DNA of 53,524 nucleotides from a virus. Location: the IMG/VR virus record IMGVR_UViG_3300027770_002684, positions 1-53,524 of that record; one strand, written 5' to 3'. Every line of letters starts with the position of its first letter. Positions within the stretch are counted from its first letter, which is position 1. The position numbers and the translations under genes were made by a program. Under the pieces are notes generated by a model. It was given only the letters and a program-made list of their open reading frames with translations. It was not told where the DNA came from and did not search any database. This document shows positions 1 to 53,524 of this stretch, piece by piece.

Positions 1-3000
1 ACGGATTGTTCACTGTAAAATTAACTCTAACCTGATTGTTAGGTAAACTGACTTTATCTGAACTGTTTATAACGCAAATTGGCAAGGATGGCACAAGGCC
101 AGGGTAGGCTGTAGTCTGTACAGTGGTATCTGGGAATGTTAATCCACCATCTGTGCCAAAGGTCCAGGTGCTGGTAGTTCCGTTGTTGATTTTCAATTCA
201 ATGTCATTATCAGATGTTATTGCTGTTTGGCCAAGCTCTGCGAATATCACACCAGTAAAGTCGGTAGTGGTAGATTGTCCTTGATTGTTACTCCAACTAA
301 AAACCATCGATCCGGGGCCCGAAGCGTTATTCCATTGTAATCTTATAGGATAAAACTCATCTGCTGTTAACGATGTTGTAGTACTGCCCTCGTCATACAT
401 GGGTATACTTATATTAGCATTTCCGGCAGTGTATCCTGTTAGTGCGTTTGGTCCAATCCAGAATCTTCCACTATCATCGGCAAACATTGTAAATGTGTAA
501 GTACCTGTGGCCGGTGCCTTGAAGTATCCCGCATATTGGAAACTATAATCAGCACCACCTACCAAGGTATCATCGTAGCTTTCACTCATTGTTGTTGCGA
601 TACCCGTTTCAATTACTGTGGCAGTTGAATACCAGTTTACATCATATGCCGCTGAACCCGTGTATTTTGTTCTTGTTATACCCGGTGTTGGTACAGTGTC
701 AAGAATAGTGCCACCGTGTGGTAGTGTTAGTGTACCATCTGTGCCAAAGGTCCAGGTAGATGTTGAACTGCTGATATCAGTCTTTAATATAACAGTAGCA
801 GTCGACATTATTAAAGGAGTTTCTATTGCTCCAACTGTAACACCTTTGGTGCTATCTAATGGTTTCTGATATGTAATATCAAAGTTAACACCATAATCTC
901 CAGTGAATGCTGTATACTCAATATCTAAATTGTATTGGTTGGTGAAATTACCGGTATTGAAATTATTTGAAGCGGTGTCATTACTGGACAAACTACTAGA
1001 ACCACCACCGAGCCATGCTGTAGTCTGGGTCGAAGTATCCGGGAATGTTAGTGTACCATCTGCGCCAAATACCCAAGTTGCTGGATTAGTTCCTGTACTG
1101 GCCACAATAGAAACATCAGTGCCTGTGCCACCGCCTTTGATAATAGGAGTAGCCGCCGGTAGTGTTAGTATACCATCAGTGCCAAATGTCCAAGTGCTGG
1201 TTGTAGCAGTTGTGGCAGTTTCAATGTAGACATTAGGATCTGTGCCGCTTCCCAGGATTGTACTTGCTGTGCTTAATGTTAAGACACCATCTGTGCCAAA
1301 TGTCCAGGTACTAGTACCTGTTGTTATACTATCAATAGTGGTAATGTTCACAGAATCTGTTAATTTAACAATGCTACTCAAAACACCATCGCCGCCCGAT
1401 ATAACAGTTTGAGTAGTATCGGCAAAAATACCATTAACTGTGTAGTAAGCGTTAAGCGTTCCTAATACAGTAATCCAATCTTTTGATACTGATGTTCCAC
1501 CATCCTGTGTAAATCCAATACTGATCAGTCCAGTAGTTGTACTGACAGAAATAGTATACATACTATCTATATGAGGAGTTTGACTAACCATACCGCTGAA
1601 GTTAACATCTCCATACTGGGCATAATTAAATCCTTCTACACCAGCGTAGGTTAATCCAGATTCAATTTCACCTACCTTGTTGTATATGCTACGGAATTCA
1701 CCGTAGCCGGATTCCATATAGATTTCACTATTAACAACAGTTGATGTTGATACCGTAACTGATGTACCAAACTCTGCACTATTAGCAACGCCAACACCGC
1801 CTGAATTTAATTTAGACTCAAGTGGCATGTTTAAGTTGTCATTATCAAATGTATAGTTGCCAATATTAGCAGCACCGCCACCTAAACCATCTAAAATGTT
1901 AGTTCCGGTGCTGTTTTTAATAACACCACCTTCAGGCAATGTTAAACTACCATCTTTATCAAACACCCATTGTCTGCTTGGGTTAGGTCCACCGTCATTG
2001 TATGCTGTGATATAAAGTTGACCACCTGTATTGGCAGTAACACAGGAAGAATAATTTCCAGTAGAGTAAAAACTGGTTACGCTTACATTACTTCCGAGAC
2101 CGCCATCCAGCATGGTTCCACCTTTGGGATCTATAGCACCTAAACGACCATTGGTTGGTAGTGTTAGTTCTCCATCTGTGCCAAATGTCCAAGTGCTGTT
2201 CGAAACAGTTGAATAAGTCCCAACAACAATATTGCCAATTTCAGTATCCCCGGGGTAAGCCGCATCTTTACGTTGAATCTTCACATACTGTTCATCATCG
2301 CCCAAGAATAAGTCAACTGTGGCAACATTGCCTGCGGTGATGTGTATGTGATCGTCATCGTTGAATGTTGGATATATTTTCACCGCCATATCGGGATTAG
2401 TTCCTGGATCAGCATATGGTGTTAGTAAAATGCCAACTGTAGGATCCCTAATGCCGTCGTCAACAGTCACTTCGCTGATAGTGCCACCTTGTGGTAATGT
2501 CAGTGTGCCGGTTGAACCAAACACCCACTCATGTGAGGTTCCAGTTGTAGCATTCCTTATTTGTAAACCATTGGGACCGACAAATGCCCAATTATATACA
2601 TCAGGACCGTCTGCGATGTCGTTGATGGTTACTACACTGGTATCAGGAACCCACATCAATTGTGCATAAGTTTCGCTGGTTAAACTTACACCTGTATTTA
2701 GATCATGTTTTCCTGTGATAGAAGTTACACCTCCTGCACCGGGTCCATCAAAGAGGCCTTCTTGTAATGTAGAATATTCAAAACTAGCACCTACCCCAAT
2801 GCGTTCCACAGGTTCCCTCAATCTCTGTATGTTTAAAAAATTATCAGGATCTGGACCAGATGGAACATCAATACTAATCACATTCATTACCCTGGTATCA
2901 GTAGCAAGGGTTCCTGTATTGACGGTTAAGGTAGTATTACCAACATCAAAGTATGTATTAAACAATTCCCATTCGCCGCGAGCAAATACATCCCCATCTG

Positions 3001-5956
3001 TAGTTGTTTGTAAAATATAACCAAGAGCGGTATTAATATCAGGATTTGGTCCATCTCCACCGGCTAAGTTTACGCTGCCACCACCGATAGCAATCTTGCC
3101 GTCTCTAACTGATAATGATGATCCATTAATCGAAGTACCAAATGTATCAATTACAGCACCTGGCCATACAACGGTGGCTGATGATGTAGATTGATCAGTG
3201 ATCTGTCTCCTTAATCCTCTTTGCCATCTTATAGAACCCGAACTGCTGACGGAAGATACAAAAGTGTTATAGACTATATTAACACCATTAGTATCAACAG
3301 TGGTAGAATTCAAATAAACATTACCATCGGTATCTATATCTAATGCCGCCGTGTATTGGTCAACACATTCAGCACTAAGTGTTAAATTCCAGTCAACAGT
3401 TTCGCCATTGGGTGACATCTTTATCAAGATTGCAGATGCTCCAAAGTCAGAATCTTGACTAAACAACACATATATATTTCCAGACGGATCAACTACAGCA
3501 TCTGCACCGTTAGCATTCCATCCACTCCAGTTACTATCATAGATTTCTTTTTGCCATTGTAATATACCACTTACATCGTATTTGGCAACTAACAATAAGT
3601 TGCTACCGCTGCCTCCATCATGGTTAGTAGTTCCTACAACGATAATTTCATTATCCGGACCAACGGCCATACCCCATGCATCGTCATCATATACTGAATC
3701 ACCAAGTTGATGTTGCCATAGAATTGTACCTGTGCTGGAGAATTTGGCCACAAACATATCGTGATTAGTGTACGAATCTACTCCCACAATTACAGGGCAA
3801 TCATCACTTCCAACATCTACCACATAACCTTCAAATCCATCTAATCCTGTTTGCCATATATTTTCACCTGTGCTACTGTCTAACTTAGACAACCATACAC
3901 CTGATCCGTACACATGACCTGCTACATAAATGTCATCATTACTATCTACAGCCACACCCCATCCGTCAACACTGGTACTGGTAGAGTAGATTCTTTCCCA
4001 TACTGTAGCACCTGCAGAATCGAATTTAACGATTCCTGTATAATTAGGTCCATACGCCTCATGATGAACAGATGCTACGATATTATTTTGACTATCATGC
4101 TGTACCGATGATACGCCAAGAACATAGGAGTATCCCTCTGTATTGGCCTGCATGTAGTCTAACCATCTGTTATTATCAACACCCAAATAGGCTGTGGTCT
4201 GTACACTGCTATCTGGGAATGTCATGCTACCATCTGTGCCAAAACGCCAGTTCTTTGAATTGCCACCATCTCTATCGTGTGCGTTAATCTCTACACCGTA
4301 ATCGTATTGTCCCAATGTACCAGGTAATTTAACATAGTTGTAATCGTCGCCTAGGAACAGGTCACTATCTGGTGGATAAACATTACTTTCGTCAAAGGCA
4401 ATATGGAAGTGTCCTGCCACTCCTGGACCTTCCATATTATTACCAAGAGCAAGAGTTCCTCTATCGGTTTCAATTAGCATTCCCGAAGTAATTGCAATCT
4501 TACCGCCGTCTGGTAGTGTTAATGCTCCATCAGAACCTAATATTACACTGTAACTACCTGTGGTTAATCTATCACCTGCGTTAGCAGCAGCGATGATTGG
4601 CATACCATCAACTAACAATGTACCATTAGCACTAACACTCAATGGTGTTCCACCAATGTAGATAGTACCGGTACTGACATACAAGGACTTCCACTGTCTT
4701 TCAGCAGAGCCAAGATCATACAAGTTATTGTATTCAGGTAGTAGATCGCCGCCCATATACATAGTCGCTGTGGAATCTACGGTGCTGATGGTCGTGCCAT
4801 CTACTATCAATCCATCTAAGTATGTGCTAACAGGTGGAACTAACGGTGGACTTAAATCAACCCAGTTGTTTTCATATTTGATATAAGCACGACCATCTTC
4901 GGCATTGAACCACAATAGTCCATCTACTCTGGTAGGTGCTGTGCTGGTTGTCGCTACAAATATAAGAGAACCATTGGCATCTTGTATATCACCTGGGATA
5001 TTCAAGTTACCATCTGCGCCAAATTCCCAAATGTAGTCTGCTGTAGGCCCAGAGGATAATCCCGTTAATATTTGTACGGTGCCAGTAGTTGATGAGAATG
5101 GACTATTGACAATTACTGCCGCAAGTTGTGTACTTGTTGTTCCTAAATTTTCAAAGTTGTCTACCCATTGTAAAGCACCTGCACCGCCTGCGCCTTGAGT
5201 AACAACACCTAACAAAGTACCGGTACTGCCTATAATAAAATCCTGCATACCTCCGCCACCAATATCTCCAATACGAGTATTGCCGCTAGGTAATGTTAGT
5301 ACACCATCTTTACCAAAACTCCAAAGATTTGTCACATCTGTACCAATCTGTACACCCACGTTGGTCAAAGTTGAATCATAGGGTAACTTGACATAGTTAA
5401 GGTCATCACCAAAGAATAGATCTACAGTGGTAGGGTCATCACGCATTATGTGGAAATGTGATGCGGCGGTAGGAACACATTGTTCAGGAGTATTACCAAA
5501 CAATACTGTGCCACGGTCAGTGGTCAATGCTATACCATTACCACCTGAAGTGTCGCCGGTTATATAAGTCTCGTTAACATAACTACCAATATCCCAAGAT
5601 CCATCATCGTTAAAGAATAAATGATTTCTTGGTACTTGTACATCAAATGTAGTTGTAGTCAATGTAACATCGATTGGACAACCATTACCTTGTGATGTTA
5701 AATTCCAACTCGTTGAGGTACTGGCGGATCCTGTATAACCTATACTACCTGCGGATCCTGTATAACCTATACTACCGGTGTATCCAATACTACCTGTATA
5801 CCCAATATCACCTTGACTACCAGCATATCCAAATCCGGCAATCTCACCAGTGGCAACTGCTCTAAAGTTGTGATTAACCTTATTAAATGCTGATCTTAAA
5901 CTATCACCATCTCCTGAGTTGGCATTTGAACCGGTGTTGATATATAATATTGTCAT
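1..5956 (-). CDS. Giant tail fibre/adhesin with collagen-like, propeller-like and PA14-like segments (C-terminus outside window)
   Basis: The minus frame is open from an ATG at 5956 (upstream AGGAATTC) to the window edge, giving at least 1,985 residues. I checked the frame at both ends. Near residues 40-77 there is a short Gly-x-y run of GYTGS units. About a dozen copies of a W-x-F-G-x-D-G-x-L-T-L-P unit are scattered along the chain, including the C-terminal part. Residues about 600-845 read like a repeated propeller (VAKF/LLVAKYD, WQ, and D-x-N-x-I-Y-V strands). Residues about 1,770-1,875 resemble a PA14/GLEYA sugar-binding domain (GYFKAPATGTYTFTMFADDS). The role is inferred as a virion adhesin contacting host surface glycans. 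Family assignment is by motif only. Confidence 0.8.
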   Translation of the reverse strand, partial: MTILYINTGSNANSGDGDSLRSAFNKVNHNFRAVATGEIAGFGYAGSQGDIGYTGSIGYTGSIGYTGSAGSIGYTGSASTSTSWNLTSQGNGCPIDVTLTTTTFDVQVPRNHLFFNDDGSWDIGSYVNETYITGDTSGGNGIALTTDRGTVLFGNTPEQCVPTAASHFHIMRDDPTTVDLFFGDDLNYVKLPYDSTLTNVGVQIGTDVTNLWSFGKDGVLTLPSGNTRIGDIGGGGMQDFIIGSTGTLLGVVTQGAGGAGALQWVDNFENLGTTSTQLAAVIVNSPFSSTTGTVQILTGLSSGPTADYIWEFGADGNLNIPGDIQDANGSLIFVATTSTAPTRVDGLLWFNAEDGRAYIKYENNWVDLSPPLVPPVSTYLDGLIVDGTTISTVDSTATMYMGGDLLPEYNNLYDLGSAERQWKSLYVSTGTIYIGGTPLSVSANGTLLVDGMPIIAAANAGDRLTTGSYSVILGSDGALTLPDGGKIAITSGMLIETDRGTLALGNNMEGPGVAGHFHIAFDESNVYPPDSDLFLGDDYNYVKLPGTLGQYDYGVEINAHDRDGGNSKNWRFGTDGSMTFPDSSVQTTAYLGVDNNRWLDYMQANTEGYSYVLGVSSVQHDSQNNIVASVHHEAYGPNYTGIVKFDSAGATVWERIYSTSTSVDGWGVAVDSNDDIYVAGHVYGSGVWLSKLDSSTGENIWQTGLDGFEGYVVDVGSDDCPVIVGVDSYTNHDMFVAKFSSTGTILWQHQLGDSVYDDDAWGMAVGPDNEIIVVGTTNHDGGSGSNLLLVAKYDVSGILQWQKEIYDSNWSGWNANGADAVVDPSGNIYVLFSQDSDFGASAILIKMSPNGETVDWNLTLSAECVDQYTAALDIDTDGNVYLNSTTVDTNGVNIVYNTFVSSVSSSGSIRWQRGLRRQITDQSTSSATVVWPGAVIDTFGTSINGSSLSVRDGKIAIGGGSVNLAGGDGPNPDINTALGYILQTTTDGDVFARGEWELFNTYFDVGNTTLTVNTGTLATDTRVMNVISIDVPSGPDPDNFLNIQRLREPVERIGVGASFEYSTLQEGLFDGPGAGGVTSITGKHDLNTGVSLTSETYAQLMWVPDTSVVTINDIADGPDVYNWAFVGPNGLQIRNATTGTSHEWVFGSTGTLTLPQGGTISEVTVDDGIRDPTVGILLTPYADPGTNPDMAVKIYPTFNDDDHIHITAGNVATVDLFLGDDEQYVKIQRKDAAYPGDTEIGNIVVGTYSTVSNSTWTFGTDGELTLPTNGRLGAIDPKGGTMLDGGLGSNVSVTSFYSTGNYSSCVTANTGGQLYITAYNDGGPNPSRQWVFDKDGSLTLPEGGVIKNSTGTNILDGLGGGAANIGNYTFDNDNLNMPLESKLNSGGVGVANSAEFGTSVTVSTSTVVNSEIYMESGYGEFRSIYNKVGEIESGLTYAGVEGFNYAQYGDVNFSGMVSQTPHIDSMYTISVSTTTGLISIGFTQDGGTSVSKDWITVLGTLNAYYTVNGIFADTTQTVISGGDGVLSSIVKLTDSVNITTIDSITTGTSTWTFGTDGVLTLSTASTILGSGTDPNVYIETATTATTSTWTFGTDGILTLPAATPIIKGGGTGTDVSIVASTGTNPATWVFGADGTLTFPDTSTQTTAWLGGGSSSLSSNDTASNNFNTGNFTNQYNLDIEYTAFTGDYGVNFDITYQKPLDSTKGVTVGAIETPLIMSTATVILKTDISSSTSTWTFGTDGTLTLPHGGTILDTVPTPGITRTKYTGSAAYDVNWYSTATVIETGIATTMSESYDDTLVGGADYSFQYAGYFKAPATGTYTFTMFADDSGRFWIGPNALTGYTAGNANISIPMYDEGSTTTSLTADEFYPIRLQWNNASGPGSMVFSWSNNQGQSTTTDFTGVIFAELGQTAITSDNDIELKINNGTTSTWTFGTDGGLTFPDTTVQTTAYPGLVPSLPICVINSSDKVSLPNNQVRVNFTVNNP

Positions 5957-6030
5957 GTTGAATTCCTGATTAGACTGATGTCGTTATGGGTATTTAGTTT
6001 GGATTTTTGTAATCCGAATGTAAATAACTC

Positions 6031-6309
6031 ATGTTGATAGAAATTAAAAAAATCACCACCACACATACCAGAAACAGTAAACTAAAAAATGCACACCCTT
6101 ATAGTAGAGTCAAGACAGTGGCTGTACTACAATGCGACAACTGCAAGTCCTTGTTTGAAAGAGAGCAAGGACAAATGGATCATCGTAGAGTCAGTACACA
6201 ATACTATCATGTTTGTCCTAATTGTAATCCAAAACAATTTGCCCAGAAGAAGGGTGTAGAACGTAGACAGTTTTGGAATACACCGGTGGACAGCGATATT
6301 AAAATTTAG
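6031..6309 (+). CDS. Small zinc-ribbon-like protein, unknown function
   Basis: This 92-residue protein has a CDNC pair near residue 35 and a CPNC pair near residue 83. That is the spacing of a treble-clef or zinc-ribbon metal site, in a basic background. It lies divergent from the giant adhesin gene and upstream of an HNH nuclease gene. The N-terminal 25 residues are Lys/Thr-rich and look disordered. I do not recognise the family. DNA or RNA binding is a guess from the zinc site and charge. Confidence 0.6.
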   Translation: MLIEIKKITTTHTRNSKLKNAHPYSRVKTVAVLQCDNCKSLFEREQGQMDHRRVSTQYYHVCPNCNPKQFAQKKGVERRQFWNTPVDSDIKI

Positions 6310-6310
6310 G

Positions 6311-6339
6311 TTGCTACTTTTACCTTTTCATGTTATAAT
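6311..6339 (+). promoter_or_regulatory. Sigma70-type promoter upstream of the HNH gene
   Basis: TTGCTA and TATAAT are separated by 17 bases and start 61 bases before the HNH start codon. It lacks the GGTAAAACC spacer motif of the other early promoters. A TATAAATA sequence also occurs at 6357-6364, only 7 bases before the ATG. Confidence 0.55.
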
Positions 6340-6371
6340 ATGTGATAGTTTAACCATATAAATACACTATT

Positions 6372-6884
6372 ATGTCAGCCACACTTATACTTAACGCAGA
6401 CGCTGCACCAATCTCCGTGCTTCCACTGAGTGTGATCACTTGGGAAGTTGCTATTCAATACATGGTATTAGATAAAGCCACGGTTCTGGAATGGTATGAC
6501 GATTGGATCGTACATAGTGCAACATGGGAAACTCCTGTGCCTGCTGTTATGATCTTAAAGGAATACCAAAAGAAGAAAGTTTCTGTTCGCTTTAGCAAAC
6601 AGAATGTATTCCTGCGTGACTTGTTCAAATGCCAATACTGCGGTGACGATGTCAGTCGTAAAACTGCCACATTGGATCATGTATTGCCGACCAGCCACGG
6701 TGGTAAGACCACTTACGAAAACTGTGTTTGCGCCTGTGCTCGTTGCAATGCTAACAAGGGTAACGACAAGCGGATCGTTCCAAAGGTCAAGCCATTCAAG
6801 CCAACATACTTCCAATTAGTCGACAAGCGGAAGAAGATGAAGTTTGATGTGCGTCACCCAAGTTGGGCGGCATACTTAGAATAA
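6372..6884 (+). CDS. HNH endonuclease (HNH_5-like)
   Basis: This 170-residue protein has CQYC at 87-90, LDHV with the catalytic DH at 102-103, H109, N117, CARC at 122-125 and N128. That is the order of a zinc-binding HNH (beta-beta-alpha-metal) nuclease. The stretch VRFSKQNVFLRD before the first Cys pair is typical of free-standing bacterial and phage HNH proteins. It may act as a homing-type or genome-processing nuclease. It has its own promoter upstream and an intrinsic terminator right after the stop. The HNH call is firm; the biological role is unknown. Confidence 0.85.
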   Translation: MSATLILNADAAPISVLPLSVITWEVAIQYMVLDKATVLEWYDDWIVHSATWETPVPAVMILKEYQKKKVSVRFSKQNVFLRDLFKCQYCGDDVSRKTATLDHVLPTSHGGKTTYENCVCACARCNANKGNDKRIVPKVKPFKPTYFQLVDKRKKMKFDVRHPSWAAYLE

Positions 6885-6885
6885 G

Positions 6886-6908
6886 AAAGCCCCGGAAGGG
6901 GCTTTTTT
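6886..6908 (+). terminator. Rho-independent terminator after the HNH gene
   Basis: AAGCCCC, loop GGAA, GGGGCTT, then a run of Ts through 6908, starting two bases after the HNH stop codon. It could also act on the minus strand as the end of the ligase/IF-1 operon, but the T run favours plus. Confidence 0.85.
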
Positions 6909-6909
6909 A

Positions 6910-7158
6910 TTATCCGAACTTTAATAGAAACATTAGGTATTTTTTGTCATCGACTATATAGTAGTCATCTGATATCATACCATGTTCCATAATGGGTTTT
7001 ATTCCCCACTGTTGTTCTAACCAGCGGTGTGGCTTTATGCCCCCGGGAAGGTCTCGGCATGCTGCGCGAATCCTACGCCAATATTCATTACGCTTACGAT
7101 GAAAATCCAGCGTTCCGGCCGTACTGTCCATGCCATCGTACACAGTAAATCTGGTCAT
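6910..7158 (-). CDS. Hypothetical 82-residue protein at the end of the ligase/IF-1 operon
   Basis: The start codon overlaps the IF-1 stop (TAATG), so the two are probably translationally coupled. The protein is aromatic and basic (RKRNEYWRRIRAACRDLPGG, HRWLEQQWGIKP) and ends in a hydrophobic strand (YLMFLLKFG). No family is recognised. Its fixed position behind IF-1 hints at a linked role, but nothing in the sequence shows it. Confidence 0.6.
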   Translation of the reverse strand: MTRFTVYDGMDSTAGTLDFHRKRNEYWRRIRAACRDLPGGIKPHRWLEQQWGIKPIMEHGMISDDYYIVDDKKYLMFLLKFG

Positions 7159-7379
7159 TAGCGTTCTCTATAGGTAATCCGGCACTTTGATAAATCGTAA
7201 GGACTTAGTTCGCATCGAACTCGATCGCCCAATAGTATTTGGATCTTGTTCTTTCTCATACGACCGCTGATATGACCCAATACCAATGCGGTGTTTTCTA
7301 ATCTAATTCGAAACATTGCGCCCGGTAAAACTTCTTCTACCGCGCCATCCATTTCAATCGTGTCGTCCTGTTTAGCCAC
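7158..7379 (-). CDS. infA: Translation initiation factor IF-1
   Basis: The 73-residue product matches bacterial IF-1 in full length. It starts [12 protein letters not shown], has HISGRMRKN in the OB-fold core and ends [17 protein letters not shown]. In bacteria IF-1 binds the 30S A site and acts with IF-2 and IF-3. The start is a GTG with AAGG a few bases upstream, and the gene sits two bases after the preceding stop. A phage-encoded IF-1 could bias initiation on host ribosomes toward viral mRNAs; that is inference. A Cys replaces the usual Gly in the DLSKG motif. The proteobacterial look suggests capture from a host, but the donor cannot be named. Confidence 0.93.
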
Positions 7380-7380
7380 T

Positions 7381-7623
7381 TTAAACCTTCTCTCCTTTTA
7401 AACCTTTGATTACCAATTCTTTGGCACGTTTGTCTAACGCATTGTCTTCTACTGTATGCATCTGCCGGGTCATTGACTTTACAAAATCAATCATAACCAG
7501 TGTGCCTTTTTCAGTCCAATGACTGTAGTCAGCACCAACACTACTACGATAATAAAAATCTTTATTATTCATCAGTTCGTTAATACCTCCGTACATGAGA
7601 TCTTTTATTACAACTTTTTCCAT
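7381..7623 (-). CDS. Hypothetical 80-residue protein between ligase and IF-1
   Basis: I chose the ATG at 7623, two bases upstream of which the ligase stop ends. The longer frame (to 7716) would run 90 bases into the ligase gene. The protein ([20 protein letters not shown]..., ending [13 protein letters not shown]) is mixed-charge and probably alpha-helical. No family is recognised. It is co-transcribed with ligase and IF-1. Confidence 0.6.
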
Positions 7624-7624
7624 A

Positions 7625-8938
7625 TTAAATCTTCTCGCCAGCCGCAAACCCACGGAATCGGAGAAAACGCGGGAAACGCAACGAATAAGTCCCATCTTGA
7701 TTTTGTGTAATAGCATCTGCTCTTACTTCCACAATTTGGCCAGTAAGATTATCACGGTTAGCCCAAAACTCACTTCGATCATCGTCGCTAAGACCGCTAC
7801 CAACATTGACTGTAATCTGTCTTCCGTCGTCGACCCCTGAACACACAAGGGCGCCCAGTCGTCCCGCATTTTTGCCAGTACCTTCTTCAACATCTGTGAT
7901 CTCCAAACTTACTTCAATAAATGGTTTCATCTTGAGCCAACTAACGGTACGCTTAGATTCGTAAGGTGCGTCCACGCTTTTGATCATGATGCCCTCAAAC
8001 CCTGCTTCAATGGCTTCTTTGTTGTATTCTTTGAATTCCAACTCACCAACATAGCTGTCCAAATCTACTTCCTTTTGCGGAATGATATCCAGATAGCCAA
8101 CCTTGTCAAATACAGGTTTCATTGTGCGGAGTAAATTGCTACGGCGTTTCTGACCCATGCTGCTTTCACCACGTTGGAACTCACTGAGAGGCAACATGTC
8201 AAACACCATCAAACGTGCATCTTCACTGTTGACATCACTCTTGCGATGCACCTGCTTCATCAATGCTTGGAAACTTGAACTAACCATTTCGCCATCAATG
8301 ACGCAACTACGATCAAACAACTCAATGTTGGCTTCGATAGCCTGTGTGATGTGGCTGAAGTTTTCCAGTAGTGTGCCATTGCGGCTGTACATTACTGCTG
8401 TTTTGTTTTCAGCATTGACTACAGTAATAACACGGACACCGTCCAGTTTGGGTTCCAGCAGTTTCTTACCTGTGATCTTCTTCTCATGTTTAGCACCATC
8501 ATGTGCCAACATGCATTCAAATACAGGAATAGTGAATTGTGGATAGGTTTTCTTGCAAACTCGATTTACTGTACCTTCAGTAAAGCCTGCTCGCATGTCT
8601 TTGATTAGAATACGACGATACCAATCGTTCCATTGGTTTTGTTTACTTGTAGTCAATGCAAGTTCGATTGCATCACGGGCGTCGTGTCCTGTAAGTTGTC
8701 TTGTTGCCAGCAGATGGGCAAGTTCTTTAAAGGCTACCCACGGTAGTCCTTGTCCATCTGGACCGCTATGTGAGGGCACTTTCTTTACACCAAATGTGAT
8801 AAGAGGATCATAGCACATACGCAACCCTTCAAACAATTCAGTATTGTTTGATTTGGCTTCGGCTTCAATGATACCTTCTTTGTTTAGTCGGCTGGGATGA
8901 TCTTCCAAAATCCGGATAATGCTATCGCAATCGCTCAT
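7625..8938 (-). CDS. ATP-dependent DNA ligase
   Basis: This 437-residue protein carries the nucleotidyltransferase motifs in order: EPKLDGVR with adenylated Lys164, DGE at 215-217, EGIMIK at 315-320 and WLKMKP at 334-339. A C-terminal OB-like domain follows (ITDVEEGTGKNAGRLGALVC). The N-terminal region and overall length fit T4/T7-type phage ligases that seal nicks during replication and recombination. It is the first gene of a four-gene minus operon under an early-type promoter at 8972-9000. A long leader (about 30 bases) lacks a strong ribosome site. The call is firm. Confidence 0.95.
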   Translation of the reverse strand: MSDCDSIIRILEDHPSRLNKEGIIEAEAKSNNTELFEGLRMCYDPLITFGVKKVPSHSGPDGQGLPWVAFKELAHLLATRQLTGHDARDAIELALTTSKQNQWNDWYRRILIKDMRAGFTEGTVNRVCKKTYPQFTIPVFECMLAHDGAKHEKKITGKKLLEPKLDGVRVITVVNAENKTAVMYSRNGTLLENFSHITQAIEANIELFDRSCVIDGEMVSSSFQALMKQVHRKSDVNSEDARLMVFDMLPLSEFQRGESSMGQKRRSNLLRTMKPVFDKVGYLDIIPQKEVDLDSYVGELEFKEYNKEAIEAGFEGIMIKSVDAPYESKRTVSWLKMKPFIEVSLEITDVEEGTGKNAGRLGALVCSGVDDGRQITVNVGSGLSDDDRSEFWANRDNLTGQIVEVRADAITQNQDGTYSLRFPRFLRFRGFAAGEKI

Positions 8939-8971
8939 ATATTCATCATGTGAAGTGGTTGTAATGCGTTA

Positions 8972-9000
8972 ATTATACAGTGTTTTACCAATGGTGTCAA
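8972..9000 (-). promoter_or_regulatory. Early promoter of the ligase/IF-1 operon
   Basis: On minus, TTGACA, 17 bases and a perfect TATAAT. The spacer contains TTGGTAAAAC, the same element found in at least six promoters of the 45-53 kb early region, so these distant operons may share a regulator. Confidence 0.85.
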
Positions 9001-9006
9001 CCTCGT

Positions 9007-9330
9007 TTAGACCGAAAAACTGCTACCACATCCACAGGTAGTTTGAGCATTTGGATTATTCACTACAAAATTACTACCGGTTAAATCTTCTTTGTAATCA
9101 ACGGTGGATCCAGATAGATATTGCATACTCATAGCGTCGATTAATACCAACCCATCTGTTCCATCTATTATGAAGTCATCTTCGTTTTGTTCGTCGTCCA
9201 AAGTAAATCCATAACTCATACCAGAGCAGCCACCTCCCTGTACAAATGCACGAACTCTGGTGCCCGGGTTGTTTTCCTCTGCTATGATATCTTTGATCTT
9301 GTATATTGCGTTTGGAGTTAATGTAATCAT
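9007..9330 (-). CDS. IscA/ErpA/HesB-type iron-sulfur cluster carrier
   Basis: This 107-residue A-type carrier begins MITLTPNA and has the three cluster-binding cysteines: C35 in GGGCSGMSY, then C99 and C101 in TTCGCGSSF. That is the complete C-x(n)-C-G-C signature. I took the ATG at 9330 because the family starts there; a GTG at 9354 would add eight residues. A-type carriers hand 2Fe-2S or 4Fe-4S clusters to apo-enzymes. Related genes are known in aquatic T4-like phages. Its position next to an island with four radical SAM proteins gives it plausible local clients. Confidence 0.92.
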
Positions 9331-9356
9331 ATTGTTATTTACACATTTAAGCACCC

Positions 9357-9364
9357 TATAAATA
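9357..9364 (+). promoter_or_regulatory. T4-type late promoter motif (TATAAATA)
   Basis: An exact TATAAATA ten bases before the GNAT-like gene start. T4-like phages use this -10 motif for late genes. The resulting leader would be very short, so the call is tentative. Confidence 0.4.
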
Positions 9365-9373
9365 GATTTAAAT

Positions 9374-9910
9374 ATGCATATGATTGTTCACAACATCAAA
9401 GATCTCTCCAATTCTCATGTAATCAAACTCTTAGAAGACGGATTACGAAATGTCTCAAAAGATCATCTTTTGGAGAATTATCATCCAAATAATAAACACA
9501 ACTCCGCCAATCTTTTTTATTTACTAGAAAATAGACGTTTTCTAAATGGCAACTATTATGTGTTAGAGGATAAAAATGGAGAGTATGCAGGTAGTGCAGG
9601 GTGGAATCAGTTCAATGATGAAATTGCCCTAGGATTGGTTCGTACATACATCATTCCCAAGTATAGAGCACAATATCTCATGGTTCAACATTTTCTTCCT
9701 GCTATATTAGAAGAAACCAAAAATTTTAAAAAAGTTTGGCTAACATTTAATGAATACAATAAAAAAATTTATGATATTATTGTACTTATGAATCAGGGAA
9801 AATCTATTTCCTGGCCTAATGAATATAAGAAATTTTCTCCTATCGGCACAAAATTAGTATATAACACGTTGCAATATGTAGTAGAATATCAGCATGCCAA
9901 CAAAAAATAA
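9374..9910 (+). CDS. GNAT-like N-acetyltransferase
   Basis: This 178-residue protein has the strand order of a GNAT fold. [21 protein letters not shown] (about 58-78) resembles beta 2-4. [27 protein letters not shown] (about 86-112) resembles the acetyl-CoA-binding beta4-alpha3 region. [21 protein letters not shown] looks like motif B. The substrate is unknown. Its 3' end overlaps the desaturase gene by 17 bases, so the two are probably co-translated. It shares layout, not clear identity, with the proteins at 10738 and 16542. Confidence 0.6.
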
Positions 9911-10748
9911 AATAAACACATTTCTATATTACGTGCTATATCCAGTCCACATAACAGTATGGCTTGGGGTAGCATCTTGGTGGTATTTTTTTGATTTTTC
10001 TCTGTTTAACTTGTTGTGTTTAATATTTGGGTGGATTTTAATTGAAGGTATTGGAGTAGCCGTAGTTCTTCATAGATATGTCAGTCACAAAGCATTTATA
10101 GAGCACAGGGGTATTAAACCCATACTGCTGTGGCTAGCTTCTATTAGTCTACAAGGCAGTCCTTTGGGATGGGCTGCAATTCACAGAGGCTCTCATCACA
10201 AATATGCTGACACTGACAAGGATGCACATACTCCTACTAAAGGTTGGTTTTATTCTTGGCACATGTGGTTACACGACTGGGATCAATACTTTAATCCCAA
10301 ATTTGTTATTGACTTGCTTAGGGATCCTATGCATATTTGGTTTGCAAAATATTATATCCACATCATAGTAGTAACATATATAATTGTTGGAGTAGTCAGT
10401 TGGGAATTGTTATTTTGGGGATTTATGGTTCCGGCTGTTATTAGTCTGTATCAAGAAAGTAACATTAACCTATTTTGTCATTCAAGTAAATTTAAATTTG
10501 GCTATAGAAATTTTAACACCAAAGACAACAGTCGAAATATTACTGCATTGGCTTGGATTACATGGGGCCAAGGGTGGCATAACAACCACCACGAAAAAGC
10601 TAGTTCATACGATTTTGGAACAACTGTTAGTGGAAAGACAACCGAGTTTGATACTTCCTTAATTCTTTTACCATTAGTTGCAACAAAAGCCAGTAGGGAA
10701 AAAATTTACAAAGAAAGAAATATTACATCAAATGATGTCATTTCCTAA
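9894..10748 (+). CDS. Membrane fatty acid desaturase (acyl-CoA/acyl-lipid type) no. 1
   Basis: All three histidine boxes of a di-iron integral-membrane desaturase are present: HRYVSH at 60-65, HRGSHH at 97-102 and HNNHH at 229-233. Hydrophobic segments lie at about 11-55, 78-95 and 150-185. At 284 residues it has the usual bacterial delta-9 desaturase length. It would insert a double bond into host acyl chains using O2 and an electron donor; no donor gene is visible. It overlaps the GNAT gene upstream and the convergent gene downstream by 11 bases. A second, different desaturase lies at 19929. Confidence 0.93.
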   Translation: MPTKNKINTFLYYVLYPVHITVWLGVASWWYFFDFSLFNLLCLIFGWILIEGIGVAVVLHRYVSHKAFIEHRGIKPILLWLASISLQGSPLGWAAIHRGSHHKYADTDKDAHTPTKGWFYSWHMWLHDWDQYFNPKFVIDLLRDPMHIWFAKYYIHIIVVTYIIVGVVSWELLFWGFMVPAVISLYQESNINLFCHSSKFKFGYRNFNTKDNSRNITALAWITWGQGWHNNHHEKASSYDFGTTVSGKTTEFDTSLILLPLVATKASREKIYKERNITSNDVIS

Positions 10749-11316
10749 ATTCTTTTGGTAACCAATGATTTACAACTACAGTGTCTATTGGTTTTGTGCT
10801 GTTTTCATATAACCATTCCCAAAATAAATCATTAATTGGCCGTTGCTTTGCAGGAATATGTTCGTCTACGGCTGTTAGATAATTTGTTTTCATTTTTAAT
10901 TTAAACAATCTGTCATGTGATTCTGCACGATCTTTTTCTACAACTGTATAGTATTGATAATATCCTCGAAATTCTGCATGTTTCATAACTTCTTTGATCA
11001 ATTCAAAAGATGCATGTGCGCCAGCTGAAGAATTATAATTTGAAATTACATAGCTGATATTCCAGGCAGGTATCACATGACTAAATGTTGCACATATAAT
11101 TGCTCGTAATTTATCATTTTCAAATTTTCCAAATGCTATAGAATAAGGATTATCAACTCTTGTAAAAAAATTTATAATACTGTCAGTTAATAATGTTTTT
11201 CTAGAGTCTAAAGTATTTTCTATAATGTCTTCTAAACTTAGACTCATGAGAGTTTCTTTAGAGGCAATAAGTTCTGCAATTTGAGTTGAATGAGCGTTGG
11301 TTAAAATTGTAATCAT
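10738..11316 (-). CDS. GNAT-like protein
   Basis: This 192-residue protein has strands FGKFENDKLRAIICATFSH and WNISYVISNYNSS, then a helix SFELIKEVMKHAEFRGYYQYY. That is a GNAT-like succession also seen in the protein at 16542 (GYFENNELRSFLMQQF, WYMIMLGTN). The start overlaps the asparagine-synthase-like stop (ATGA). Function beyond a possible acyl transfer is unknown. Confidence 0.5.
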   Translation of the reverse strand: MITILTNAHSTQIAELIASKETLMSLSLEDIIENTLDSRKTLLTDSIINFFTRVDNPYSIAFGKFENDKLRAIICATFSHVIPAWNISYVISNYNSSAGAHASFELIKEVMKHAEFRGYYQYYTVVEKDRAESHDRLFKLKMKTNYLTAVDEHIPAKQRPINDLFWEWLYENSTKPIDTVVVNHWLPKEFRK

Positions 11317-12263
11317 GGCATTAATAGGTCAACAAATTTGTGGTAGTCCATTAACCATTCACGTGTATAATCTCGATACTTGGGTAATAAAATATTTTTT
11401 CGAATCATATCACATAGTCCTGAGATTTTTTCTCCGCCGTGATACTTTTGTCTGCTTTTTAAATCAGGCCAATATTTATTATAAACTAGATATTTTGTGG
11501 ACCTACTGCTCATTTTATAAGGATTCTTATCTGTACAAACAAGTTTAATTTTTTCTTCCAACGCCATTGCTAAAGTTATTTCTGCGTTGTGCTGGAAAAA
11601 TCCCAATCCGCCTAGTATGTTATTCTGAATAGCAAATCTAAACCACGCAAGTATATATTCGTATTCAATATATTGCCATGTATATTTAGGAGCATTATAA
11701 TCAAGTAATCTCCATTTGGGATTAATATCCCGAACTACGTAAAAATCCCCGTTGCCTAATATTGGCATGCCGCCTTGGTCCCAAATATATTTTATCAATT
11801 TCATAGTGGGAAGCATTTGAGGATACACACATAATGATTGCTCGGCCATATACATTGCTTCGTTGCTCATCAACCATGTTTCTGTATCAATATCTAAATA
11901 TTCGTGACTAAAATTAAGTTGATGTTTCAATTGCTCTACATAGATAAGTTCGTGTTCATTAAACTGTTTTGCAAATCTAGTTGTAGCTGTATGAAAAGTA
12001 GTTCCTATTTCTGCAAATGCCTTAACAACAACATGACTATCTAGCCCACCGCTTAACAATATAACAGGAGTCCGACCTAGATTACTAGCAGAGTTTGATA
12101 AATCTTGAGCAGTCTTGATACATTCGTCTTTAAATGAAGTGGGTACGTAATTTGCTTTTGAATAACTGCAAGAAAAAACTTTAGTTGGGCTGGCATCTTG
12201 TAAATTGAATACTCCAGAATTGTATCCAAATGTAAAATGATTATCTAATGTATAAGGTAACAT
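11313..12263 (-). CDS. Asparagine-synthase-like ATP pyrophosphatase, no glutaminase domain
   Basis: This 316-residue protein has the PP-loop SGGLDS at 71-76 after a hydrophobic strand (PVILL). HTATTRFAKQFNEHELIYVEQLKHQL follows as in the synthase domain of AsnB. The N-terminal glutaminase domain of AsnB, with its catalytic Cys2, is absent, so it cannot take ammonia from glutamine by itself. In known relatives this domain adenylates a carboxylate for amide or lactam formation. In phages such proteins often sit near glycan genes. It forms an overlapping pair with the GNAT-like gene downstream. Substrate unknown. Confidence 0.8.
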   Translation of the reverse strand: MLPYTLDNHFTFGYNSGVFNLQDASPTKVFSCSYSKANYVPTSFKDECIKTAQDLSNSASNLGRTPVILLSGGLDSHVVVKAFAEIGTTFHTATTRFAKQFNEHELIYVEQLKHQLNFSHEYLDIDTETWLMSNEAMYMAEQSLCVYPQMLPTMKLIKYIWDQGGMPILGNGDFYVVRDINPKWRLLDYNAPKYTWQYIEYEYILAWFRFAIQNNILGGLGFFQHNAEITLAMALEEKIKLVCTDKNPYKMSSRSTKYLVYNKYWPDLKSRQKYHGGEKISGLCDMIRKNILLPKYRDYTREWLMDYHKFVDLLMP

Positions 12264-12289
12264 ATTTTTTTGTGTATATATTTAATTAT

Positions 12290-12297
12290 CATAAATA
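12290..12297 (+). promoter_or_regulatory. T4-type late promoter-like motif (CATAAATA)
   Basis: Seven of eight bases match TATAAATA, 20 bases before the ATG at 12317. It lies in the divergent gap between the asparagine-synthase-like gene and the first oxygenase pair. Confidence 0.4.
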
Positions 12298-12316
12298 TTC
12301 ATGAGGGTAAAAATAT

Positions 12317-12847
12317 ATGGATCCATTTTTCTACAAATTACCTTTTAGATTGTTAGACGACAAAACAGAAAATCTTATCGTTGAAAAAGCAATGGAAAAC
12401 CCGTCTGAATTTTTTGCCTACAAAGGACAGATCAGTGGAAAAGAAGATGGTAATTATATATTTGTTCGAGGCTTTTTAAGAGAACTAGAAAGTGTGCAAA
12501 AATTAATGAAGTCTTGTACAGTAGAATGTTATCCGTTAGTTATGAGACAATATCCGAATACTCTTGGCCCAATCCATATTGACAATCCCAATGGCAGGAA
12601 TTGTGTTATTATTAGCCCATTAATCCCTAAGGTAAATTATGTTCCTACTCACTTTTGGGAAAGTTTTGATTCAACTGTTCCGATAGCCGCTGCTGATTTT
12701 TCAGATAGGATGCCTGCGTTGATCAACACTCAAAGATTACATAATATAACTAACAACAGTAGTCTTAGAATGAACTTTCAACTATGTTTTGAAAAATCGT
12801 TTAACGAAATACAAAATTTATTAATAGACAAAAAATTGTTTAAATGA
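12317..12847 (+). CDS. 2OG-Fe(II) oxygenase-like protein 1
   Basis: This 176-residue protein has GPIHIDN with H87-x-D89, H142 in LHNITNN and R151 in LRMNFQL. This is the facial triad plus the 2-oxoglutarate-anchoring Arg of double-stranded beta-helix oxygenases. The fold inference rests on these residues and on hydrophobic alternation. It overlaps the next oxygenase-like gene by four bases (ATGA), and the two form a coupled pair. Substrate unknown. Confidence 0.6.
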   Translation: MDPFFYKLPFRLLDDKTENLIVEKAMENPSEFFAYKGQISGKEDGNYIFVRGFLRELESVQKLMKSCTVECYPLVMRQYPNTLGPIHIDNPNGRNCVIISPLIPKVNYVPTHFWESFDSTVPIAAADFSDRMPALINTQRLHNITNNSSLRMNFQLCFEKSFNEIQNLLIDKKLFK

Positions 12848-13359
12848 ATCAAGACAACTATTATTATCAATTAAATACAAAATGTGAAATATGTGATCAA
12901 TTGATAGATTACGCTAATCAAATTAAGATCTATTCTGTAGTCACTTTTATGCAGAAAATTGTTCCTCTTGAAATTATCAAACAAGATCCTGTAATGTTGT
13001 ATTTTTATGATACTGGATGGACTATAAAGATACTCAAAATGGAGCCTTTTACTTTTTACGACTGGCATAGAGATTCCCGTGTAAGAGGCTGTGCAGTTAA
13101 TTTATTACTAGATGCTGAAAGATGCACTACTCTATTTCGAGCAGATACGTATGATCTTCCTCGACAAAAACGTTTTGTTGAATTGAGTTATCTACCAAAT
13201 ACTTATTATATGTTTAATACAGCAGCCGAGCATTGCGTTGCAAATTTTAAATCTATTAGATATTCAGTTTCGATGTTCCCTCCACATAATTCTAATTTTG
13301 AGGAAGAAACAAAAGATTATTTTAAATATACAAATGAAATAAAAGAAATAGGTTTATAA
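12844..13359 (+). CDS. 2OG-Fe(II) oxygenase-like protein 2
   Basis: This 171-residue protein has FYDWHRDSR with H75-x-D77, H130 in AAEHCVANFKS and R139 in IRYSVSMFPP. It starts inside the stop of the preceding gene and converges, with a six-base overlap, on the third oxygenase-like gene. The N-terminal 60 residues have no recognised match. Confidence 0.6.
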   Translation: MNQDNYYYQLNTKCEICDQLIDYANQIKIYSVVTFMQKIVPLEIIKQDPVMLYFYDTGWTIKILKMEPFTFYDWHRDSRVRGCAVNLLLDAERCTTLFRADTYDLPRQKRFVELSYLPNTYYMFNTAAEHCVANFKSIRYSVSMFPPHNSNFEEETKDYFKYTNEIKEIGL

Positions 13360-13896
13360 AAATTTTTCTAATGTTTCTACAAATGCAAAAGTAAAAGCAG
13401 TTCGTGGAAAATCTTTAGGATCACTGCTGGTTCTCTCTACTGCATGAGGTTCTTCCACCCTAATAACTGTTGGGCCAACAATACATGTCCTTGCTATCTC
13501 TTTACAATCTTGCAATCGATAGGAAACATACGGAACTCCATTAGGTAGTATTTCAGTTATTTTGTCTTTAGGGTCAGCCTCATACCAAACAGTTTCTACA
13601 CTTTGTGGATTAATAAGAGGCCACTGTAATCTACACGGGTGCGGCGAATTATCTATATGAATGTTTCTGTTGGTGTCGTGTACAACTCCAATCATAAAGA
13701 TACCCTTAAAGTGCAACCCTAGTTTTTCAAATCCGTTAAGAACAGTGGGGCACATCTCGATGAATTTATCTTTAGATGGAAAACTAAAGAAGTTCTTAAT
13801 ATTGGTTTTATTGGGATACAGATAATTAAAATATATTTGTATCTCGTTATTGGATTGTTCAAAGTTTGGAAAGTCAATCTTTTGAAAGTATTTCAT
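13354..13896 (-). CDS. 2OG-Fe(II) oxygenase-like protein 3
   Basis: This 180-residue protein has RNIHIDNSPHPCRLQWPL with H80-x-D82, EEPHAVER with H151 and R165 in PRTAFTFAF. The segment CRLQWPLIN after the first motif mirrors the R-x-H/Q-x-P-L strand of the asparaginyl-hydroxylase-like members. Its start lies 23 bases inside the end of the next minus gene (13874), so the pair is overlapping and probably co-translated. Confidence 0.65.
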   Translation of the reverse strand: MKYFQKIDFPNFEQSNNEIQIYFNYLYPNKTNIKNFFSFPSKDKFIEMCPTVLNGFEKLGLHFKGIFMIGVVHDTNRNIHIDNSPHPCRLQWPLINPQSVETVWYEADPKDKITEILPNGVPYVSYRLQDCKEIARTCIVGPTVIRVEEPHAVERTSSDPKDFPRTAFTFAFVETLEKFL

Positions 13897-14542
13897 TTAG
13901 TTTAGTCTCATCTACAATTCCGTTAATCCTTAATTGCATTCTTTGGGAAGTTACCAATCCAACCCCATGCCAGCAGTCATCTCTAAACAAAAAACAGTCG
14001 TCATTAAATTCTACAAGATTACTGTCTATCATAGCAACCAACGATTGTCCGCCGTCTGCAATGTTTAAAGTGACACTAACATGATTATCGTAGTAAGTTG
14101 AATCTGGCGGTACATCATTGTGTACTGGTCCAAATCCTGGGGGATCTAACAACATAGATCTAACATTTTGTACGCTAGTAAATCCTAGATCTGATACAAT
14201 TTCTTTAATATAAGGGCAGTTAGCATTGTCTTTCCATGCCCAGTTCTCGTAATTAATTCTTAATAAGTTGCCACCATAGCCGGACATTATATCTCCTGGT
14301 ACATGAGTGAAGCTATACCCTTTCCAAGAAGGAAGAGAACCCGGGATAATACCGTGTTCAGTTAGCACTGTTACTTTATCATATAATGATTTTTCTACAA
14401 TATCAAATGGTCTTAAACTAAGGAATTTTTTAATTGCAGGTATTTCGGTAAACTTGTGCTGTAATATTTCCTCAGCAACTTTTTTTTTATTATAAGAAAA
14501 ATTTAATCTAGCGTATCGAATGTTAAATATTGACATACACAT
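13874..14542 (-). CDS. 2OG-Fe(II) oxygenase-like protein 4
   Basis: Up to 222 residues, with ATGs at 14542 and 14536 both possible. GFGPVHNDVPP carries H141-x-D143, CWHGVGL carries H192 and QRMQLRI carries R201. The middle VSVTLNIADGG is the strand after the first His. It is divergent from the AspH-like gene at 14565, and the gap holds the AT-rich motif AATAAATA on minus. Confidence 0.65.
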   Translation of the reverse strand: MCMSIFNIRYARLNFSYNKKKVAEEILQHKFTEIPAIKKFLSLRPFDIVEKSLYDKVTVLTEHGIIPGSLPSWKGYSFTHVPGDIMSGYGGNLLRINYENWAWKDNANCPYIKEIVSDLGFTSVQNVRSMLLDPPGFGPVHNDVPPDSTYYDNHVSVTLNIADGGQSLVAMIDSNLVEFNDDCFLFRDDCWHGVGLVTSQRMQLRINGIVDETKLNEILSKD

Positions 14543-14564
14543 ATTTATTAAAGAGATTTACACC

Positions 14565-15200
14565 ATGCCATTTTATGACCCATCCAGTTGGAAACTTGTA
14601 CAAGTTATTCAAGAAAACAAAGAAGCAATTATAGATGAATTTAATAGGGCCGTTGATCTTAAATTAATTCAAGAAAAATTTAACGCAACAACAAGTTTTG
14701 ATGAAAAATTATATAAAGGGTATGTTGGGTTTCTTGGTGTTACTATGGATGTTGACCTTTGGTCGCCGGAAGAAAAGAAAGTTTACACCCAAGACCTACA
14801 GAAGCAATTTGATACAAATAGAAAATTGTGCCCAGTGGCTAGTTCTATCATTGATCAGTTTCCCTACATTAGGCAATTATTTTGGAATACATTACCCAGT
14901 AAAGGTCAAATAAGACCGCATTACGGAGTTAACGGGAAGGCATGGGGTAAAATACCCGATCATGCACGATTACAGTTTTGTTGGGAGCCCGGAGAAAAAT
15001 GTACATTCTTTTTAGAAAACGAATGTATCGAATATGTTGAAGATTTATGTTTCGGCTTTCACGACGGAATGGATTTGCACTGGGTTAAGAATAACGGAGA
15101 TAAAATTAGATCTGTTTTAATATTAGATCTTTGGGAAAATCAATGCGAACCAATTCCGTGGGGCAATATGAATACCATTAAAGGAACTTTTACTTTTTAA
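14565..15200 (+). CDS. Aspartyl/asparaginyl beta-hydroxylase (AspH)-like oxygenase 5
   Basis: I chose the ATG at 14565 (AAAGAG upstream) over 14520, giving 211 residues. IRPHYGVNG has H119 followed by Tyr-Gly, so the triad carboxylate is replaced by Gly. The well-known AspH family has the same His-x-Gly. H172 and R182 follow in LHWVKNNGDKIRSVLILDLWE, close to the AspH C-terminal pattern (H, then R-x-x-x-x-V-D-x-W). Of the set, this one most resembles a true AspH domain. Its substrate could be a protein side chain. Confidence 0.8.
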   Translation: MPFYDPSSWKLVQVIQENKEAIIDEFNRAVDLKLIQEKFNATTSFDEKLYKGYVGFLGVTMDVDLWSPEEKKVYTQDLQKQFDTNRKLCPVASSIIDQFPYIRQLFWNTLPSKGQIRPHYGVNGKAWGKIPDHARLQFCWEPGEKCTFFLENECIEYVEDLCFGFHDGMDLHWVKNNGDKIRSVLILDLWENQCEPIPWGNMNTIKGTFTF

Positions 15201-15873
15201 AAAGGTCTATTACTATATGATATCGCCATGTATCCCCGTCATTGATATTTTTGTGACTAATATCAGTATTGAACCAATATCCTCTGCCGTCTGCTGGCAA
15301 ATGAAAATAGAGATCGTTATCATTTTTAGGAGACAACTCATACCATTTTTTAGGTCCCTCGTTCCAAACTATATAACATTCTTCGTTAGTTACAAGAGGG
15401 ATATGGTATCTTAAATTGTTCCCCCATCTACCAGGATAGCTATCAATATGCCATCCTCCTCTATGAGTTGGACCACATTCCATTATCCTTCCTCTATAGG
15501 TATGATACCCTAGGTCTTCTAAATAGTCAAGTATCCTGCCTAATTCTCCAGTGCATAGTTCTTTATGCCTAACAGATATAGGTAATAGTTTTTCTAAATG
15601 CCTTCCTAAGTTTTCAACTCCGATCGGTTTAACAGAGTTATCCGTTGTATCTAAAAACATTATTCCTTGCTTAGGGCCTGTTGTATAGTCGGCATCATCT
15701 AACCCCTGAAATCCAATGCCTCCGTATCTTGATTCAGATTTAAATTCTTGACTAAATTTTTTGTATTTTGAAAAGGAAGAAAAATATAAATCTTTTAACT
15801 CTTCTAGATTAAAAGTTATATTTGTATCGGGCCAACACAAGTGATTCCAGTTACTTAGATCTATTTTGCTCAT
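15190..15873 (-). CDS. 2OG-Fe(II) oxygenase-like protein 6
   Basis: This 227-residue protein has GGWHIDSYPG with H142-x-D144, then LRYHIPLVTNEECYIVW, then SHKNINDGDTWRYHIVID with H207 and R217. The R-x-H-x-P-L-x-T-N strand and the H-x-x-x-N...R-x-H-x-x-x-D end match the aspartyl/asparaginyl-hydroxylase-like pattern closely. It overlaps the gene at 15851 by 23 bases. Confidence 0.75.
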   Translation of the reverse strand: MSKIDLSNWNHLCWPDTNITFNLEELKDLYFSSFSKYKKFSQEFKSESRYGGIGFQGLDDADYTTGPKQGIMFLDTTDNSVKPIGVENLGRHLEKLLPISVRHKELCTGELGRILDYLEDLGYHTYRGRIMECGPTHRGGWHIDSYPGRWGNNLRYHIPLVTNEECYIVWNEGPKKWYELSPKNDNDLYFHLPADGRGYWFNTDISHKNINDGDTWRYHIVIDLFKK

Positions 15874-16579
15874 AATTTTTATTTAGTAGAGTTGATAACG
15901 TCTCTGTTACCTTCTTAGAATAGTCCATCATATGCGGAAGGTTATGATGAAAGTAATTAATTTTAGATTTGTTTAAAATATTTAGAATATCTTGATCAAT
16001 AAAATCTATAATAATATGGGTACGAGATGCTGCTCCTAGGTTAACGCTCCTGTGCAGAATCAAGTTATTGATATTCCAAATGCCACCTTCAGTCATATGA
16101 TTTTTTTGATACGTTGTATCTTCTAAAAATATTTCATAGGTTGCTTGGTCGTTTGTCTGTAAAGGAATGTGAATTTTATTACTAAATTGTTGATACAGAT
16201 AGGTATCGACGTGCCACTTTAATTTTTGTCCAGGTAATATTGTTGCTATTTGTAAAAGCGTTGGATCTGAATTGGGCAGATATTTTTGTACTTCTTCTAT
16301 TAAGGGTCTGCAAATTTCTAACAGTTCCTGATCAAAGTCCAGTGAAGAATACAACTGTTTAGATGTCATCATGTGAGGAGTTTTTACAACTATTCTCCTT
16401 GTTTCATAAAATACAAATTCTTTGGTAGAATAGATATCATCCTCTAGGTCATACTTGTTAAAGATAACAGATTTAACTTTATTAAAAACATCTAATGGAA
16501 TATCTGCAATCTTTACAACTGAAATAGGATTTCCTAGCTTGTTACATTTGTTCTCTAATATTAATTGGTCTATGTTCAT
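15851..16579 (-). CDS. 2OG-Fe(II) oxygenase-like protein 7
   Basis: This 242-residue protein has LKWHVDTYLYQ with H123-x-D125, then KIHIPLQTNDQATYEIF, then LHRSVNLGAASRTHIIID with H176 and R186. The core is near-collinear with the proteins at 17886 and 18463, so these three are likely recent paralogues. It is followed by a 45-residue tail ending in basic residues. It overlaps the GNAT-like gene upstream by 38 bases. Confidence 0.78.
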   Translation of the reverse strand: MNIDQLILENKCNKLGNPISVVKIADIPLDVFNKVKSVIFNKYDLEDDIYSTKEFVFYETRRIVVKTPHMMTSKQLYSSLDFDQELLEICRPLIEEVQKYLPNSDPTLLQIATILPGQKLKWHVDTYLYQQFSNKIHIPLQTNDQATYEIFLEDTTYQKNHMTEGGIWNINNLILHRSVNLGAASRTHIIIDFIDQDILNILNKSKINYFHHNLPHMMDYSKKVTETLSTLLNKNYEQNRSK

Positions 16580-17135
16580 TTTTTAATATTGCTGATTTGA
16601 TGAGAACATCGTGTTCTTTAATAAAGGTTCCAAACACATTTTTGTGCTCAGGCCATTCTGGCATTGTTCCTGCCGGTATAATACAGTCATAAAATATTTC
16701 ATACCTATACCAAACATCTGTAGTCTTATAAGTTCTGCGTTGTGTTCTTGCCCAGGCCAGTGGCATGGACCAAACTATTTTATAAATCCCTGCTTCTTCT
16801 GCTCTGTTCATGGCATATTTCCAACAATGTTCTAGCCCATTTAATTTATAGTTCCATCGACAGCTACTATTGGTTCCTAACATTATCATGTACCACATAG
16901 GTCCGCGGCCGGTAAATTGTTGCATCAAAAATGATCTAAGTTCGTTATTTTCAAAATACCCTATAACCCTACCAAGATCTTTATTTGGGTATGGCTCAAG
17001 AAATTTTGCAACACCATTTCTAAAATAATCTAAATCGTAGTTCTTTATATTAATTCCGGTAATTTTATTTTTAGGTTCGATGATATGCATGATCGAATCT
17101 AAATCATCGATGGTTAAATCTCTTACGTTGTCCAT
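16542..17135 (-). CDS. GNAT-like protein
   Basis: This 197-residue protein has GRVIGYFENNELRSFLMQQF (about 54-73), PMWYMIMLGTNSS and LEHCWKYAMNRAEEAGIYKIVWSMPL. That is a strand, strand, helix, strand order as in GNAT folds. It is similar in layout to the protein at 10738. It lies in a minus run with three oxygenase-like genes and overlaps both neighbours. Confidence 0.5.
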   Translation of the reverse strand: MDNVRDLTIDDLDSIMHIIEPKNKITGINIKNYDLDYFRNGVAKFLEPYPNKDLGRVIGYFENNELRSFLMQQFTGRGPMWYMIMLGTNSSCRWNYKLNGLEHCWKYAMNRAEEAGIYKIVWSMPLAWARTQRRTYKTTDVWYRYEIFYDCIIPAGTMPEWPEHKNVFGTFIKEHDVLIKSAILKNEHRPINIREQM

Positions 17136-17872
17136 GAATTTAATCCTGTTCGGTTTAAAAAATCTTCTGAAAATTTTCCGTCGAATCGAATACTAAAACA
17201 AGAAGTATCAGATGGGTCACTTCCGTGTACATTTGCCGAGTCAAAGAATGCAACTTTTGATTCTACATAATGTTTAGTATCGTTATCTTTAACATAAAAT
17301 CTTTTCCTCATCAAAGGATTAATCCATATAAAATTATCTTTTCTGCTGATACCGTCCGGGTAATCTCTATGCTCTATTGTTTTAGAAAAAGGATCATTTA
17401 AAAAAATAATTATTCTGCCTACTTCTTCAAAAACATTTTGAGAATCGACCCAATCTATTAATGGTTTGAAATTTTTTATTGCTGGAAAATCTATACTATC
17501 TTTTGCACTATTTTTAGTGTCGTAACTAGATCCTACCCTTAATAGAATACAATGCCCTAGAACATGGCTAGGCCATTTGTATTGTATGAAAGTTTGAGGT
17601 TCCCAATCTTTTAGAGAAGTTAATAGATTATAGTACGGATGAGACGGGTCTGTAGATATTTCCCTATAAATCTCTGGAACAGATTTTTTTGTTTTATCAA
17701 CATATCCTGGACCTGAATTTGTCGGTCCAGCAGTTGTTCTAGATTTAGCAATCCCTAGAATAATGTCGTCGATTATTGCATCCAAAGAGGGAATGTCTAA
17801 AAATTCATCTAGTGATAGATAGGGGTTGTCAAACACAAAGTACATTTTATTTTTCAAATTTTTGTTATTCAT
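17123..17872 (-). CDS. 2OG-Fe(II) oxygenase-like protein 8 (subtype shared with 19181)
   Basis: This 249-residue protein has VGRIIIFLNDPFSKTIEHRDYPD with H168-x-D170, FIWINPLMRKRFYV, H216 in NVHGSDPSDTSC and R229 in FSIRFDGKFSEDFL. The same order and spacing recurs in the protein at 19181 on the other strand. The two form a distinct subfamily with HGS-x-P in place of H-x-x-x-N. The start is three bases from a palindromic TATAAATATTTAT element. Confidence 0.7.
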   Translation of the reverse strand: MNNKNLKNKMYFVFDNPYLSLDEFLDIPSLDAIIDDIILGIAKSRTTAGPTNSGPGYVDKTKKSVPEIYREISTDPSHPYYNLLTSLKDWEPQTFIQYKWPSHVLGHCILLRVGSSYDTKNSAKDSIDFPAIKNFKPLIDWVDSQNVFEEVGRIIIFLNDPFSKTIEHRDYPDGISRKDNFIWINPLMRKRFYVKDNDTKHYVESKVAFFDSANVHGSDPSDTSCFSIRFDGKFSEDFLNRTGLNSWTT

Positions 17873-17885
17873 AAATATTTATACT

Positions 17886-18461
17886 ATGTTTTTTGATGCC
17901 AATTTAAAAGAGATAACTAATATTCCATCTAGTGTTTTGAAAAATCTTACGAACAAAGTTAAATTTATCAACTGGAATCTTCCGGACTTTGACAGGAAAG
18001 AAGTAACTCTGGTAGAGGGACGGCTTTGCCTCTTACCATTTTTAATATCTAAATCGGATCAATTAACCGATACAGCCAGTAGGAAAAAGATTTGGTCTGC
18101 AGCATCTCCAATTATTGAATTTATCAAGGATACAATGCCAGATGAAAAAATTATTAGGGGTGAAGTTGTTAATCTAATTCCAAATCGATCGTTGACTCCG
18201 CACATTGATATATATTGGTTTCATCGAGAGTCGAGAAGAATACATATTCCAATTATTACAAATGATCAATGTTTTTTAACTTTTGAAGATAGACAGTATC
18301 ATTTAGCAGTTGGGTCAATATATGAAATGAACAATAGAATACTTCATTCTGCAGTTAATAACGGTTTAACTAACAGAGTACATGTTATTTTAGATGTCAT
18401 GAATTTAAATATGTATAACCATGCACTATTGACCAAACAAAATTTTATGGAAGTAGTGTAA
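17886..18461 (+). CDS. 2OG-Fe(II) oxygenase-like protein 9 (Asp/Asn hydroxylase-like)
   Basis: I chose the ATG at 17886, giving 191 residues; a longer frame would overlap the divergent gene. LTPHIDIYWF carries H106-x-D108, RRIHIPIITNDQCFLTFE follows, and RILHSAVNNGLTNRVHVILD carries H154 and R164. This is a nearly complete Asp/Asn-hydroxylase-type core. One base separates its stop from the next gene. Confidence 0.8.
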   Translation: MFFDANLKEITNIPSSVLKNLTNKVKFINWNLPDFDRKEVTLVEGRLCLLPFLISKSDQLTDTASRKKIWSAASPIIEFIKDTMPDEKIIRGEVVNLIPNRSLTPHIDIYWFHRESRRIHIPIITNDQCFLTFEDRQYHLAVGSIYEMNNRILHSAVNNGLTNRVHVILDVMNLNMYNHALLTKQNFMEVV

Positions 18462-18462
18462 A

Positions 18463-19188
18463 ATGAAACTAACGCAGCCCATTGTAGAATTACAACAATG
18501 TCCAGATGAATTATTTCAATATCTTAAAGAAACATTCATCAACAATACTAACTGGAACAGTTCTGACCTATTAACTAAGGAAGAAGCATTTTACGACCAG
18601 TCATTTAGATACGAAGCTATTACAAAATACTTTAACGCAAAATCTTTTTTCTTTAGTAAACTGCCACCTACTCAAGAAACTACTGATAAGATTAAACCGT
18701 ATACTGATTACTTAATGAATACATTGTTTCCCGAACACGCATTATTTCGTTGTCAGATAGTGTGTTTAAAACCTGGACAAAATGTTTATCCACATACTGA
18801 TCCTAGATATTATCACATTTATGGTAAGAGAATTCATTTACCCTTGTTAATTAACGATGAGTCATTTCATATACATTTTCCACCCGAGCAAGATTACGAT
18901 ATGAAATTTTCTAAAATGCATGAAGGTATAATTACTGACTTTGATAATATCACTCCCCATGCTGCCTTTAACTATGGAACAACTAATCGTATACATATCA
19001 TATGCGATGTTGTTAAAAAAGATACCGTATTAAAAATAGAAGCGGCCGCTGGAGGAAATTCTAATGCAACTAGTCAGCAAGTAGTTGATGAATATTATGT
19101 GCATCTAAGTAAGATAGAAGAACGGTATAACTGTAAGTATACCGAACTAAAAGATTACTACTTAGAAAGTATGCCAAAGAATGAATAA
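18463..19188 (+). CDS. 2OG-Fe(II) oxygenase-like protein 10 (Asp/Asn hydroxylase-like)
   Basis: This 241-residue protein has VYPHTDPRYYHIYGKRIHLP with H111-x-D113, then LLINDESFHIHF, then TPHAAFNYGTTNRIHIICDV with H166 and R176. A C-terminal extension of about 55 residues (AAAGGNSNATSQQ..., then a charged helix) is absent from its closest relatives at 15851 and 17886. The gene overlaps the next by eight bases. Confidence 0.78.
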   Translation: MKLTQPIVELQQCPDELFQYLKETFINNTNWNSSDLLTKEEAFYDQSFRYEAITKYFNAKSFFFSKLPPTQETTDKIKPYTDYLMNTLFPEHALFRCQIVCLKPGQNVYPHTDPRYYHIYGKRIHLPLLINDESFHIHFPPEQDYDMKFSKMHEGIITDFDNITPHAAFNYGTTNRIHIICDVVKKDTVLKIEAAAGGNSNATSQQVVDEYYVHLSKIEERYNCKYTELKDYYLESMPKNE

Positions 19189-19963
19189 TCAAAATTATAA
19201 AATAAATGATCAATACTCTATCTGCTTAGATGAGTATTTTGATATTGGTAGATTACACAATATTTTTCCTGATATTGTTAAAGGTTTAGTACAGTCAAAA
19301 CAATATTTTGAGCCAATTGAAATTGGAAACCAACAGGCTATTTTTAATAAAGAACATATAGAACCTAAGTTATATATTAAAGATGTGTTCTCTCAAACTG
19401 AGGAATACGCTAATTTAGTAGAAGCAGGATTTACTGAAGGACAAATATACGATTATGTATTACTCAGGTCTCCTGTTAAAACACTAGGAACAAAGTTATT
19501 ATTAAGAACTTACCCTAATTACAGTAAGGCATTTGGCGCAAAGCACCATGCTAGATTAAACAAAGATCAGCCTGCTTACGAACATTTTCCTAAATTAAAA
19601 GAATGGATTGCAAATTGCGGCGCTTTTAAGAGCGTAGGTCGTATACTATTTTTTATAAACGAACTAGGATCTTATACTCCTACGCATTGTGATTATGCAA
19701 ACTTAACTTCATTAAAAGATCAATTTATTTGGATTAACCTATACCAGAAGAAATCTTTCTTTGTTCTTAACAAGGACTGGGGAAAACACTACTTAACTGG
19801 CGAGATAAATACATTTGATAACGCAACATGGCACGGTTCCGAACCAGCCAAATACAGTTGTTTTACCATAAGAATTGACGGATTATTCAGTGACAATTTT
19901 TTAATTAAAACAGGACTAGACAAACATTATGCAACTTCCAAAACTGCTCAAGAGAGTAATTAA
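19181..19963 (+). CDS. 2OG-Fe(II) oxygenase-like protein 11 (subtype shared with 17123)
   Basis: This 260-residue protein has VGRILFFINELGSYTPTHCDY with H169-x-D171, FIWINLYQKKSFFV, WHGSEPAKYSCFTIRIDG with H218 and R231, then FSDNFLIKTGL. It aligns along most of its length with the minus-strand protein at 17123, including MNN at the N-terminus. Its end overlaps the second desaturase by 35 bases. Confidence 0.72.
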   Translation: MNNQNYKINDQYSICLDEYFDIGRLHNIFPDIVKGLVQSKQYFEPIEIGNQQAIFNKEHIEPKLYIKDVFSQTEEYANLVEAGFTEGQIYDYVLLRSPVKTLGTKLLLRTYPNYSKAFGAKHHARLNKDQPAYEHFPKLKEWIANCGAFKSVGRILFFINELGSYTPTHCDYANLTSLKDQFIWINLYQKKSFFVLNKDWGKHYLTGEINTFDNATWHGSEPAKYSCFTIRIDGLFSDNFLIKTGLDKHYATSKTAQESN

Positions 19964-20753
19964 GGGTAACAACCCTACTACGTTACTTGTCTTTAATCTA
20001 TACTTGTTTGCAGTATTAATTGCCGGCGCATTTGTTGTACCGTTTAGTGTTGGGTGGTTATCTGTATCATTGTTCATGTATTTCTTAATGATATGTTGTG
20101 GTATTAGTATAACTTATCATAGGGCATTGACACATAAAGCACTGGTAATGCCTAAGTGGTTAGAGCGAACATTTTCTACTTTTGCCTGTATGGCAGGCAC
20201 AGGAAGTCCTATAATGTGGGTTATGACGCATCGTCAACATCACAGGCATGCAGACAAAGATGGAGATCCTCATCCACCATCAGCAGTTTACAAAACAATA
20301 TTTGGAATTTATCCAAGGGTAAATGGACATATTAGAGATATTGTAGCAGACAAATATTATAGAATTTGGCATAGGAACTATTTTGGTATCTTATCTGTCT
20401 ATGCCGCATTGGTATATCTTGTATTCGGATTTACTGCTTTGTATTTTATTGTAGTACTGCCTATGGTTGCTAGCGTTTTCATTAGTAATGCTTTAAACTG
20501 GTACGGACATAAATCATCGTTGGTAGGTTATAGAAATTATGATTTAAAGGATCATAGCCAAAATAATGTAGTTATGGCGTTACTTGCATTTGGAGAAGGA
20601 TGGCATAACAATCATCATCGTCACCCGGGAAGCGCAAAATTTGGAATAACGGCATCTGAAATTGATATATCGTTTGTTGTTATCAATCTGTTAGAAAAGT
20701 TAGGGTTAGTAAATAATATTAGACTACCTAATGAAAAATTTAAAAGGATTTAA
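19929..20753 (+). CDS. Membrane fatty acid desaturase no. 2
   Basis: This 274-residue protein has histidine boxes HRALTH at 64-69, HRQHHRH at 101-107 and HNNHH at 226-230, with hydrophobic segments at about 19-62 and 150-190. It differs clearly from the desaturase at 9894 in box 2 and in the N-terminal region, so this is not a recent duplication. Both should act on acyl chains at the membrane. Keeping two suggests different acyl substrates or positions. It is translationally nested in the end of the oxygenase gene upstream. Confidence 0.93.
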   Translation: MQLPKLLKRVIKGNNPTTLLVFNLYLFAVLIAGAFVVPFSVGWLSVSLFMYFLMICCGISITYHRALTHKALVMPKWLERTFSTFACMAGTGSPIMWVMTHRQHHRHADKDGDPHPPSAVYKTIFGIYPRVNGHIRDIVADKYYRIWHRNYFGILSVYAALVYLVFGFTALYFIVVLPMVASVFISNALNWYGHKSSLVGYRNYDLKDHSQNNVVMALLAFGEGWHNNHHRHPGSAKFGITASEIDISFVVINLLEKLGLVNNIRLPNEKFKRI

Positions 20754-20755
20754 CT

Positions 20756-21061
20756 ATGTACAAAGTAACAACGATTTTTGAAAGACCAAATGACAGTATT
20801 CCGTACTACATTGGAACTCAGCCTGAATTAATAGATAGATTTGCAGAATTCACTTCAAATGCATCTGAACTATTATACGTAGATATGTTAGATGAAACTT
20901 CTACTAGACAGGTAACTCAAGCATTCTATGCAAATGAAGCGGCCTTTAATATTTTTATTGAAAAATATAACACCGAATTTCTTAATTTCTTTGAGGAAAG
21001 AGATGCATACCATGCAAGTGTAGGTATTACTACATCTCGTACAGTAACCGTTGAGGAATAA
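20756..21061 (+). CDS. Hypothetical 101-residue protein
   Basis: It starts two bases after the desaturase stop and ends where the convergent radical SAM gene ends. The sequence (MYKVTTIFERPNDSIPYYI..., NIFIEKYNTEFLNFFEERDAYH) suggests a small alpha/beta fold, perhaps a ferredoxin-like dimer like the antibiotic-monooxygenase group. I see no decisive motif. It is probably co-transcribed with the desaturase. Confidence 0.6.
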   Translation: MYKVTTIFERPNDSIPYYIGTQPELIDRFAEFTSNASELLYVDMLDETSTRQVTQAFYANEAAFNIFIEKYNTEFLNFFEERDAYHASVGITTSRTVTVEE

Positions 21062-22069
21062 CTATAAGGGCTGGAATTTAAATTTAGGCTCTTGTAAATC
21101 CATAAGACATGTACACCATTGAGATGTACATGTCACATCATCATTAACAAATCCAAAATCATCGTCGTTAATGTTTCCAATAATACCCCCAACTCTACAT
21201 ACTCCTCGATAGATTAATTCGTGCTGTATTGTAATAAGATCGCGCCCGATTGAACATTTCCAGCCCTTATAGTTATTCCTCTTGTGTTCTACAATCTCAT
21301 AAACACTTTCAGTATTAGCACTGCCGTCGTCGTATTCAACATTCATCTTGGTTCCATATTGTGAAGACATTGGTATAAATGCCATCTTTTTTGTTGATCG
21401 AAGTTTACCAGGTCTAGAAATGTTTTCTAATAACAACTTGGTTTGTTCAGGTGTGTATTGTGCAATCTCTCTAGGACTAAACGAACCGTTGGTATAGTAG
21501 AATATTGCCTTTAAACTAGAGATAGCCCCTGTATTTTCTAAGAACAGTTGATGTCGTCTGTTGCCTTCTTCAAGTAATGTTATGGGAGCAGTGACTTGAA
21601 TGCGAACATCTGTGGCAGTATCATGAAACATATTGGCTACATCTATTGTATGCTGTTCGTCTTTATCTTGTTCTGTATGATGCGTTAGGAATAAAATGTC
21701 TAACACATTCATTTCTGCTAATTCTTTCCACCATCTCAGTGTTCTACTACCGTTGCTAATTATAGCAACCTTATGACCGTTCTCTCTAATAAATGCAAGT
21801 AATTCAGGAAGCCTTGGATATAGTGTTGGCTCTCCGCCAGTAATTTGAAACCAAATGAACTTATTTTCTTTTTCTGCCTGCACCATTAATTTTTTAGATA
21901 CTTGTTTATACTTGTCAATTGAATGCCATCTTTCGGTACCTATTTTGTTTTCATCTCCACAAAATGAGCAATCGAAATTACATACATTATGAATCTTCCA
22001 TTCTACTGTTTTGTATTTTCTTGGAATCGCTCTTTTTATTTTAATTGGGATTACTTTTTTATTGGTCAT
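21062..22069 (-). CDS. Radical SAM protein with C-terminal cysteine module
   Basis: 335 residues from the ATG at 22069 (AGGA upstream). CNFDCSFC with C30, C34 and C37 binds the 4Fe-4S cluster, and GGEP at 78-81 contacts SAM. Residues about 268-326 form a Cys-rich module: WKCSIG, then YRGVCRVGGIIGNI, then CTSQWCTC, with C272, C291, C314, C319 and C321. It probably holds auxiliary clusters. The same module is at the N-terminus of the radical SAM protein at 29319. Substrate unknown; protein or peptide modification is one option. Confidence 0.88.
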   Translation of the reverse strand: MTNKKVIPIKIKRAIPRKYKTVEWKIHNVCNFDCSFCGDENKIGTERWHSIDKYKQVSKKLMVQAEKENKFIWFQITGGEPTLYPRLPELLAFIRENGHKVAIISNGSRTLRWWKELAEMNVLDILFLTHHTEQDKDEQHTIDVANMFHDTATDVRIQVTAPITLLEEGNRRHQLFLENTGAISSLKAIFYYTNGSFSPREIAQYTPEQTKLLLENISRPGKLRSTKKMAFIPMSSQYGTKMNVEYDDGSANTESVYEIVEHKRNNYKGWKCSIGRDLITIQHELIYRGVCRVGGIIGNINDDDFGFVNDDVTCTSQWCTCLMDLQEPKFKFQPL

Positions 22070-22116
22070 CAATCATTCCTATTATGTAGGTATTTATTAT
22101 ATGGATAAGACACGTT

Positions 22117-22124
22117 AATAAATA
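22117..22124 (+). promoter_or_regulatory. T4-type late promoter-like motif (AATAAATA)
   Basis: Seven of eight bases match TATAAATA, 19 bases before the ATG at 22144 and followed by a good ribosome site (ACGGAG). Confidence 0.4.
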
Positions 22125-22143
22125 TTTACGGAGAAACAGATAC

Positions 22144-22767
22144 ATGTTATATCAATTGAATTTGCCCCCGTTACCTGACAATATTATTAATGAAGTTCTA
22201 GAATATTCAAAACAAACTCTACGTGCCCTTGACTTATTTTCTAAAAATCATTATGCATCTAACATAGGGTATAAAGGTCTTTACGATTCTGAAAATATTG
22301 TTTCGAGACATTTAACTAACACCCACTTTAAGAGTATTGGATTGCAAAAATGGTTTCAAGAGTTATTGCCTATAGTCTGGTACGAAGAACTTTTTATTAT
22401 GAAAAATGAAGGAAATGGTCCGGCAATATTCCCACCTCATACTAATAAGGAAAGAAGAGTTGCAATAAACTATGTGTTTGCCACTGGCGGAGACAAAGTA
22501 ATTACATCAACATTTATGGGCCCCGAAGATGCCAATATTAGTAGGTCAAGATATTATCACGAAGACGATTTAGAAATTGATAGTGAAAATATCCTACCTG
22601 TTAATAGCTGGTATATTTTTAACGCTCAGAAACCGCATTCTGTTAAGAACATAGAATCTATTAGAATATTATTAGTGCTAAGTACTAAAGATAATTTAAC
22701 TCTTGAAAATTTTATCAAAAAATATCCAGAATTATTAAAATTAGATATTAATAATCATTCCTGTTAA
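22144..22767 (+). CDS. 2OG-Fe(II) oxygenase-like protein 12 (variant triad)
   Basis: This 207-residue protein has FPPHTNKERRVAINYVF, where the usual Asp of H-x-D is Asn101. H165 and R174 follow in KPHSVKNIESIRILLVLS. The Asn variant could weaken iron binding or indicate a halogenase-like or inactive site. The strand after the first His and the tail still match the family. The first of three consecutive plus-strand oxygenase-like genes. Confidence 0.6.
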   Translation: MLYQLNLPPLPDNIINEVLEYSKQTLRALDLFSKNHYASNIGYKGLYDSENIVSRHLTNTHFKSIGLQKWFQELLPIVWYEELFIMKNEGNGPAIFPPHTNKERRVAINYVFATGGDKVITSTFMGPEDANISRSRYYHEDDLEIDSENILPVNSWYIFNAQKPHSVKNIESIRILLVLSTKDNLTLENFIKKYPELLKLDINNHSC

Positions 22768-22776
22768 ATACGCAAC

Positions 22777-22784
22777 CATAAATA
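22777..22784 (+). promoter_or_regulatory. T4-type late promoter-like motif (CATAAATA)
   Basis: Seven of eight bases match, but the ATG follows after only four bases, so a promoter here would give a leaderless or truncated message. Weak support. Confidence 0.25.
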
Positions 22785-22788
22785 TACG

Positions 22789-23313
22789 ATGCCAAAATTC
22801 TATCAACCTTTAGATCTTATAAAATTTCCATTTGCTGATTATAGAAAAGAAAAACAATATTATTCAAGTCCAGTAAGTAACTTGGGGGAAGAGTTTATAA
22901 ATTTCCTTGCTACGAAAGAATTAATAGTAAATTATATTTTAGTAATATGGAGACCTCCAGGTGGCGTCTTACTTGTTCACAGCGATGGACAAGACTATAA
23001 TCCAAATTGGGCAAGGCTTAATTATATCCATGGCGGTCCAGGAACAGTGTCTTGGTGGCTCCCAAATGATGAAAGATACGTTCCAGAAATGAGCGGCATA
23101 TACCACCATGCTAAACGGTGGCCTATGGATAAAATCTATAAAGCAGAAGAAACAGACTTACAAGGTTTTAATATTATGAATGTAGGAACTCCTCATGGTG
23201 TTAATAATGTGCAGAATGATAGGTGGGCAGTTAGTTTGAGTTTGATTTATAATAATACAGAATATACATCTTTCTCTCAGTTATCTAATATTTTTTCAGA
23301 CCATGCAAGATAA
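22789..23313 (+). CDS. 2OG-Fe(II) oxygenase-like protein 13
   Basis: This 174-residue protein has VLLVHSDGQDY with H64-x-D66, TPHGVNNVQNDRWAVSLSL with H136 and R145, and the intervening strand GTVSWWLPN. The short N-terminus and the WRPPGG turn before the first His are distinctive. It has no obvious ribosome site; the upstream gene ends 21 bases before. Confidence 0.6.
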   Translation: MPKFYQPLDLIKFPFADYRKEKQYYSSPVSNLGEEFINFLATKELIVNYILVIWRPPGGVLLVHSDGQDYNPNWARLNYIHGGPGTVSWWLPNDERYVPEMSGIYHHAKRWPMDKIYKAEETDLQGFNIMNVGTPHGVNNVQNDRWAVSLSLIYNNTEYTSFSQLSNIFSDHAR

Positions 23314-23328
23314 AATTACTCTAACCTA

Positions 23329-23886
23329 ATGGTACCATCTACATATTATTGCAAATCTGTTACTATTAAGACACACTCTAGTGTTATTGATTATATTTTT
23401 AATCAGTATAGCCGTATCATTGAACATAAGGAAGATAGCTTCCCTATAAATTTAAGTAATAATGATATAGAAGAATTAAATACACTTTTAAAAGAAAACA
23501 CGTCGGTCTGGTTTCAAGATCCTTCAATTAAATTAATAAGCGGACTACTGTTCTTTTTACAACCGTATGAAAATCAACCAATTCATATAGATGCCCAAAC
23601 TAAACACAGTATGCATACCTCATTAAATATTCCGCTAGTAAACTGCGAAAGAGGCGTAATGAGTTGGTACTCTGGTAATTATTTTGAAGAAGAAATAATA
23701 TTAGATAGCGGCATCCGTTACTTTAAATTAAAAATTGAAGACCAAAAAATTTTATATAATCAGATAATTGATTCTCCTTATGTTGTTAGAACTAACATAC
23801 CACATAATGTGCAAAACAATTTAGATAAAAAAAGAATCATGTTGGCACTCCGATATAATAAAAACATACCAGAATTAGTAATATAA
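23329..23886 (+). CDS. 2OG-Fe(II) oxygenase-like protein 14
   Basis: This 185-residue protein has NQPIHIDAQTKHS with H86-x-D88, LNIPLVNCERGVMSWY, and IPHNVQNNLDKKRIMLALR with H159 and R169. The spacing between the two His residues is longer than in the Asp/Asn-hydroxylase-like members because of an insertion rich in charged residues. Confidence 0.65.
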   Translation: MVPSTYYCKSVTIKTHSSVIDYIFNQYSRIIEHKEDSFPINLSNNDIEELNTLLKENTSVWFQDPSIKLISGLLFFLQPYENQPIHIDAQTKHSMHTSLNIPLVNCERGVMSWYSGNYFEEEIILDSGIRYFKLKIEDQKILYNQIIDSPYVVRTNIPHNVQNNLDKKRIMLALRYNKNIPELVI

Positions 23887-23972
23887 TATGAACGATATAA
23901 AAAAAGTATATCAAAATATAAAGATCAATCTTTCATAGATGATTCTTATACTACTAACAACTACTGCTACTT

Positions 23973-25406
23973 ATGAACGTTATTTTTCTTAACAGTATTA
24001 TCATTAAAGAAATTCCTATGCGACCTTACGGACCGTATCTGCTAAGGCATCATCTAGAAAAGAGAGGATACACTGCACAAGTAATTGATTTTTGTTATTA
24101 TTTTTCTGAAGATGAGATTGTATCGTTTGTTACAAAATTTGTAAATGATAATACAATTTGCTTAGGTGTATCTACTACATTCTTAATGGCTAAAAATTTA
24201 CAAGAAAAAATCTGTAAGGTAGTTGCAAGGATAAAAGAAAAATTTCCATACTTAAAAATATTACTCGGTGGCCCTAATGCTCATAGAGTTACTGGAGATA
24301 TTCCTAGTGCAGAATATGTATGTATAGGAGATTGCGAAGATCTTCTTCCTGATTTATTAGATCATTGGATAAAAGGCACCCCGGAACCCTTTGGACAGTA
24401 TGATATTTCAACTAAAAGAAAATTTTATAAGGCTCCACTTAATAAAACTTTTAATATTGAACAATCAAACTTTACATGGAGCTATCGAGATTGTATTGTT
24501 CCTGGAGAATCTTTGCCATTAGAAACATCAAGAGGTTGTATCTTTAAATGTAAGTTTTGTGCATACCCGCTGTTAGGAAAAAAGAAATTTGATTATTTAA
24601 GAAGTGTCGAAATGATACGCCAGGAAATGATTAAAAACTTTGAAGAATTTGGTGTAAACAGTTATTACATGTTAGATGACACATTTAATGATAGTGAATT
24701 TAAAATAGATGCATTCTGCGAAATGGTCAAGACCTTACCGTTTGCCATTAACTTTACTGCATATATACGCATGGATTTATTAGCACGATTTGAAGGACAA
24801 GCAGAAAAATTAAAAAATGCAGGAATGCGAGCTGCTTTTTTTGGAATAGAAACATTTCATATTGAGGCAAGCAATGCAATTGGCAAAGGATGGCATGGTA
24901 AAAATGCCAAAGCATACTTAGAAGATCTTTTAAATAAGATCTGGAAAGATGATGTTTATATCACTGCTAGTTTTATTGCAGGATTGCCATTTGAAGATAA
25001 AGATAGTATAGAAAACACCCTAGAATATCTTCGCAGAGAAAAAAGAATTAACGCCCTTATGTGGCCTCTACAGATACATAAAACATCTGATCAGTGGGCC
25101 TATCATAGCGAATTTGAAAAAAATATTGATCAATATGGTTATACAATTAACAACGACGGTACATGGTATAACAACTTATGGACATCATCAGAAGTAACCA
25201 AAATATCGAGAGATTGGTTTCAAAGTGATCACAGAGGTAGTAGTTGGGATTTTAGTTGTTGGGACTATATAGGTCTGTTAGGTTTAGGATACACTCAACA
25301 ACAGATTGAGTCTGCTAAAATTAATAAATCAGTATTAATTGATTTTGTCGAACGGAAATCTAAATTTCTAATGTTTTATAAAGAAAAATTAATCAATTTG
25401 TCGTAA
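23973..25406 (+). CDS. B12-binding-type radical SAM protein (Elp3/B12-like)
   Basis: This 477-residue protein has an N-terminal Rossmann-like domain of the cobalamin-binding type (MNVIFLNSI, GVSTTFLMAKN, ILLGGPNAHRV, YVCIGDCEDLLPDLL). The radical SAM core follows with RGCIFKCKFC, using C189, C193 and C196, then FFGIETFH and ASFIAGLPFEDKDSIENTL. No clear D-x-H-x-x-G is visible, so cobalamin may not bind base-off. Relatives do methylations or ring rearrangements. The C-terminal 100 residues are not recognised. It is alone on plus between oxygenase-like genes. Confidence 0.88.
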   Translation: MNVIFLNSIIIKEIPMRPYGPYLLRHHLEKRGYTAQVIDFCYYFSEDEIVSFVTKFVNDNTICLGVSTTFLMAKNLQEKICKVVARIKEKFPYLKILLGGPNAHRVTGDIPSAEYVCIGDCEDLLPDLLDHWIKGTPEPFGQYDISTKRKFYKAPLNKTFNIEQSNFTWSYRDCIVPGESLPLETSRGCIFKCKFCAYPLLGKKKFDYLRSVEMIRQEMIKNFEEFGVNSYYMLDDTFNDSEFKIDAFCEMVKTLPFAINFTAYIRMDLLARFEGQAEKLKNAGMRAAFFGIETFHIEASNAIGKGWHGKNAKAYLEDLLNKIWKDDVYITASFIAGLPFEDKDSIENTLEYLRREKRINALMWPLQIHKTSDQWAYHSEFEKNIDQYGYTINNDGTWYNNLWTSSEVTKISRDWFQSDHRGSSWDFSCWDYIGLLGLGYTQQQIESAKINKSVLIDFVERKSKFLMFYKEKLINLS

Positions 25407-25407
25407 G

Positions 25408-25428
25408 ATGTTTCTCTTAAAGAAGCAT
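25408..25428. terminator. Possible bidirectional terminator hairpin
   Basis: ATGTTTCT, loop CTTAA, AGAAGCAT (one wobble pair), in the gap between convergent genes ending at 25406 and 25434. AT-rich flanks give short U runs both ways. Confidence 0.4.
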
Positions 25429-25433
25429 TTAAA

Positions 25434-26018
25434 TTATAATTTTCCTAAAATCACTGCAACTAAATGAATCCTTGAATTCTTACTGCCATTGAATGCTGTA
25501 TGTTTTTTTGTGGTATCGGTCATGTACCATTTATTATATTCTAAATGCATCACTTCATCCTCAATTACCATAAAACAGCCACTATGCGTTGATAATGGAT
25601 AATGTAATCTGCCACTATTATCATTATGCCAACTTAAACAAGTATTCGGATCTGATTTCATTATTCTAACTCTACCTAATATGTATTGTTGATTCAGCAT
25701 ATTATATATAGTTTCAAAAACAGTTCCTTTAAATTGATCGCATAGTACTGTAAATTCTGATTCAGTTAATTGATTTATTTTTTTGGAAACTTTAATTTTA
25801 GTAATGGTGTTACTAACTGACTGAGTATTACTATTTTCCCAATCAAGTGTTAAACTACCTGCTCCTAACAAGAAGTTGTCACCGTGCTCAGGTAATGAAT
25901 TTAAACAAATTTGATTACGAGTACCCCAATTTAGTTTGTTTAAACTTAATAATTTACTAAGTTCTACTAAAGGCTCGTAATTATATCTAGGTAAATCTAA
26001 CTCAATAAAATTTTTCAT
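25434..26018 (-). CDS. 2OG-Fe(II) oxygenase-like protein 15
   Basis: This 194-residue protein has CLSWHNDNSGRLHYPLSTHS with H131-x-D133, VIEDEVMHLEYNKWYMTD, and KKHTAFNGSKNSRIHLVAVI with H173 and R183. The strand RLHYPLSTH and the ending match the Asp/Asn-hydroxylase-like pattern. Its ATG overlaps the stop of the aminotransferase-like gene (TAATG), suggesting that the two enzymes act together. Confidence 0.75.
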   Translation of the reverse strand: MKNFIELDLPRYNYEPLVELSKLLSLNKLNWGTRNQICLNSLPEHGDNFLLGAGSLTLDWENSNTQSVSNTITKIKVSKKINQLTESEFTVLCDQFKGTVFETIYNMLNQQYILGRVRIMKSDPNTCLSWHNDNSGRLHYPLSTHSGCFMVIEDEVMHLEYNKWYMTDTTKKHTAFNGSKNSRIHLVAVILGKL

Positions 26019-26854
26019 TATATATAATTTAAATCTAAATCATTTTGAATACTATCTTTTAAAAAATCAGTTATACAAATTTTATCATTGTTTTTATCAA
26101 AAGCCCACATCCATATGTCGGCAGGAGTAAGATTATTTTTTAAACAATACTCAAGTTGATGTTTTTTTGCATATTGAGTAATATAGGTTGGTTTAAATTT
26201 AGATAGTATTGTTGTTGCACATCTAACTGCCGGGAGATTGAAATAATTGTAATTATAATGAGTACTGATGGGCACAGTAAGAGTTTTTGCAAGGTCGTCT
26301 CCAAATACTATTCCCGACCTCCAACCTGCTAGGAGAAAGTTCTTACTTAAACTAAATGCCACTGCATCAAACACTGAGTCTGATGTATCTAATGTATCGA
26401 ATGTTGTTCCATAAAACGCACAGTCTAAGAAAATTTTGGTATTGTTTTTTCTACAATGTGATTTTAGACTTTCAAACCAAGGAGTGATATTGCCTTCGTG
26501 ATTTGGTTGACTCACTATCACGTAACTGTTACTTTTTATGCTGTCTATGTCGCTTGGCGATATAATTTTATAATTATATGATTGTAACATTGTAGGGTAA
26601 AATTTGTAATCAGTGTCAAATATATAAAATGTGTCAATATACTTAGATTTGTAAGATATCTGATTTATAATTGCATCATGTATTCCATTACAAACTGCCC
26701 ACTCTTTTTTAGTTTCACACCCTTTGAAATCTTTTATCCAATTTTTCCACAGAATCCTGTATTCTATTAAATCAGAAATGTCGCCTTTGTTTCTAATTTT
26801 TATTTTTGATAATTCTTTTTGAATTTGTGTTGGGCAAAAGCTCCATACGGACAT
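26018..26854 (-). CDS. Compact PLP-dependent aminotransferase (class I/II-like)
   Basis: This 278-residue protein has YVIVSQPNHEGNITPWF at about 111-127 (equivalent to the N-P-x-N-P-T-G turn), FLDCAFYGTTF with D144 and Y148, and AFSLSKNFLLAGWRSGIVFG with the PLP Lys171 and R179. These are the hallmarks of fold-type I aminotransferases. It is about 100 residues shorter than usual because the C-terminal small domain is minimal. It may be a minimal transaminase or a non-catalytic PLP binder. It is coupled to oxygenase-like protein 15. Confidence 0.75.
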   Translation of the reverse strand: MSVWSFCPTQIQKELSKIKIRNKGDISDLIEYRILWKNWIKDFKGCETKKEWAVCNGIHDAIINQISYKSKYIDTFYIFDTDYKFYPTMLQSYNYKIISPSDIDSIKSNSYVIVSQPNHEGNITPWFESLKSHCRKNNTKIFLDCAFYGTTFDTLDTSDSVFDAVAFSLSKNFLLAGWRSGIVFGDDLAKTLTVPISTHYNYNYFNLPAVRCATTILSKFKPTYITQYAKKHQLEYCLKNNLTPADIWMWAFDKNNDKICITDFLKDSIQNDLDLNYI

Positions 26855-26900
26855 AATATTTTACATTCCTAATGAACTATTTATGTTCATTAACCACTAA

Positions 26901-26908
26901 TATAAATA
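26901..26908 (+). promoter_or_regulatory. T4-type late promoter motif (TATAAATA)
   Basis: An exact TATAAATA, 17 bases before the ATG at 26926, with a ribosome site AAAAGGAAA between them. This is the best-placed late-type motif in the island. Confidence 0.5.
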
Positions 26909-26925
26909 TATAAAAGGAAACATTC

Positions 26926-27486
26926 ATGTTTGAATTACATCAGTCTACTAATTCCGAAGGTAGTTTAGCCGAAGTATGGATAGATAAAAAATCTAAAATT
27001 TGTAAAAAATATTACAAACCTAATGGTATAACTGTTAGTGGCAAGTCTAATGAATATGATTCAATGAGAATAGTTACTAAATTATTTAATAATGAAATAT
27101 ATTGGACAACTAAATTAAAATCTGATCTCATATTAGAAACTTATGAATATGGGAAATTAGATAACAATGAAGGCTTTTATATATTACAAGAATATGTAGG
27201 GACTGACTTATTAACTTATTACAAAAATGAAACTCTACATCAATTGTTTCCTAACATAATTGAACAAGTAGAGGAAATTTTTAAATTATTTCAAATAAAC
27301 GGAATCTACAAAATAAATAATGCTCTAAGTAATATGACAGGTATGAATGGTAAAATTAAAGCCTTTGATTTTAAATATGCAGAACATCGCACTTATAAAA
27401 ACAAAGATAAAGAGATTAACAGTATTGAACAATGGCTTTCTAAAATAGATCCTACAATGAAACATAGACTAATGAAATATCTTTAG
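26926..27486 (+). CDS. Kinase-like fold protein, degenerate active site
   Basis: This 186-residue protein follows a minimal protein-kinase layout. NSEGSLAEVWID (about 9-20) resembles the Gly loop and KICKKYYK the Lys strand. Glu57 sits in a helix, and FYILQEYVGTDLL (about 84-96) resembles the hinge. YKINNALSNM (about 128-137) stands where the H-R-D-x-x-x-x-N loop would be, and AFDFK (about 146-150) where D-F-G would be. The catalytic HRD Asp is missing, so it may be a pseudokinase or a small-molecule kinase relative. Low similarity; treat as a hypothesis. Confidence 0.5.
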   Translation: MFELHQSTNSEGSLAEVWIDKKSKICKKYYKPNGITVSGKSNEYDSMRIVTKLFNNEIYWTTKLKSDLILETYEYGKLDNNEGFYILQEYVGTDLLTYYKNETLHQLFPNIIEQVEEIFKLFQINGIYKINNALSNMTGMNGKIKAFDFKYAEHRTYKNKDKEINSIEQWLSKIDPTMKHRLMKYL

Positions 27487-27487
27487 T

Positions 27488-28066
27488 TTATTTTATTCCA
27501 ATTAACATAAATCTTGTAAATTTCCAGTCAGGATATACAAATTCAAGTTCTCCCTTGTACAAAGTTTTATTTGTTTGATACATGTGGCAGAAATCATCTA
27601 ATGATTCGGAATATACAACATGATCATCGTGCTTCATATTATTACCTTGAATTGCAACATATGTACCTTTAGGAATATTATGCCACCAATCCATTGAATC
27701 AAAATGCTCTGTACTAGTATTAATTATTAAATCCGGTTTACCTAGAATAGGATTTAAAGTAGAGCAGTCAGCGGTGTGGGCCTTAAACTGCCACTCCTGA
27801 TAAACCCAATTTTCATTAATCATATCAGCGACTGATTCACATTCGAGATCTACATCATAACTCCGTATGGTTGATATATTAATATTGCCACGAGATTTTA
27901 ATAAGAATGCAGTAGTGGCGTACCAACCACCGTATATCCATATGGAATCAATTTTATCAAACAGGTTTTCTAATTGTTCGCATAACCAAATTTTGCTACC
28001 AATTTGTCCGCTACTAAATGCATCTTTTAAATTATTGTTAAGTTGATTCACAATATTATAATTCAC
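27488..28066 (-). CDS. SAM-dependent methyltransferase-like protein
   Basis: This 192-residue protein has IDSIWIYGGWYATTAFLLKSRG as a Rossmann first strand and loop, RSYDVDLECESVADMIN with an acidic strand-2 end, and GKPDLIINTSTEHFDSMDWW at strand 4. LVFVYPDWKFTRFMLIGIK-like strands close it. That fits a class I methyltransferase core without a canonical GxGxG. It overlaps the twitch radical SAM gene by 11 bases and ends a four-gene minus operon (30376 to 27488). Confidence 0.55.
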   Translation of the reverse strand: MNYNIVNQLNNNLKDAFSSGQIGSKIWLCEQLENLFDKIDSIWIYGGWYATTAFLLKSRGNINISTIRSYDVDLECESVADMINENWVYQEWQFKAHTADCSTLNPILGKPDLIINTSTEHFDSMDWWHNIPKGTYVAIQGNNMKHDDHVVYSESLDDFCHMYQTNKTLYKGELEFVYPDWKFTRFMLIGIK

Positions 28067-29312
28067 TAATTGCTTTTCTTATACATTTCATTTCTGGAAT
28101 AACAGCAAATGTATCTTCATTACGCAACTCATCTAATTGTTTGGTTGTATTTAAGAAACGTTTAGCAGAATTGATATCCCAGGGCTTGGTTAGTTCGTGT
28201 AAAATGTGTTTGAATATATTATCAAGATTAGTGTTATATTTTTCATTGTATGCAGTAATGAACCTTGTTAATTTTTCAATAGTTTCTTTTCTATAATCAT
28301 CGGGTAATATACTTACATGATACATTGCAGGTTGTTCTAATAAATTAATAAAAAAGTTATTATAATTTAACAGGTAATATTTATTATGCCTAATGACTCC
28401 AACACTGACCAGATGTTCAATAATTTCTGGTAATCTATTAACATTCCAGGCTCCGATAGTCATACCGGGTCTTAAAATAATATTGTTATGTTTTGATAGT
28501 TCTTTTAGGTTTTCCTCGACTTTACTCCATACTGTTCCGCTACGAATCAATTCTGCTCTAGGTCCTATTTCATCAATACTAGGCCAAACTTCAAGTTTTC
28601 CAAAATTCCACTGTTTCCAATAATCAATAATATTTTTCTTTCCATATGTTAACACACTACAGTTTGTATTGTAACTAAGTTTAACATCAAATCGTTTATT
28701 TTCTACTAGCATATTGAGAATTTGCCAATGCTCGGGCATCAATAACGGTTCTCCACCTGCAAAATAAATTCGTTTCACGGAATTAATCTGCTCTTTTAGA
28801 AAGTCGAAATTAGTTTGATCACCTACTGATTCAATATTCCATACTTTCTCTTGATCAGTATATCCTAATTTTTTAGCGTCAGGTACCCATGTAGAACTAT
28901 AATCAGGTCCACAACTTCTACATTTAAAATTACAAAGATTACTAAATCGAAAGTCCCAATACTTTAATTTCATTTCTGTACAGGTTCCATCCTCGAGCGT
29001 TATCTCGGGTATTTTTTTAATAACATCTATAAAATCTCTGTTATGATAGGTACGGCCGCTTTCTCCTGTGATTTTTTCTCTATTAAAACATTTATTACAT
29101 ATCTTTGGCTCGATACCGTTAATCATGTCCTTACGTAACTGTTTCATTTTATCACTGTTCCAAATTTCAATCACGGTCTCTGTTTTTAGGTCGCCAACAT
29201 AATGATTGTGAGTCGAAGTTAAGCAGCATGGGATTACTTTACCATTGGGCTCAAAAGCCAGATGTGTCCATGGCAACGCACATATGGTATCTGTATTTTT
29301 TAATTTCGTCAT
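28056..29312 (-). CDS. Twitch-domain radical SAM protein (N-terminal twitch type)
   Basis: This 418-residue protein begins with a SPASM/twitch-like segment: ICALPWTHLAFEPNGKVIPCC with C11, C29 and C30, then IWNSDKMKQLRKDMINGIEPK and ICNKCFNRE with C72 and C75. The radical SAM core follows with CNFKCRSC, using C127, C131 and C134, then GGEP at 186-189. This N-terminal arrangement is that of the N_Twi_rSAM family seen in phage and environmental genomes. It probably carries one auxiliary cluster. Substrate unknown. Confidence 0.9.
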   Translation of the reverse strand: MTKLKNTDTICALPWTHLAFEPNGKVIPCCLTSTHNHYVGDLKTETVIEIWNSDKMKQLRKDMINGIEPKICNKCFNREKITGESGRTYHNRDFIDVIKKIPEITLEDGTCTEMKLKYWDFRFSNLCNFKCRSCGPDYSSTWVPDAKKLGYTDQEKVWNIESVGDQTNFDFLKEQINSVKRIYFAGGEPLLMPEHWQILNMLVENKRFDVKLSYNTNCSVLTYGKKNIIDYWKQWNFGKLEVWPSIDEIGPRAELIRSGTVWSKVEENLKELSKHNNIILRPGMTIGAWNVNRLPEIIEHLVSVGVIRHNKYYLLNYNNFFINLLEQPAMYHVSILPDDYRKETIEKLTRFITAYNEKYNTNLDNIFKHILHELTKPWDINSAKRFLNTTKQLDELRNEDTFAVIPEMKCIRKAISEL

Positions 29313-29318
29313 ATTATT

Positions 29319-30362
29319 TTAATCTAATTGTGTATTGTTATTGACTTCTAACATCCAGTCAATTTCTTCTTGGGTATAGATCATTATTTTGTTTGTTTTA
29401 ATATCATGGAGAAGATCTGCTGTGACGTTTTTAGTTATGTTTCTGCAATCATTATATAGACGTTTAGCAAAATCCAGTTTACCTGGTTGCATCATAATTT
29501 TGACACTTAACCAGTTGATTTTATCAGAGTTACCGGCATAAGCACTTGCCAGATTTTTTATAAATTTGTTGTACATCGTGGAATTTTCTAAATAAGTCAG
29601 ATGTGCTGAAAATCCAATGTCACTTACCTGTGCGAGTTCGTGATAATAGGTTTCGTTATGTGTTCCGTTGGTTGTTGTATGAACAATATGGAATAAATCA
29701 TTACGTAAATGTTTTACAAACTCCAGGTAATTAGGATTAAAAGTAGGTTCGCCACCTGTAAACACAAACTTCATTTTTTGTCCATTACTCCAGTATCTTG
29801 TTAAACTGTATAATCCATGCATTAAAGAGCCCAATGATTTATGAGACTCGTAGTTATTATGGCTCGATGGAGCACAATACCAACATTCGTAATTACATCG
29901 TCTACCAAGTTCCCATATCACTAATTTATAATGTTTCACCACTCCACAAAATATAGTATCATGATCGGTTATATTTTCTACCAGATTATGATTTGAATAG
30001 TCTATCTCCTTCATAGAATTTAACGTGACAATATCTGTTTGTTCTAAATTCTTCACTTTAGGAGTTTGCATATCAGATGCACATAGACAAGAATTCTTTT
30101 TACATTGAATCCAATCTCTCGGTCCTCCGTTGTCTGAAAAATAAGAAGCATATATACTACCGATAATACCGCCTTCTCGACAGGTTCCTCGATAAACTAA
30201 TCCATCATGCTGTATGTATAAAGATCTAAGCCCAACTGAACACCACCAATCTTTCCAATTATTAAGATGTAAGGAATGTAATTTATCTGCATCGTAAACT
30301 GCGATTTCTTTTTTATTTAAAAAAAGTATTTTTTGTTCATCTATTTTTGTTAAGTCGGCCAT
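29319..30362 (-). CDS. Radical SAM protein with N-terminal cysteine module (order reversed relative to 21062)
   Basis: This 347-residue protein has a Cys-rich module at about 37-100: WWCSVG, YRGTCREGGIIGSI, CKKNSCLC, with C41, C61, C87, C92 and C94. It is plainly homologous to the C-terminal module of the protein at 21062. The radical SAM core then follows with CNYECWYC, using C156, C160 and C163, and GGEP at 203-206. The domain order is therefore swapped between the two proteins. It lies between a glycosyltransferase and the twitch radical SAM protein in one operon. Confidence 0.88.
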   Translation of the reverse strand: MADLTKIDEQKILFLNKKEIAVYDADKLHSLHLNNWKDWWCSVGLRSLYIQHDGLVYRGTCREGGIIGSIYASYFSDNGGPRDWIQCKKNSCLCASDMQTPKVKNLEQTDIVTLNSMKEIDYSNHNLVENITDHDTIFCGVVKHYKLVIWELGRRCNYECWYCAPSSHNNYESHKSLGSLMHGLYSLTRYWSNGQKMKFVFTGGEPTFNPNYLEFVKHLRNDLFHIVHTTTNGTHNETYYHELAQVSDIGFSAHLTYLENSTMYNKFIKNLASAYAGNSDKINWLSVKIMMQPGKLDFAKRLYNDCRNITKNVTADLLHDIKTNKIMIYTQEEIDWMLEVNNNTQLD

Positions 30363-30375
30363 TGGTATATTTTCC

Positions 30376-31542
30376 TTAACAATTATTAAATTTCTCTTTT
30401 AACCAATCTCTATTGTTAATAAGATTAATTGTATCTGGATCATTGATATGTTGCCTTACCCATTTTTCGGCAATATGTGCTGCATCTATAGCATATTGTG
30501 CAAATGGTTGATCGCTTGATTTCATCCATCCTTCTAATCGATCTTGATTTTCTTTATTATCCGGATCTTGATGTATATTGTAACATAACTTCGCACACTC
30601 TCTGAATGCACTTCTCCATGTAGAATACTCATCTGTGTTGAATGCTGTGATATTACTAATCGTATTGACTACTTTGAGATTACTTCCAATTGTGGTCGAC
30701 ATATCTAAAGTTGTCCAACTGGTCGCATCCTCTATTACCTGTTTAGAAAATAACTTGACTCCACCATACCCATAAACTAATCCATTGATAGGATTTTGTG
30801 CTCTCCATATATGTGTACAGTCTCTATCAAATATGCCCGGCTGGTAATCAAAATTAAAATCATCTACTAACCATGCGTCGCCATCTACTACATAGAACAT
30901 GTCTGTGGTAGATAATTTGGCTGCTGCTTGGTGTGCATTGAATATGCCCGCGACTCCGTCTACCCGCTTGGCCCACGGTGCTTTCTCTAATACTCGTTGC
31001 CAATTTTCTTCCGCATTGGATTCGTGATAACTGATGAATACTACATCGAGATGTTGGGGCAATGCAGGAGTTAACTCTCCCATATCCTTTACACCTTTAG
31101 ATACCTTATTCTCTGCTGAACATTTGAATGCCCAAACATCTTGATCCTTGACATACCATACTAATTCGTAAAATGTATCCCAAAGGTCAGGAACAAATGT
31201 CAATGTGGGATCATTCTCAAACTCAACAGATAGGGATATGTTTGGATTCCTCTCCCATTTTAATATTGGTATATCGATATTGTAATAGGATCCAATCTCC
31301 CAATTTTTAGGAAATAGTTTGGCTACCCATTTGTTTTTGTAATTCCAAACAATACAACAGGTTGTTTCTTCATCGTAATCTGAATAATTAAAAAGATTAA
31401 TATCTTCTTCGGAAAAATTAAAATTTATTGCTAAGAATTGATCATGCTGGCCTCTATCCAGAGCATGTAAGGCCCAATCATATCCAATGGAATCACCTTT
31501 CCATTTTACTCGTTTAACTTGTTCGTAAGGTATTGTATGCAT
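30376..31542 (-). CDS. Glycosyltransferase-like protein (GT-A type)
   Basis: This 388-residue protein has LDVVFISYHESNAEENW (about 165-181) as a first nucleotide-binding strand and MFYVVDGDAWLVDDF with D-x-D at 220-222 for metal-nucleotide binding. An N-terminal beta-rich domain of about 150 residues precedes it. Similar proteins occur near tail fibres of aquatic T4-like phages. It is the first gene of a minus operon with two radical SAM genes and the methyltransferase-like gene. Acceptor unknown. Confidence 0.7.
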   Translation of the reverse strand: MHTIPYEQVKRVKWKGDSIGYDWALHALDRGQHDQFLAINFNFSEEDINLFNYSDYDEETTCCIVWNYKNKWVAKLFPKNWEIGSYYNIDIPILKWERNPNISLSVEFENDPTLTFVPDLWDTFYELVWYVKDQDVWAFKCSAENKVSKGVKDMGELTPALPQHLDVVFISYHESNAEENWQRVLEKAPWAKRVDGVAGIFNAHQAAAKLSTTDMFYVVDGDAWLVDDFNFDYQPGIFDRDCTHIWRAQNPINGLVYGYGGVKLFSKQVIEDATSWTTLDMSTTIGSNLKVVNTISNITAFNTDEYSTWRSAFRECAKLCYNIHQDPDNKENQDRLEGWMKSSDQPFAQYAIDAAHIAEKWVRQHINDPDTINLINNRDWLKEKFNNC

Positions 31543-31588
31543 AATACAGTAATTATGCTACAATTACAACAATAAATCAAGTCTTGAG

Positions 31589-33952
31589 TTAACTGGGGAT
31601 TTTTACTATAGAGGTAGCGGTAGTTGCTGTCTTGTCACGAGTATTGTAATTGAATCCTATGAATAAGTAGGTAGTTGTAGGATCTTTTAGTAACGGCAAG
31701 GGAGATGCATAAAAAGTTAAAGGCCATGCTATAGTAAGTGCGCTTGCAAATCCAATACCCCATCCGTTAAACAGAACATTGTGTCCCGAACTGTTAACGG
31801 TATATCTAGCACCGGTAGCATCCTGCATAATCCATCCGGGTTGTATCTGCATTGTATCTGAATTTTCGGGTAACACCCAACCCGATCCATTGGGAGGTGT
31901 GCTGCCATTTACATCAACAGTAACTAAAATTTGATTATATCTACCACCAATATCAATGCCAGAATAATAATGGAATGCTCTGGTTAAATTATTAATAGTG
32001 TTATAGGTGCTGGTGGTAATAGTAGAAGTATTGAATACGGTTAGATTATTCAATTCGACTTTTATTGTTCCGTATCCGTCATCTGTCACAACAAACATAG
32101 ATCCAATAGATCCAAATTCACCAAAGTAACTACTATAATCCGAAGTAGTGGTAGTTTTTATTACATAATCTTTACTGTAATATGTAGCAGCATCACCTGT
32201 AAACGGAATCCTATATACCTTGGACCAATTGCCATAATCTGAATACTGATGACCTAATCCGAGGTCTTCGACAGATATATTAGGATTTACAGGCCCTGCA
32301 TGAGAGGAGAAAACAGTTTGTAATGATGTGGCAACAGAACCATTATTTGTAATAGAACGAATATATGATGAATTATCTATCACTGTACTATTCTGTAAAG
32401 TTAATACTATTGTTTCATTTCCTGATATCGTATTACTTGGATAACCATTGATATCTGGCATCTGTGTAGAAGTTAAATTATTAGTAGGCGGATCAAAACT
32501 TGCCTGTGTTTGATAAAGAGCAATACCACGAACATATCTGAAGTTGCTGATATATCCTGAAAAATATGATCCTCCCGCTAAATCGGCACCTATAATTAAA
32601 TCACCAACATAATTCCAATCAGTAGTTAATGTGGTTTGATTTACAATAGATCCATTAATATATATAGTGACTAAATTTGAATCATCGCGTTGAACAGCCA
32701 CATGTGTCCATTGATTTATAGGATTAGTGATAGATTGTTGTATTAATAGAGATGATCCGTTCCAAACTTGTATATCCGGTGTATCAGTGCTTAAGAATAA
32801 CCTAAATGCGCCACCGGCACCACCCCAAGAAGCAATAGTTCCTATGCCAACTGCGGCGTCGGGATAAACCCATGCTTCTATTGTAAACGCTAATATATGT
32901 ATAGGTGGAGTTGAAGGTATACTTAGATATTGAGTACTTCCATTAAAACTACCTGCGTATAATTGAGATGGAACAAAGGTAGTAGTTGTAACTACCAATA
33001 CACCTGAGCTCGTACCTACACCTATAGTCATAACTCTGTGATCGTCTTCGAGGTCATAGCTAACACCAACGATACTGTTGTCATGACTTACTGGACTTAA
33101 CCAACTGCTGAGATTTTTATTAATAGCGTGATCTATGAATACTGTAGCAGTATTGGTTACAATGTGTGTTGCCCCATTTGCAGATATAGTCAAGTCAGCA
33201 GTATAAGTTCCATTGGCATTATCAATAATATCAGGATCAAATTTTGCTGTTATAGAATTAGTGCCGGTACTCAATATAGTCCAAGCTGGACTTCCTGAAA
33301 TAGTTCCACTTACATCTATAATGGTATCAGGTGATTCAATAGTATTAAAAATTGGTATGATGGTATATTTTTGTATCTCGGGTTTACCATATAGTGTTGT
33401 ACTGGTTGTAAATCCTGTAGGGGTTGGTCTAAAATTTTGAGTATCTAATACTAACTGATGAGTTCGATATTTAACAGATCCGTTGACACTATTCGATTTG
33501 AAAATAAACCAATTTATATATTCCCCTGCGTAGTAGGCGATATATGCGCCTGAAACCAATACCTGATCACCGGGTTGTATAGTAATAGGCAAATTATTGT
33601 TGTTGACATTCATTATTGGCTCTATAACACCCGGATAGACAGTTGTTAGAACTTCTGTGATTGTTAATACTGCGTTCCCTTTGTTACTTAAATATAGCGT
33701 TTGAAAGGTGCTCGTTGAATAAGGATTCATTATAAAGTCAGGGGCTATAACATTCTCTGTTGTAGCAGAAGATGATACCGATAATAAAGGATATGAGTTA
33801 AGGGTATATTCACCTGTATATGGAATTTCAACTCCGTCGAGAGTCAATGTTGTTTTTACATCTGGTAGATACCCGGTTAATTTTGAATTAAGCGGTATGG
33901 TATGACCAATTTGGCTACCAATCTGTATATTAGCATCAAATGATGTAGCCAT
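31589..33952 (-). CDS. Tail structural protein with LamG/concanavalin A-like lectin domain
   Basis: 787 residues from the ATG at 33952 (AGGAAAATATAAA upstream), which follows the previous stop directly. The central region (about residues 330-480) has SFNGSTQYLSIPS, FTIEAWVYPD, WTHVAVQRD and YFSGYISNFRYVRG, the strand set of a LamG_3-type lectin fold. The first half resembles repeated beta sandwiches. Carbohydrate binding at the virion surface is likely. Confidence 0.8.
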   Translation of the reverse strand: MATSFDANIQIGSQIGHTIPLNSKLTGYLPDVKTTLTLDGVEIPYTGEYTLNSYPLLSVSSSATTENVIAPDFIMNPYSTSTFQTLYLSNKGNAVLTITEVLTTVYPGVIEPIMNVNNNNLPITIQPGDQVLVSGAYIAYYAGEYINWFIFKSNSVNGSVKYRTHQLVLDTQNFRPTPTGFTTSTTLYGKPEIQKYTIIPIFNTIESPDTIIDVSGTISGSPAWTILSTGTNSITAKFDPDIIDNANGTYTADLTISANGATHIVTNTATVFIDHAINKNLSSWLSPVSHDNSIVGVSYDLEDDHRVMTIGVGTSSGVLVVTTTTFVPSQLYAGSFNGSTQYLSIPSTPPIHILAFTIEAWVYPDAAVGIGTIASWGGAGGAFRLFLSTDTPDIQVWNGSSLLIQQSITNPINQWTHVAVQRDDSNLVTIYINGSIVNQTTLTTDWNYVGDLIIGADLAGGSYFSGYISNFRYVRGIALYQTQASFDPPTNNLTSTQMPDINGYPSNTISGNETIVLTLQNSTVIDNSSYIRSITNNGSVATSLQTVFSSHAGPVNPNISVEDLGLGHQYSDYGNWSKVYRIPFTGDAATYYSKDYVIKTTTTSDYSSYFGEFGSIGSMFVVTDDGYGTIKVELNNLTVFNTSTITTSTYNTINNLTRAFHYYSGIDIGGRYNQILVTVDVNGSTPPNGSGWVLPENSDTMQIQPGWIMQDATGARYTVNSSGHNVLFNGWGIGFASALTIAWPLTFYASPLPLLKDPTTTYLFIGFNYNTRDKTATTATSIVKIPS

Positions 33953-33953
33953 T

Positions 33954-35537
33954 TTATATTTTCCTATCCGATGTTGTATTCCATAGAGAGTTAAAGTCTT
34001 GCTCTTTAACGCACACACCTATTAAAAAACAAACCGGTTCACCAAAGAATCTTAAAAATTTTCCTAACCAATTTCCTTTTTCCAACACTCCCATCTTGTA
34101 AGCCAGTTCTTCTGCCCTGGCCATCATTAATGGATATATTATTTTTTCTGCTAATGGAGACCTACGCATAAGTCTTACGTAGGGAATAGCCCAGTATTGA
34201 TATCCTCTAACAGTTGCTGGTGAAAGATAGGTAAATGTATACTCCATGTCCGCTCTCCATACATCCTTAGGCATCATACCTTTACGATAAAAATAAGTGC
34301 AGATAACACGGCTGCTGTTGCCGCCGCCAGGCGAGCTTTGTTGAGTGGTGTTAACACTGGTTGTTCCAGCATCGCTACTACCTTCTGATCCCGGTGATGC
34401 ATCTGTTTTACTGAAGGATGTGTCTCCAGTTTGATTGTTAACGGAAATTGTATTTGTGGATCCATCACTGTAACTGAATGTAGTGACAGTATATGACGGT
34501 CGACCACCACCCCCTCCGCTTGAGGTTACTGTTACTGTGTAGTCTGGTGTTGCAGGAGGAGGTGGATTGTTTATTGTTATATAATTGTGAATGTAGGCCA
34601 CTATAGGAGTAGAAGGCAACTGTGTAGCATATATGGTCACAGTTGATGCATAATTTGATCCGGCAGATGCACTGCCACTTGGATTATAATTGATAATAAA
34701 TGTAGCCTGTGATCCTACAGGTATGTTAACCAAACTCTTGTTAGATGTAAATGTAATCTCATTGTTAGATACAGGGGTGCTACCTGGTTGATCACTCATC
34801 TGTACTGTTTGACCATCACCTAATACGGCTATAATTGATTGCGAATTGTTATAACCATTGTAATTGGCAGTGAACCCTATATCAAGATTATTGGTGCTAT
34901 TCATCGTCAAATAATTGGTAGATGTAAAGAACAACATTGGATTACTAACAACAACTGTGGATTGATTTGGTAATTTATTAACAGTTAGAGTTGTACCATT
35001 TATTGCTGTAATTACAGCATTATCGGCTAACTCATAACCATTTTGAATTATCTGCCAACCTATACCTAAATGGTCGGAATTAGCTACTGTTATTTTATCA
35101 GTGCTGGTAGAGAATGTAACAGTTCCTCCGATAACAGGAGTACCCGAATATGTACCACTCATGGTTAATATTGTTGGGGAAAGCACATTCACCACTGATC
35201 TACCAGTTAGTCCATTACCCGATGCGACCCAGCCGGATTGTATTCCTGTGGTATTATTAACTGTTAGCGTTACTCCGGTCATTGTGGTGTAGGTCGGAAG
35301 CCTATCACGTGTATCAGATAGGAAATCCTTTTCTAAATAATCACCATATAGATATCTTTTGTTGTATGTTTCTCTTGTATTGTTTCTGCTGTCCGACGTG
35401 TATCCTCCCCATCCGGAGTAATCGGCCACGTGGACTGTATTATTATTGTCTTCATAAACAATATAATTTATGTCAATATCGTGTGTACCCTTATTGGATA
35501 GGTTGAATACAATTGGTGTTGCTGCTGTGGTTGGCAT
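33954..35537 (-). CDS. Tail structural protein with repeated beta segments and a conserved C-terminal domain
   Basis: This 527-residue protein has several repeats of a T-V-x-N-x-T-G-I...GWx-x-x-G-x-G-L unit in residues 85-280, then a Gly/Ser/Thr-rich linker at about 330-410. The helical C-terminal domain (VICTYFYRKGMMPKDVW, GYQYWAIPYVRLMRRSP) is of a type I know from phage tail and baseplate proteins. Between the two 3' structural genes, stops and starts are 2-5 bases apart. Confidence 0.72.
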   Translation of the reverse strand: MPTTAATPIVFNLSNKGTHDIDINYIVYEDNNNTVHVADYSGWGGYTSDSRNNTRETYNKRYLYGDYLEKDFLSDTRDRLPTYTTMTGVTLTVNNTTGIQSGWVASGNGLTGRSVVNVLSPTILTMSGTYSGTPVIGGTVTFSTSTDKITVANSDHLGIGWQIIQNGYELADNAVITAINGTTLTVNKLPNQSTVVVSNPMLFFTSTNYLTMNSTNNLDIGFTANYNGYNNSQSIIAVLGDGQTVQMSDQPGSTPVSNNEITFTSNKSLVNIPVGSQATFIINYNPSGSASAGSNYASTVTIYATQLPSTPIVAYIHNYITINNPPPPATPDYTVTVTSSGGGGGRPSYTVTTFSYSDGSTNTISVNNQTGDTSFSKTDASPGSEGSSDAGTTSVNTTQQSSPGGGNSSRVICTYFYRKGMMPKDVWRADMEYTFTYLSPATVRGYQYWAIPYVRLMRRSPLAEKIIYPLMMARAEELAYKMGVLEKGNWLGKFLRFFGEPVCFLIGVCVKEQDFNSLWNTTSDRKI

Positions 35538-35538
35538 A

Positions 35539-36348
35539 TTATAAAACTATATTGTAAGTTCCCACGGCTGGACTGATCAGCAAGTTTGGACTTGCACTAT
35601 TGCCGTATTCTATGGTAAAATCTACTCTGGATTGATCATTTGATCGGTTGGCAATCACATTGACATATAGTGTACCGCTGGTATAATATGTGGATGTATC
35701 ACCAATTAGATATTCGTCTCTTCTATACTTATATTGATTACTGTTTACAAGGTAGTTGATAAAATTAGACCATTCGCCGTCGAGATCGTTTATTAATCCG
35801 GTGCTGGTATTGTAGTAAGGAATCCAAGTTAGATAGTTACCTTGATTGAAATAGTATCTGGCTGCTAATCTATTACGAAATGCACATGTTACCCGATGCG
35901 TTATCTGTGTAATATCATTCGCTCCCCAGACTAATGTCCTTGTACTGGTTCCGCCGTTAGGAAGAATATTAGAACTGGTTCCGCCTCCTACTAAATTTAC
36001 ACGAAAATATTGATCAGGGTGACTGGTATATCTCCTATTATTATTATTCAACCAATTGGCTACATCAGTAAGCGAATTAGTAAATCCTGCGGCCACGATC
36101 GTGGTCCCAGTAACTACATAAGATATGCTGGTGTTGGCGTTGGTTATGTGGCTATGCGCTACATTTATATCATCAAGGAGTCTATTATATTCTCTGGCAT
36201 TTACTACAGTGGTTACGGCAGTTGCAGGATTGGACGACAATAAGGGTAATCCCCAACCATTCTCATTTAATCCTAATATATCTTCTATAAGATAATGTAC
36301 CGTATTATAATCGGCGGCGGCAATGGGTGTATTGGTAGTTACGGTCAT
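35539..36348 (-). CDS. Virion structural protein
   Basis: This 269-residue protein has helical N-terminal half (NTPIAAADYNTVHYLIEDILGLNENGWG, AREYNRLLDDINVAHSH) and a beta-rich C-terminal half. It resembles a family of structural proteins in aquatic T4-like phages. It is the first gene of the minus run down to 31589. The 87-base gap to the divergent gene at 36436 is AT-rich. Confidence 0.65.
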   Translation of the reverse strand: MTVTTNTPIAAADYNTVHYLIEDILGLNENGWGLPLLSSNPATAVTTVVNAREYNRLLDDINVAHSHITNANTSISYVVTGTTIVAAGFTNSLTDVANWLNNNNRRYTSHPDQYFRVNLVGGGTSSNILPNGGTSTRTLVWGANDITQITHRVTCAFRNRLAARYYFNQGNYLTWIPYYNTSTGLINDLDGEWSNFINYLVNSNQYKYRRDEYLIGDTSTYYTSGTLYVNVIANRSNDQSRVDFTIEYGNSASPNLLISPAVGTYNIVL

Positions 36349-36435
36349 GTTGGTTTTATCTAATACAATATTTAGCCAATATTATTTTCTCCGGTATTGA
36401 CTTAACAATTAAATACGCTTATAATAAACAAATAT

Positions 36436-37209
36436 ATGAACTCTTTTAAACATTCGGGTACACTGGGCGATATCGTCTATGGCTTATCCATAATGAAACA
36501 CTACGGTGGTGGCGAATTCTACTTACATCTCAATCAGGTAGACTGGATCGGACAACATTACTACGGCAATAAACCAGATCCTTTCCACCAAGGACGTATG
36601 ACCGAAAAAGATTACGAGTTCATGCGAGACTTCATGCTGGCCCAGGATTATATCACAGACTTTAAAATGCTGAATCCGGATCAGGACGCTATCACACATA
36701 ATTTAGATAGGTTCCGCCCTCTGTTTGTGGGACATCCTGCTAACTATATCCTAACATACTGTATGGCATTTGGTATCAAAGATCCTAAACAACAGGAAAC
36801 AATGATAGAAGTCCCATGGATAACTGTTCCAGAACCTACTATCATTCCAGGTAAACCATATGTGGTTAATAGATCTCCACGTGGATTCACTGCACCTGGA
36901 TGTAACCCTGCTTGGCGATACTGGCTTGAAGATGGTACAGATCAACATGCGGTATTTGTGGGACTACCTAACGAATACGAAGAATTTAAAAAACTAACAG
37001 GTTGGAACTTGGATTACTATCCTACTCGAACTATGTTAGAATTGGCACAGGTCATAGCAGGTGCTGAACACTTTTTAGGTAATCAAAGCGTGGCACTTAG
37101 CATTGCACAAGGACTTAGAGTACCTTATGCTTTTGAGGCCAGACATGACTTACCAATCGAACGTAATGAAAGCTATTTCAAACAACATACTAACGGAGAT
37201 GTATTTTAA
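36436..37209 (+). CDS. GT-B-type glycosyltransferase-like protein (heptosyltransferase GT9-like) 1
   Basis: This 257-residue protein has SGTLGDIVYGLSIMKHYGG at the N-terminus, the G-D-x-x-x-x-x-x start of ADP-heptose-type transferases. TMLELAQVIAGAEHFLGNQSVALSIAQGL lies near the end, matching the donor-binding helix region of GT9. At 257 residues it is shorter than the usual 330-350. It is followed after two bases by a second gene of the same type. Confidence 0.7.
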   Translation: MNSFKHSGTLGDIVYGLSIMKHYGGGEFYLHLNQVDWIGQHYYGNKPDPFHQGRMTEKDYEFMRDFMLAQDYITDFKMLNPDQDAITHNLDRFRPLFVGHPANYILTYCMAFGIKDPKQQETMIEVPWITVPEPTIIPGKPYVVNRSPRGFTAPGCNPAWRYWLEDGTDQHAVFVGLPNEYEEFKKLTGWNLDYYPTRTMLELAQVIAGAEHFLGNQSVALSIAQGLRVPYAFEARHDLPIERNESYFKQHTNGDVF

Positions 37210-37211
37210 TC

Positions 37212-37967
37212 ATGAGTAAGAAATTAGGTATTATACAATCAAGAGGATTAGGTGATATCGTCATCGCCCTTCCTATCGCTAAACATTATCAACGCGAAGG
37301 ATGGGAAGTACTTTGGCCTATCGCTGATCAGTGGGTGGAGACGATGAACCGGGCCGCACCTTGGGTAAAATGGATTCCTATCACAGTTGACCCGGGTCCA
37401 TTCTTCTATGATGTTCCTATGCAGCGTCTAAAGAACTTCAAGTGCGATGAGATTGTTTGCTTATATCAAGCATTAACTGGACAGGATTTCCATAACGAAG
37501 TCTACTTCCAACATACTAAATTTGATCAATACAAATATATCAAGGCAGGTGTTCCTTTTCGAGAAAAATGGAATCTAAGCGAATGCTTGGTACGTGATAC
37601 TCAACGTGAACAAGCATTGTATGATCGTTTAGTTACTAATCCTAACTATGTGGTAGTTCATCTAACAGGTAGTGATCATCGTGCAGACTTTGATCGCAGT
37701 ATTATTCCTGCAGACTGGCAAACTATTGAAATATTTGATAACATGGCATCCAGTATATTCGATTGGCTGATGGTATTAGAAAAAGCACAGTCACTGATAT
37801 TAGTAGACTCTGTGTTCTCTAACATAGTTGATCAAATGAACATCGGTGATGATAGATACTTTATACCAAGAAGCCATATTGGGTTGACTCCTGTACAAGG
37901 TAATGATTGGACTTGGATTCCTAACAGAAACTTAGATCCACGGTCCAGGACCATTGGGATGAATTAG
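37212..37967 (+). CDS. GT-B-type glycosyltransferase-like protein (GT9-like) 2
   Basis: This 251-residue protein has KLGIIQSRGLGDIVIALPIAKHY at the N-terminus, VVVHLTGSDHRADF at about 157-170 and DWLMVLEKAQSLILVDSVFSNIVDQM towards the C-terminus. It shares this plan with the gene just upstream. The pair is a plus-strand island within the minus tail genes, so it may add sugars to the fibres or to host glycans. It converges with the next gene by a four-base overlap. Confidence 0.68.
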   Translation: MSKKLGIIQSRGLGDIVIALPIAKHYQREGWEVLWPIADQWVETMNRAAPWVKWIPITVDPGPFFYDVPMQRLKNFKCDEIVCLYQALTGQDFHNEVYFQHTKFDQYKYIKAGVPFREKWNLSECLVRDTQREQALYDRLVTNPNYVVVHLTGSDHRADFDRSIIPADWQTIEIFDNMASSIFDWLMVLEKAQSLILVDSVFSNIVDQMNIGDDRYFIPRSHIGLTPVQGNDWTWIPNRNLDPRSRTIGMN

Positions 37968-38635
37968 TATTCGATTAAAACACAACCTTGTGTGCCGGGG
38001 GTTCTGCCACCACCGCCTCCGCCACTATTGGTACCGCTACCGCCCATTCCAAGACCAAACATATATCTTCCTAATCCGGCGAACGAATAACCAGCTGAAC
38101 CGTTTGCTGCATTGGTTACTCCTGTAGCAGTACCTGCTGAACCGTTTGCGCCACCATTATTACCGCCCACACCGCCACCACCACCGCCGCCTTGCACTGT
38201 AGTAATTGTCTGGGTTCCGGATGCAACACTACTATTTCCACCTGCTCCAGCATTGCCGGCAGTACCACCTCCTGCATTATACCCCATGGTGCCGCCAGCG
38301 CCAACATTGACAGTTAAAGTAAGACCGGGTGTTAACCCAGTAATATACTTGACCGCGCCGCCACCCTCGCCACCACTACCACCACCTGCGCCACCACCAT
38401 TTGCTTGATCGGCTCCACCACCACCGCCACCAATAGCTGTAACTTTGATCGAGGTAACATCTGTGGGTATTGTAAAAGTAAACCCAGTACCCACTGTTGA
38501 ATAGTATGCAGAACGAATACCCGACACGGCGCCGCCTGCTGATCTTGTCCAAGAGGAATTGGCAGTACTGTAGGTATACACTATACCGCCGATAGTAGCA
38601 GTTTGACCATTAACGGGACTTACTGGAAAACTCAT
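37964..38635 (-). CDS. Glycine-rich tail adhesin
   Basis: This 223-residue protein has an N-terminal WTRSAGG segment, then FTFTIPTDVTSIKVTAIGGGGGG, then long poly-Gly tracts interspersed with loops, and the end QGCVLIEY. This plan (a beta strand leading to Gly-rich layers) is that of phage tip adhesins with polyglycine sandwiches, such as the known T4-like gp38 type. The C-terminal module is shared with the protein at 40626. Confidence 0.75.
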   Translation of the reverse strand: MSFPVSPVNGQTATIGGIVYTYSTANSSWTRSAGGAVSGIRSAYYSTVGTGFTFTIPTDVTSIKVTAIGGGGGGADQANGGGAGGGSGGEGGGAVKYITGLTPGLTLTVNVGAGGTMGYNAGGGTAGNAGAGGNSSVASGTQTITTVQGGGGGGGVGGNNGGANGSAGTATGVTNAANGSAGYSFAGLGRYMFGLGMGGSGTNSGGGGGGRTPGTQGCVLIEY

Positions 38636-38645
38636 TTTTTATCCT

Positions 38646-39782
38646 TTATGAATAAACTATATTCACATAACCGCCGTTGAATGTTTGAGCAGTGGTAACA
38701 GTTGGAATATTTATTTGAAGTTGAGTTAATACTCCACTAAGTGTCACTGATCCAGCGGCCAGTCCCCATCCAGTACCATTTAGAGTAGTAGGAAAATAAA
38801 AACTACCAGTTCCTGTCCAAATATTATTTCCAATATGAGTCAAAATATATTGACCATTCATAGGATTTCCACCACCGTGGGTTATACCAAATGTCGGAAA
38901 TCGAGTAGTGTCGGACACCAGTGAATACGAACTTACCCTAATTGCATAAGCATTATATCCCGATATGGCGTATGATCCAGATCCAACTCTTATGTCTATT
39001 ATTCCGCTGCCATTGGTTACAGTTACTTGACTAAAACCAACAGTAATTTGACTGACTCCGGATGGAATTCCGGTAAAGGGAACTGTATTGCTGCCAATTG
39101 ATGCCAATGATTGTATAGTTCCTGATCGGAGAGATCCACTACTGCCTGCTGCTCCAGTAGGTCCAGTGGGTCCTGTTGGTCCTGCAACACCAGCACTACC
39201 TGTATATCCAATCGCTGTGCTGGCCGAACCGGTATATCCACGACTACCGGTATAGGACGCACTGCCGGTGTATCCAATCACCGAACTGGCCGATCCAGTG
39301 AATCCAATACTACCTGTGAATCCAATACTACCTGTGAATCCAATGCTACCAGTATAGGACGCACTACCGGTAAACCCACGACTACCTGTGAATCCACTAC
39401 CGGTATATCCATAACTACCAGTATATGCTTGACTACCCGAATACCCTAATGCATATACATTGTTTGATGCATACCATGTGGTGTTATTTGAATTGTATAC
39501 ATATGTCAATGTTTGATTTGCAGAAAGTGATGTTGCAGGATTAGCAATAGTCTTACCGTTACCATTTAAAGTTAATGTAGTAATGGCCTGTGTGGTAGAT
39601 ATTTTAATAGTCATCCCACCTGCTGGAGTTAATGGAAATATTATAGTGCCTGTTGCCAATGATCCAGAAGGATCTAACAGTAGAGTTTGATAATTGGCAA
39701 AGGTATAAGAAAACCCTGAAGGCAATACTTGATAATCATAATTATCAATCAATCCGTATGTACCGTCAAGTGAGAATGGCAT
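38646..39782 (-). CDS. Collagen-like tail fibre
   Basis: This 378-residue protein has an N-terminal domain of about 110 residues shared with the protein at 40626 (GFSYTF, LLLDPSGSLA, TLNGNGK). A run of Gly-x-y triplets follows, mostly GYTGS or GFTGS units, ending GPTGPTGPTG. A beta-rich C-terminal domain ending in NIVYS closes it. Gly at every third residue implies a collagen-like triple helix, and a trimeric fibre is likely. The leader at 39785-39813 is nearly identical to that of 41963. Confidence 0.82.
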   Translation of the reverse strand: MPFSLDGTYGLIDNYDYQVLPSGFSYTFANYQTLLLDPSGSLATGTIIFPLTPAGGMTIKISTTQAITTLTLNGNGKTIANPATSLSANQTLTYVYNSNNTTWYASNNVYALGYSGSQAYTGSYGYTGSGFTGSRGFTGSASYTGSIGFTGSIGFTGSIGFTGSASSVIGYTGSASYTGSRGYTGSASTAIGYTGSAGVAGPTGPTGPTGAAGSSGSLRSGTIQSLASIGSNTVPFTGIPSGVSQITVGFSQVTVTNGSGIIDIRVGSGSYAISGYNAYAIRVSSYSLVSDTTRFPTFGITHGGGNPMNGQYILTHIGNNIWTGTGSFYFPTTLNGTGWGLAAGSVTLSGVLTQLQINIPTVTTAQTFNGGYVNIVYS

Positions 39783-39784
39783 AT

Positions 39785-39813
39785 GTTATTTTTCCAGGTT
39801 TTTAGTATTTATT
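39785..39813 (-). promoter_or_regulatory. Conserved leader with late promoter-like AATAAATA
   Basis: On minus, AATAAATA then TTAAAAACCTGGAAAA before the start at 39782. The same arrangement with two base changes lies before the fibre gene starting at 41963. Confidence 0.5.
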
Positions 39814-39822
39814 GTTTAAATT

Positions 39823-40587
39823 TTATGGTCCTACTTTTGCCTCTAAGGTATCTAATCTGTCAAGGATTTCAATAATAGCAGGAAACGCTAAAATTCCTAA
39901 CTTTTCGTAATCCACTGCAAGAGTTCCGTCAGGACGAGTTCGTACAGCCTTTGGAAATACTCGTTGTACTTTTTGTGCAATTACACCAAAATCTTCTTTT
40001 TGTAGAAAGTAGCCGTCGACGCCACCAAATTTAGCAATGTACTCATCGGTCCAGTTAAAGTAGTCGCCTCCAATGGCTCGAATAGTTTCACATGCACCTG
40101 TGATCGGCTGTATATTTTCTTTAAATTTAGCGTCTGAAGAATAGAATGCAGTAATGTTGCCTGTTGCATAAATTGCGCCTGCACCAGGGTCAGTCGTGGT
40201 TCCAAGTCCTAAACCGCCTGCAGCAGTGATACGCATACGCTCAACACTGCCTATTAAAAAAGTCATGGTGTTCACAGCGGACACACCTATAGCACCATAT
40301 TGAATAGTGCTGGTATTATTGGTCCACTGCAACCAAGTTGTTGCTGTGTTTGTAGTATTTGATTGTAATACGACCGCACCTGTCGTTCCGTATACAGGAT
40401 TAATAAAATAACCTTTTCCTCCTGTATTCAAGTCGCCACTAATACTAACATTGCCGCTAACATCTGAAGAAACCATCGTTCCATTGATCTGTGGTAATGT
40501 TAAGGTGTAACTACTGGCCGTGTTGGGGGCAGCAATGGTTAATATACCTGCTCCAAGAAGATTACCTGCAATGGCGACTTGACTCAT
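39823..40587 (-). CDS. Tail fibre with S74 intramolecular chaperone domain
   Basis: This 254-residue protein has a C-terminal half that carries the peptidase S74 / endosialidase-chaperone pattern: FYSSDAKFKENIQPITGACE, then FNWTDEY, GVIAQKVQRVFPKAV, VDYEKLGILAFPAIIEIL. Such domains fold trimeric beta fibres and then cleave themselves off. The N-terminal half is a short beta region (LPQINGTMVSSDVSG). It lies between two collagen-like fibre genes. Confidence 0.88.
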   Translation of the reverse strand: MSQVAIAGNLLGAGILTIAAPNTASSYTLTLPQINGTMVSSDVSGNVSISGDLNTGGKGYFINPVYGTTGAVVLQSNTTNTATTWLQWTNNTSTIQYGAIGVSAVNTMTFLIGSVERMRITAAGGLGLGTTTDPGAGAIYATGNITAFYSSDAKFKENIQPITGACETIRAIGGDYFNWTDEYIAKFGGVDGYFLQKEDFGVIAQKVQRVFPKAVRTRPDGTLAVDYEKLGILAFPAIIEILDRLDTLEAKVGP

Positions 40588-40625
40588 TTTTTATCCTTTT
40601 GGAAAACTCATTTTAAATACTTTTT

Positions 40626-41963
40626 TTAATACTCAATTAACACACATCCTCGGGTTCCAACAGCACCAACAGTATTGCTAAATGCGGCTCCGACACCGGA
40701 AGCAAATAAAATCCCCCCGGTGTTAGAACTTCCACTTATATTTATTGCACCACCACTACCTGTGCCAGCAGCACCGGCAGTACCATTTGCACCAGCAACA
40801 GTTCCGCCGCCGCCACCACTGGCAGACACCGTGGCAATCGTATTGTTAGTACCTGATGCCACACTACTACTACCTCCAGAACCAGCACTTCCATTACCAG
40901 ATCCAGCCGATTTCGCGCTGCCGCCGCCGCCCACTGTTACAGATAAATTACCAGTTGTTAATCCTGTAAACCACTGAACAGCATAACCACCATTGCCTCC
41001 GGTTGCAGCGGCAGCCCCTGCTGCTGAGCCGCCCCCAGCACCAACTACACTGACCTTGATCGCTGTAACTCCTGTGGGTATGGTGAATGTGTTAGATCCT
41101 GCTGTGGAGAAAAATTGTGACCGGGGACCAGGATAACCACTGGCACCAACACTACCAGTGTATCCAGCCGCTGTGCTGGCCGAACCTGTATATCCAATTA
41201 CCAAACTGGCGGATCCAGTATATCCAACACCCTGACTACCTGTATATCCAGCACCCTGACTACCTGTATATCCCCGACTACCGGAATACCCAATTACCGA
41301 ACTGGCGGATCCAGTATATCCCAAACTACCTGTATATCCTAAACTACCTGTATATCCCTGACTACCGGAATACCCAATTACCGAACTGGCGGATCCAGTA
41401 TATCCCAAACTACCTGTATATCCTAAACTACCTGTATATCCTAAACTACCTGTGAACCCTGTGACTCCTACTGCTCCCGATATATCTAACCAGAAACTGC
41501 TTATTCCATCTGTCGAATAACGATACAATATATCTGTGGTGGTGTTATACCAAAAATCCCCTAATGTGGGACCGGCAGGTGCTGTGGCAGAAGAAGTATA
41601 TTTAGAACCAGAGCCTGCACTACCTGTATATTGCATTACATTGTTTGATGCATACCATCTGTTGGTACTTAATACATACATGTATGTTAATGTTTGATTG
41701 GCCGATAATGTGGTAGCAGGATTGATGACGGTGGCACCATTACCATTTAATGTTAATGCACCAACTGCCTGTGTGGTGGATATCCTAACACCCATTCCAT
41801 CAACCGGATTTAACGGAAATGTTATACTACCCGATGCTAATGACCCAGAAGGAGTCAATAACAGTGATTGATATGTGCTGAATGTATATGAGAAACCAGA
41901 TGGCACTACTTGCAAATCATAGTTGTCTATGAATCCCCACGTTCCGTCAAGTTTAAATGTCAT
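40626..41963 (-). CDS. Collagen-like fibre with Gly-rich tip
   Basis: This 445-residue protein has an N-terminal domain shared with the protein at 38646, a middle segment LGDFWYNTTTDILYRYS, then GYTGS collagen-like triplets at about 170-280. A C-terminal module (FTIPTGVTAIKVSVVGAGGG, poly-Gly, RGCVLIEY) is homologous to the one in the protein at 37964. It therefore combines parts found in two neighbours. Confidence 0.82.
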   Translation of the reverse strand: MTFKLDGTWGFIDNYDLQVVPSGFSYTFSTYQSLLLTPSGSLASGSITFPLNPVDGMGVRISTTQAVGALTLNGNGATVINPATTLSANQTLTYMYVLSTNRWYASNNVMQYTGSAGSGSKYTSSATAPAGPTLGDFWYNTTTDILYRYSTDGISSFWLDISGAVGVTGFTGSLGYTGSLGYTGSLGYTGSASSVIGYSGSQGYTGSLGYTGSLGYTGSASSVIGYSGSRGYTGSQGAGYTGSQGVGYTGSASLVIGYTGSASTAAGYTGSVGASGYPGPRSQFFSTAGSNTFTIPTGVTAIKVSVVGAGGGSAAGAAAATGGNGGYAVQWFTGLTTGNLSVTVGGGGSAKSAGSGNGSAGSGGSSSVASGTNNTIATVSASGGGGGTVAGANGTAGAAGTGSGGAINISGSSNTGGILFASGVGAAFSNTVGAVGTRGCVLIEY

Positions 41964-41965
41964 CT

Positions 41966-41994
41966 GCTAATTTTCCAGGTTTTTAATATTTATT
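41966..41994 (-). promoter_or_regulatory. Conserved leader with late promoter-like AATAAATA
   Basis: On minus, AATAAATA with ATTAAAAACCTGGAAAAT between it and the ATG at 41963; near-identical to the leader at 39785-39813. Confidence 0.5.
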
Positions 41995-42015
41995 GTCGGC
42001 CAATATCAAGAGATA

Positions 42016-42369
42016 TCATATCCGAGCATCTAATCCGTTAGATAACTCAGCAATCTGTTCCTTGAGTTCGGATATTTTGAATAACTGATTTCGAAGAGCA
42101 GATACTTGATCTTGAAGTATCCCTACTTGTCTTTTTAGACTTTCTATTTCATCATCTCTGGGACTGGCATTGACGGTTTGCTCGGGCAATGACTCAAATG
42201 TCCAACGATGATTGACCCAACGAGCACACTTACCTTGGGGCACTACAGGCGCAGCAACATCTACTGTGCCTGCTGGCATTAGATATACTCCGGGCTCTAA
42301 TGGACTTTGATCTGCGTGAGTTGTACCCACATAATAACCTTGATGATCGAGTTGTACTACAGTTTTCAT
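42016..42369 (-). CDS. Tail fibre assembly-like protein with C-terminal coiled coil
   Basis: This 117-residue protein begins VVQLDHQGYYVGTTHADQSPLEPGVYLMPAG and has CARWVNHRWTFE, as in phage tail fibre assembly or tail-tip accessory proteins. Residues about 70-112 form a coiled coil (RDDEIESLKRQVGILQDQVSALRNQL). The gene lies among the fibre genes, as expected for a chaperone or connector. Confidence 0.65.
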   Translation of the reverse strand: MKTVVQLDHQGYYVGTTHADQSPLEPGVYLMPAGTVDVAAPVVPQGKCARWVNHRWTFESLPEQTVNASPRDDEIESLKRQVGILQDQVSALRNQLFKISELKEQIAELSNGLDARI

Positions 42370-42381
42370 GTTTGATATGTC

Positions 42382-42906
42382 TTAGTATTTGATGCAGGCC
42401 AATAGGGCTAAATTCATAGGACGAGTTTCAGCAGCGGTGCGTGGAGTACCATTAGTAGCATCGGCTACAGGGCCGCTAGATTGGGCACTATTGGTATTAC
42501 CAGGTTTCGCCGGGTTAGAAACACCGCCTGTACCAAAAGGAACTTGTTGTGATGCGCCAATATCATGAACGTGCCCTTGCATGGCGTCAGTTTGTGTTGT
42601 TCCAAATACCCTACCACTATCTCTGGTGGTCACTCCATCTGCCCATCCACGTAGAAAATATCCACGGGCATCCGGTAGGTTGAACGTGGTGGTACCATCT
42701 CCCGATCCAAATGTTACACCTATTGCTGCATATAATGTGCCATACGTGGTCCTACTAATGGCAGCACCGTTGGCCTTGAGATATCCTGTGGGTGCTGTAC
42801 TGGCACAGAAATAAATTAATGTTCCTGGTAATATGGACGAGGCCGATTCCTGAACTGATAAATCCGGAAATGTTACTCCAGTTGTTCCACTTATTGATAC
42901 TGACAT
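42382..42906 (-). CDS. Tail collar domain protein
   Basis: This 174-residue protein has TLIYFCASTAPTGYLKANG, TYGTLYAAIGVTFG and TTFNLPDARGYFLRGWADG, then FGTTQTDAMQGHVHDI. This is the full phage tail collar domain signature. The collar usually forms a trimeric C-terminal part of short fibres. The start is preceded by AAAAGGATA. Confidence 0.9.
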   Translation of the reverse strand: MSVSISGTTGVTFPDLSVQESASSILPGTLIYFCASTAPTGYLKANGAAISRTTYGTLYAAIGVTFGSGDGTTTFNLPDARGYFLRGWADGVTTRDSGRVFGTTQTDAMQGHVHDIGASQQVPFGTGGVSNPAKPGNTNSAQSSGPVADATNGTPRTAAETRPMNLALLACIKY

Positions 42907-42943
42907 GTTGGTAATATCCTTTTAGATATTTACCTTAATTAAA

Positions 42944-43954
42944 TCATGGAGTATAATTGCCCGAACTATAGAAATAATGATACGTGTTTCCACCAATAAT
43001 GCTGACAGTACCTCCTATACCTTTTTGTACTATTCCTGAATAATAGATAAAGGCTACACCACTGCCGCCAGCGCCGGCAGTCCCACCGTGCCCTATTCCA
43101 CCACCACCGCCCCCTCGGTTAGCAGTACCCGAAGTAGGGTTTGAACTAAAAGATTCATTAGCACCATTTCCACCGCCTCCGGATCCACCGGTACCACCCG
43201 TTGTAGCACCAGAACCACCACCCCCTCCTGCATAGATAACTCCATCTGCTGCAAGACGCCCGGATCCACCCGCTCCTCCTCTTGAATTATTAATGTTGGG
43301 TGCATTGGGTGCAGTGGCGTTGCCTCCCGCTGAGCCAGCACCACCACCACCACCACCTATGCTGTATGTTGGTCCAGCACCACCACTATTACCCTGTCCC
43401 GCTACTCCTGTGCCGCCGTTATTGCCGCCTGGAGCATCTGCTGCACCACCCCCTCCACTGCCACCATTTCCAACGGCAAAAGAATTTTGAGGCCAAACAC
43501 CACCATGTGGACTACCGGCACCATGACCCCCACCTATGGCTGTGTTGCCATTGAATGTGGTATTGGAACCATTGGTAGAGCGTACACTTGTACCATAACC
43601 TCCACCTACTCCACCCCCTCCGATATTGACTGCATACGTAGAACCCACTGTTAAGGTGGCATTACCACTTAAAAAACCCCCTGCTCCACCTCCACCAGAG
43701 GGTTGTCCACCCCCACCCCCAGCAATTAATACAAAATTAACCACCCGGACAGCGGCTGCTCCATGAAAATTACCCAAACTCAACTGCCCACTACTGGGTA
43801 TGGCGGTGCTAACTGCTGAGGGAAATCCATTTGTGCCTGCTCCAACGTAACTATCTCCAGCATAATACTCATTTAAACTGATGGGATTACTGCCTCCAAA
43901 TTCAGTCTGCAAATTGGCGAATGATATGGCGTTGGGGGATACGGGTAAAGTCAT
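42944..43954 (-). CDS. Glycine-rich tail adhesin
   Basis: This 336-residue protein starts MTLPVSPNAISFANLQTEFGG, a common N-terminal motif of T4-like phage fibre tip proteins. It then has VNFVLIAGGGGGQPSGGGG and repeated GGGGAG... loops, and ends GVAFIYYSGIV. It is probably a polyglycine-sandwich receptor adhesin. The DNA is highly biased (CCACCACCG on plus), so apparent plus-strand ORFs here are shadows. Confidence 0.78.
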   Translation of the reverse strand: MTLPVSPNAISFANLQTEFGGSNPISLNEYYAGDSYVGAGTNGFPSAVSTAIPSSGQLSLGNFHGAAAVRVVNFVLIAGGGGGQPSGGGGAGGFLSGNATLTVGSTYAVNIGGGGVGGGYGTSVRSTNGSNTTFNGNTAIGGGHGAGSPHGGVWPQNSFAVGNGGSGGGGAADAPGGNNGGTGVAGQGNSGGAGPTYSIGGGGGGAGSAGGNATAPNAPNINNSRGGAGGSGRLAADGVIYAGGGGGSGATTGGTGGSGGGGNGANESFSSNPTSGTANRGGGGGGIGHGGTAGAGGSGVAFIYYSGIVQKGIGGTVSIIGGNTYHYFYSSGNYTP

Positions 43955-43981
43955 AGTTTAGGTATTTACCTTAAATTACTC

Positions 43982-44010
43982 TTGACATTGACGGGTTTTT
44001 CCTGTATAAT
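43982..44010 (+). promoter_or_regulatory. Early promoter of the HNH gene at 44043
   Basis: TTGACA, 17 bases and TATAAT, with a leader ATACACACACACAG-like before AAAGG. It marks the boundary to the plus-strand early region. Confidence 0.85.
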
Positions 44011-44042
44011 TATACTCATACACACACACAGAAAGGTTAGTT

Positions 44043-44465
44043 ATGCCAGGAATAGCACTAGAAGGTAGCATTACCTCTTGGGAAAATCGCCCACAATGCC
44101 AAATAGCAGGATGTTGTAATCCTGCTATGTACAACTATCAATATGCTGATGGAGATTGGAAATGGCGAGTAAGACACGGTAAAATTATTTGTGGGGCCCA
44201 TCAGCGTAAAAGTTGGCATCCTACGCTTAAACATCGTAAAGATTACTGCGAAAATGTTTCTGGTTTTTTAGGGTTTAAATGTACTACTAACTTGGTCTGG
44301 AATGGTATGTTAGATGTAGATCATAAAAACGGCAATCCTGGTGATAATAGACCTGCTAATCTACAAACTCTGTGTAAGTGCTGTCATATGTATAAAACAC
44401 ATAAGAACAAAGACTACCTAACAGATGGGCGTAAGACTTTGGGATTTACTAATAGTTACAAGTAA
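44043..44465 (+). CDS. HNH endonuclease
   Basis: This 140-residue protein has MLDVDHKNGNPGDNRPANLQ with the DH at 93-94 and N106, followed by LCKCCHMYKTHKNKD with C111, C114 and H120. An N-terminal CQIAGCC and C50 may form a second zinc site. This is an HNH nuclease of the type common in phages, unrelated in detail to the one at 6372. It is the first early gene, and a long non-coding stretch follows. Confidence 0.82.
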   Translation: MPGIALEGSITSWENRPQCQIAGCCNPAMYNYQYADGDWKWRVRHGKIICGAHQRKSWHPTLKHRKDYCENVSGFLGFKCTTNLVWNGMLDVDHKNGNPGDNRPANLQTLCKCCHMYKTHKNKDYLTDGRKTLGFTNSYK

Positions 44466-44553
44466 ATACCCCGCTGTAGCACTATACAGATATAGTCTTA
44501 CAGCGTATATACAAATACCCCGCTATACAGGCCACACCAAATACCCCGCTATA
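44464..44553 (+). repeat. Three direct repeats of AAATACCCCGCT(A/G)TA
   Basis: Copies begin at 44464, 44513 and 44539. A reverse-complement copy (ATAGCGGGGTATT) occurs at 50331-50343, right after a stop codon. The spacing is irregular. They may bind a protein or belong to an origin; no function is shown by the sequence. Confidence 0.7.
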
Positions 44554-44911
44554 GCACCCTTGCCCAGAACCCATAATACACTACATCGAAGTCGATCCTA
44601 CGTAGTGAAAGGTTGAGACCAAAGAATATCCTGACTACAGTGTGATTTCCTTTGGTCGAATGGTAGACCATTTTACGATAGCCTCTCATCCCCACCGTGC
44701 TCCAATCTAAATCCACTATAGATCTAACAGAAATCTACGGCGAAAAAGGATCAATCTACGGTGGATTCGACGCATTTTGGAGCGTTTTTCCACCGTGAAT
44801 CCCAGATTTCTGACCCAAAACTGCCCCAAAATAGTATCACATTACTCAGTGTAGAGTAACATATTCTACTGTGTAATCACTATGCATGTTGTAGATCTAC
44901 TACAGTGTGAG
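44554..44911. other. Non-coding stretch with inverted repeats
   Basis: No credible gene. Inverted repeats include CACTAC...GTAGTG (44579-44607) with an inner ATCGA/TCGAT, and GACCAAAG...CTTTGGTC (44617-44657). There are further short repeats of TCTACGG and ACAGTGTGA. This could be an origin, a regulatory region or a structured RNA. I cannot choose from the sequence. Confidence 0.5.
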
Positions 44912-44940
44912 TTGTCCATAGTTGGGATCTGTGTTATACT
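44912..44940 (+). promoter_or_regulatory. Sigma70-type promoter
   Basis: TTGTCC, 17 bases and TATACT. It is followed about 250 bases downstream by a strong terminator, bounding a short transcription unit with no convincing gene. Confidence 0.6.
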
Positions 44941-44946
44941 ATGCGT

Positions 44947-45225
44947 ATATACACCGAGACTTGTCTATGAGTAGTGTATATGTAAACCGTAAGCAGCAGG
45001 ATAGACATACAGATTTGATTAGGGGCCGGAAGCCTGGGCGATCGATTGGGTATGTTGAGTCTGATTGTAGATCTTCGTTACTGTTGCTGAACTCGCGACC
45101 AGCCCTTCCGGTGGTTGAGGACCCTCTTTGTAGATGAACAGGCGAGATGGGCGGCGATACTGGGAAACGCAGAGATCGCTGACTGAGATAACCCTATAGT
45201 TGAGTAAGCTATAGGGTTATCTTTT
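44947..45225 (+). ncRNA. Candidate non-coding RNA unit
   Basis: The unit lies between the promoter at 44912 and the terminator ending at 45225. CCGGAAG near 45026 can pair with CTTCCGG near 45104, and GCGATC near 45039 with GATCGC near 45170. A 56-codon frame from 44967 lacks a ribosome site and looks unconvincing. RNA identity is an inference. Confidence 0.45.
45187..45225 (+). terminator. Strong rho-independent terminator
   Basis: A perfect 13-base-pair stem (GATAACCCTATAG with CTATAGGGTTATC), a nine-base loop and four Ts. Confidence 0.8.
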
Positions 45226-45297
45226 GAGTAGATACAATCTATATTATGTTAACCGGGGTCGGAGTGCCGGCTGTGTGGCGGTTATACAACGGATTCA

Positions 45298-45338
45298 CTT
45301 TACATTGGCTTTACATTGGCTTTACATATCTTTACAAA
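45298..45338 (+). promoter_or_regulatory. Four tandem CTTTACA repeats upstream of an early promoter
   Basis: CTTTACA recurs at 45298, 45309, 45320 and 45330, with an 11, 11, 10-base period. The last copy ends about 10 bases before the -35 box at 45347. Direct repeats with one-turn spacing next to a -35 box are the arrangement of PhoB/OmpR-type activator sites. Identity of the regulator is inferred only. Confidence 0.55.
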
Positions 45339-45346
45339 GAAATGAG

Positions 45347-45375
45347 TTGACAAAATGGTAAAACCATTGTATAAT
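45347..45375 (+). promoter_or_regulatory. Early promoter
   Basis: TTGACA, 17 bases, TATAAT. The spacer has AATGGT-AAA-ACCATT, a five- to six-base inverted repeat. Confidence 0.9.
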
Positions 45376-45402
45376 TGACACTTACACACACTGGAGCACA
45401 CT

Positions 45403-45645
45403 ATGCTGACAAACGAAAGCGAAATTATAAACAATGCTACTATTACACACGACTACGAAGCAGAAGCCATGCAGTCGTTTGAAGCCACGGGCGACGACAT
45501 GATGGACGAACTAACTGAGCGATTTGAGAGTGAGTTTACCAACTTTGATCTTGCAGATGATGTTGGGGGGCTGGTGCTCTACAGACGAGCAGGCGTTTTA
45601 GTAGCGTTCTACGACTACGAGCAGTTCCACGGCGCTGTATTGTAA
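45403..45645 (+). CDS. Small acidic protein, unknown
   Basis: This 80-residue acidic protein (DDMMDELTERFESEFTNFDLADDVGG, then VLYRRAGVLVAFYDYEQF) probably has a helical start and a short beta hairpin. It has the standard early leader (ACACTTACACACACTGGAGCAC). Its promoter is the only one with tandem CTTTACA repeats upstream. Acidity and small size recall phage DNA-mimic or host-takeover proteins, but nothing specific supports that. Confidence 0.65.
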   Translation: MLTNESEIINNATITHDYEAEAMQSFEATGDDMMDELTERFESEFTNFDLADDVGGLVLYRRAGVLVAFYDYEQFHGAVL

Positions 45646-45651
45646 AGTGCC

Positions 45652-45677
45652 AGAGTGTTGTAGAAATACAGCACTCT
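45652..45677 (+). terminator. Hairpin with GAAA loop after the 80-residue gene
   Basis: An 11-base-pair stem (AGAGTGTTGTA with TACAGCACTCT, one G-U pair) around GAAA. There is no strong T run, so it may be an mRNA 3' end or processing hairpin rather than a terminator. A shorter version lies at 47627-47642. Confidence 0.5.
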
Positions 45678-45682
45678 TCAGG

Positions 45683-45711
45683 TTGACAAAGTGGTAAAAC
45701 CATTGTATAAT
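45683..45711 (+). promoter_or_regulatory. Early promoter, start codon only six bases downstream
   Basis: TTGACA, 17 bases with TGGTAAAACCA, TATAAT. The ATG at 45718 falls where transcription should begin, so the message may be leaderless. Confidence 0.88.
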
Positions 45712-45717
45712 ACACAC

Positions 45718-46068
45718 ATGAACAAAGAAACAGTCACCCGCAAGAAACGTGTAGATCGCAATCACATCATCTACGAACTCGTAGTCAATGGGTTGAACTA
45801 CATAGGTGTCACTGCTAAGACTGAGACTACTGTGCAGAAGTCAGTTCGTGTTCGTGCTAACAAGCATTTCTACCGTGCTAAGACTGAGAACAAAGACTGG
45901 GCCCTGTGCGTGGCTCTACGTGAGTTGTCAGACAAGAGCGAGATAGAGATACGCATACACGAGATCATCCGTGGCAAGGCTGCTGCACATCGGCGGGAAG
46001 TTGAGATCCGTCGTGCTATTAACCCTGCGCTGAATACGGACATTCGCGGCGACTTGACAGCGGGCTAA
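45718..46068 (+). CDS. GIY-YIG nuclease-like protein
   Basis: I chose the ATG at 45718, giving 116 residues, because the promoter's -10 ends at 45711. HIIYELVVNGLNYIGVT contains Y19 and Y28-I-G30, the GIY-YIG core. Then R44/R46 with H50, E94 in HRREVEIRRAINP, and N103/N106 match the remaining motif positions. The domain is basic overall. It may cut DNA as a free-standing nuclease. It has no ribosome site, unlike nearly all its early neighbours. Confidence 0.7.
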   Translation: MNKETVTRKKRVDRNHIIYELVVNGLNYIGVTAKTETTVQKSVRVRANKHFYRAKTENKDWALCVALRELSDKSEIEIRIHEIIRGKAAAHRREVEIRRAINPALNTDIRGDLTAG

Positions 46069-46082
46069 GAACCTGCTATAAT
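46054..46082 (+). promoter_or_regulatory. Early promoter
   Basis: TTGACA, 17 bases, TATAAT. The -35 lies within the last codons of the GIY-YIG gene. The spacer pairs AGCGGG with CCTGCT (one G-T wobble). Confidence 0.88.
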
Positions 46083-46108
46083 ACACACTTACACACTAAG
46101 GAGCTACC

Positions 46109-46336
46109 ATGTTTGATTCGTTTACTCGTATACGCCCGGCCACTTGCCGCCTGATGGACATGATGGATGCAGGTGAGATCGATACCCGTATAGTAGCAGA
46201 GATGGCCCTGATGTGGCTGTCGGAGAGTTCCGTTGCCGAGATGATGCAGGCCAACGACATCTTGCAAGAAGAAGCGGCGGATGACGGCCAGCCCGATGAA
46301 GCACAAGAGTGGGAATCTTTTGATCCTGACTGCTGA
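46109..46336 (+). CDS. Small early protein, unknown
   Basis: This 75-residue protein is Met-rich in the first half (ATCRLMDMMDAGEIDTRIVAEMALMWL) and then acidic (EEAADDGQPDEAQEWESFDPDC). A helix-turn-helix-like stretch (AEMALMWLSESSVAEMMQ) can be drawn, but the match is weak. Ribosome site AAGGAG. Unknown function. Confidence 0.6.
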   Translation: MFDSFTRIRPATCRLMDMMDAGEIDTRIVAEMALMWLSESSVAEMMQANDILQEEAADDGQPDEAQEWESFDPDC

Positions 46337-46342
46337 AAACGG

Positions 46343-46371
46343 TTGACACATTGGTAAAACCATTGTATAAT
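46343..46371 (+). promoter_or_regulatory. Early promoter
   Basis: TTGACA, 17 bases with TGGTAAAACCA, TATAAT, then the conserved leader ACACTTACACACTAAGGAGCAC. Confidence 0.9.
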
Positions 46372-46398
46372 TGACACTTACACACTAAGGAGCACGAC

Positions 46399-46638
46399 AT
46401 GCAAGTATTTCAACTAATCGAGCGTTTGATGGACTTGGACCCTAACGCCGAAGTCCACTTGAGTTATAACTATGGCGACCACTGGAGCACCCAAGTGGCC
46501 CCTACTGTGGACACGGTAGACGAGGGACTGGTGAAGTATAGCGACTATCACCGCATGGACACGTTGATGGATGAGGACGAGATGATCGAAGATGAAGGCG
46601 ACTTCGAAGGTACTCGCCGTGTGGTAGTCTTAGGTTGA
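46399..46638 (+). CDS. Small early protein, unknown (relative of 51425)
   Basis: This 79-residue protein has the opening LIERLMDLDPNAEVHLSYNYGD, then VDTVDEGLVKYSDYH and a C-terminal strand RRVVVLG. The plan L-x-x-L-x-P-x-A-E-V...Y-x...V-D recurs in the early protein at 51425, so they are probably distant paralogues. The TGA stop sits inside the -35 box of the next promoter. Unknown function. Confidence 0.65.
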   Translation: MQVFQLIERLMDLDPNAEVHLSYNYGDHWSTQVAPTVDTVDEGLVKYSDYHRMDTLMDEDEMIEDEGDFEGTRRVVVLG

Positions 46639-46663
46639 CAAGACTGGTAAGACCAGTTATAAT
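46635..46663 (+). promoter_or_regulatory. Early promoter with a six-base dyad
   Basis: TTGACA, 17 bases containing ACTGGT-AAG-ACCAGT, TATAAT. The stop codon of the upstream gene is the TGA of the -35 box. Confidence 0.9.
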
Positions 46664-46690
46664 ATACACTTACACACAAAGGAGCTAGAG

Positions 46691-46978
46691 ATGCTTTCAA
46701 TCGCAGATATCAACACCGCTATCATCAGCCAAACATGGACCAACGATCAACTGACATCTATGATTGATGCTGTCAAGTTCGCTCGTTCGCGTTTAGCGAA
46801 ACAGACCATGCGTCAACTGCACATCGGTGATCCTGTGGTGTTCAATGCCAAGGACGGACGTGCTGTCAACGGCATGGTGACTAAGATTGCTATCAAGTTC
46901 GTCACAGTGAAGACCAACATTGGCTCTTGGCGAGTGCCTGCTAGCATGTTGCGTATCGTAGAACGCGAACTGGCATAA
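46691..46978 (+). CDS. Small early protein with KOW/SH3-like beta segment
   Basis: This 95-residue protein has a helical first half (TNDQLTSMIDAVKFARSRLAKQT) and then IGDPVVFNAKDGRAVNGMVTKIAIKFVTVKTNIGSWRVPASMLRIV. That is a barrel-like pattern, similar to small basic domains found in many phage genes of unknown role. Ribosome site AAGGAG. A nucleic-acid-binding role is a guess from fold alone. Confidence 0.62.
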   Translation: MLSIADINTAIISQTWTNDQLTSMIDAVKFARSRLAKQTMRQLHIGDPVVFNAKDGRAVNGMVTKIAIKFVTVKTNIGSWRVPASMLRIVERELA

Positions 46979-46983
46979 AGAGG

Positions 46984-47012
46984 TTGACACGGGAGCGATC
47001 CCGTGTTATAAT
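46984..47012 (+). promoter_or_regulatory. Early promoter with an eight-base dyad and GNRA loop
   Basis: TTGACA, 17 bases, TATAAT. ACACGGGA pairs with TCCCGTGT around GCGA, spanning from the -35 to just before the -10. Confidence 0.9.
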
Positions 47013-47038
47013 ACACGCTTACACACACTGGAGCACCT

Positions 47039-47416
47039 ATGCAATATTACGATGAACTTGCGCAGTACGAGCGCGAAGGCTTTTCAATCATTGTGGACAA
47101 GACCTATGAAGACATGCATCCCCGGGACACGTTCGACGACAGCTGCCACAACATTGACGAGATCTGTGAGAAGATTGACAACGGGACCTACGAATGGTTT
47201 ATGTTGCGAGTACGTGTACTCGTCGAAGGGCTCGAACTATCACGCGAGCATGTGGGCGGATGCCTATACTATGACGTCCGCGAAGTCCTTACTGACGGGA
47301 CTGCCGAAGACCTCATTGACAGTGCGATGACTGATGCCAAGAAGCAGGTCTATCGACTAAGCCGGGTGTTCGCTGGCCTAAGCGAGCAGGTGGATCGGGA
47401 GGGTGCCTGTGCTTGA
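47039..47416 (+). CDS. Hypothetical 125-residue early protein
   Basis: It has an N-terminal YDELAQYEREGFSIIVDKTYED, ICEKIDNGTYEWFMLRVRVLVEGLELSREHVGGCLY and a helical C-terminal half with EDLIDSAMTDAKKQV. The MLRVRV-x-V-x-G-L-E-L segment recurs in phage proteins I cannot assign a function to. The next gene starts within its last codons. Confidence 0.6.
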   Translation: MQYYDELAQYEREGFSIIVDKTYEDMHPRDTFDDSCHNIDEICEKIDNGTYEWFMLRVRVLVEGLELSREHVGGCLYYDVREVLTDGTAEDLIDSAMTDAKKQVYRLSRVFAGLSEQVDREGACA

Positions 47417-47633
47417 TAACGTTTTAAAATGGAGTGGCATGGCATTGGTCATCGCCGGTGCCCTATGCACTAGTTTGCGCATTGACCCTTTGAACATCTT
47501 GTTGCTCAATGCGGGTGCTCTTGTCTACATGATATGGGCATTGCGAATTCAAGAAATGAACTTGGTGATCGTCAATGCAGTGCTTTTGGCTATCTATGCA
47601 GTAGGATTAATGCAAGTGCCAAAACCGTTGTAG
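47409..47633 (+). CDS. Small membrane protein
   Basis: I chose the GTG at 47409 (GGAGG six bases upstream); a GTG at 47403 is also possible. The 74-residue product has three closely spaced hydrophobic segments (SGMALVIAGALCTSL, PLNILLLNAGALVYMIWAL, MNLVIVNAVLLAIYAVGLM). It should be an inner-membrane protein. The start overlaps the previous gene by eight bases. It may be a superinfection-exclusion or holin-like protein; neither is shown. Confidence 0.68.
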   Translation: MLDNVLKWSGMALVIAGALCTSLRIDPLNILLLNAGALVYMIWALRIQEMNLVIVNAVLLAIYAVGLMQVPKPL

Positions 47634-47642
47634 AAATACAAC
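47627..47642 (+). other. Hairpin with GAAA loop at a stop codon
   Basis: GTTGTA-GAAA-TACAAC, six pairs, overlapping the stop of the membrane protein gene. The same TGTA-GAAA-TACA core occurs at 45659-45670. Confidence 0.5.
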
Positions 47643-47652
47643 AACAAAGAGG

Positions 47653-47681
47653 TTGACATATTGGTAAAACCGTTGTATAAT
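47653..47681 (+). promoter_or_regulatory. Early promoter
   Basis: TTGACA, 17 bases with TTGGTAAAACCG, TATAAT, followed by the standard leader. Confidence 0.9.
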
Positions 47682-47707
47682 TAACGCTTACACACTAAGG
47701 AGCACAG

Positions 47708-47992
47708 ATGTTCACTACAGACAACCAAACCGCACTCAAAGACGAACTGAACCTCATGTTCAAAGAGCAGGGTGCCGCGTTCACCGCAGGCTACTCCAAC
47801 ATGATGGTGCAGGAGATGCTGATGTTCTTGCCCAAACGCAAGCAGAAAGAGTTCATCCAGCAGGTTGCTGCCTTCAACGGTCGCCAACTAGTCACTGTGA
47901 AGAACTGCTTGACTGGTCAGGAAGTTGAGATCCGCCGTGAAGATGTGGGCACCTGCAACGATCCGAGTCGCGAACTGTTCCATACAATGTGA
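47708..47992 (+). CDS. Hypothetical 94-residue early protein
   Basis: Helical in the first two thirds (LKDELNLMFKEQGAAFTAGYSNMMVQEMLMFLPKRKQKEFIQQ), then VTVKNCLTGQEVEIRREDVG. I do not recognise it. It ends three bases before the -35 box of a promoter that serves a structured RNA. Confidence 0.6.
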   Translation: MFTTDNQTALKDELNLMFKEQGAAFTAGYSNMMVQEMLMFLPKRKQKEFIQQVAAFNGRQLVTVKNCLTGQEVEIRREDVGTCNDPSRELFHTM

Positions 47993-47994
47993 GG

Positions 47995-48023
47995 TTGACA
48001 GAGGAGCAATCCTCTGTTATAAT
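47995..48023 (+). promoter_or_regulatory. Early promoter with an eight-base dyad and GNRA loop
   Basis: TTGACA, 17 bases, TATAAT. ACAGAGGA pairs with TCCTCTGT around GCAA. Confidence 0.9.
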
Positions 48024-48029
48024 ACACGC

Positions 48030-48145
48030 ATAGACAGATTTGTTTAGTAAGTGCCTCTAGACTGAAGTCGGTCGAGATCTATGAATGCTCAGGCAGATGT
48101 ATAGGAGTGAAGGCAAGCAGATAAGAGCACTTACTAAACAAAGTG
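48030..48145 (+). ncRNA. Candidate structured RNA closed by a perfect 16-bp stem
   Basis: Transcription from the promoter at 47995 should start near 48030. TTTGTTTAGTAAGTGC at 48039-48054 pairs perfectly with GCACTTACTAAACAAA at 48127-48142. They enclose 72 bases that include GACT-GA-AGTC. No open frame with a ribosome site fits inside, and the next promoter starts right after. I take it to be an independent small RNA of about 115 bases. Confidence 0.65.
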
Positions 48146-48146
48146 G

Positions 48147-48175
48147 TTGACAAGTTGGTAGAAGAGTGTTATAAT
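48147..48175 (+). promoter_or_regulatory. Early promoter of the leader RNA unit
   Basis: TTGACA, 17 bases, TATAAT. The spacer has no clear dyad apart from the ACA/TGT ends. Confidence 0.88.
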
Positions 48176-48181
48176 ACACGC

Positions 48182-48333
48182 ATAGGGAAACAAGTTTAGG
48201 GTTACTCCAGAACGCAACGCAGGACGCATTAAATAGACCTTGAAGGTCAGCCCGCAAGGGATGCATGTCAAAACGCTGAGCAGGGAGGATTAAATCAGTC
48301 TGTGACTGAGCCCATCTTTTTTAGGAGCATAGT
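48182..48333 (+). ncRNA. Structured 5' leader (possible riboregulator) of the 52-residue gene
   Basis: About 150 bases separate the promoter from the next ATG. GACGCAT...ATGC...GTC encloses GACCT-TGA-AGGTC and CCC-GCAA-GGG, a likely three-way junction. A second ATTAAAT-hairpin-AGCCC unit (CAGTC-TGT-GACTG) follows and ends in six Ts at 48317-48322, just before the ribosome site AGGAG. This resembles an attenuator or riboswitch expression platform. I do not recognise the class. Confidence 0.55.
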
Positions 48334-48492
48334 ATGGGACATTGGGAATTTGGAGAGTTCCGCATTGGACGCTTATTCCACTGCAACGGTAACGACTACA
48401 TCAAACAATCAACACGCACTGCACGGTTGCTCAGCAACGGACGCATCTTCTACTTCGGTAAGAACGAAGTCATTCACGCTATCGCATACTAA
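48334..48492 (+). CDS. Small 52-residue protein, unknown
   Basis: The ATG at 48334 follows AGGAG. The product MGHWEFGEFRIGRLFHCNGN... is basic and aromatic with a likely beta-hairpin (RLLSNGRIFYFGKNEVIHAI). It is translated in a frame different from a longer open frame that overlaps it. The stop overlaps the ribosome site (TAAGGAG) of the next gene, so the pair is co-translated. Function unknown. Confidence 0.65.
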   Translation: MGHWEFGEFRIGRLFHCNGNDYIKQSTRTARLLSNGRIFYFGKNEVIHAIAY

Positions 48493-48502
48493 GGAGCACA
48501 CA

Positions 48503-48664
48503 ATGAAAGAGCAACTACTGGCCTTGGCCTACGAGCAGGAAGATGATGTGTTTGGCTCCAGTGAGCGTGATGAGTTCGATTGTTTGATCGCCCTGATCGA
48601 AGATGGCACCATCAACACCTTTGAAGAACTTGCCCGTTACGGAGTTGAACGATCCGGTGAATAA
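48503..48664 (+). CDS. Small acidic 53-residue protein, unknown
   Basis: I chose the ATG at 48503 with AAGGAG upstream, not the longer frame from 48302. The product (MKEQLLALAYEQEDDVFGSSERDEFD..., FEELARYGVE) is acidic and helical. It forms a small operon with the 52-residue gene under the leader RNA. Confidence 0.62.
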   Translation: MKEQLLALAYEQEDDVFGSSERDEFDCLIALIEDGTINTFEELARYGVERSGE

Positions 48665-48673
48665 CCCTGCAGG

Positions 48674-48702
48674 TTGACAGGTCATTCAAACGGTGCTATA
48701 AT
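48674..48702 (+). promoter_or_regulatory. Early promoter
   Basis: TTGACA, 17 bases, TATAAT. One of the few early promoters without a clear spacer dyad. Confidence 0.88.
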
Positions 48703-48729
48703 ACACACATACACACTAAGGAGCACAAG

Positions 48730-48831
48730 ATGAAGTTCACAGCAGAACAACTGGCCGCATACATGAAGGGCATGACCATTGCACAGGCAGCAGCCATGTG
48801 GCAAGTGTTGGTTGACAAAGGCATTGTTTGA
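48730..48831 (+). CDS. 33-residue protein, unknown
   Basis: It starts after a normal AAGGAGCAC leader. The product MKFTAEQLAAYMKGMTIAQA... is a single amphipathic helix. The next promoter's -35 lies within its last codons, so the frame could instead be a by-product. The leader and spacing favour real translation. Confidence 0.5.
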   Translation: MKFTAEQLAAYMKGMTIAQAAAMWQVLVDKGIV

Positions 48832-48840
48832 AGTTATAAT
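48812..48840 (+). promoter_or_regulatory. Early promoter inside the end of the 33-residue gene
   Basis: TTGACA, 17 bases, TATAAT. The -35 encodes Val-Asp-Lys of the upstream peptide. Confidence 0.82.
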
Positions 48841-48866
48841 ACACACATACACACTAAGGAGCACTC

Positions 48867-49109
48867 ATGTTTACACTGGCAAATGTTCAAAAAGTATATA
48901 CCGGCCGTTTGGGATGTATGTGCGGATGCAGGGGACGATACAGTTATGCCCAGGGCTGTGATGAAGGCTACGACGATCAAGTTAATGAGCGGAGTGTCAA
49001 ACTCATCTTCAACAAGGTAATGAACCACCCTGATCGCAAAATGGACGGCAATGATATTGCTTATGTTATGACTGACACACGCAATCTCGTTGTGTATTTT
49101 AAAGATTGA
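48867..49109 (+). CDS. Small Cys-containing early protein, unknown
   Basis: This 80-residue protein has GCMCGCRGRYSYAQGC near residues 16-31, a possible metal site, followed by a helical and beta C-terminal half (SVKLIFNKVMNHPDRKMDGNDIAYV). No family is recognised. Confidence 0.6.
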   Translation: MFTLANVQKVYTGRLGCMCGCRGRYSYAQGCDEGYDDQVNERSVKLIFNKVMNHPDRKMDGNDIAYVMTDTRNLVVYFKD

Positions 49110-49111
49110 GG

Positions 49112-49140
49112 TTGACAGGTCTGGTAAAACCTGTTACAAT
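49112..49140 (+). promoter_or_regulatory. Early promoter
   Basis: TTGACA, 17 bases, TACAAT. ACAGGT pairs with ACCTGT across the spacer around CTGGTAAA. Confidence 0.88.
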
Positions 49141-49169
49141 ATACGCTTACACACTAAGGAGCACAGCAA

Positions 49170-49646
49170 ATGGGAACACGCAGTCGAATTGGAGTCATGC
49201 ACGGAGACAAGTGCAAAAGCATCTACTGTCATTGGGATGGCTATCTGTCGCACAATGGCAAGATCCTGCAAGAGCACTACGATAGTGCCAAGGCCAATCA
49301 TCTCGTGGCAATGGGCGACATGAGCAGCCTGGATAACCATATCGGTGAGAAGCATCCCTTCAGCGGCTACTCGGGCGAAGAAGATAAAGCCTTGTATGAA
49401 CAAGCCCGCGAGAAGCATTGGTCTACATTCTACGCTCGCGATCGCGGTGAGACAGGTGTAGAGTTCAAAGTAGCACAAGACTTCGCAGAGTTCCTGGAGC
49501 AATGCGATAGCTGCGGTGCTGAATACTACTACATCATGAAGGACGGTGTTTGGTATTGTGGTACCACATACGAGAACACACACCCCTTGAGCAAGACTTT
49601 AACGGTGTTGACTGAAGCATTGGCAAACGAAAAGGAAACTGTATGA
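49170..49646 (+). CDS. Conserved phage protein of unknown function
   Basis: This 158-residue protein begins GTRSRIGVMHGDKCKSIYCHWDGYLSHNGKIL, a start I know from phage and plasmid proteins of unknown function. The middle is acidic with SGYSGEEDKALYEQ, and the end has CDSCGAEYYYIMKDGVWYCG. It is the longest protein in this stretch of the early region. It overlaps the next gene by four bases (ATGA). Confidence 0.7.
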   Translation: MGTRSRIGVMHGDKCKSIYCHWDGYLSHNGKILQEHYDSAKANHLVAMGDMSSLDNHIGEKHPFSGYSGEEDKALYEQAREKHWSTFYARDRGETGVEFKVAQDFAEFLEQCDSCGAEYYYIMKDGVWYCGTTYENTHPLSKTLTVLTEALANEKETV

Positions 49647-49816
49647 GCAAGATGAGTGATATGGCTTACGACATTGAGCAACTCTACATTGAAGGCTATA
49701 GTGCCCGAACGATCGCGATCATGTTGGAGTGCCCGATCGATCTGGTCTACAATTGGATCGATGGCAACGGTGTGGCAGATATCCCACAAGGGGAGGATGA
49801 ACATTCGGCAAATTAA
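49643..49816 (+). CDS. Small helix-turn-helix-like protein
   Basis: This 57-residue protein contains IEQLYIEGYSARTIAIMLECPIDLVYNWI, a good helix-turn-helix pattern of the resolvase/transposase-like type. It is co-translated with the 158-residue protein. It could be a small transcription regulator of the phage. Confidence 0.7.
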   Translation: MSKMSDMAYDIEQLYIEGYSARTIAIMLECPIDLVYNWIDGNGVADIPQGEDEHSAN

Positions 49817-49828
49817 TCCAGAAAACGG

Positions 49829-49857
49829 TTGACAACGAACCTAATCCGTTGTATAAT
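49829..49857 (+). promoter_or_regulatory. Early promoter
   Basis: TTGACA, 17 bases, TATAAT. ACAACG pairs with CGTTGT across the spacer. Confidence 0.9.
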
Positions 49858-49914
49858 TAAGGTATGGAAAGTAATTATGCAATCCATATTTCACACACAC
49901 AGAAGAGGTATTTT

Positions 49915-50331
49915 ATGACTGACAAGACTTTTAAATTCGCAGGTGTTTCTACTCGTAATGGTGTTTGCAAGGCTCGCTTTGCCAATGACCAAATGCGTGT
50001 CAAGGTGCTGGCCAAGACCGGCAGCAAGGACATCGATCTGATTGAACTCAAAGAGCCCATGACCAAAGCGGCTGCTATCGCGTTCCTGATCTTCATCAAC
50101 TTCGACAACGGCAATGCCACTGTGCGGGCTGCTCTTGAGGAAGGCTTGGAGAAGCGTACCGTAGTTGCCCGGGCACCTAAAGCTGTTAAAGCCAAAGCGG
50201 CTCCTAAGGCCAAGGCTGTGAAGTCCAAGCCCACTATGGACGCTATCAAGGCCAAGGTTGCGGCTGCTACCAAGCCTAAGAAGGCAGACATCGTTGCCCA
50301 GATGGCAGACATGGAAGAAGCACCCTACTGA
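49915..50331 (+). CDS. Basic Ala/Lys/Pro-rich protein, histone H1-like tail
   Basis: I chose the ATG at 49915 (GAAGAGG upstream) over 49864, giving 138 residues. The N-terminal half (MTDKTFKFAGVSTRNGVCKARFANDQMRVKVL...) is a small folded region. Residues about 90-125 are a low-complexity tail of A, K and P (VARAPKAVKAKAAPKAKAVK), like histone H1-type nucleoid proteins. DNA binding is a reasonable inference. Confidence 0.7.
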   Translation: MTDKTFKFAGVSTRNGVCKARFANDQMRVKVLAKTGSKDIDLIELKEPMTKAAAIAFLIFINFDNGNATVRAALEEGLEKRTVVARAPKAVKAKAAPKAKAVKSKPTMDAIKAKVAAATKPKKADIVAQMADMEEAPY

Positions 50332-50345
50332 TAGCGGGGTATTGG

Positions 50346-50363
50346 GGCCCAGTGTGCCCCATT
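50346..50363 (+). terminator. Possible terminator hairpin
   Basis: GGGGC-CCAGTGT-GCCCC, followed by ATTTAG. The short T run makes termination weak. A second hairpin (TAAAATACA with TGTGTTTTA) follows before the next gene's ribosome site. Confidence 0.45.
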
Positions 50364-50406
50364 TAGTAAAATACATTGGGTAGTGTGTTTTACCAAAGGA
50401 AACAAT

Positions 50407-50652
50407 ATGAGTAAACTGGCATATCTGGGTAGACCGTGGACTGTGTTCGAAGCAAAGAACAAGCAGCATCGAGCATGGTTCGCAGAGTTCCAACACAAGC
50501 GGACATGGAGCAATTGTCCTGTGAGATTTGTAGTAGCAGATGATCAAGGTGATCTGGTTACTATGATCCAGCAACGCTTGATTGAATACTACACAACACG
50601 AGAATTCGGTAAAGTTGAAGACCAAAAGTACTTGACCTTGGTCAAGCGATAG
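50407..50652 (+). CDS. Hypothetical 81-residue protein
   Basis: I chose the ATG at 50407 with AAAGGAAAC upstream. The product begins MSKLAYLGRPWTVFEAKNKQHRAWFAEFQ and is basic. LVTMIQQRLIEYYTTREF is helical. I see no recognised domain. A regulatory hairpin precedes it, and no early-type promoter does. Confidence 0.6.
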   Translation: MSKLAYLGRPWTVFEAKNKQHRAWFAEFQHKRTWSNCPVRFVVADDQGDLVTMIQQRLIEYYTTREFGKVEDQKYLTLVKR

Positions 50653-50700
50653 TGTAATATTAGTGTAACTGTGTGAACAGTATAACATTAAGGAAAACAA

Positions 50701-50976
50701 ATGACAACATATAATATCAACCAAGGGACCAAGACCCACAAGCTATTCACCGCATTGAAGTCGGGTGAGGCAGTCAGTGCCAGCCAAGCAGAGAAGCGTT
50801 TCGGTATCAAGAACATCAGTGCCGAAGTTAGCCGTATCCGTGCAGCAGGTTTCGCAGTGTACGGTAACACCCGTGTCGCTGGCAACCATGTTGAAGTGAA
50901 AGAATATGTAATCGGACAGCCATCACGCAAGTTGATCGCAGCCGGTTACAAGGCAATGGCATTGGGCCTTGTCTAA
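50701..50976 (+). CDS. Helix-turn-helix protein (HTH_39-like)
   Basis: This 91-residue protein has HKLFTALKSGEAVSASQAEKRFGIKNISAEVSRIRAAGFAVYGN, the winged-helix plan of the HTH_39-type domain common in phages. It may be a transcription regulator. The upstream gap lacks the standard promoter; GTGTAACTGTGTGAACAGTATAAC is a weak alternative. A structured non-coding stretch follows. Confidence 0.72.
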   Translation: MTTYNINQGTKTHKLFTALKSGEAVSASQAEKRFGIKNISAEVSRIRAAGFAVYGNTRVAGNHVEVKEYVIGQPSRKLIAAGYKAMALGLV

Positions 50977-51118
50977 AGAACGCTCCAAAGTCTGAAGTCG
51001 CGTATCAGACACAAGTCCCAGGGGGTAGTGTCCCTGGGCAAACCCCCGAACCCCGTATGCCGCAAAGTATATGGGGTTCATCTATTGTGGTCAACCTCTC
51101 TCCGAAAGACCCGCCAGG
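50977..51118 (+). other. Structured non-coding stretch
   Basis: CCCAGGG...CCCTGGG and GAACCCC...GGGGTTC are two consecutive hairpins. A GGGGG-to-CCCCC pairing could give a pseudoknot. It shares CTGAAGTCG with the candidate RNA at 48030. It may be a 3' UTR element of the HTH gene or a small RNA. No promoter directly precedes it. Confidence 0.45.
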
Positions 51119-51147
51119 TTGACAGGGTATTCAGATCCTGCTATAAT
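51119..51147 (+). promoter_or_regulatory. Early promoter
   Basis: TTGACA, 17 bases, TATAAT. CAGG...CCTG across the spacer. Confidence 0.9.
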
Positions 51148-51174
51148 ACACACATAGACAGCAAGGAGCACATG

Positions 51175-51372
51175 ATGATCAAAGTAGCAAAGATGACAGA
51201 CGGCAAGGTAGTCGAGGTCGTTCGGGTTGCGGACACTGTAGGCTTCAGCACCGAGCGGGGGTGGGTCATGGTCTGCTTCGACTTTGAGAAGATCAGTCGC
51301 AAGCGTGAGCAATTCAAGTGGGTGCCGGCCACTACTCGATTTGAGTGGGTTAGAGAATACACTTTCGGTTGA
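51175..51372 (+). CDS. Small early protein, unknown
   Basis: I chose the second of two adjacent ATGs (51172, 51175), since AAGGAG is then six bases away as in neighbours. The 65-residue product (MIKVAKMTDGKVVEVVRVAD, GWVMVCFDFEKISRKREQFKWVPATTRFEWV) looks like a small beta barrel. Its TGA stop sits within the -35 of the next promoter. Confidence 0.6.
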   Translation: MIKVAKMTDGKVVEVVRVADTVGFSTERGWVMVCFDFEKISRKREQFKWVPATTRFEWVREYTFG

Positions 51373-51397
51373 CAGGGTCTTAGGATCCTGCTATAAT
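51369..51397 (+). promoter_or_regulatory. Early promoter
   Basis: TTGACA, 17 bases, TATAAT. CAGG...CCTG flanks the palindrome AGGATCCT. Confidence 0.9.
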
Positions 51398-51424
51398 ACA
51401 CACATGAACACAAAGGAGCACAAA

Positions 51425-51634
51425 ATGACAGCGATTACAGTAGCAGAGATGATAGAGGCATTGAGCCAGTTGCCAGGGGACGCAGAGTTGGTAGTGACCG
51501 AAAGCGGTTATTACTCTTATGGCGAGTTTGCCAACATCATGTTGCCAGAAGCCTACACCGTAGAAGGTGTGGACAATGATGCAGATGTGGGCAAGGTAGT
51601 CTACCGCATTGGTCACTCACACCAATCTTACTAA
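51425..51634 (+). CDS. Small early protein, unknown (relative of 46399)
   Basis: This 69-residue protein has EMIEALSQLPGDAELVVTESGYYSYGEF, then VEGVDNDADVGKVVYRIG. It shares the L-x-x-L-P-x-D-A-E plan with the protein at 46399. Its frame ends just before the next ribosome site. Unknown function. Confidence 0.62.
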   Translation: MTAITVAEMIEALSQLPGDAELVVTESGYYSYGEFANIMLPEAYTVEGVDNDADVGKVVYRIGHSHQSY

Positions 51635-51644
51635 GGAGCATATG

Positions 51645-51875
51645 ATGCAAGCAGAAGCAACCCGGTCCGCATATTACGACACACGCCACGGTGGACCATT
51701 CGATCGTGGCAGTGCCGACTTCTACTATGGTCGTTCGTTCAATCCTCACTACTTCGTCGGTGACACCTACTCCACTCCTAAGATCGAGTTGGCCCAGATG
51801 ACTGCGGCAGAGATCGCAGGTTACACCGCAGGCTACCGCTATGGTGAAGAACTGGGCGATCGTAAAGAGTGGTAG
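51645..51875 (+). CDS. Small early protein, unknown
   Basis: I chose ATG 51645 (AAGGAG upstream; 51642 possible). The 76-residue product is rich in Gly, Tyr and Arg (YYDTRHGGPFDRGSADFYYGRSFNPHYF) with a helical end (TAAEIAGYTAGYRYGEELGDR). It is similar to small proteins of unknown function in other phages by composition only. Confidence 0.6.
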   Translation: MQAEATRSAYYDTRHGGPFDRGSADFYYGRSFNPHYFVGDTYSTPKIELAQMTAAEIAGYTAGYRYGEELGDRKEW

Positions 51876-51882
51876 AAAGAGG

Positions 51883-51911
51883 TTGACACATTGGTAAAAC
51901 CATTGTATAAT
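51883..51911 (+). promoter_or_regulatory. Early promoter
   Basis: TTGACA, 17 bases with TGGTAAAACCA, TATAAT, then the standard leader. Confidence 0.9.
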
Positions 51912-51938
51912 TAACACTTACACACACTGGAGCACACG

Positions 51939-52205
51939 ATGAAAGCACTACAGACATACATCGACAACAAGAACCGTTGGAACGCTATCTTCAAAGGTGA
52001 GCAGTTCGAAATCCAAAGTGCCAAGGGTCGACAGCGAGTCGCTGACAGCCTGGACGCAGACCTGAGCCCAGAGAACTTGACCTGTGATGGCGAACTGTCG
52101 CGTCAAGAGATACGGATGCGTTACGATTTCCTGCAACAGGCGGCTGTGCAGTTGACAGCATTGGATCCGCAGGTTAAGATGTATGAGTTCTACACTGGAG
52201 AATAA
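51939..52205 (+). CDS. Hypothetical 88-residue early protein
   Basis: Helical, charged protein (MKALQTYIDNKNRWNAIFKG, QRVADSLDADLSPENL, QEIRMRYDFLQQAAVQL). I do not recognise it. It is followed after one base by a small frame. Confidence 0.58.
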   Translation: MKALQTYIDNKNRWNAIFKGEQFEIQSAKGRQRVADSLDADLSPENLTCDGELSRQEIRMRYDFLQQAAVQLTALDPQVKMYEFYTGE

Positions 52206-52206
52206 G

Positions 52207-52356
52207 ATGGACAGAGACGAACTGCTGGCAAAGGTCTATGAACAGATGGAACGCGATATCCGCAACGAAGATTTAACAGCCATTGAAGAACTGTTGAGCA
52301 CAGTGTCTGATGCGGCTTTACTTGGTTTTTTACCCGAAGGAGATTTCAATGCCTAA
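52207..52356 (+). CDS. Small acidic 49-residue protein
   Basis: The product MDRDELLAKVYEQMERDIRN... is an acidic helix pair. It starts one base after the previous stop and overlaps the ferredoxin-like-fold gene by eight bases, so it is likely co-translated. The ribosome site for the next gene lies inside it. Confidence 0.58.
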   Translation: MDRDELLAKVYEQMERDIRNEDLTAIEELLSTVSDAALLGFLPEGDFNA

Positions 52357-52870
52357 TTGGTGCAATAACACGCTGAACATCCGCCACGAAGATCCTGCTA
52401 TGATTGAGCGGGCCCGTAAGGCTTTTACCGACGGCAGGTTCCTGGAGGAGTTCATTCCGTTCCCTAATGGTGAGTGGGATTGGAACTTCTGTGTAGCCAA
52501 CTGGGGTACCAAGTGGGATATCGGTGGTGGGGATGGTCACACCGTAGAGCAAGATGCCAATGGTGTCGTGTTCAACTTCGACAGTGCCTGGGCACCACCC
52601 CTTGCTGCCTATGAGCGGTTGATGGGCATGGGCTTTGAGATCCTGGCCTACTACTTTGAACCCGGCATGGCGTTCGCAGGCAAGTGGGAAGATGGTTGCG
52701 ATGACTACTACGAATATGGTGGCATGACCAGTGAGCAGATCGCTGATGAGTTGCCCGATGACCTGGATGAGACCTTTGACATCAGCGGCCAGGTTGCTGA
52801 GTGGGAAGCCGAGGACGAGGAGAACATTGAGATCGACCTTGATGGAGGTGCGAGTTCCACTAACGAATAA
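52349..52870 (+). CDS. Api92/YubB-type ferredoxin-like domain protein
   Basis: I chose the ATG at 52349, giving 173 residues. MPNWCNNTLNI at the start, then EWDWNFCVANWGTKWD and FNFDSAWAPP match the Api92-like/YubB (DUF1281) ferredoxin-fold family found in phages and plasmids. The domain has no Fe-S cysteine set; the name refers to fold. The C-terminal 50 residues are acidic. Function unknown in the family as far as I know. Confidence 0.85.
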   Translation: MPNWCNNTLNIRHEDPAMIERARKAFTDGRFLEEFIPFPNGEWDWNFCVANWGTKWDIGGGDGHTVEQDANGVVFNFDSAWAPPLAAYERLMGMGFEILAYYFEPGMAFAGKWEDGCDDYYEYGGMTSEQIADELPDDLDETFDISGQVAEWEAEDEENIEIDLDGGASSTNE

Positions 52871-52887
52871 CCCTACACACTGTAGGG
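52871..52887 (+). terminator. Possible terminator hairpin
   Basis: CCCTACA-CAC-TGTAGGG, followed by TCTTTAC. A weak T run, placed directly after the stop. Confidence 0.5.
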
Positions 52888-52901
52888 TCTTTACAGCACA
52901 C

Positions 52902-52930
52902 TTGACAGGTGTGCTGTTCTGCGTTATAAT
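52902..52930 (+). promoter_or_regulatory. Early promoter with a dyad around the -35
   Basis: TTGACA, 17 bases, TATAAT. Here the inverted repeat (CAGCACAC at 52894-52901 with GTGTGCTG at 52909-52916) surrounds the -35 instead of filling the spacer. Confidence 0.88.
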
Positions 52931-52955
52931 ACACACATAAACACTAAGGAACACG

Positions 52956-53123
52956 ATGAAGAAAATATGTGCTAACGGAATGACACGCTGGGCAATGATG
53001 TACCAAATTAAGTTGCAATGCGACACTAACAGTGCTTGCTACAAAATGACAGACGAAGAACTTGTTGCAACTTATAATGCGATTTTTAATATTGCACAAA
53101 AAGACTTGACAACGGCAGACTGA
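52956..53123 (+). CDS. Small 55-residue protein, unknown
   Basis: Product MKKICANGMTRWAMMYQIKL..., with three Cys residues (C5, C22, C28) and a helical second half. The -35 box of the next promoter overlaps its last codons. Leader AAGGAACAC. Unknown function. Confidence 0.6.
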   Translation: MKKICANGMTRWAMMYQIKLQCDTNSACYKMTDEELVATYNAIFNIAQKDLTTAD

Positions 53124-53134
53124 ACTGCTATAAT
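53106..53134 (+). promoter_or_regulatory. Early promoter
   Basis: TTGACA, 17 bases with GCAG-ACTGAA-CTGC, TATAAT. Confidence 0.88.
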
Positions 53135-53163
53135 ACACACTTAAACACTAAACGGAGCACAAC

Positions 53164-53524
53164 ATGCAAACAGCACTGACAACACAATTTGCTAAAGTTA
53201 GCGACAAACTGACACTGGAACACACTGGTGTTGAAGACGACGACACACTGCACACGGAATACAAGTGCAACGTAGAAGTGCAACTGGCAGGTGACAGCAT
53301 ATGGGACTGCGAACTGCAAGCGGTTACTATTACGGGCGTACACATTAGCGAAACGTTTGACGAAGACGACGGGGACGTTTACGCACACATTGGGGTGACT
53401 TACGAAGTAGACGGCGAAGACGGTGCTGAAGTAGAAGGCAGCTGGCGGCTGTACACAGACAACGGCTTTAGCGATGCTGTGAGCGAGTTGCTGGGAACAG
53501 ATGTAGACTTTACAGAGCAAGGTA
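53164..53524 (+). CDS. Acidic protein, unknown, truncated by the window edge
   Basis: Open from the ATG at 53164 to the last base, 120 residues without a stop. The product has alternating short beta segments (LHTEYKCNVEVQLAGDSIW, LQAVTITGVHISETF) and is strongly acidic (FDEDDGDVYAHIGVTYEVDGEDGAEVEG). Leader ACGGAGCAC. No family is recognised. Confidence 0.6.
   Translation, partial: MQTALTTQFAKVSDKLTLEHTGVEDDDTLHTEYKCNVEVQLAGDSIWDCELQAVTITGVHISETFDEDDGDVYAHIGVTYEVDGEDGAEVEGSWRLYTDNGFSDAVSELLGTDVDFTEQG

Follow-up and report, generated by a model that had tools for sequence, protein, structure and literature searches.

Among the 'auxiliary metabolic genes' that phages in water carry, those for 2-oxoglutarate (2OG)-Fe(II) oxygenases are some of the most frequent that lack an explanation. 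Roles in nitrogen signalling or DNA repair have been proposed for those of cyanophages (Sullivan 2010, PMC3037559). Cyanophage S-SZBM1 carries nine scattered copies (PMC9146016), and the cultured Pelagibacter phage Mosig EXVC030M (MT647606), assigned to Kyanoviridae, has about nine annotated 2OG-type genes, three of them Asp_Arg_Hydrox, together with a desaturase, aminotransferases, methyltransferases and MoaA-like genes near the tail fibres. The single or few genes per aquatic phage assumed in an initial annotation of the DNA described here is therefore too low a figure. Caprazamycin biosynthesis in bacteria includes a relative, the nonheme beta-hydroxylase Cpz10 (PDB 7V4F), whose substrate is a free nucleoside-amino acid; structures have been solved for the D117G and R170A mutants (PMC9814697).

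Fifteen intact oxygenase-like genes of one superfamily

The window analysed is a viral fragment of 53,524 nt (IMGVR_UViG_3300027770_002684), in which positions 12317-26018 carry 15 different 2OG-Fe(II) oxygenase-like genes in ~14 kb:

12317..12847, +, g01, 2OG oxygenase-like without a Pfam match; H-x-D, H and R in the triad columns; hhalign 97.5% to g02/g03; ortholog in L007
12844..13359, +, g02, 2OG oxygenase-like, clade B (g02, g03, g12, g13, g14); iterative HMM with g12/g14; hhalign 99.8% to g03
13354..13896, -, g03, 2OG oxygenase-like, clade B; phmmer 4e-8 to g14; hhalign 98.9% to g07
13874..14542, -, g04, 2OG oxygenase-like, own clade; AF2 model and Foldseek; hhalign 95.9% to g08
14520..15200, +, g05, Asp_Arg_Hydrox, H-x-G variant (triad H-G-H-R); PF05118 3.7e-10
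15190..15873, -, g06, Asp_Arg_Hydrox clade; PF05118 1.2e-5, above cut-off
15851..16579, -, g07, Asp_Arg_Hydrox clade; PF05118 6e-6; L007 ortholog 47%
17123..17872, -, g08, 2OG oxygenase-like, g08/g11 clade; hhalign 99.6% to g09 over 153 columns; L007 ortholog 51%
17886..18461, +, g09, Asp_Arg_Hydrox clade; PF05118 4.8e-10; profile A9 to Cpz10 1.2e-19
18463..19188, +, g10, Asp_Arg_Hydrox clade; PF05118 4e-12; L007 ortholog 58%
19181..19963, +, g11, 2OG oxygenase-like, g08/g11 clade; 1e-44 to g08; L007 ortholog 62%
22144..22767, +, g12, 2OG oxygenase-like, clade B, H-x-N variant; AF2 model and Foldseek
22789..23313, +, g13, 2OG oxygenase-like, clade B; hhalign 99.9% to g03/g14
23329..23886, +, g14, 2OG oxygenase-like, clade B; hhalign 99.9% to g03
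25434..26018, -, g15, Asp_Arg_Hydrox clade; PF05118 3.5e-11; relative in cultured phage Mosig, 41% identical

All 15 reading frames are open and lie where the initial annotation had placed them; for g09, the ORF caller's TTG start at 17826 was replaced by the ATG at 17886. The stretch is 98.3% coding, 2OG genes account for 9,480 of its 13,702 bases, and the island is AT-rich (GC 0.327 against 0.395 and 0.417 in the flanks). The strand switching and overlaps described previously were recovered, with genes on both strands and adjacent genes overlapping by 1-38 nt, and the phage origin was supported. The encoded proteins are short (171-260 aa) and have no TPR or membrane parts.

These are distinct, intact Fe(II)/2OG-dependent oxygenase-like genes of one superfamily. 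Profile-profile comparison (hhalign) finds for every gene a partner in the array at ≥95% probability, against ≤1.8% for 14 unrelated control families built in the same way, and iterative profiles join array members. The initial annotation had proposed such a family from an H-x-D motif (once H-x-N and once H-x-G) followed by His and then Arg. Taken loosely, this motif is non-specific as sole evidence, since it occurs also in 814 of 1,707 unrelated ORFs. In an alignment of 237 relatives, however, only four columns are more than 60% conserved, and these are H (100%), D (96%), H (100%) and R (91%). H, H and R are present in all 15 array genes and D in 13, with G in g05 and N in g12, as had been noted. 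An H-x-G variant is also known in AspH. In those alignments that were inspected, the triad columns are in register. The curated cut-off of PF05118 was passed by six genes (g05, g06, g07, g09, g10 and g15), the other nine falling below it; the AspH-like subset is therefore real but has six members by this measure, not the seven or more first suggested. None of the 15 proteins matched the PHROG 61 profile (E up to 0.1).

Two members without a Pfam match, g04 and g12, were modelled with AF2, and both are predicted to adopt a double-stranded beta-helix fold. The top PDB matches of the g04 model (pLDDT 80, pTM 0.81) in Foldseek were all 2OG oxygenases, with Cpz10 also among the fold matches and AlkB among the lower-ranked ones, and those of the g12 model (pLDDT 81, pTM 0.80) were Pro hydroxylases, NO66 and AspH. 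The assignment thus stands by profile for all 15 genes and by predicted structure also for these two, where solved 2OG oxygenases rank first; the structural check that had been proposed extends to these two, the other 13 being tied in by profile.

Origin of the array and selection in related phages

In the tree, each of the 15 genes groups with genes of other phages and its nearest relative is always elsewhere, which rules out recent tandem duplication within this phage and contradicts the earlier view that the set expanded repeatedly. The pairs described as near paralogues were so named generously, as g07, g09 and g10 are 27-28% identical and g08 and g11 35%. Furthermore, an eight-gene block (g07, a GNAT-like gene, g08-g11, desaturase B and a 101-aa gene) keeps its order and orientation in the related loci L007 and L094 at 39-69% identity. 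From the tree groupings and this shared block, the array brings together lineages which separated long ago and which uncultivated phages, some of them at least of T4 type, share piecemeal. Arrays in related phages vary in gene content and are smaller (maximum 10 found), so that the array remains unusually large, as first annotated, when set against the loci fetched for comparison.

A tblastn of annotated phages gave matches for two of six 2OG protein queries, in Mosig and in a Limnohabitans phage record. No bacterial homologues of g08/g11 were found in a scan of genome contigs, and scans with the g07/g09/g10 alignment or with the g13 protein alone returned no viral relatives, which reflects a limit of the pattern search and does not prove their absence.

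The AT-richness of the island and its varying content among phages would suit mostly decaying or non-functional cargo of a hypervariable island, but we consider this highly improbable, as every reading frame and every H, H and R is intact and dN/dS in relatives has a median of 0.15 and a maximum of 0.34 (84 pairs). These values were taken from closer pairs of relatives because comparison of the window with L094 orthologs was saturated. The 2OG arrays of relatives are under purifying selection.

Late-promoter motifs, neighbouring genes and proposed role

Motifs resembling T4-type late promoters occur at the following positions:

12290..12297, +, CATAAATA late-promoter-like element before g01, with the TAAATA of the divergent AsnB-like gene beside it
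17870..17883, both strands, overlapping divergent ATAAATA elements upstream of g08 (-) and g09 (+)
22091..22124, both strands, divergent ATAAATA elements upstream of the radical SAM gene at 21062 (-) and g12 (+)
22777..22784, +, CATAAATA element before g13
26878..26908, both strands, divergent ATAAATA elements upstream of the PLP gene (-) and the gene at 26926 (+)

Among relatives, TAAATA lies within 60 nt upstream of 53 of 102 operon-leading 2OG genes (11.3 expected) and of 11 of 119 following, non-leading ones (9.7 expected). In the window it precedes 13/31 array genes, 6/11 fibre genes and 0/17 right-arm genes. Judged by this enrichment, the elements are probable T4-type late promoters, a class marked by a TATAAATA-like -10 element that precedes late genes and is lacking ahead of early ones, and such a putative motif ahead of operon-leading 2OG genes is new here. 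We infer that the array is expressed late in infection with the virion genes. As no T4 portal was found in the window, membership of this phage in the T4 group rests on the promoters and on its relatives; a portal is present in 6 of 20 related records, and L048 has gp32 and gp59.

Late expression would bear on the possibility that the enzymes hydroxylate nucleobases or host proteins, or draw down 2OG, so altering host nitrogen signalling or DNA repair. The AlkB match of g04 is in keeping with this; the late promoter elements are not, no DNA-modification neighbours were seen, and the conservation of the triad across 15 lineages points to distinct reactions and away from bulk 2OG consumption. 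We regard it as distinctly improbable.

The genes accompanying the array are:

9894..10748, +, fatty-acid desaturase A, recurrent neighbour by co-occurrence; PF00487 4e-13
11313..12263, -, AsnB/PP-loop-like ATP-dependent synthetase, recurrent neighbour at 17/19 array loci; PF00733 1.4e-6
16542..17135, -, GNAT-like protein, named by sequence look without a Pfam match, recurrent neighbour at 16/19 array loci, syntenic in L007
19929..20753, +, fatty-acid desaturase B, inside the array; PF00487 5e-17; L007 ortholog 69%, same order
20756..21061, +, 101-aa protein, member of the conserved eight-gene block; L007 ortholog 39%
21062..22072, -, radical SAM enzyme; PF04055 1e-12
23973..25406, +, radical SAM enzyme, B12-binding type by sequence look; PF04055 7e-14
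26018..26854, -, PLP aminotransferase class I/II-like; PF00155 5e-8

Loci found by a 2OG query alone carry, per 100 kb, 19.7 2OG, 6.1 desaturase, 4.8 AsnB-like and 3.4 GNAT genes, compared with 0.2, 0, 0.6 and 0 in control phage loci (544 kb). Relatives add acyl carrier protein (ACP), thioesterase, AMP-ligase and fatty-acid hydroxylase, of which ACP and AMP-ligase are absent from the window. No fixed pathway emerges, because the partner genes vary among phages.

The array sits between fibre and collar genes, several with GYTGS/GXY repeats, and late promoters are common to the array and the fibre genes. The main alternative is that virion proteins of the phage itself, such as tail fibres and adhesins, are modified post-translationally, for example at Asn, Asp, Pro or Lys residues of repeats that are collagen-like or rich in Asn and Cys. 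Protein substrates are known for AspH, NO66 and collagen prolyl hydroxylase, and in L011 and L095 a 2OG gene adjoins fibre-like proteins rich in Asn and Cys as well as a radical SAM/SPASM enzyme. In relatives, however, the large genes at the flanks more often encode ribonucleotide reductase than tail proteins, so tail linkage was rejected as a general rule, and among the loci scanned GYTGS-repeat proteins occur in the window only, which speaks against collagen-like fibre repeats as a shared substrate. Sequence comparison also places the AspH clade nearer to hydroxylases of small molecules than to AspH itself: its profile matches Cpz10 (1.2e-19), L-proline cis-4-hydroxylase (3e-15) and proline 3-hydroxylase (6e-6), and the peptide hydroxylase AspH comes behind these at 0.09. 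Modification of virion proteins is thus, in our view, unlikely but deserving of serious consideration. PDB searches gave no match with the g08/g11 profile and no relevant match with g05 alone, and given the low identity the substrate cannot be read from the nearest solved homologues.

Remodelling of host envelope lipid or LPS, through hydroxylation of lipid A acyl chains and desaturation, might block superinfection or ease lysis. The two desaturases, and the fatty-acid hydroxylase, ACP and thioesterase of relatives, are compatible with this. The lipid A hydroxylase LpxO is a member of the AspH family but is membrane-bound, and the 15 proteins show no clear membrane segment (their 19-residue hydropathy peaks at 1.65, compared with ~2.5 in the desaturases), so that anchoring of the LpxO type does not apply. 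Fifteen separate lipid hydroxylations also seem excessive, and we judge this reading improbable, even though phage lipid desaturases have been reported (Roitman 2018, as cited in PMC11480375).

The explanation that we favour, at a confidence somewhat short of even, is an intact 2OG oxygenase array, expressed late, for cytoplasmic hydroxylation of small substrates. Transcription would start late in infection from the ATAAATA promoters, alongside the virion genes. Each enzyme would hold Fe(II) by H-x-D...H and 2OG by the downstream Arg, and would couple 2OG decarboxylation to hydroxylation of its own substrate. Least certainly, these substrates may be amino-acid-like or acyl/carrier-bound. The hydroxylations could then be tailoring steps of a phage-encoded pathway with the AsnB-like synthetases, GNATs, membrane desaturases and radical SAM enzymes, whose product might end on the virion or on the envelope of the infected cell. 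Fifteen different oxygenase genes side by side in a phage of aquatic bacteria, with intact active sites and apparently late expression, suggest that certain phages may encode a substantial route of oxidative tailoring themselves. More tentatively, some aquatic phages may possess a modular late oxidative biosynthesis island, with up to 15 2OG hydroxylases together with such partners, whose output would be a tailored compound or surface modification specific to the phage and whose members are swapped between phages as mix-and-match parts. The compact array, intact sites, recurring partners and late signature pose a testable question, namely which late product is hydroxylated, and 15 divergent small oxygenases, nine of them outside any Pfam family, are of interest for enzyme discovery.

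Comparison with described systems

The likeness to AspH (PF05118) lies in the six members above the cut-off and in the expected order of H-x-D/G, distal H and Arg; the differences are the nine unmatched members and the occurrence of 15 short proteins together, without TPR or membrane parts. By sequence, no solved relative stands closer to the AspH clade than Cpz10, but this is a single enzyme of a bacterial nucleoside-antibiotic cluster and, at low identity, its substrate is not transferable. L-proline cis-4-hydroxylase and proline 3-hydroxylase (4P7W, 1E5R) are top fold matches of both the g04 and g12 models, although at only ~12-14% identity and a TM-score of ~0.5. Mosig, closest among the cultured phages found, shares the possession of several 2OG-type genes and carries the relative of g15, but its genes lie in smaller groups over tens of kb, without an array of comparable size. 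Cyanophages and pelagiphages, aquatic viruses of T4-like type, also carry 2OG-Fe(II) oxygenases in several copies (PHROG 61; Sullivan 2010; S-SZBM1); in the published cases these lie scattered, whereas here 15 genes, none of them matching PHROG 61, are packed into 14 kb.

Membership and fold of the fifteen genes

All fifteen 2OG-Fe(II) oxygenase-like open reading frames listed in the initial annotation (g01 to g15 in coordinate order, 12317-26018) were found in the window, which is a virus record in its entirety (53,524 bases), of the linear class that is often a fragment. Coding density across the array is 98.3%, overlaps between adjacent genes reach 38 nt, and the 2OG genes, on both strands, occupy 9,480 of its 13,702 bases. 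The triad motif (H-x-D and a later H as Fe(II) ligands, then R for 2-oxoglutarate) is unconvincing alone, as a loose version fits nearly half of unrelated ORFs. In Pfam, six genes (g05, g06, g07, g09, g10 and g15) exceed the PF05118 Asp_Arg_Hydrox cut-off and the remaining nine have no significant match; none of the fifteen matches PHROG 61, the family to which phage 2OG genes usually belong.

Pairwise BLAST and phmmer already joined g06/g07/g09/g10/g15, g08/g11, g03/g14 and g02/g12, and most window genes were united by iterative profiles built with relatives drawn from about 85 phage loci. Profile-profile comparison gives each gene a partner within the set at 95% or more, the lowest links being g04-g08 (95.9%) and g01-g02 (97.5%), against at most 1.8% for 14 unrelated control families of identical construction. 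H-x-D, H and R are in register across the alignments, and only four columns of a MAFFT alignment of 237 relatives are more than 60% conserved: H (100%), D (96%), H (100%) and R (91%). Thirteen window genes carry H-D-H-R, with H-G-H-R in g05 and H-N-H-R in g12.

The oxygenase assignment held when structures were predicted for two members outside Pfam. The first PDB match of each AlphaFold2 model (g04, pLDDT 80, pTM 0.81; g12, pLDDT 81, pTM 0.80) is a 2OG oxygenase, and the leading matches comprise proline hydroxylases, AspH, Cpz10, AlkB and NO66, at modest TM-scores of about 0.4-0.67.

Age of the lineages and neighbouring genes

Other genes within or beside the array include:

11313-12263, minus strand, AsnB-like gene
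16542-17135, minus strand, GNAT-like gene
19929-20753, plus strand, desaturase B
20756-21061, plus strand, 101-aa gene

In a tree of the 237 sequences no window gene has its nearest relative inside the window; for each, it belongs to a different phage. The block desaturase B, 101-aa gene, g11, g10, g09, g08, GNAT, g07 keeps its order and orientation in the phage contig L007/L094, at 39-69% identity. Together these comparisons indicate that the 2OG lineages are older than the split of these phages. Closer pairs among relatives are under purifying selection (median dN/dS 0.15, maximum 0.34; 84 pairs). Related loci hold ten 2OG genes (L094), nine (L088 and L060), seven within 14 kb (L067) or mostly one to six; having been selected for a desaturase or 2OG gene, these loci are not a random sample. 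Close relatives are almost absent from annotated phages, pelagiphage Mosig being the main exception.

Desaturase, AsnB-like and GNAT-like genes recur at array loci. Using only loci retrieved with a 2OG query, to avoid circularity, rates per 100 kb were 19.7 for 2OG, 6.1 for desaturase, 4.8 for AsnB-like and 3.4 for GNAT genes; the corresponding rates across 544 kb of other phage loci were 0.2, 0, 0.6 and 0. ACP, thioesterase, fatty-acid hydroxylase, TauD, epimerase/dehydratase or AMP-ligase genes are also present in some relatives; on one phage contig a free-standing acyl carrier protein gene (L008:4514-4765) is flanked by two 2OG genes.

The regions 31589-43954 and 2-5956 encode several fibre-like proteins, one exceeding 1,985 aa, whose repeats are collagen-like (GYTGS/GXY) or Gly-rich. 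Closeness to fibres, true of the window, was rejected as a general rule because in relatives the large flanking genes encode ribonucleotide reductase more often than tail proteins. Four radical SAM enzymes surround the array (21062-22072, 23973-25406, 28056-29312 and 29319-30362), one with an N-terminal SPASM domain.

Short phage proteins rich in Asn and Cys, with CNCNCAC repeats and an N-terminus resembling that of fibres, were noticed at L011:7422-7838 and 7863-8267, L095:8491-8889 and L103-L158; a pattern scan found 56 contigs. In 38 of the 56, one and the same radical SAM/SPASM family is encoded on that strand no more than 4 kb downstream, many of the others ending too soon to tell; at E 1e-10 the family was found in 0 of 80 other loci; the pair is possibly a radical-SAM-modified virion peptide system. 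Two deposited records look misassigned. Limnohabitans phage DC33 (L101, PQ492659.1), which has a g09-like gene, is deposited as Inoviridae, which its 39-kb genome does not fit; 'Acinetobacter phage MD-2021a' (L100, CAKLQH020000002.1) carries trp, folC, accD and btuB genes and, in the part examined, resembles a bacterial chromosome.

Possible substrates

The profile of the AspH clade (PF05118-type members) is closer to Cpz10 (1.2e-19), proline cis-4-hydroxylase (3e-15) and proline 3-hydroxylase (6e-6) than to AspH (0.09). Cpz10, for which structures of the D117G and R170A mutants have been solved, uses a free nucleoside-amino acid as its hydroxylation substrate (PMC9814697); in the alignment D117 and R170 coincide with the conserved D and R. 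This nearness, together with the partner genes and the lack of clear membrane segments in the window 2OG proteins, leads us to lean towards small or carrier-bound substrates, with virion proteins a serious rival.

Probable promoter elements and earlier reports of 2OG genes

ATAAATA elements, the T4 late-promoter sequence, occur at the array's divergent junctions and upstream of several fibre genes, and before none of 17 right-arm genes. TAAATA precedes 13 of 31 array genes (expected 5.0; highest of 300 shuffles 12). In relatives it lies within 60 nt upstream of 53 of 102 operon-leading 2OG genes (expected 11.3; highest of 200 shuffles 20), with no excess for those closely behind another gene (11/119, expected 9.7). 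T4 portal, gp32 or gp59 genes are present in relatives, and we infer that the 2OG array genes would be expressed late. In the right arm, the stretch 45334-53151 is probably an early region: a strong promoter of sigma70 type, TTGACA-N17-TATAAT, is present there in about 16 copies, mostly upstream of small ORFs, which have a leader in common and the ribosome site GGAGCAC.

The open-licence literature yielded no report of an array of AspH type or of a late-promoter signature of one. That T4-like phages from water can carry several 2OG genes is already published: up to five are listed per cyanophage (PMC3037559), cyanophage S-SZBM1 has nine, scattered (PMC9146016), and structural matches to prolyl hydroxylase are described in marine phages (PMC12774648).
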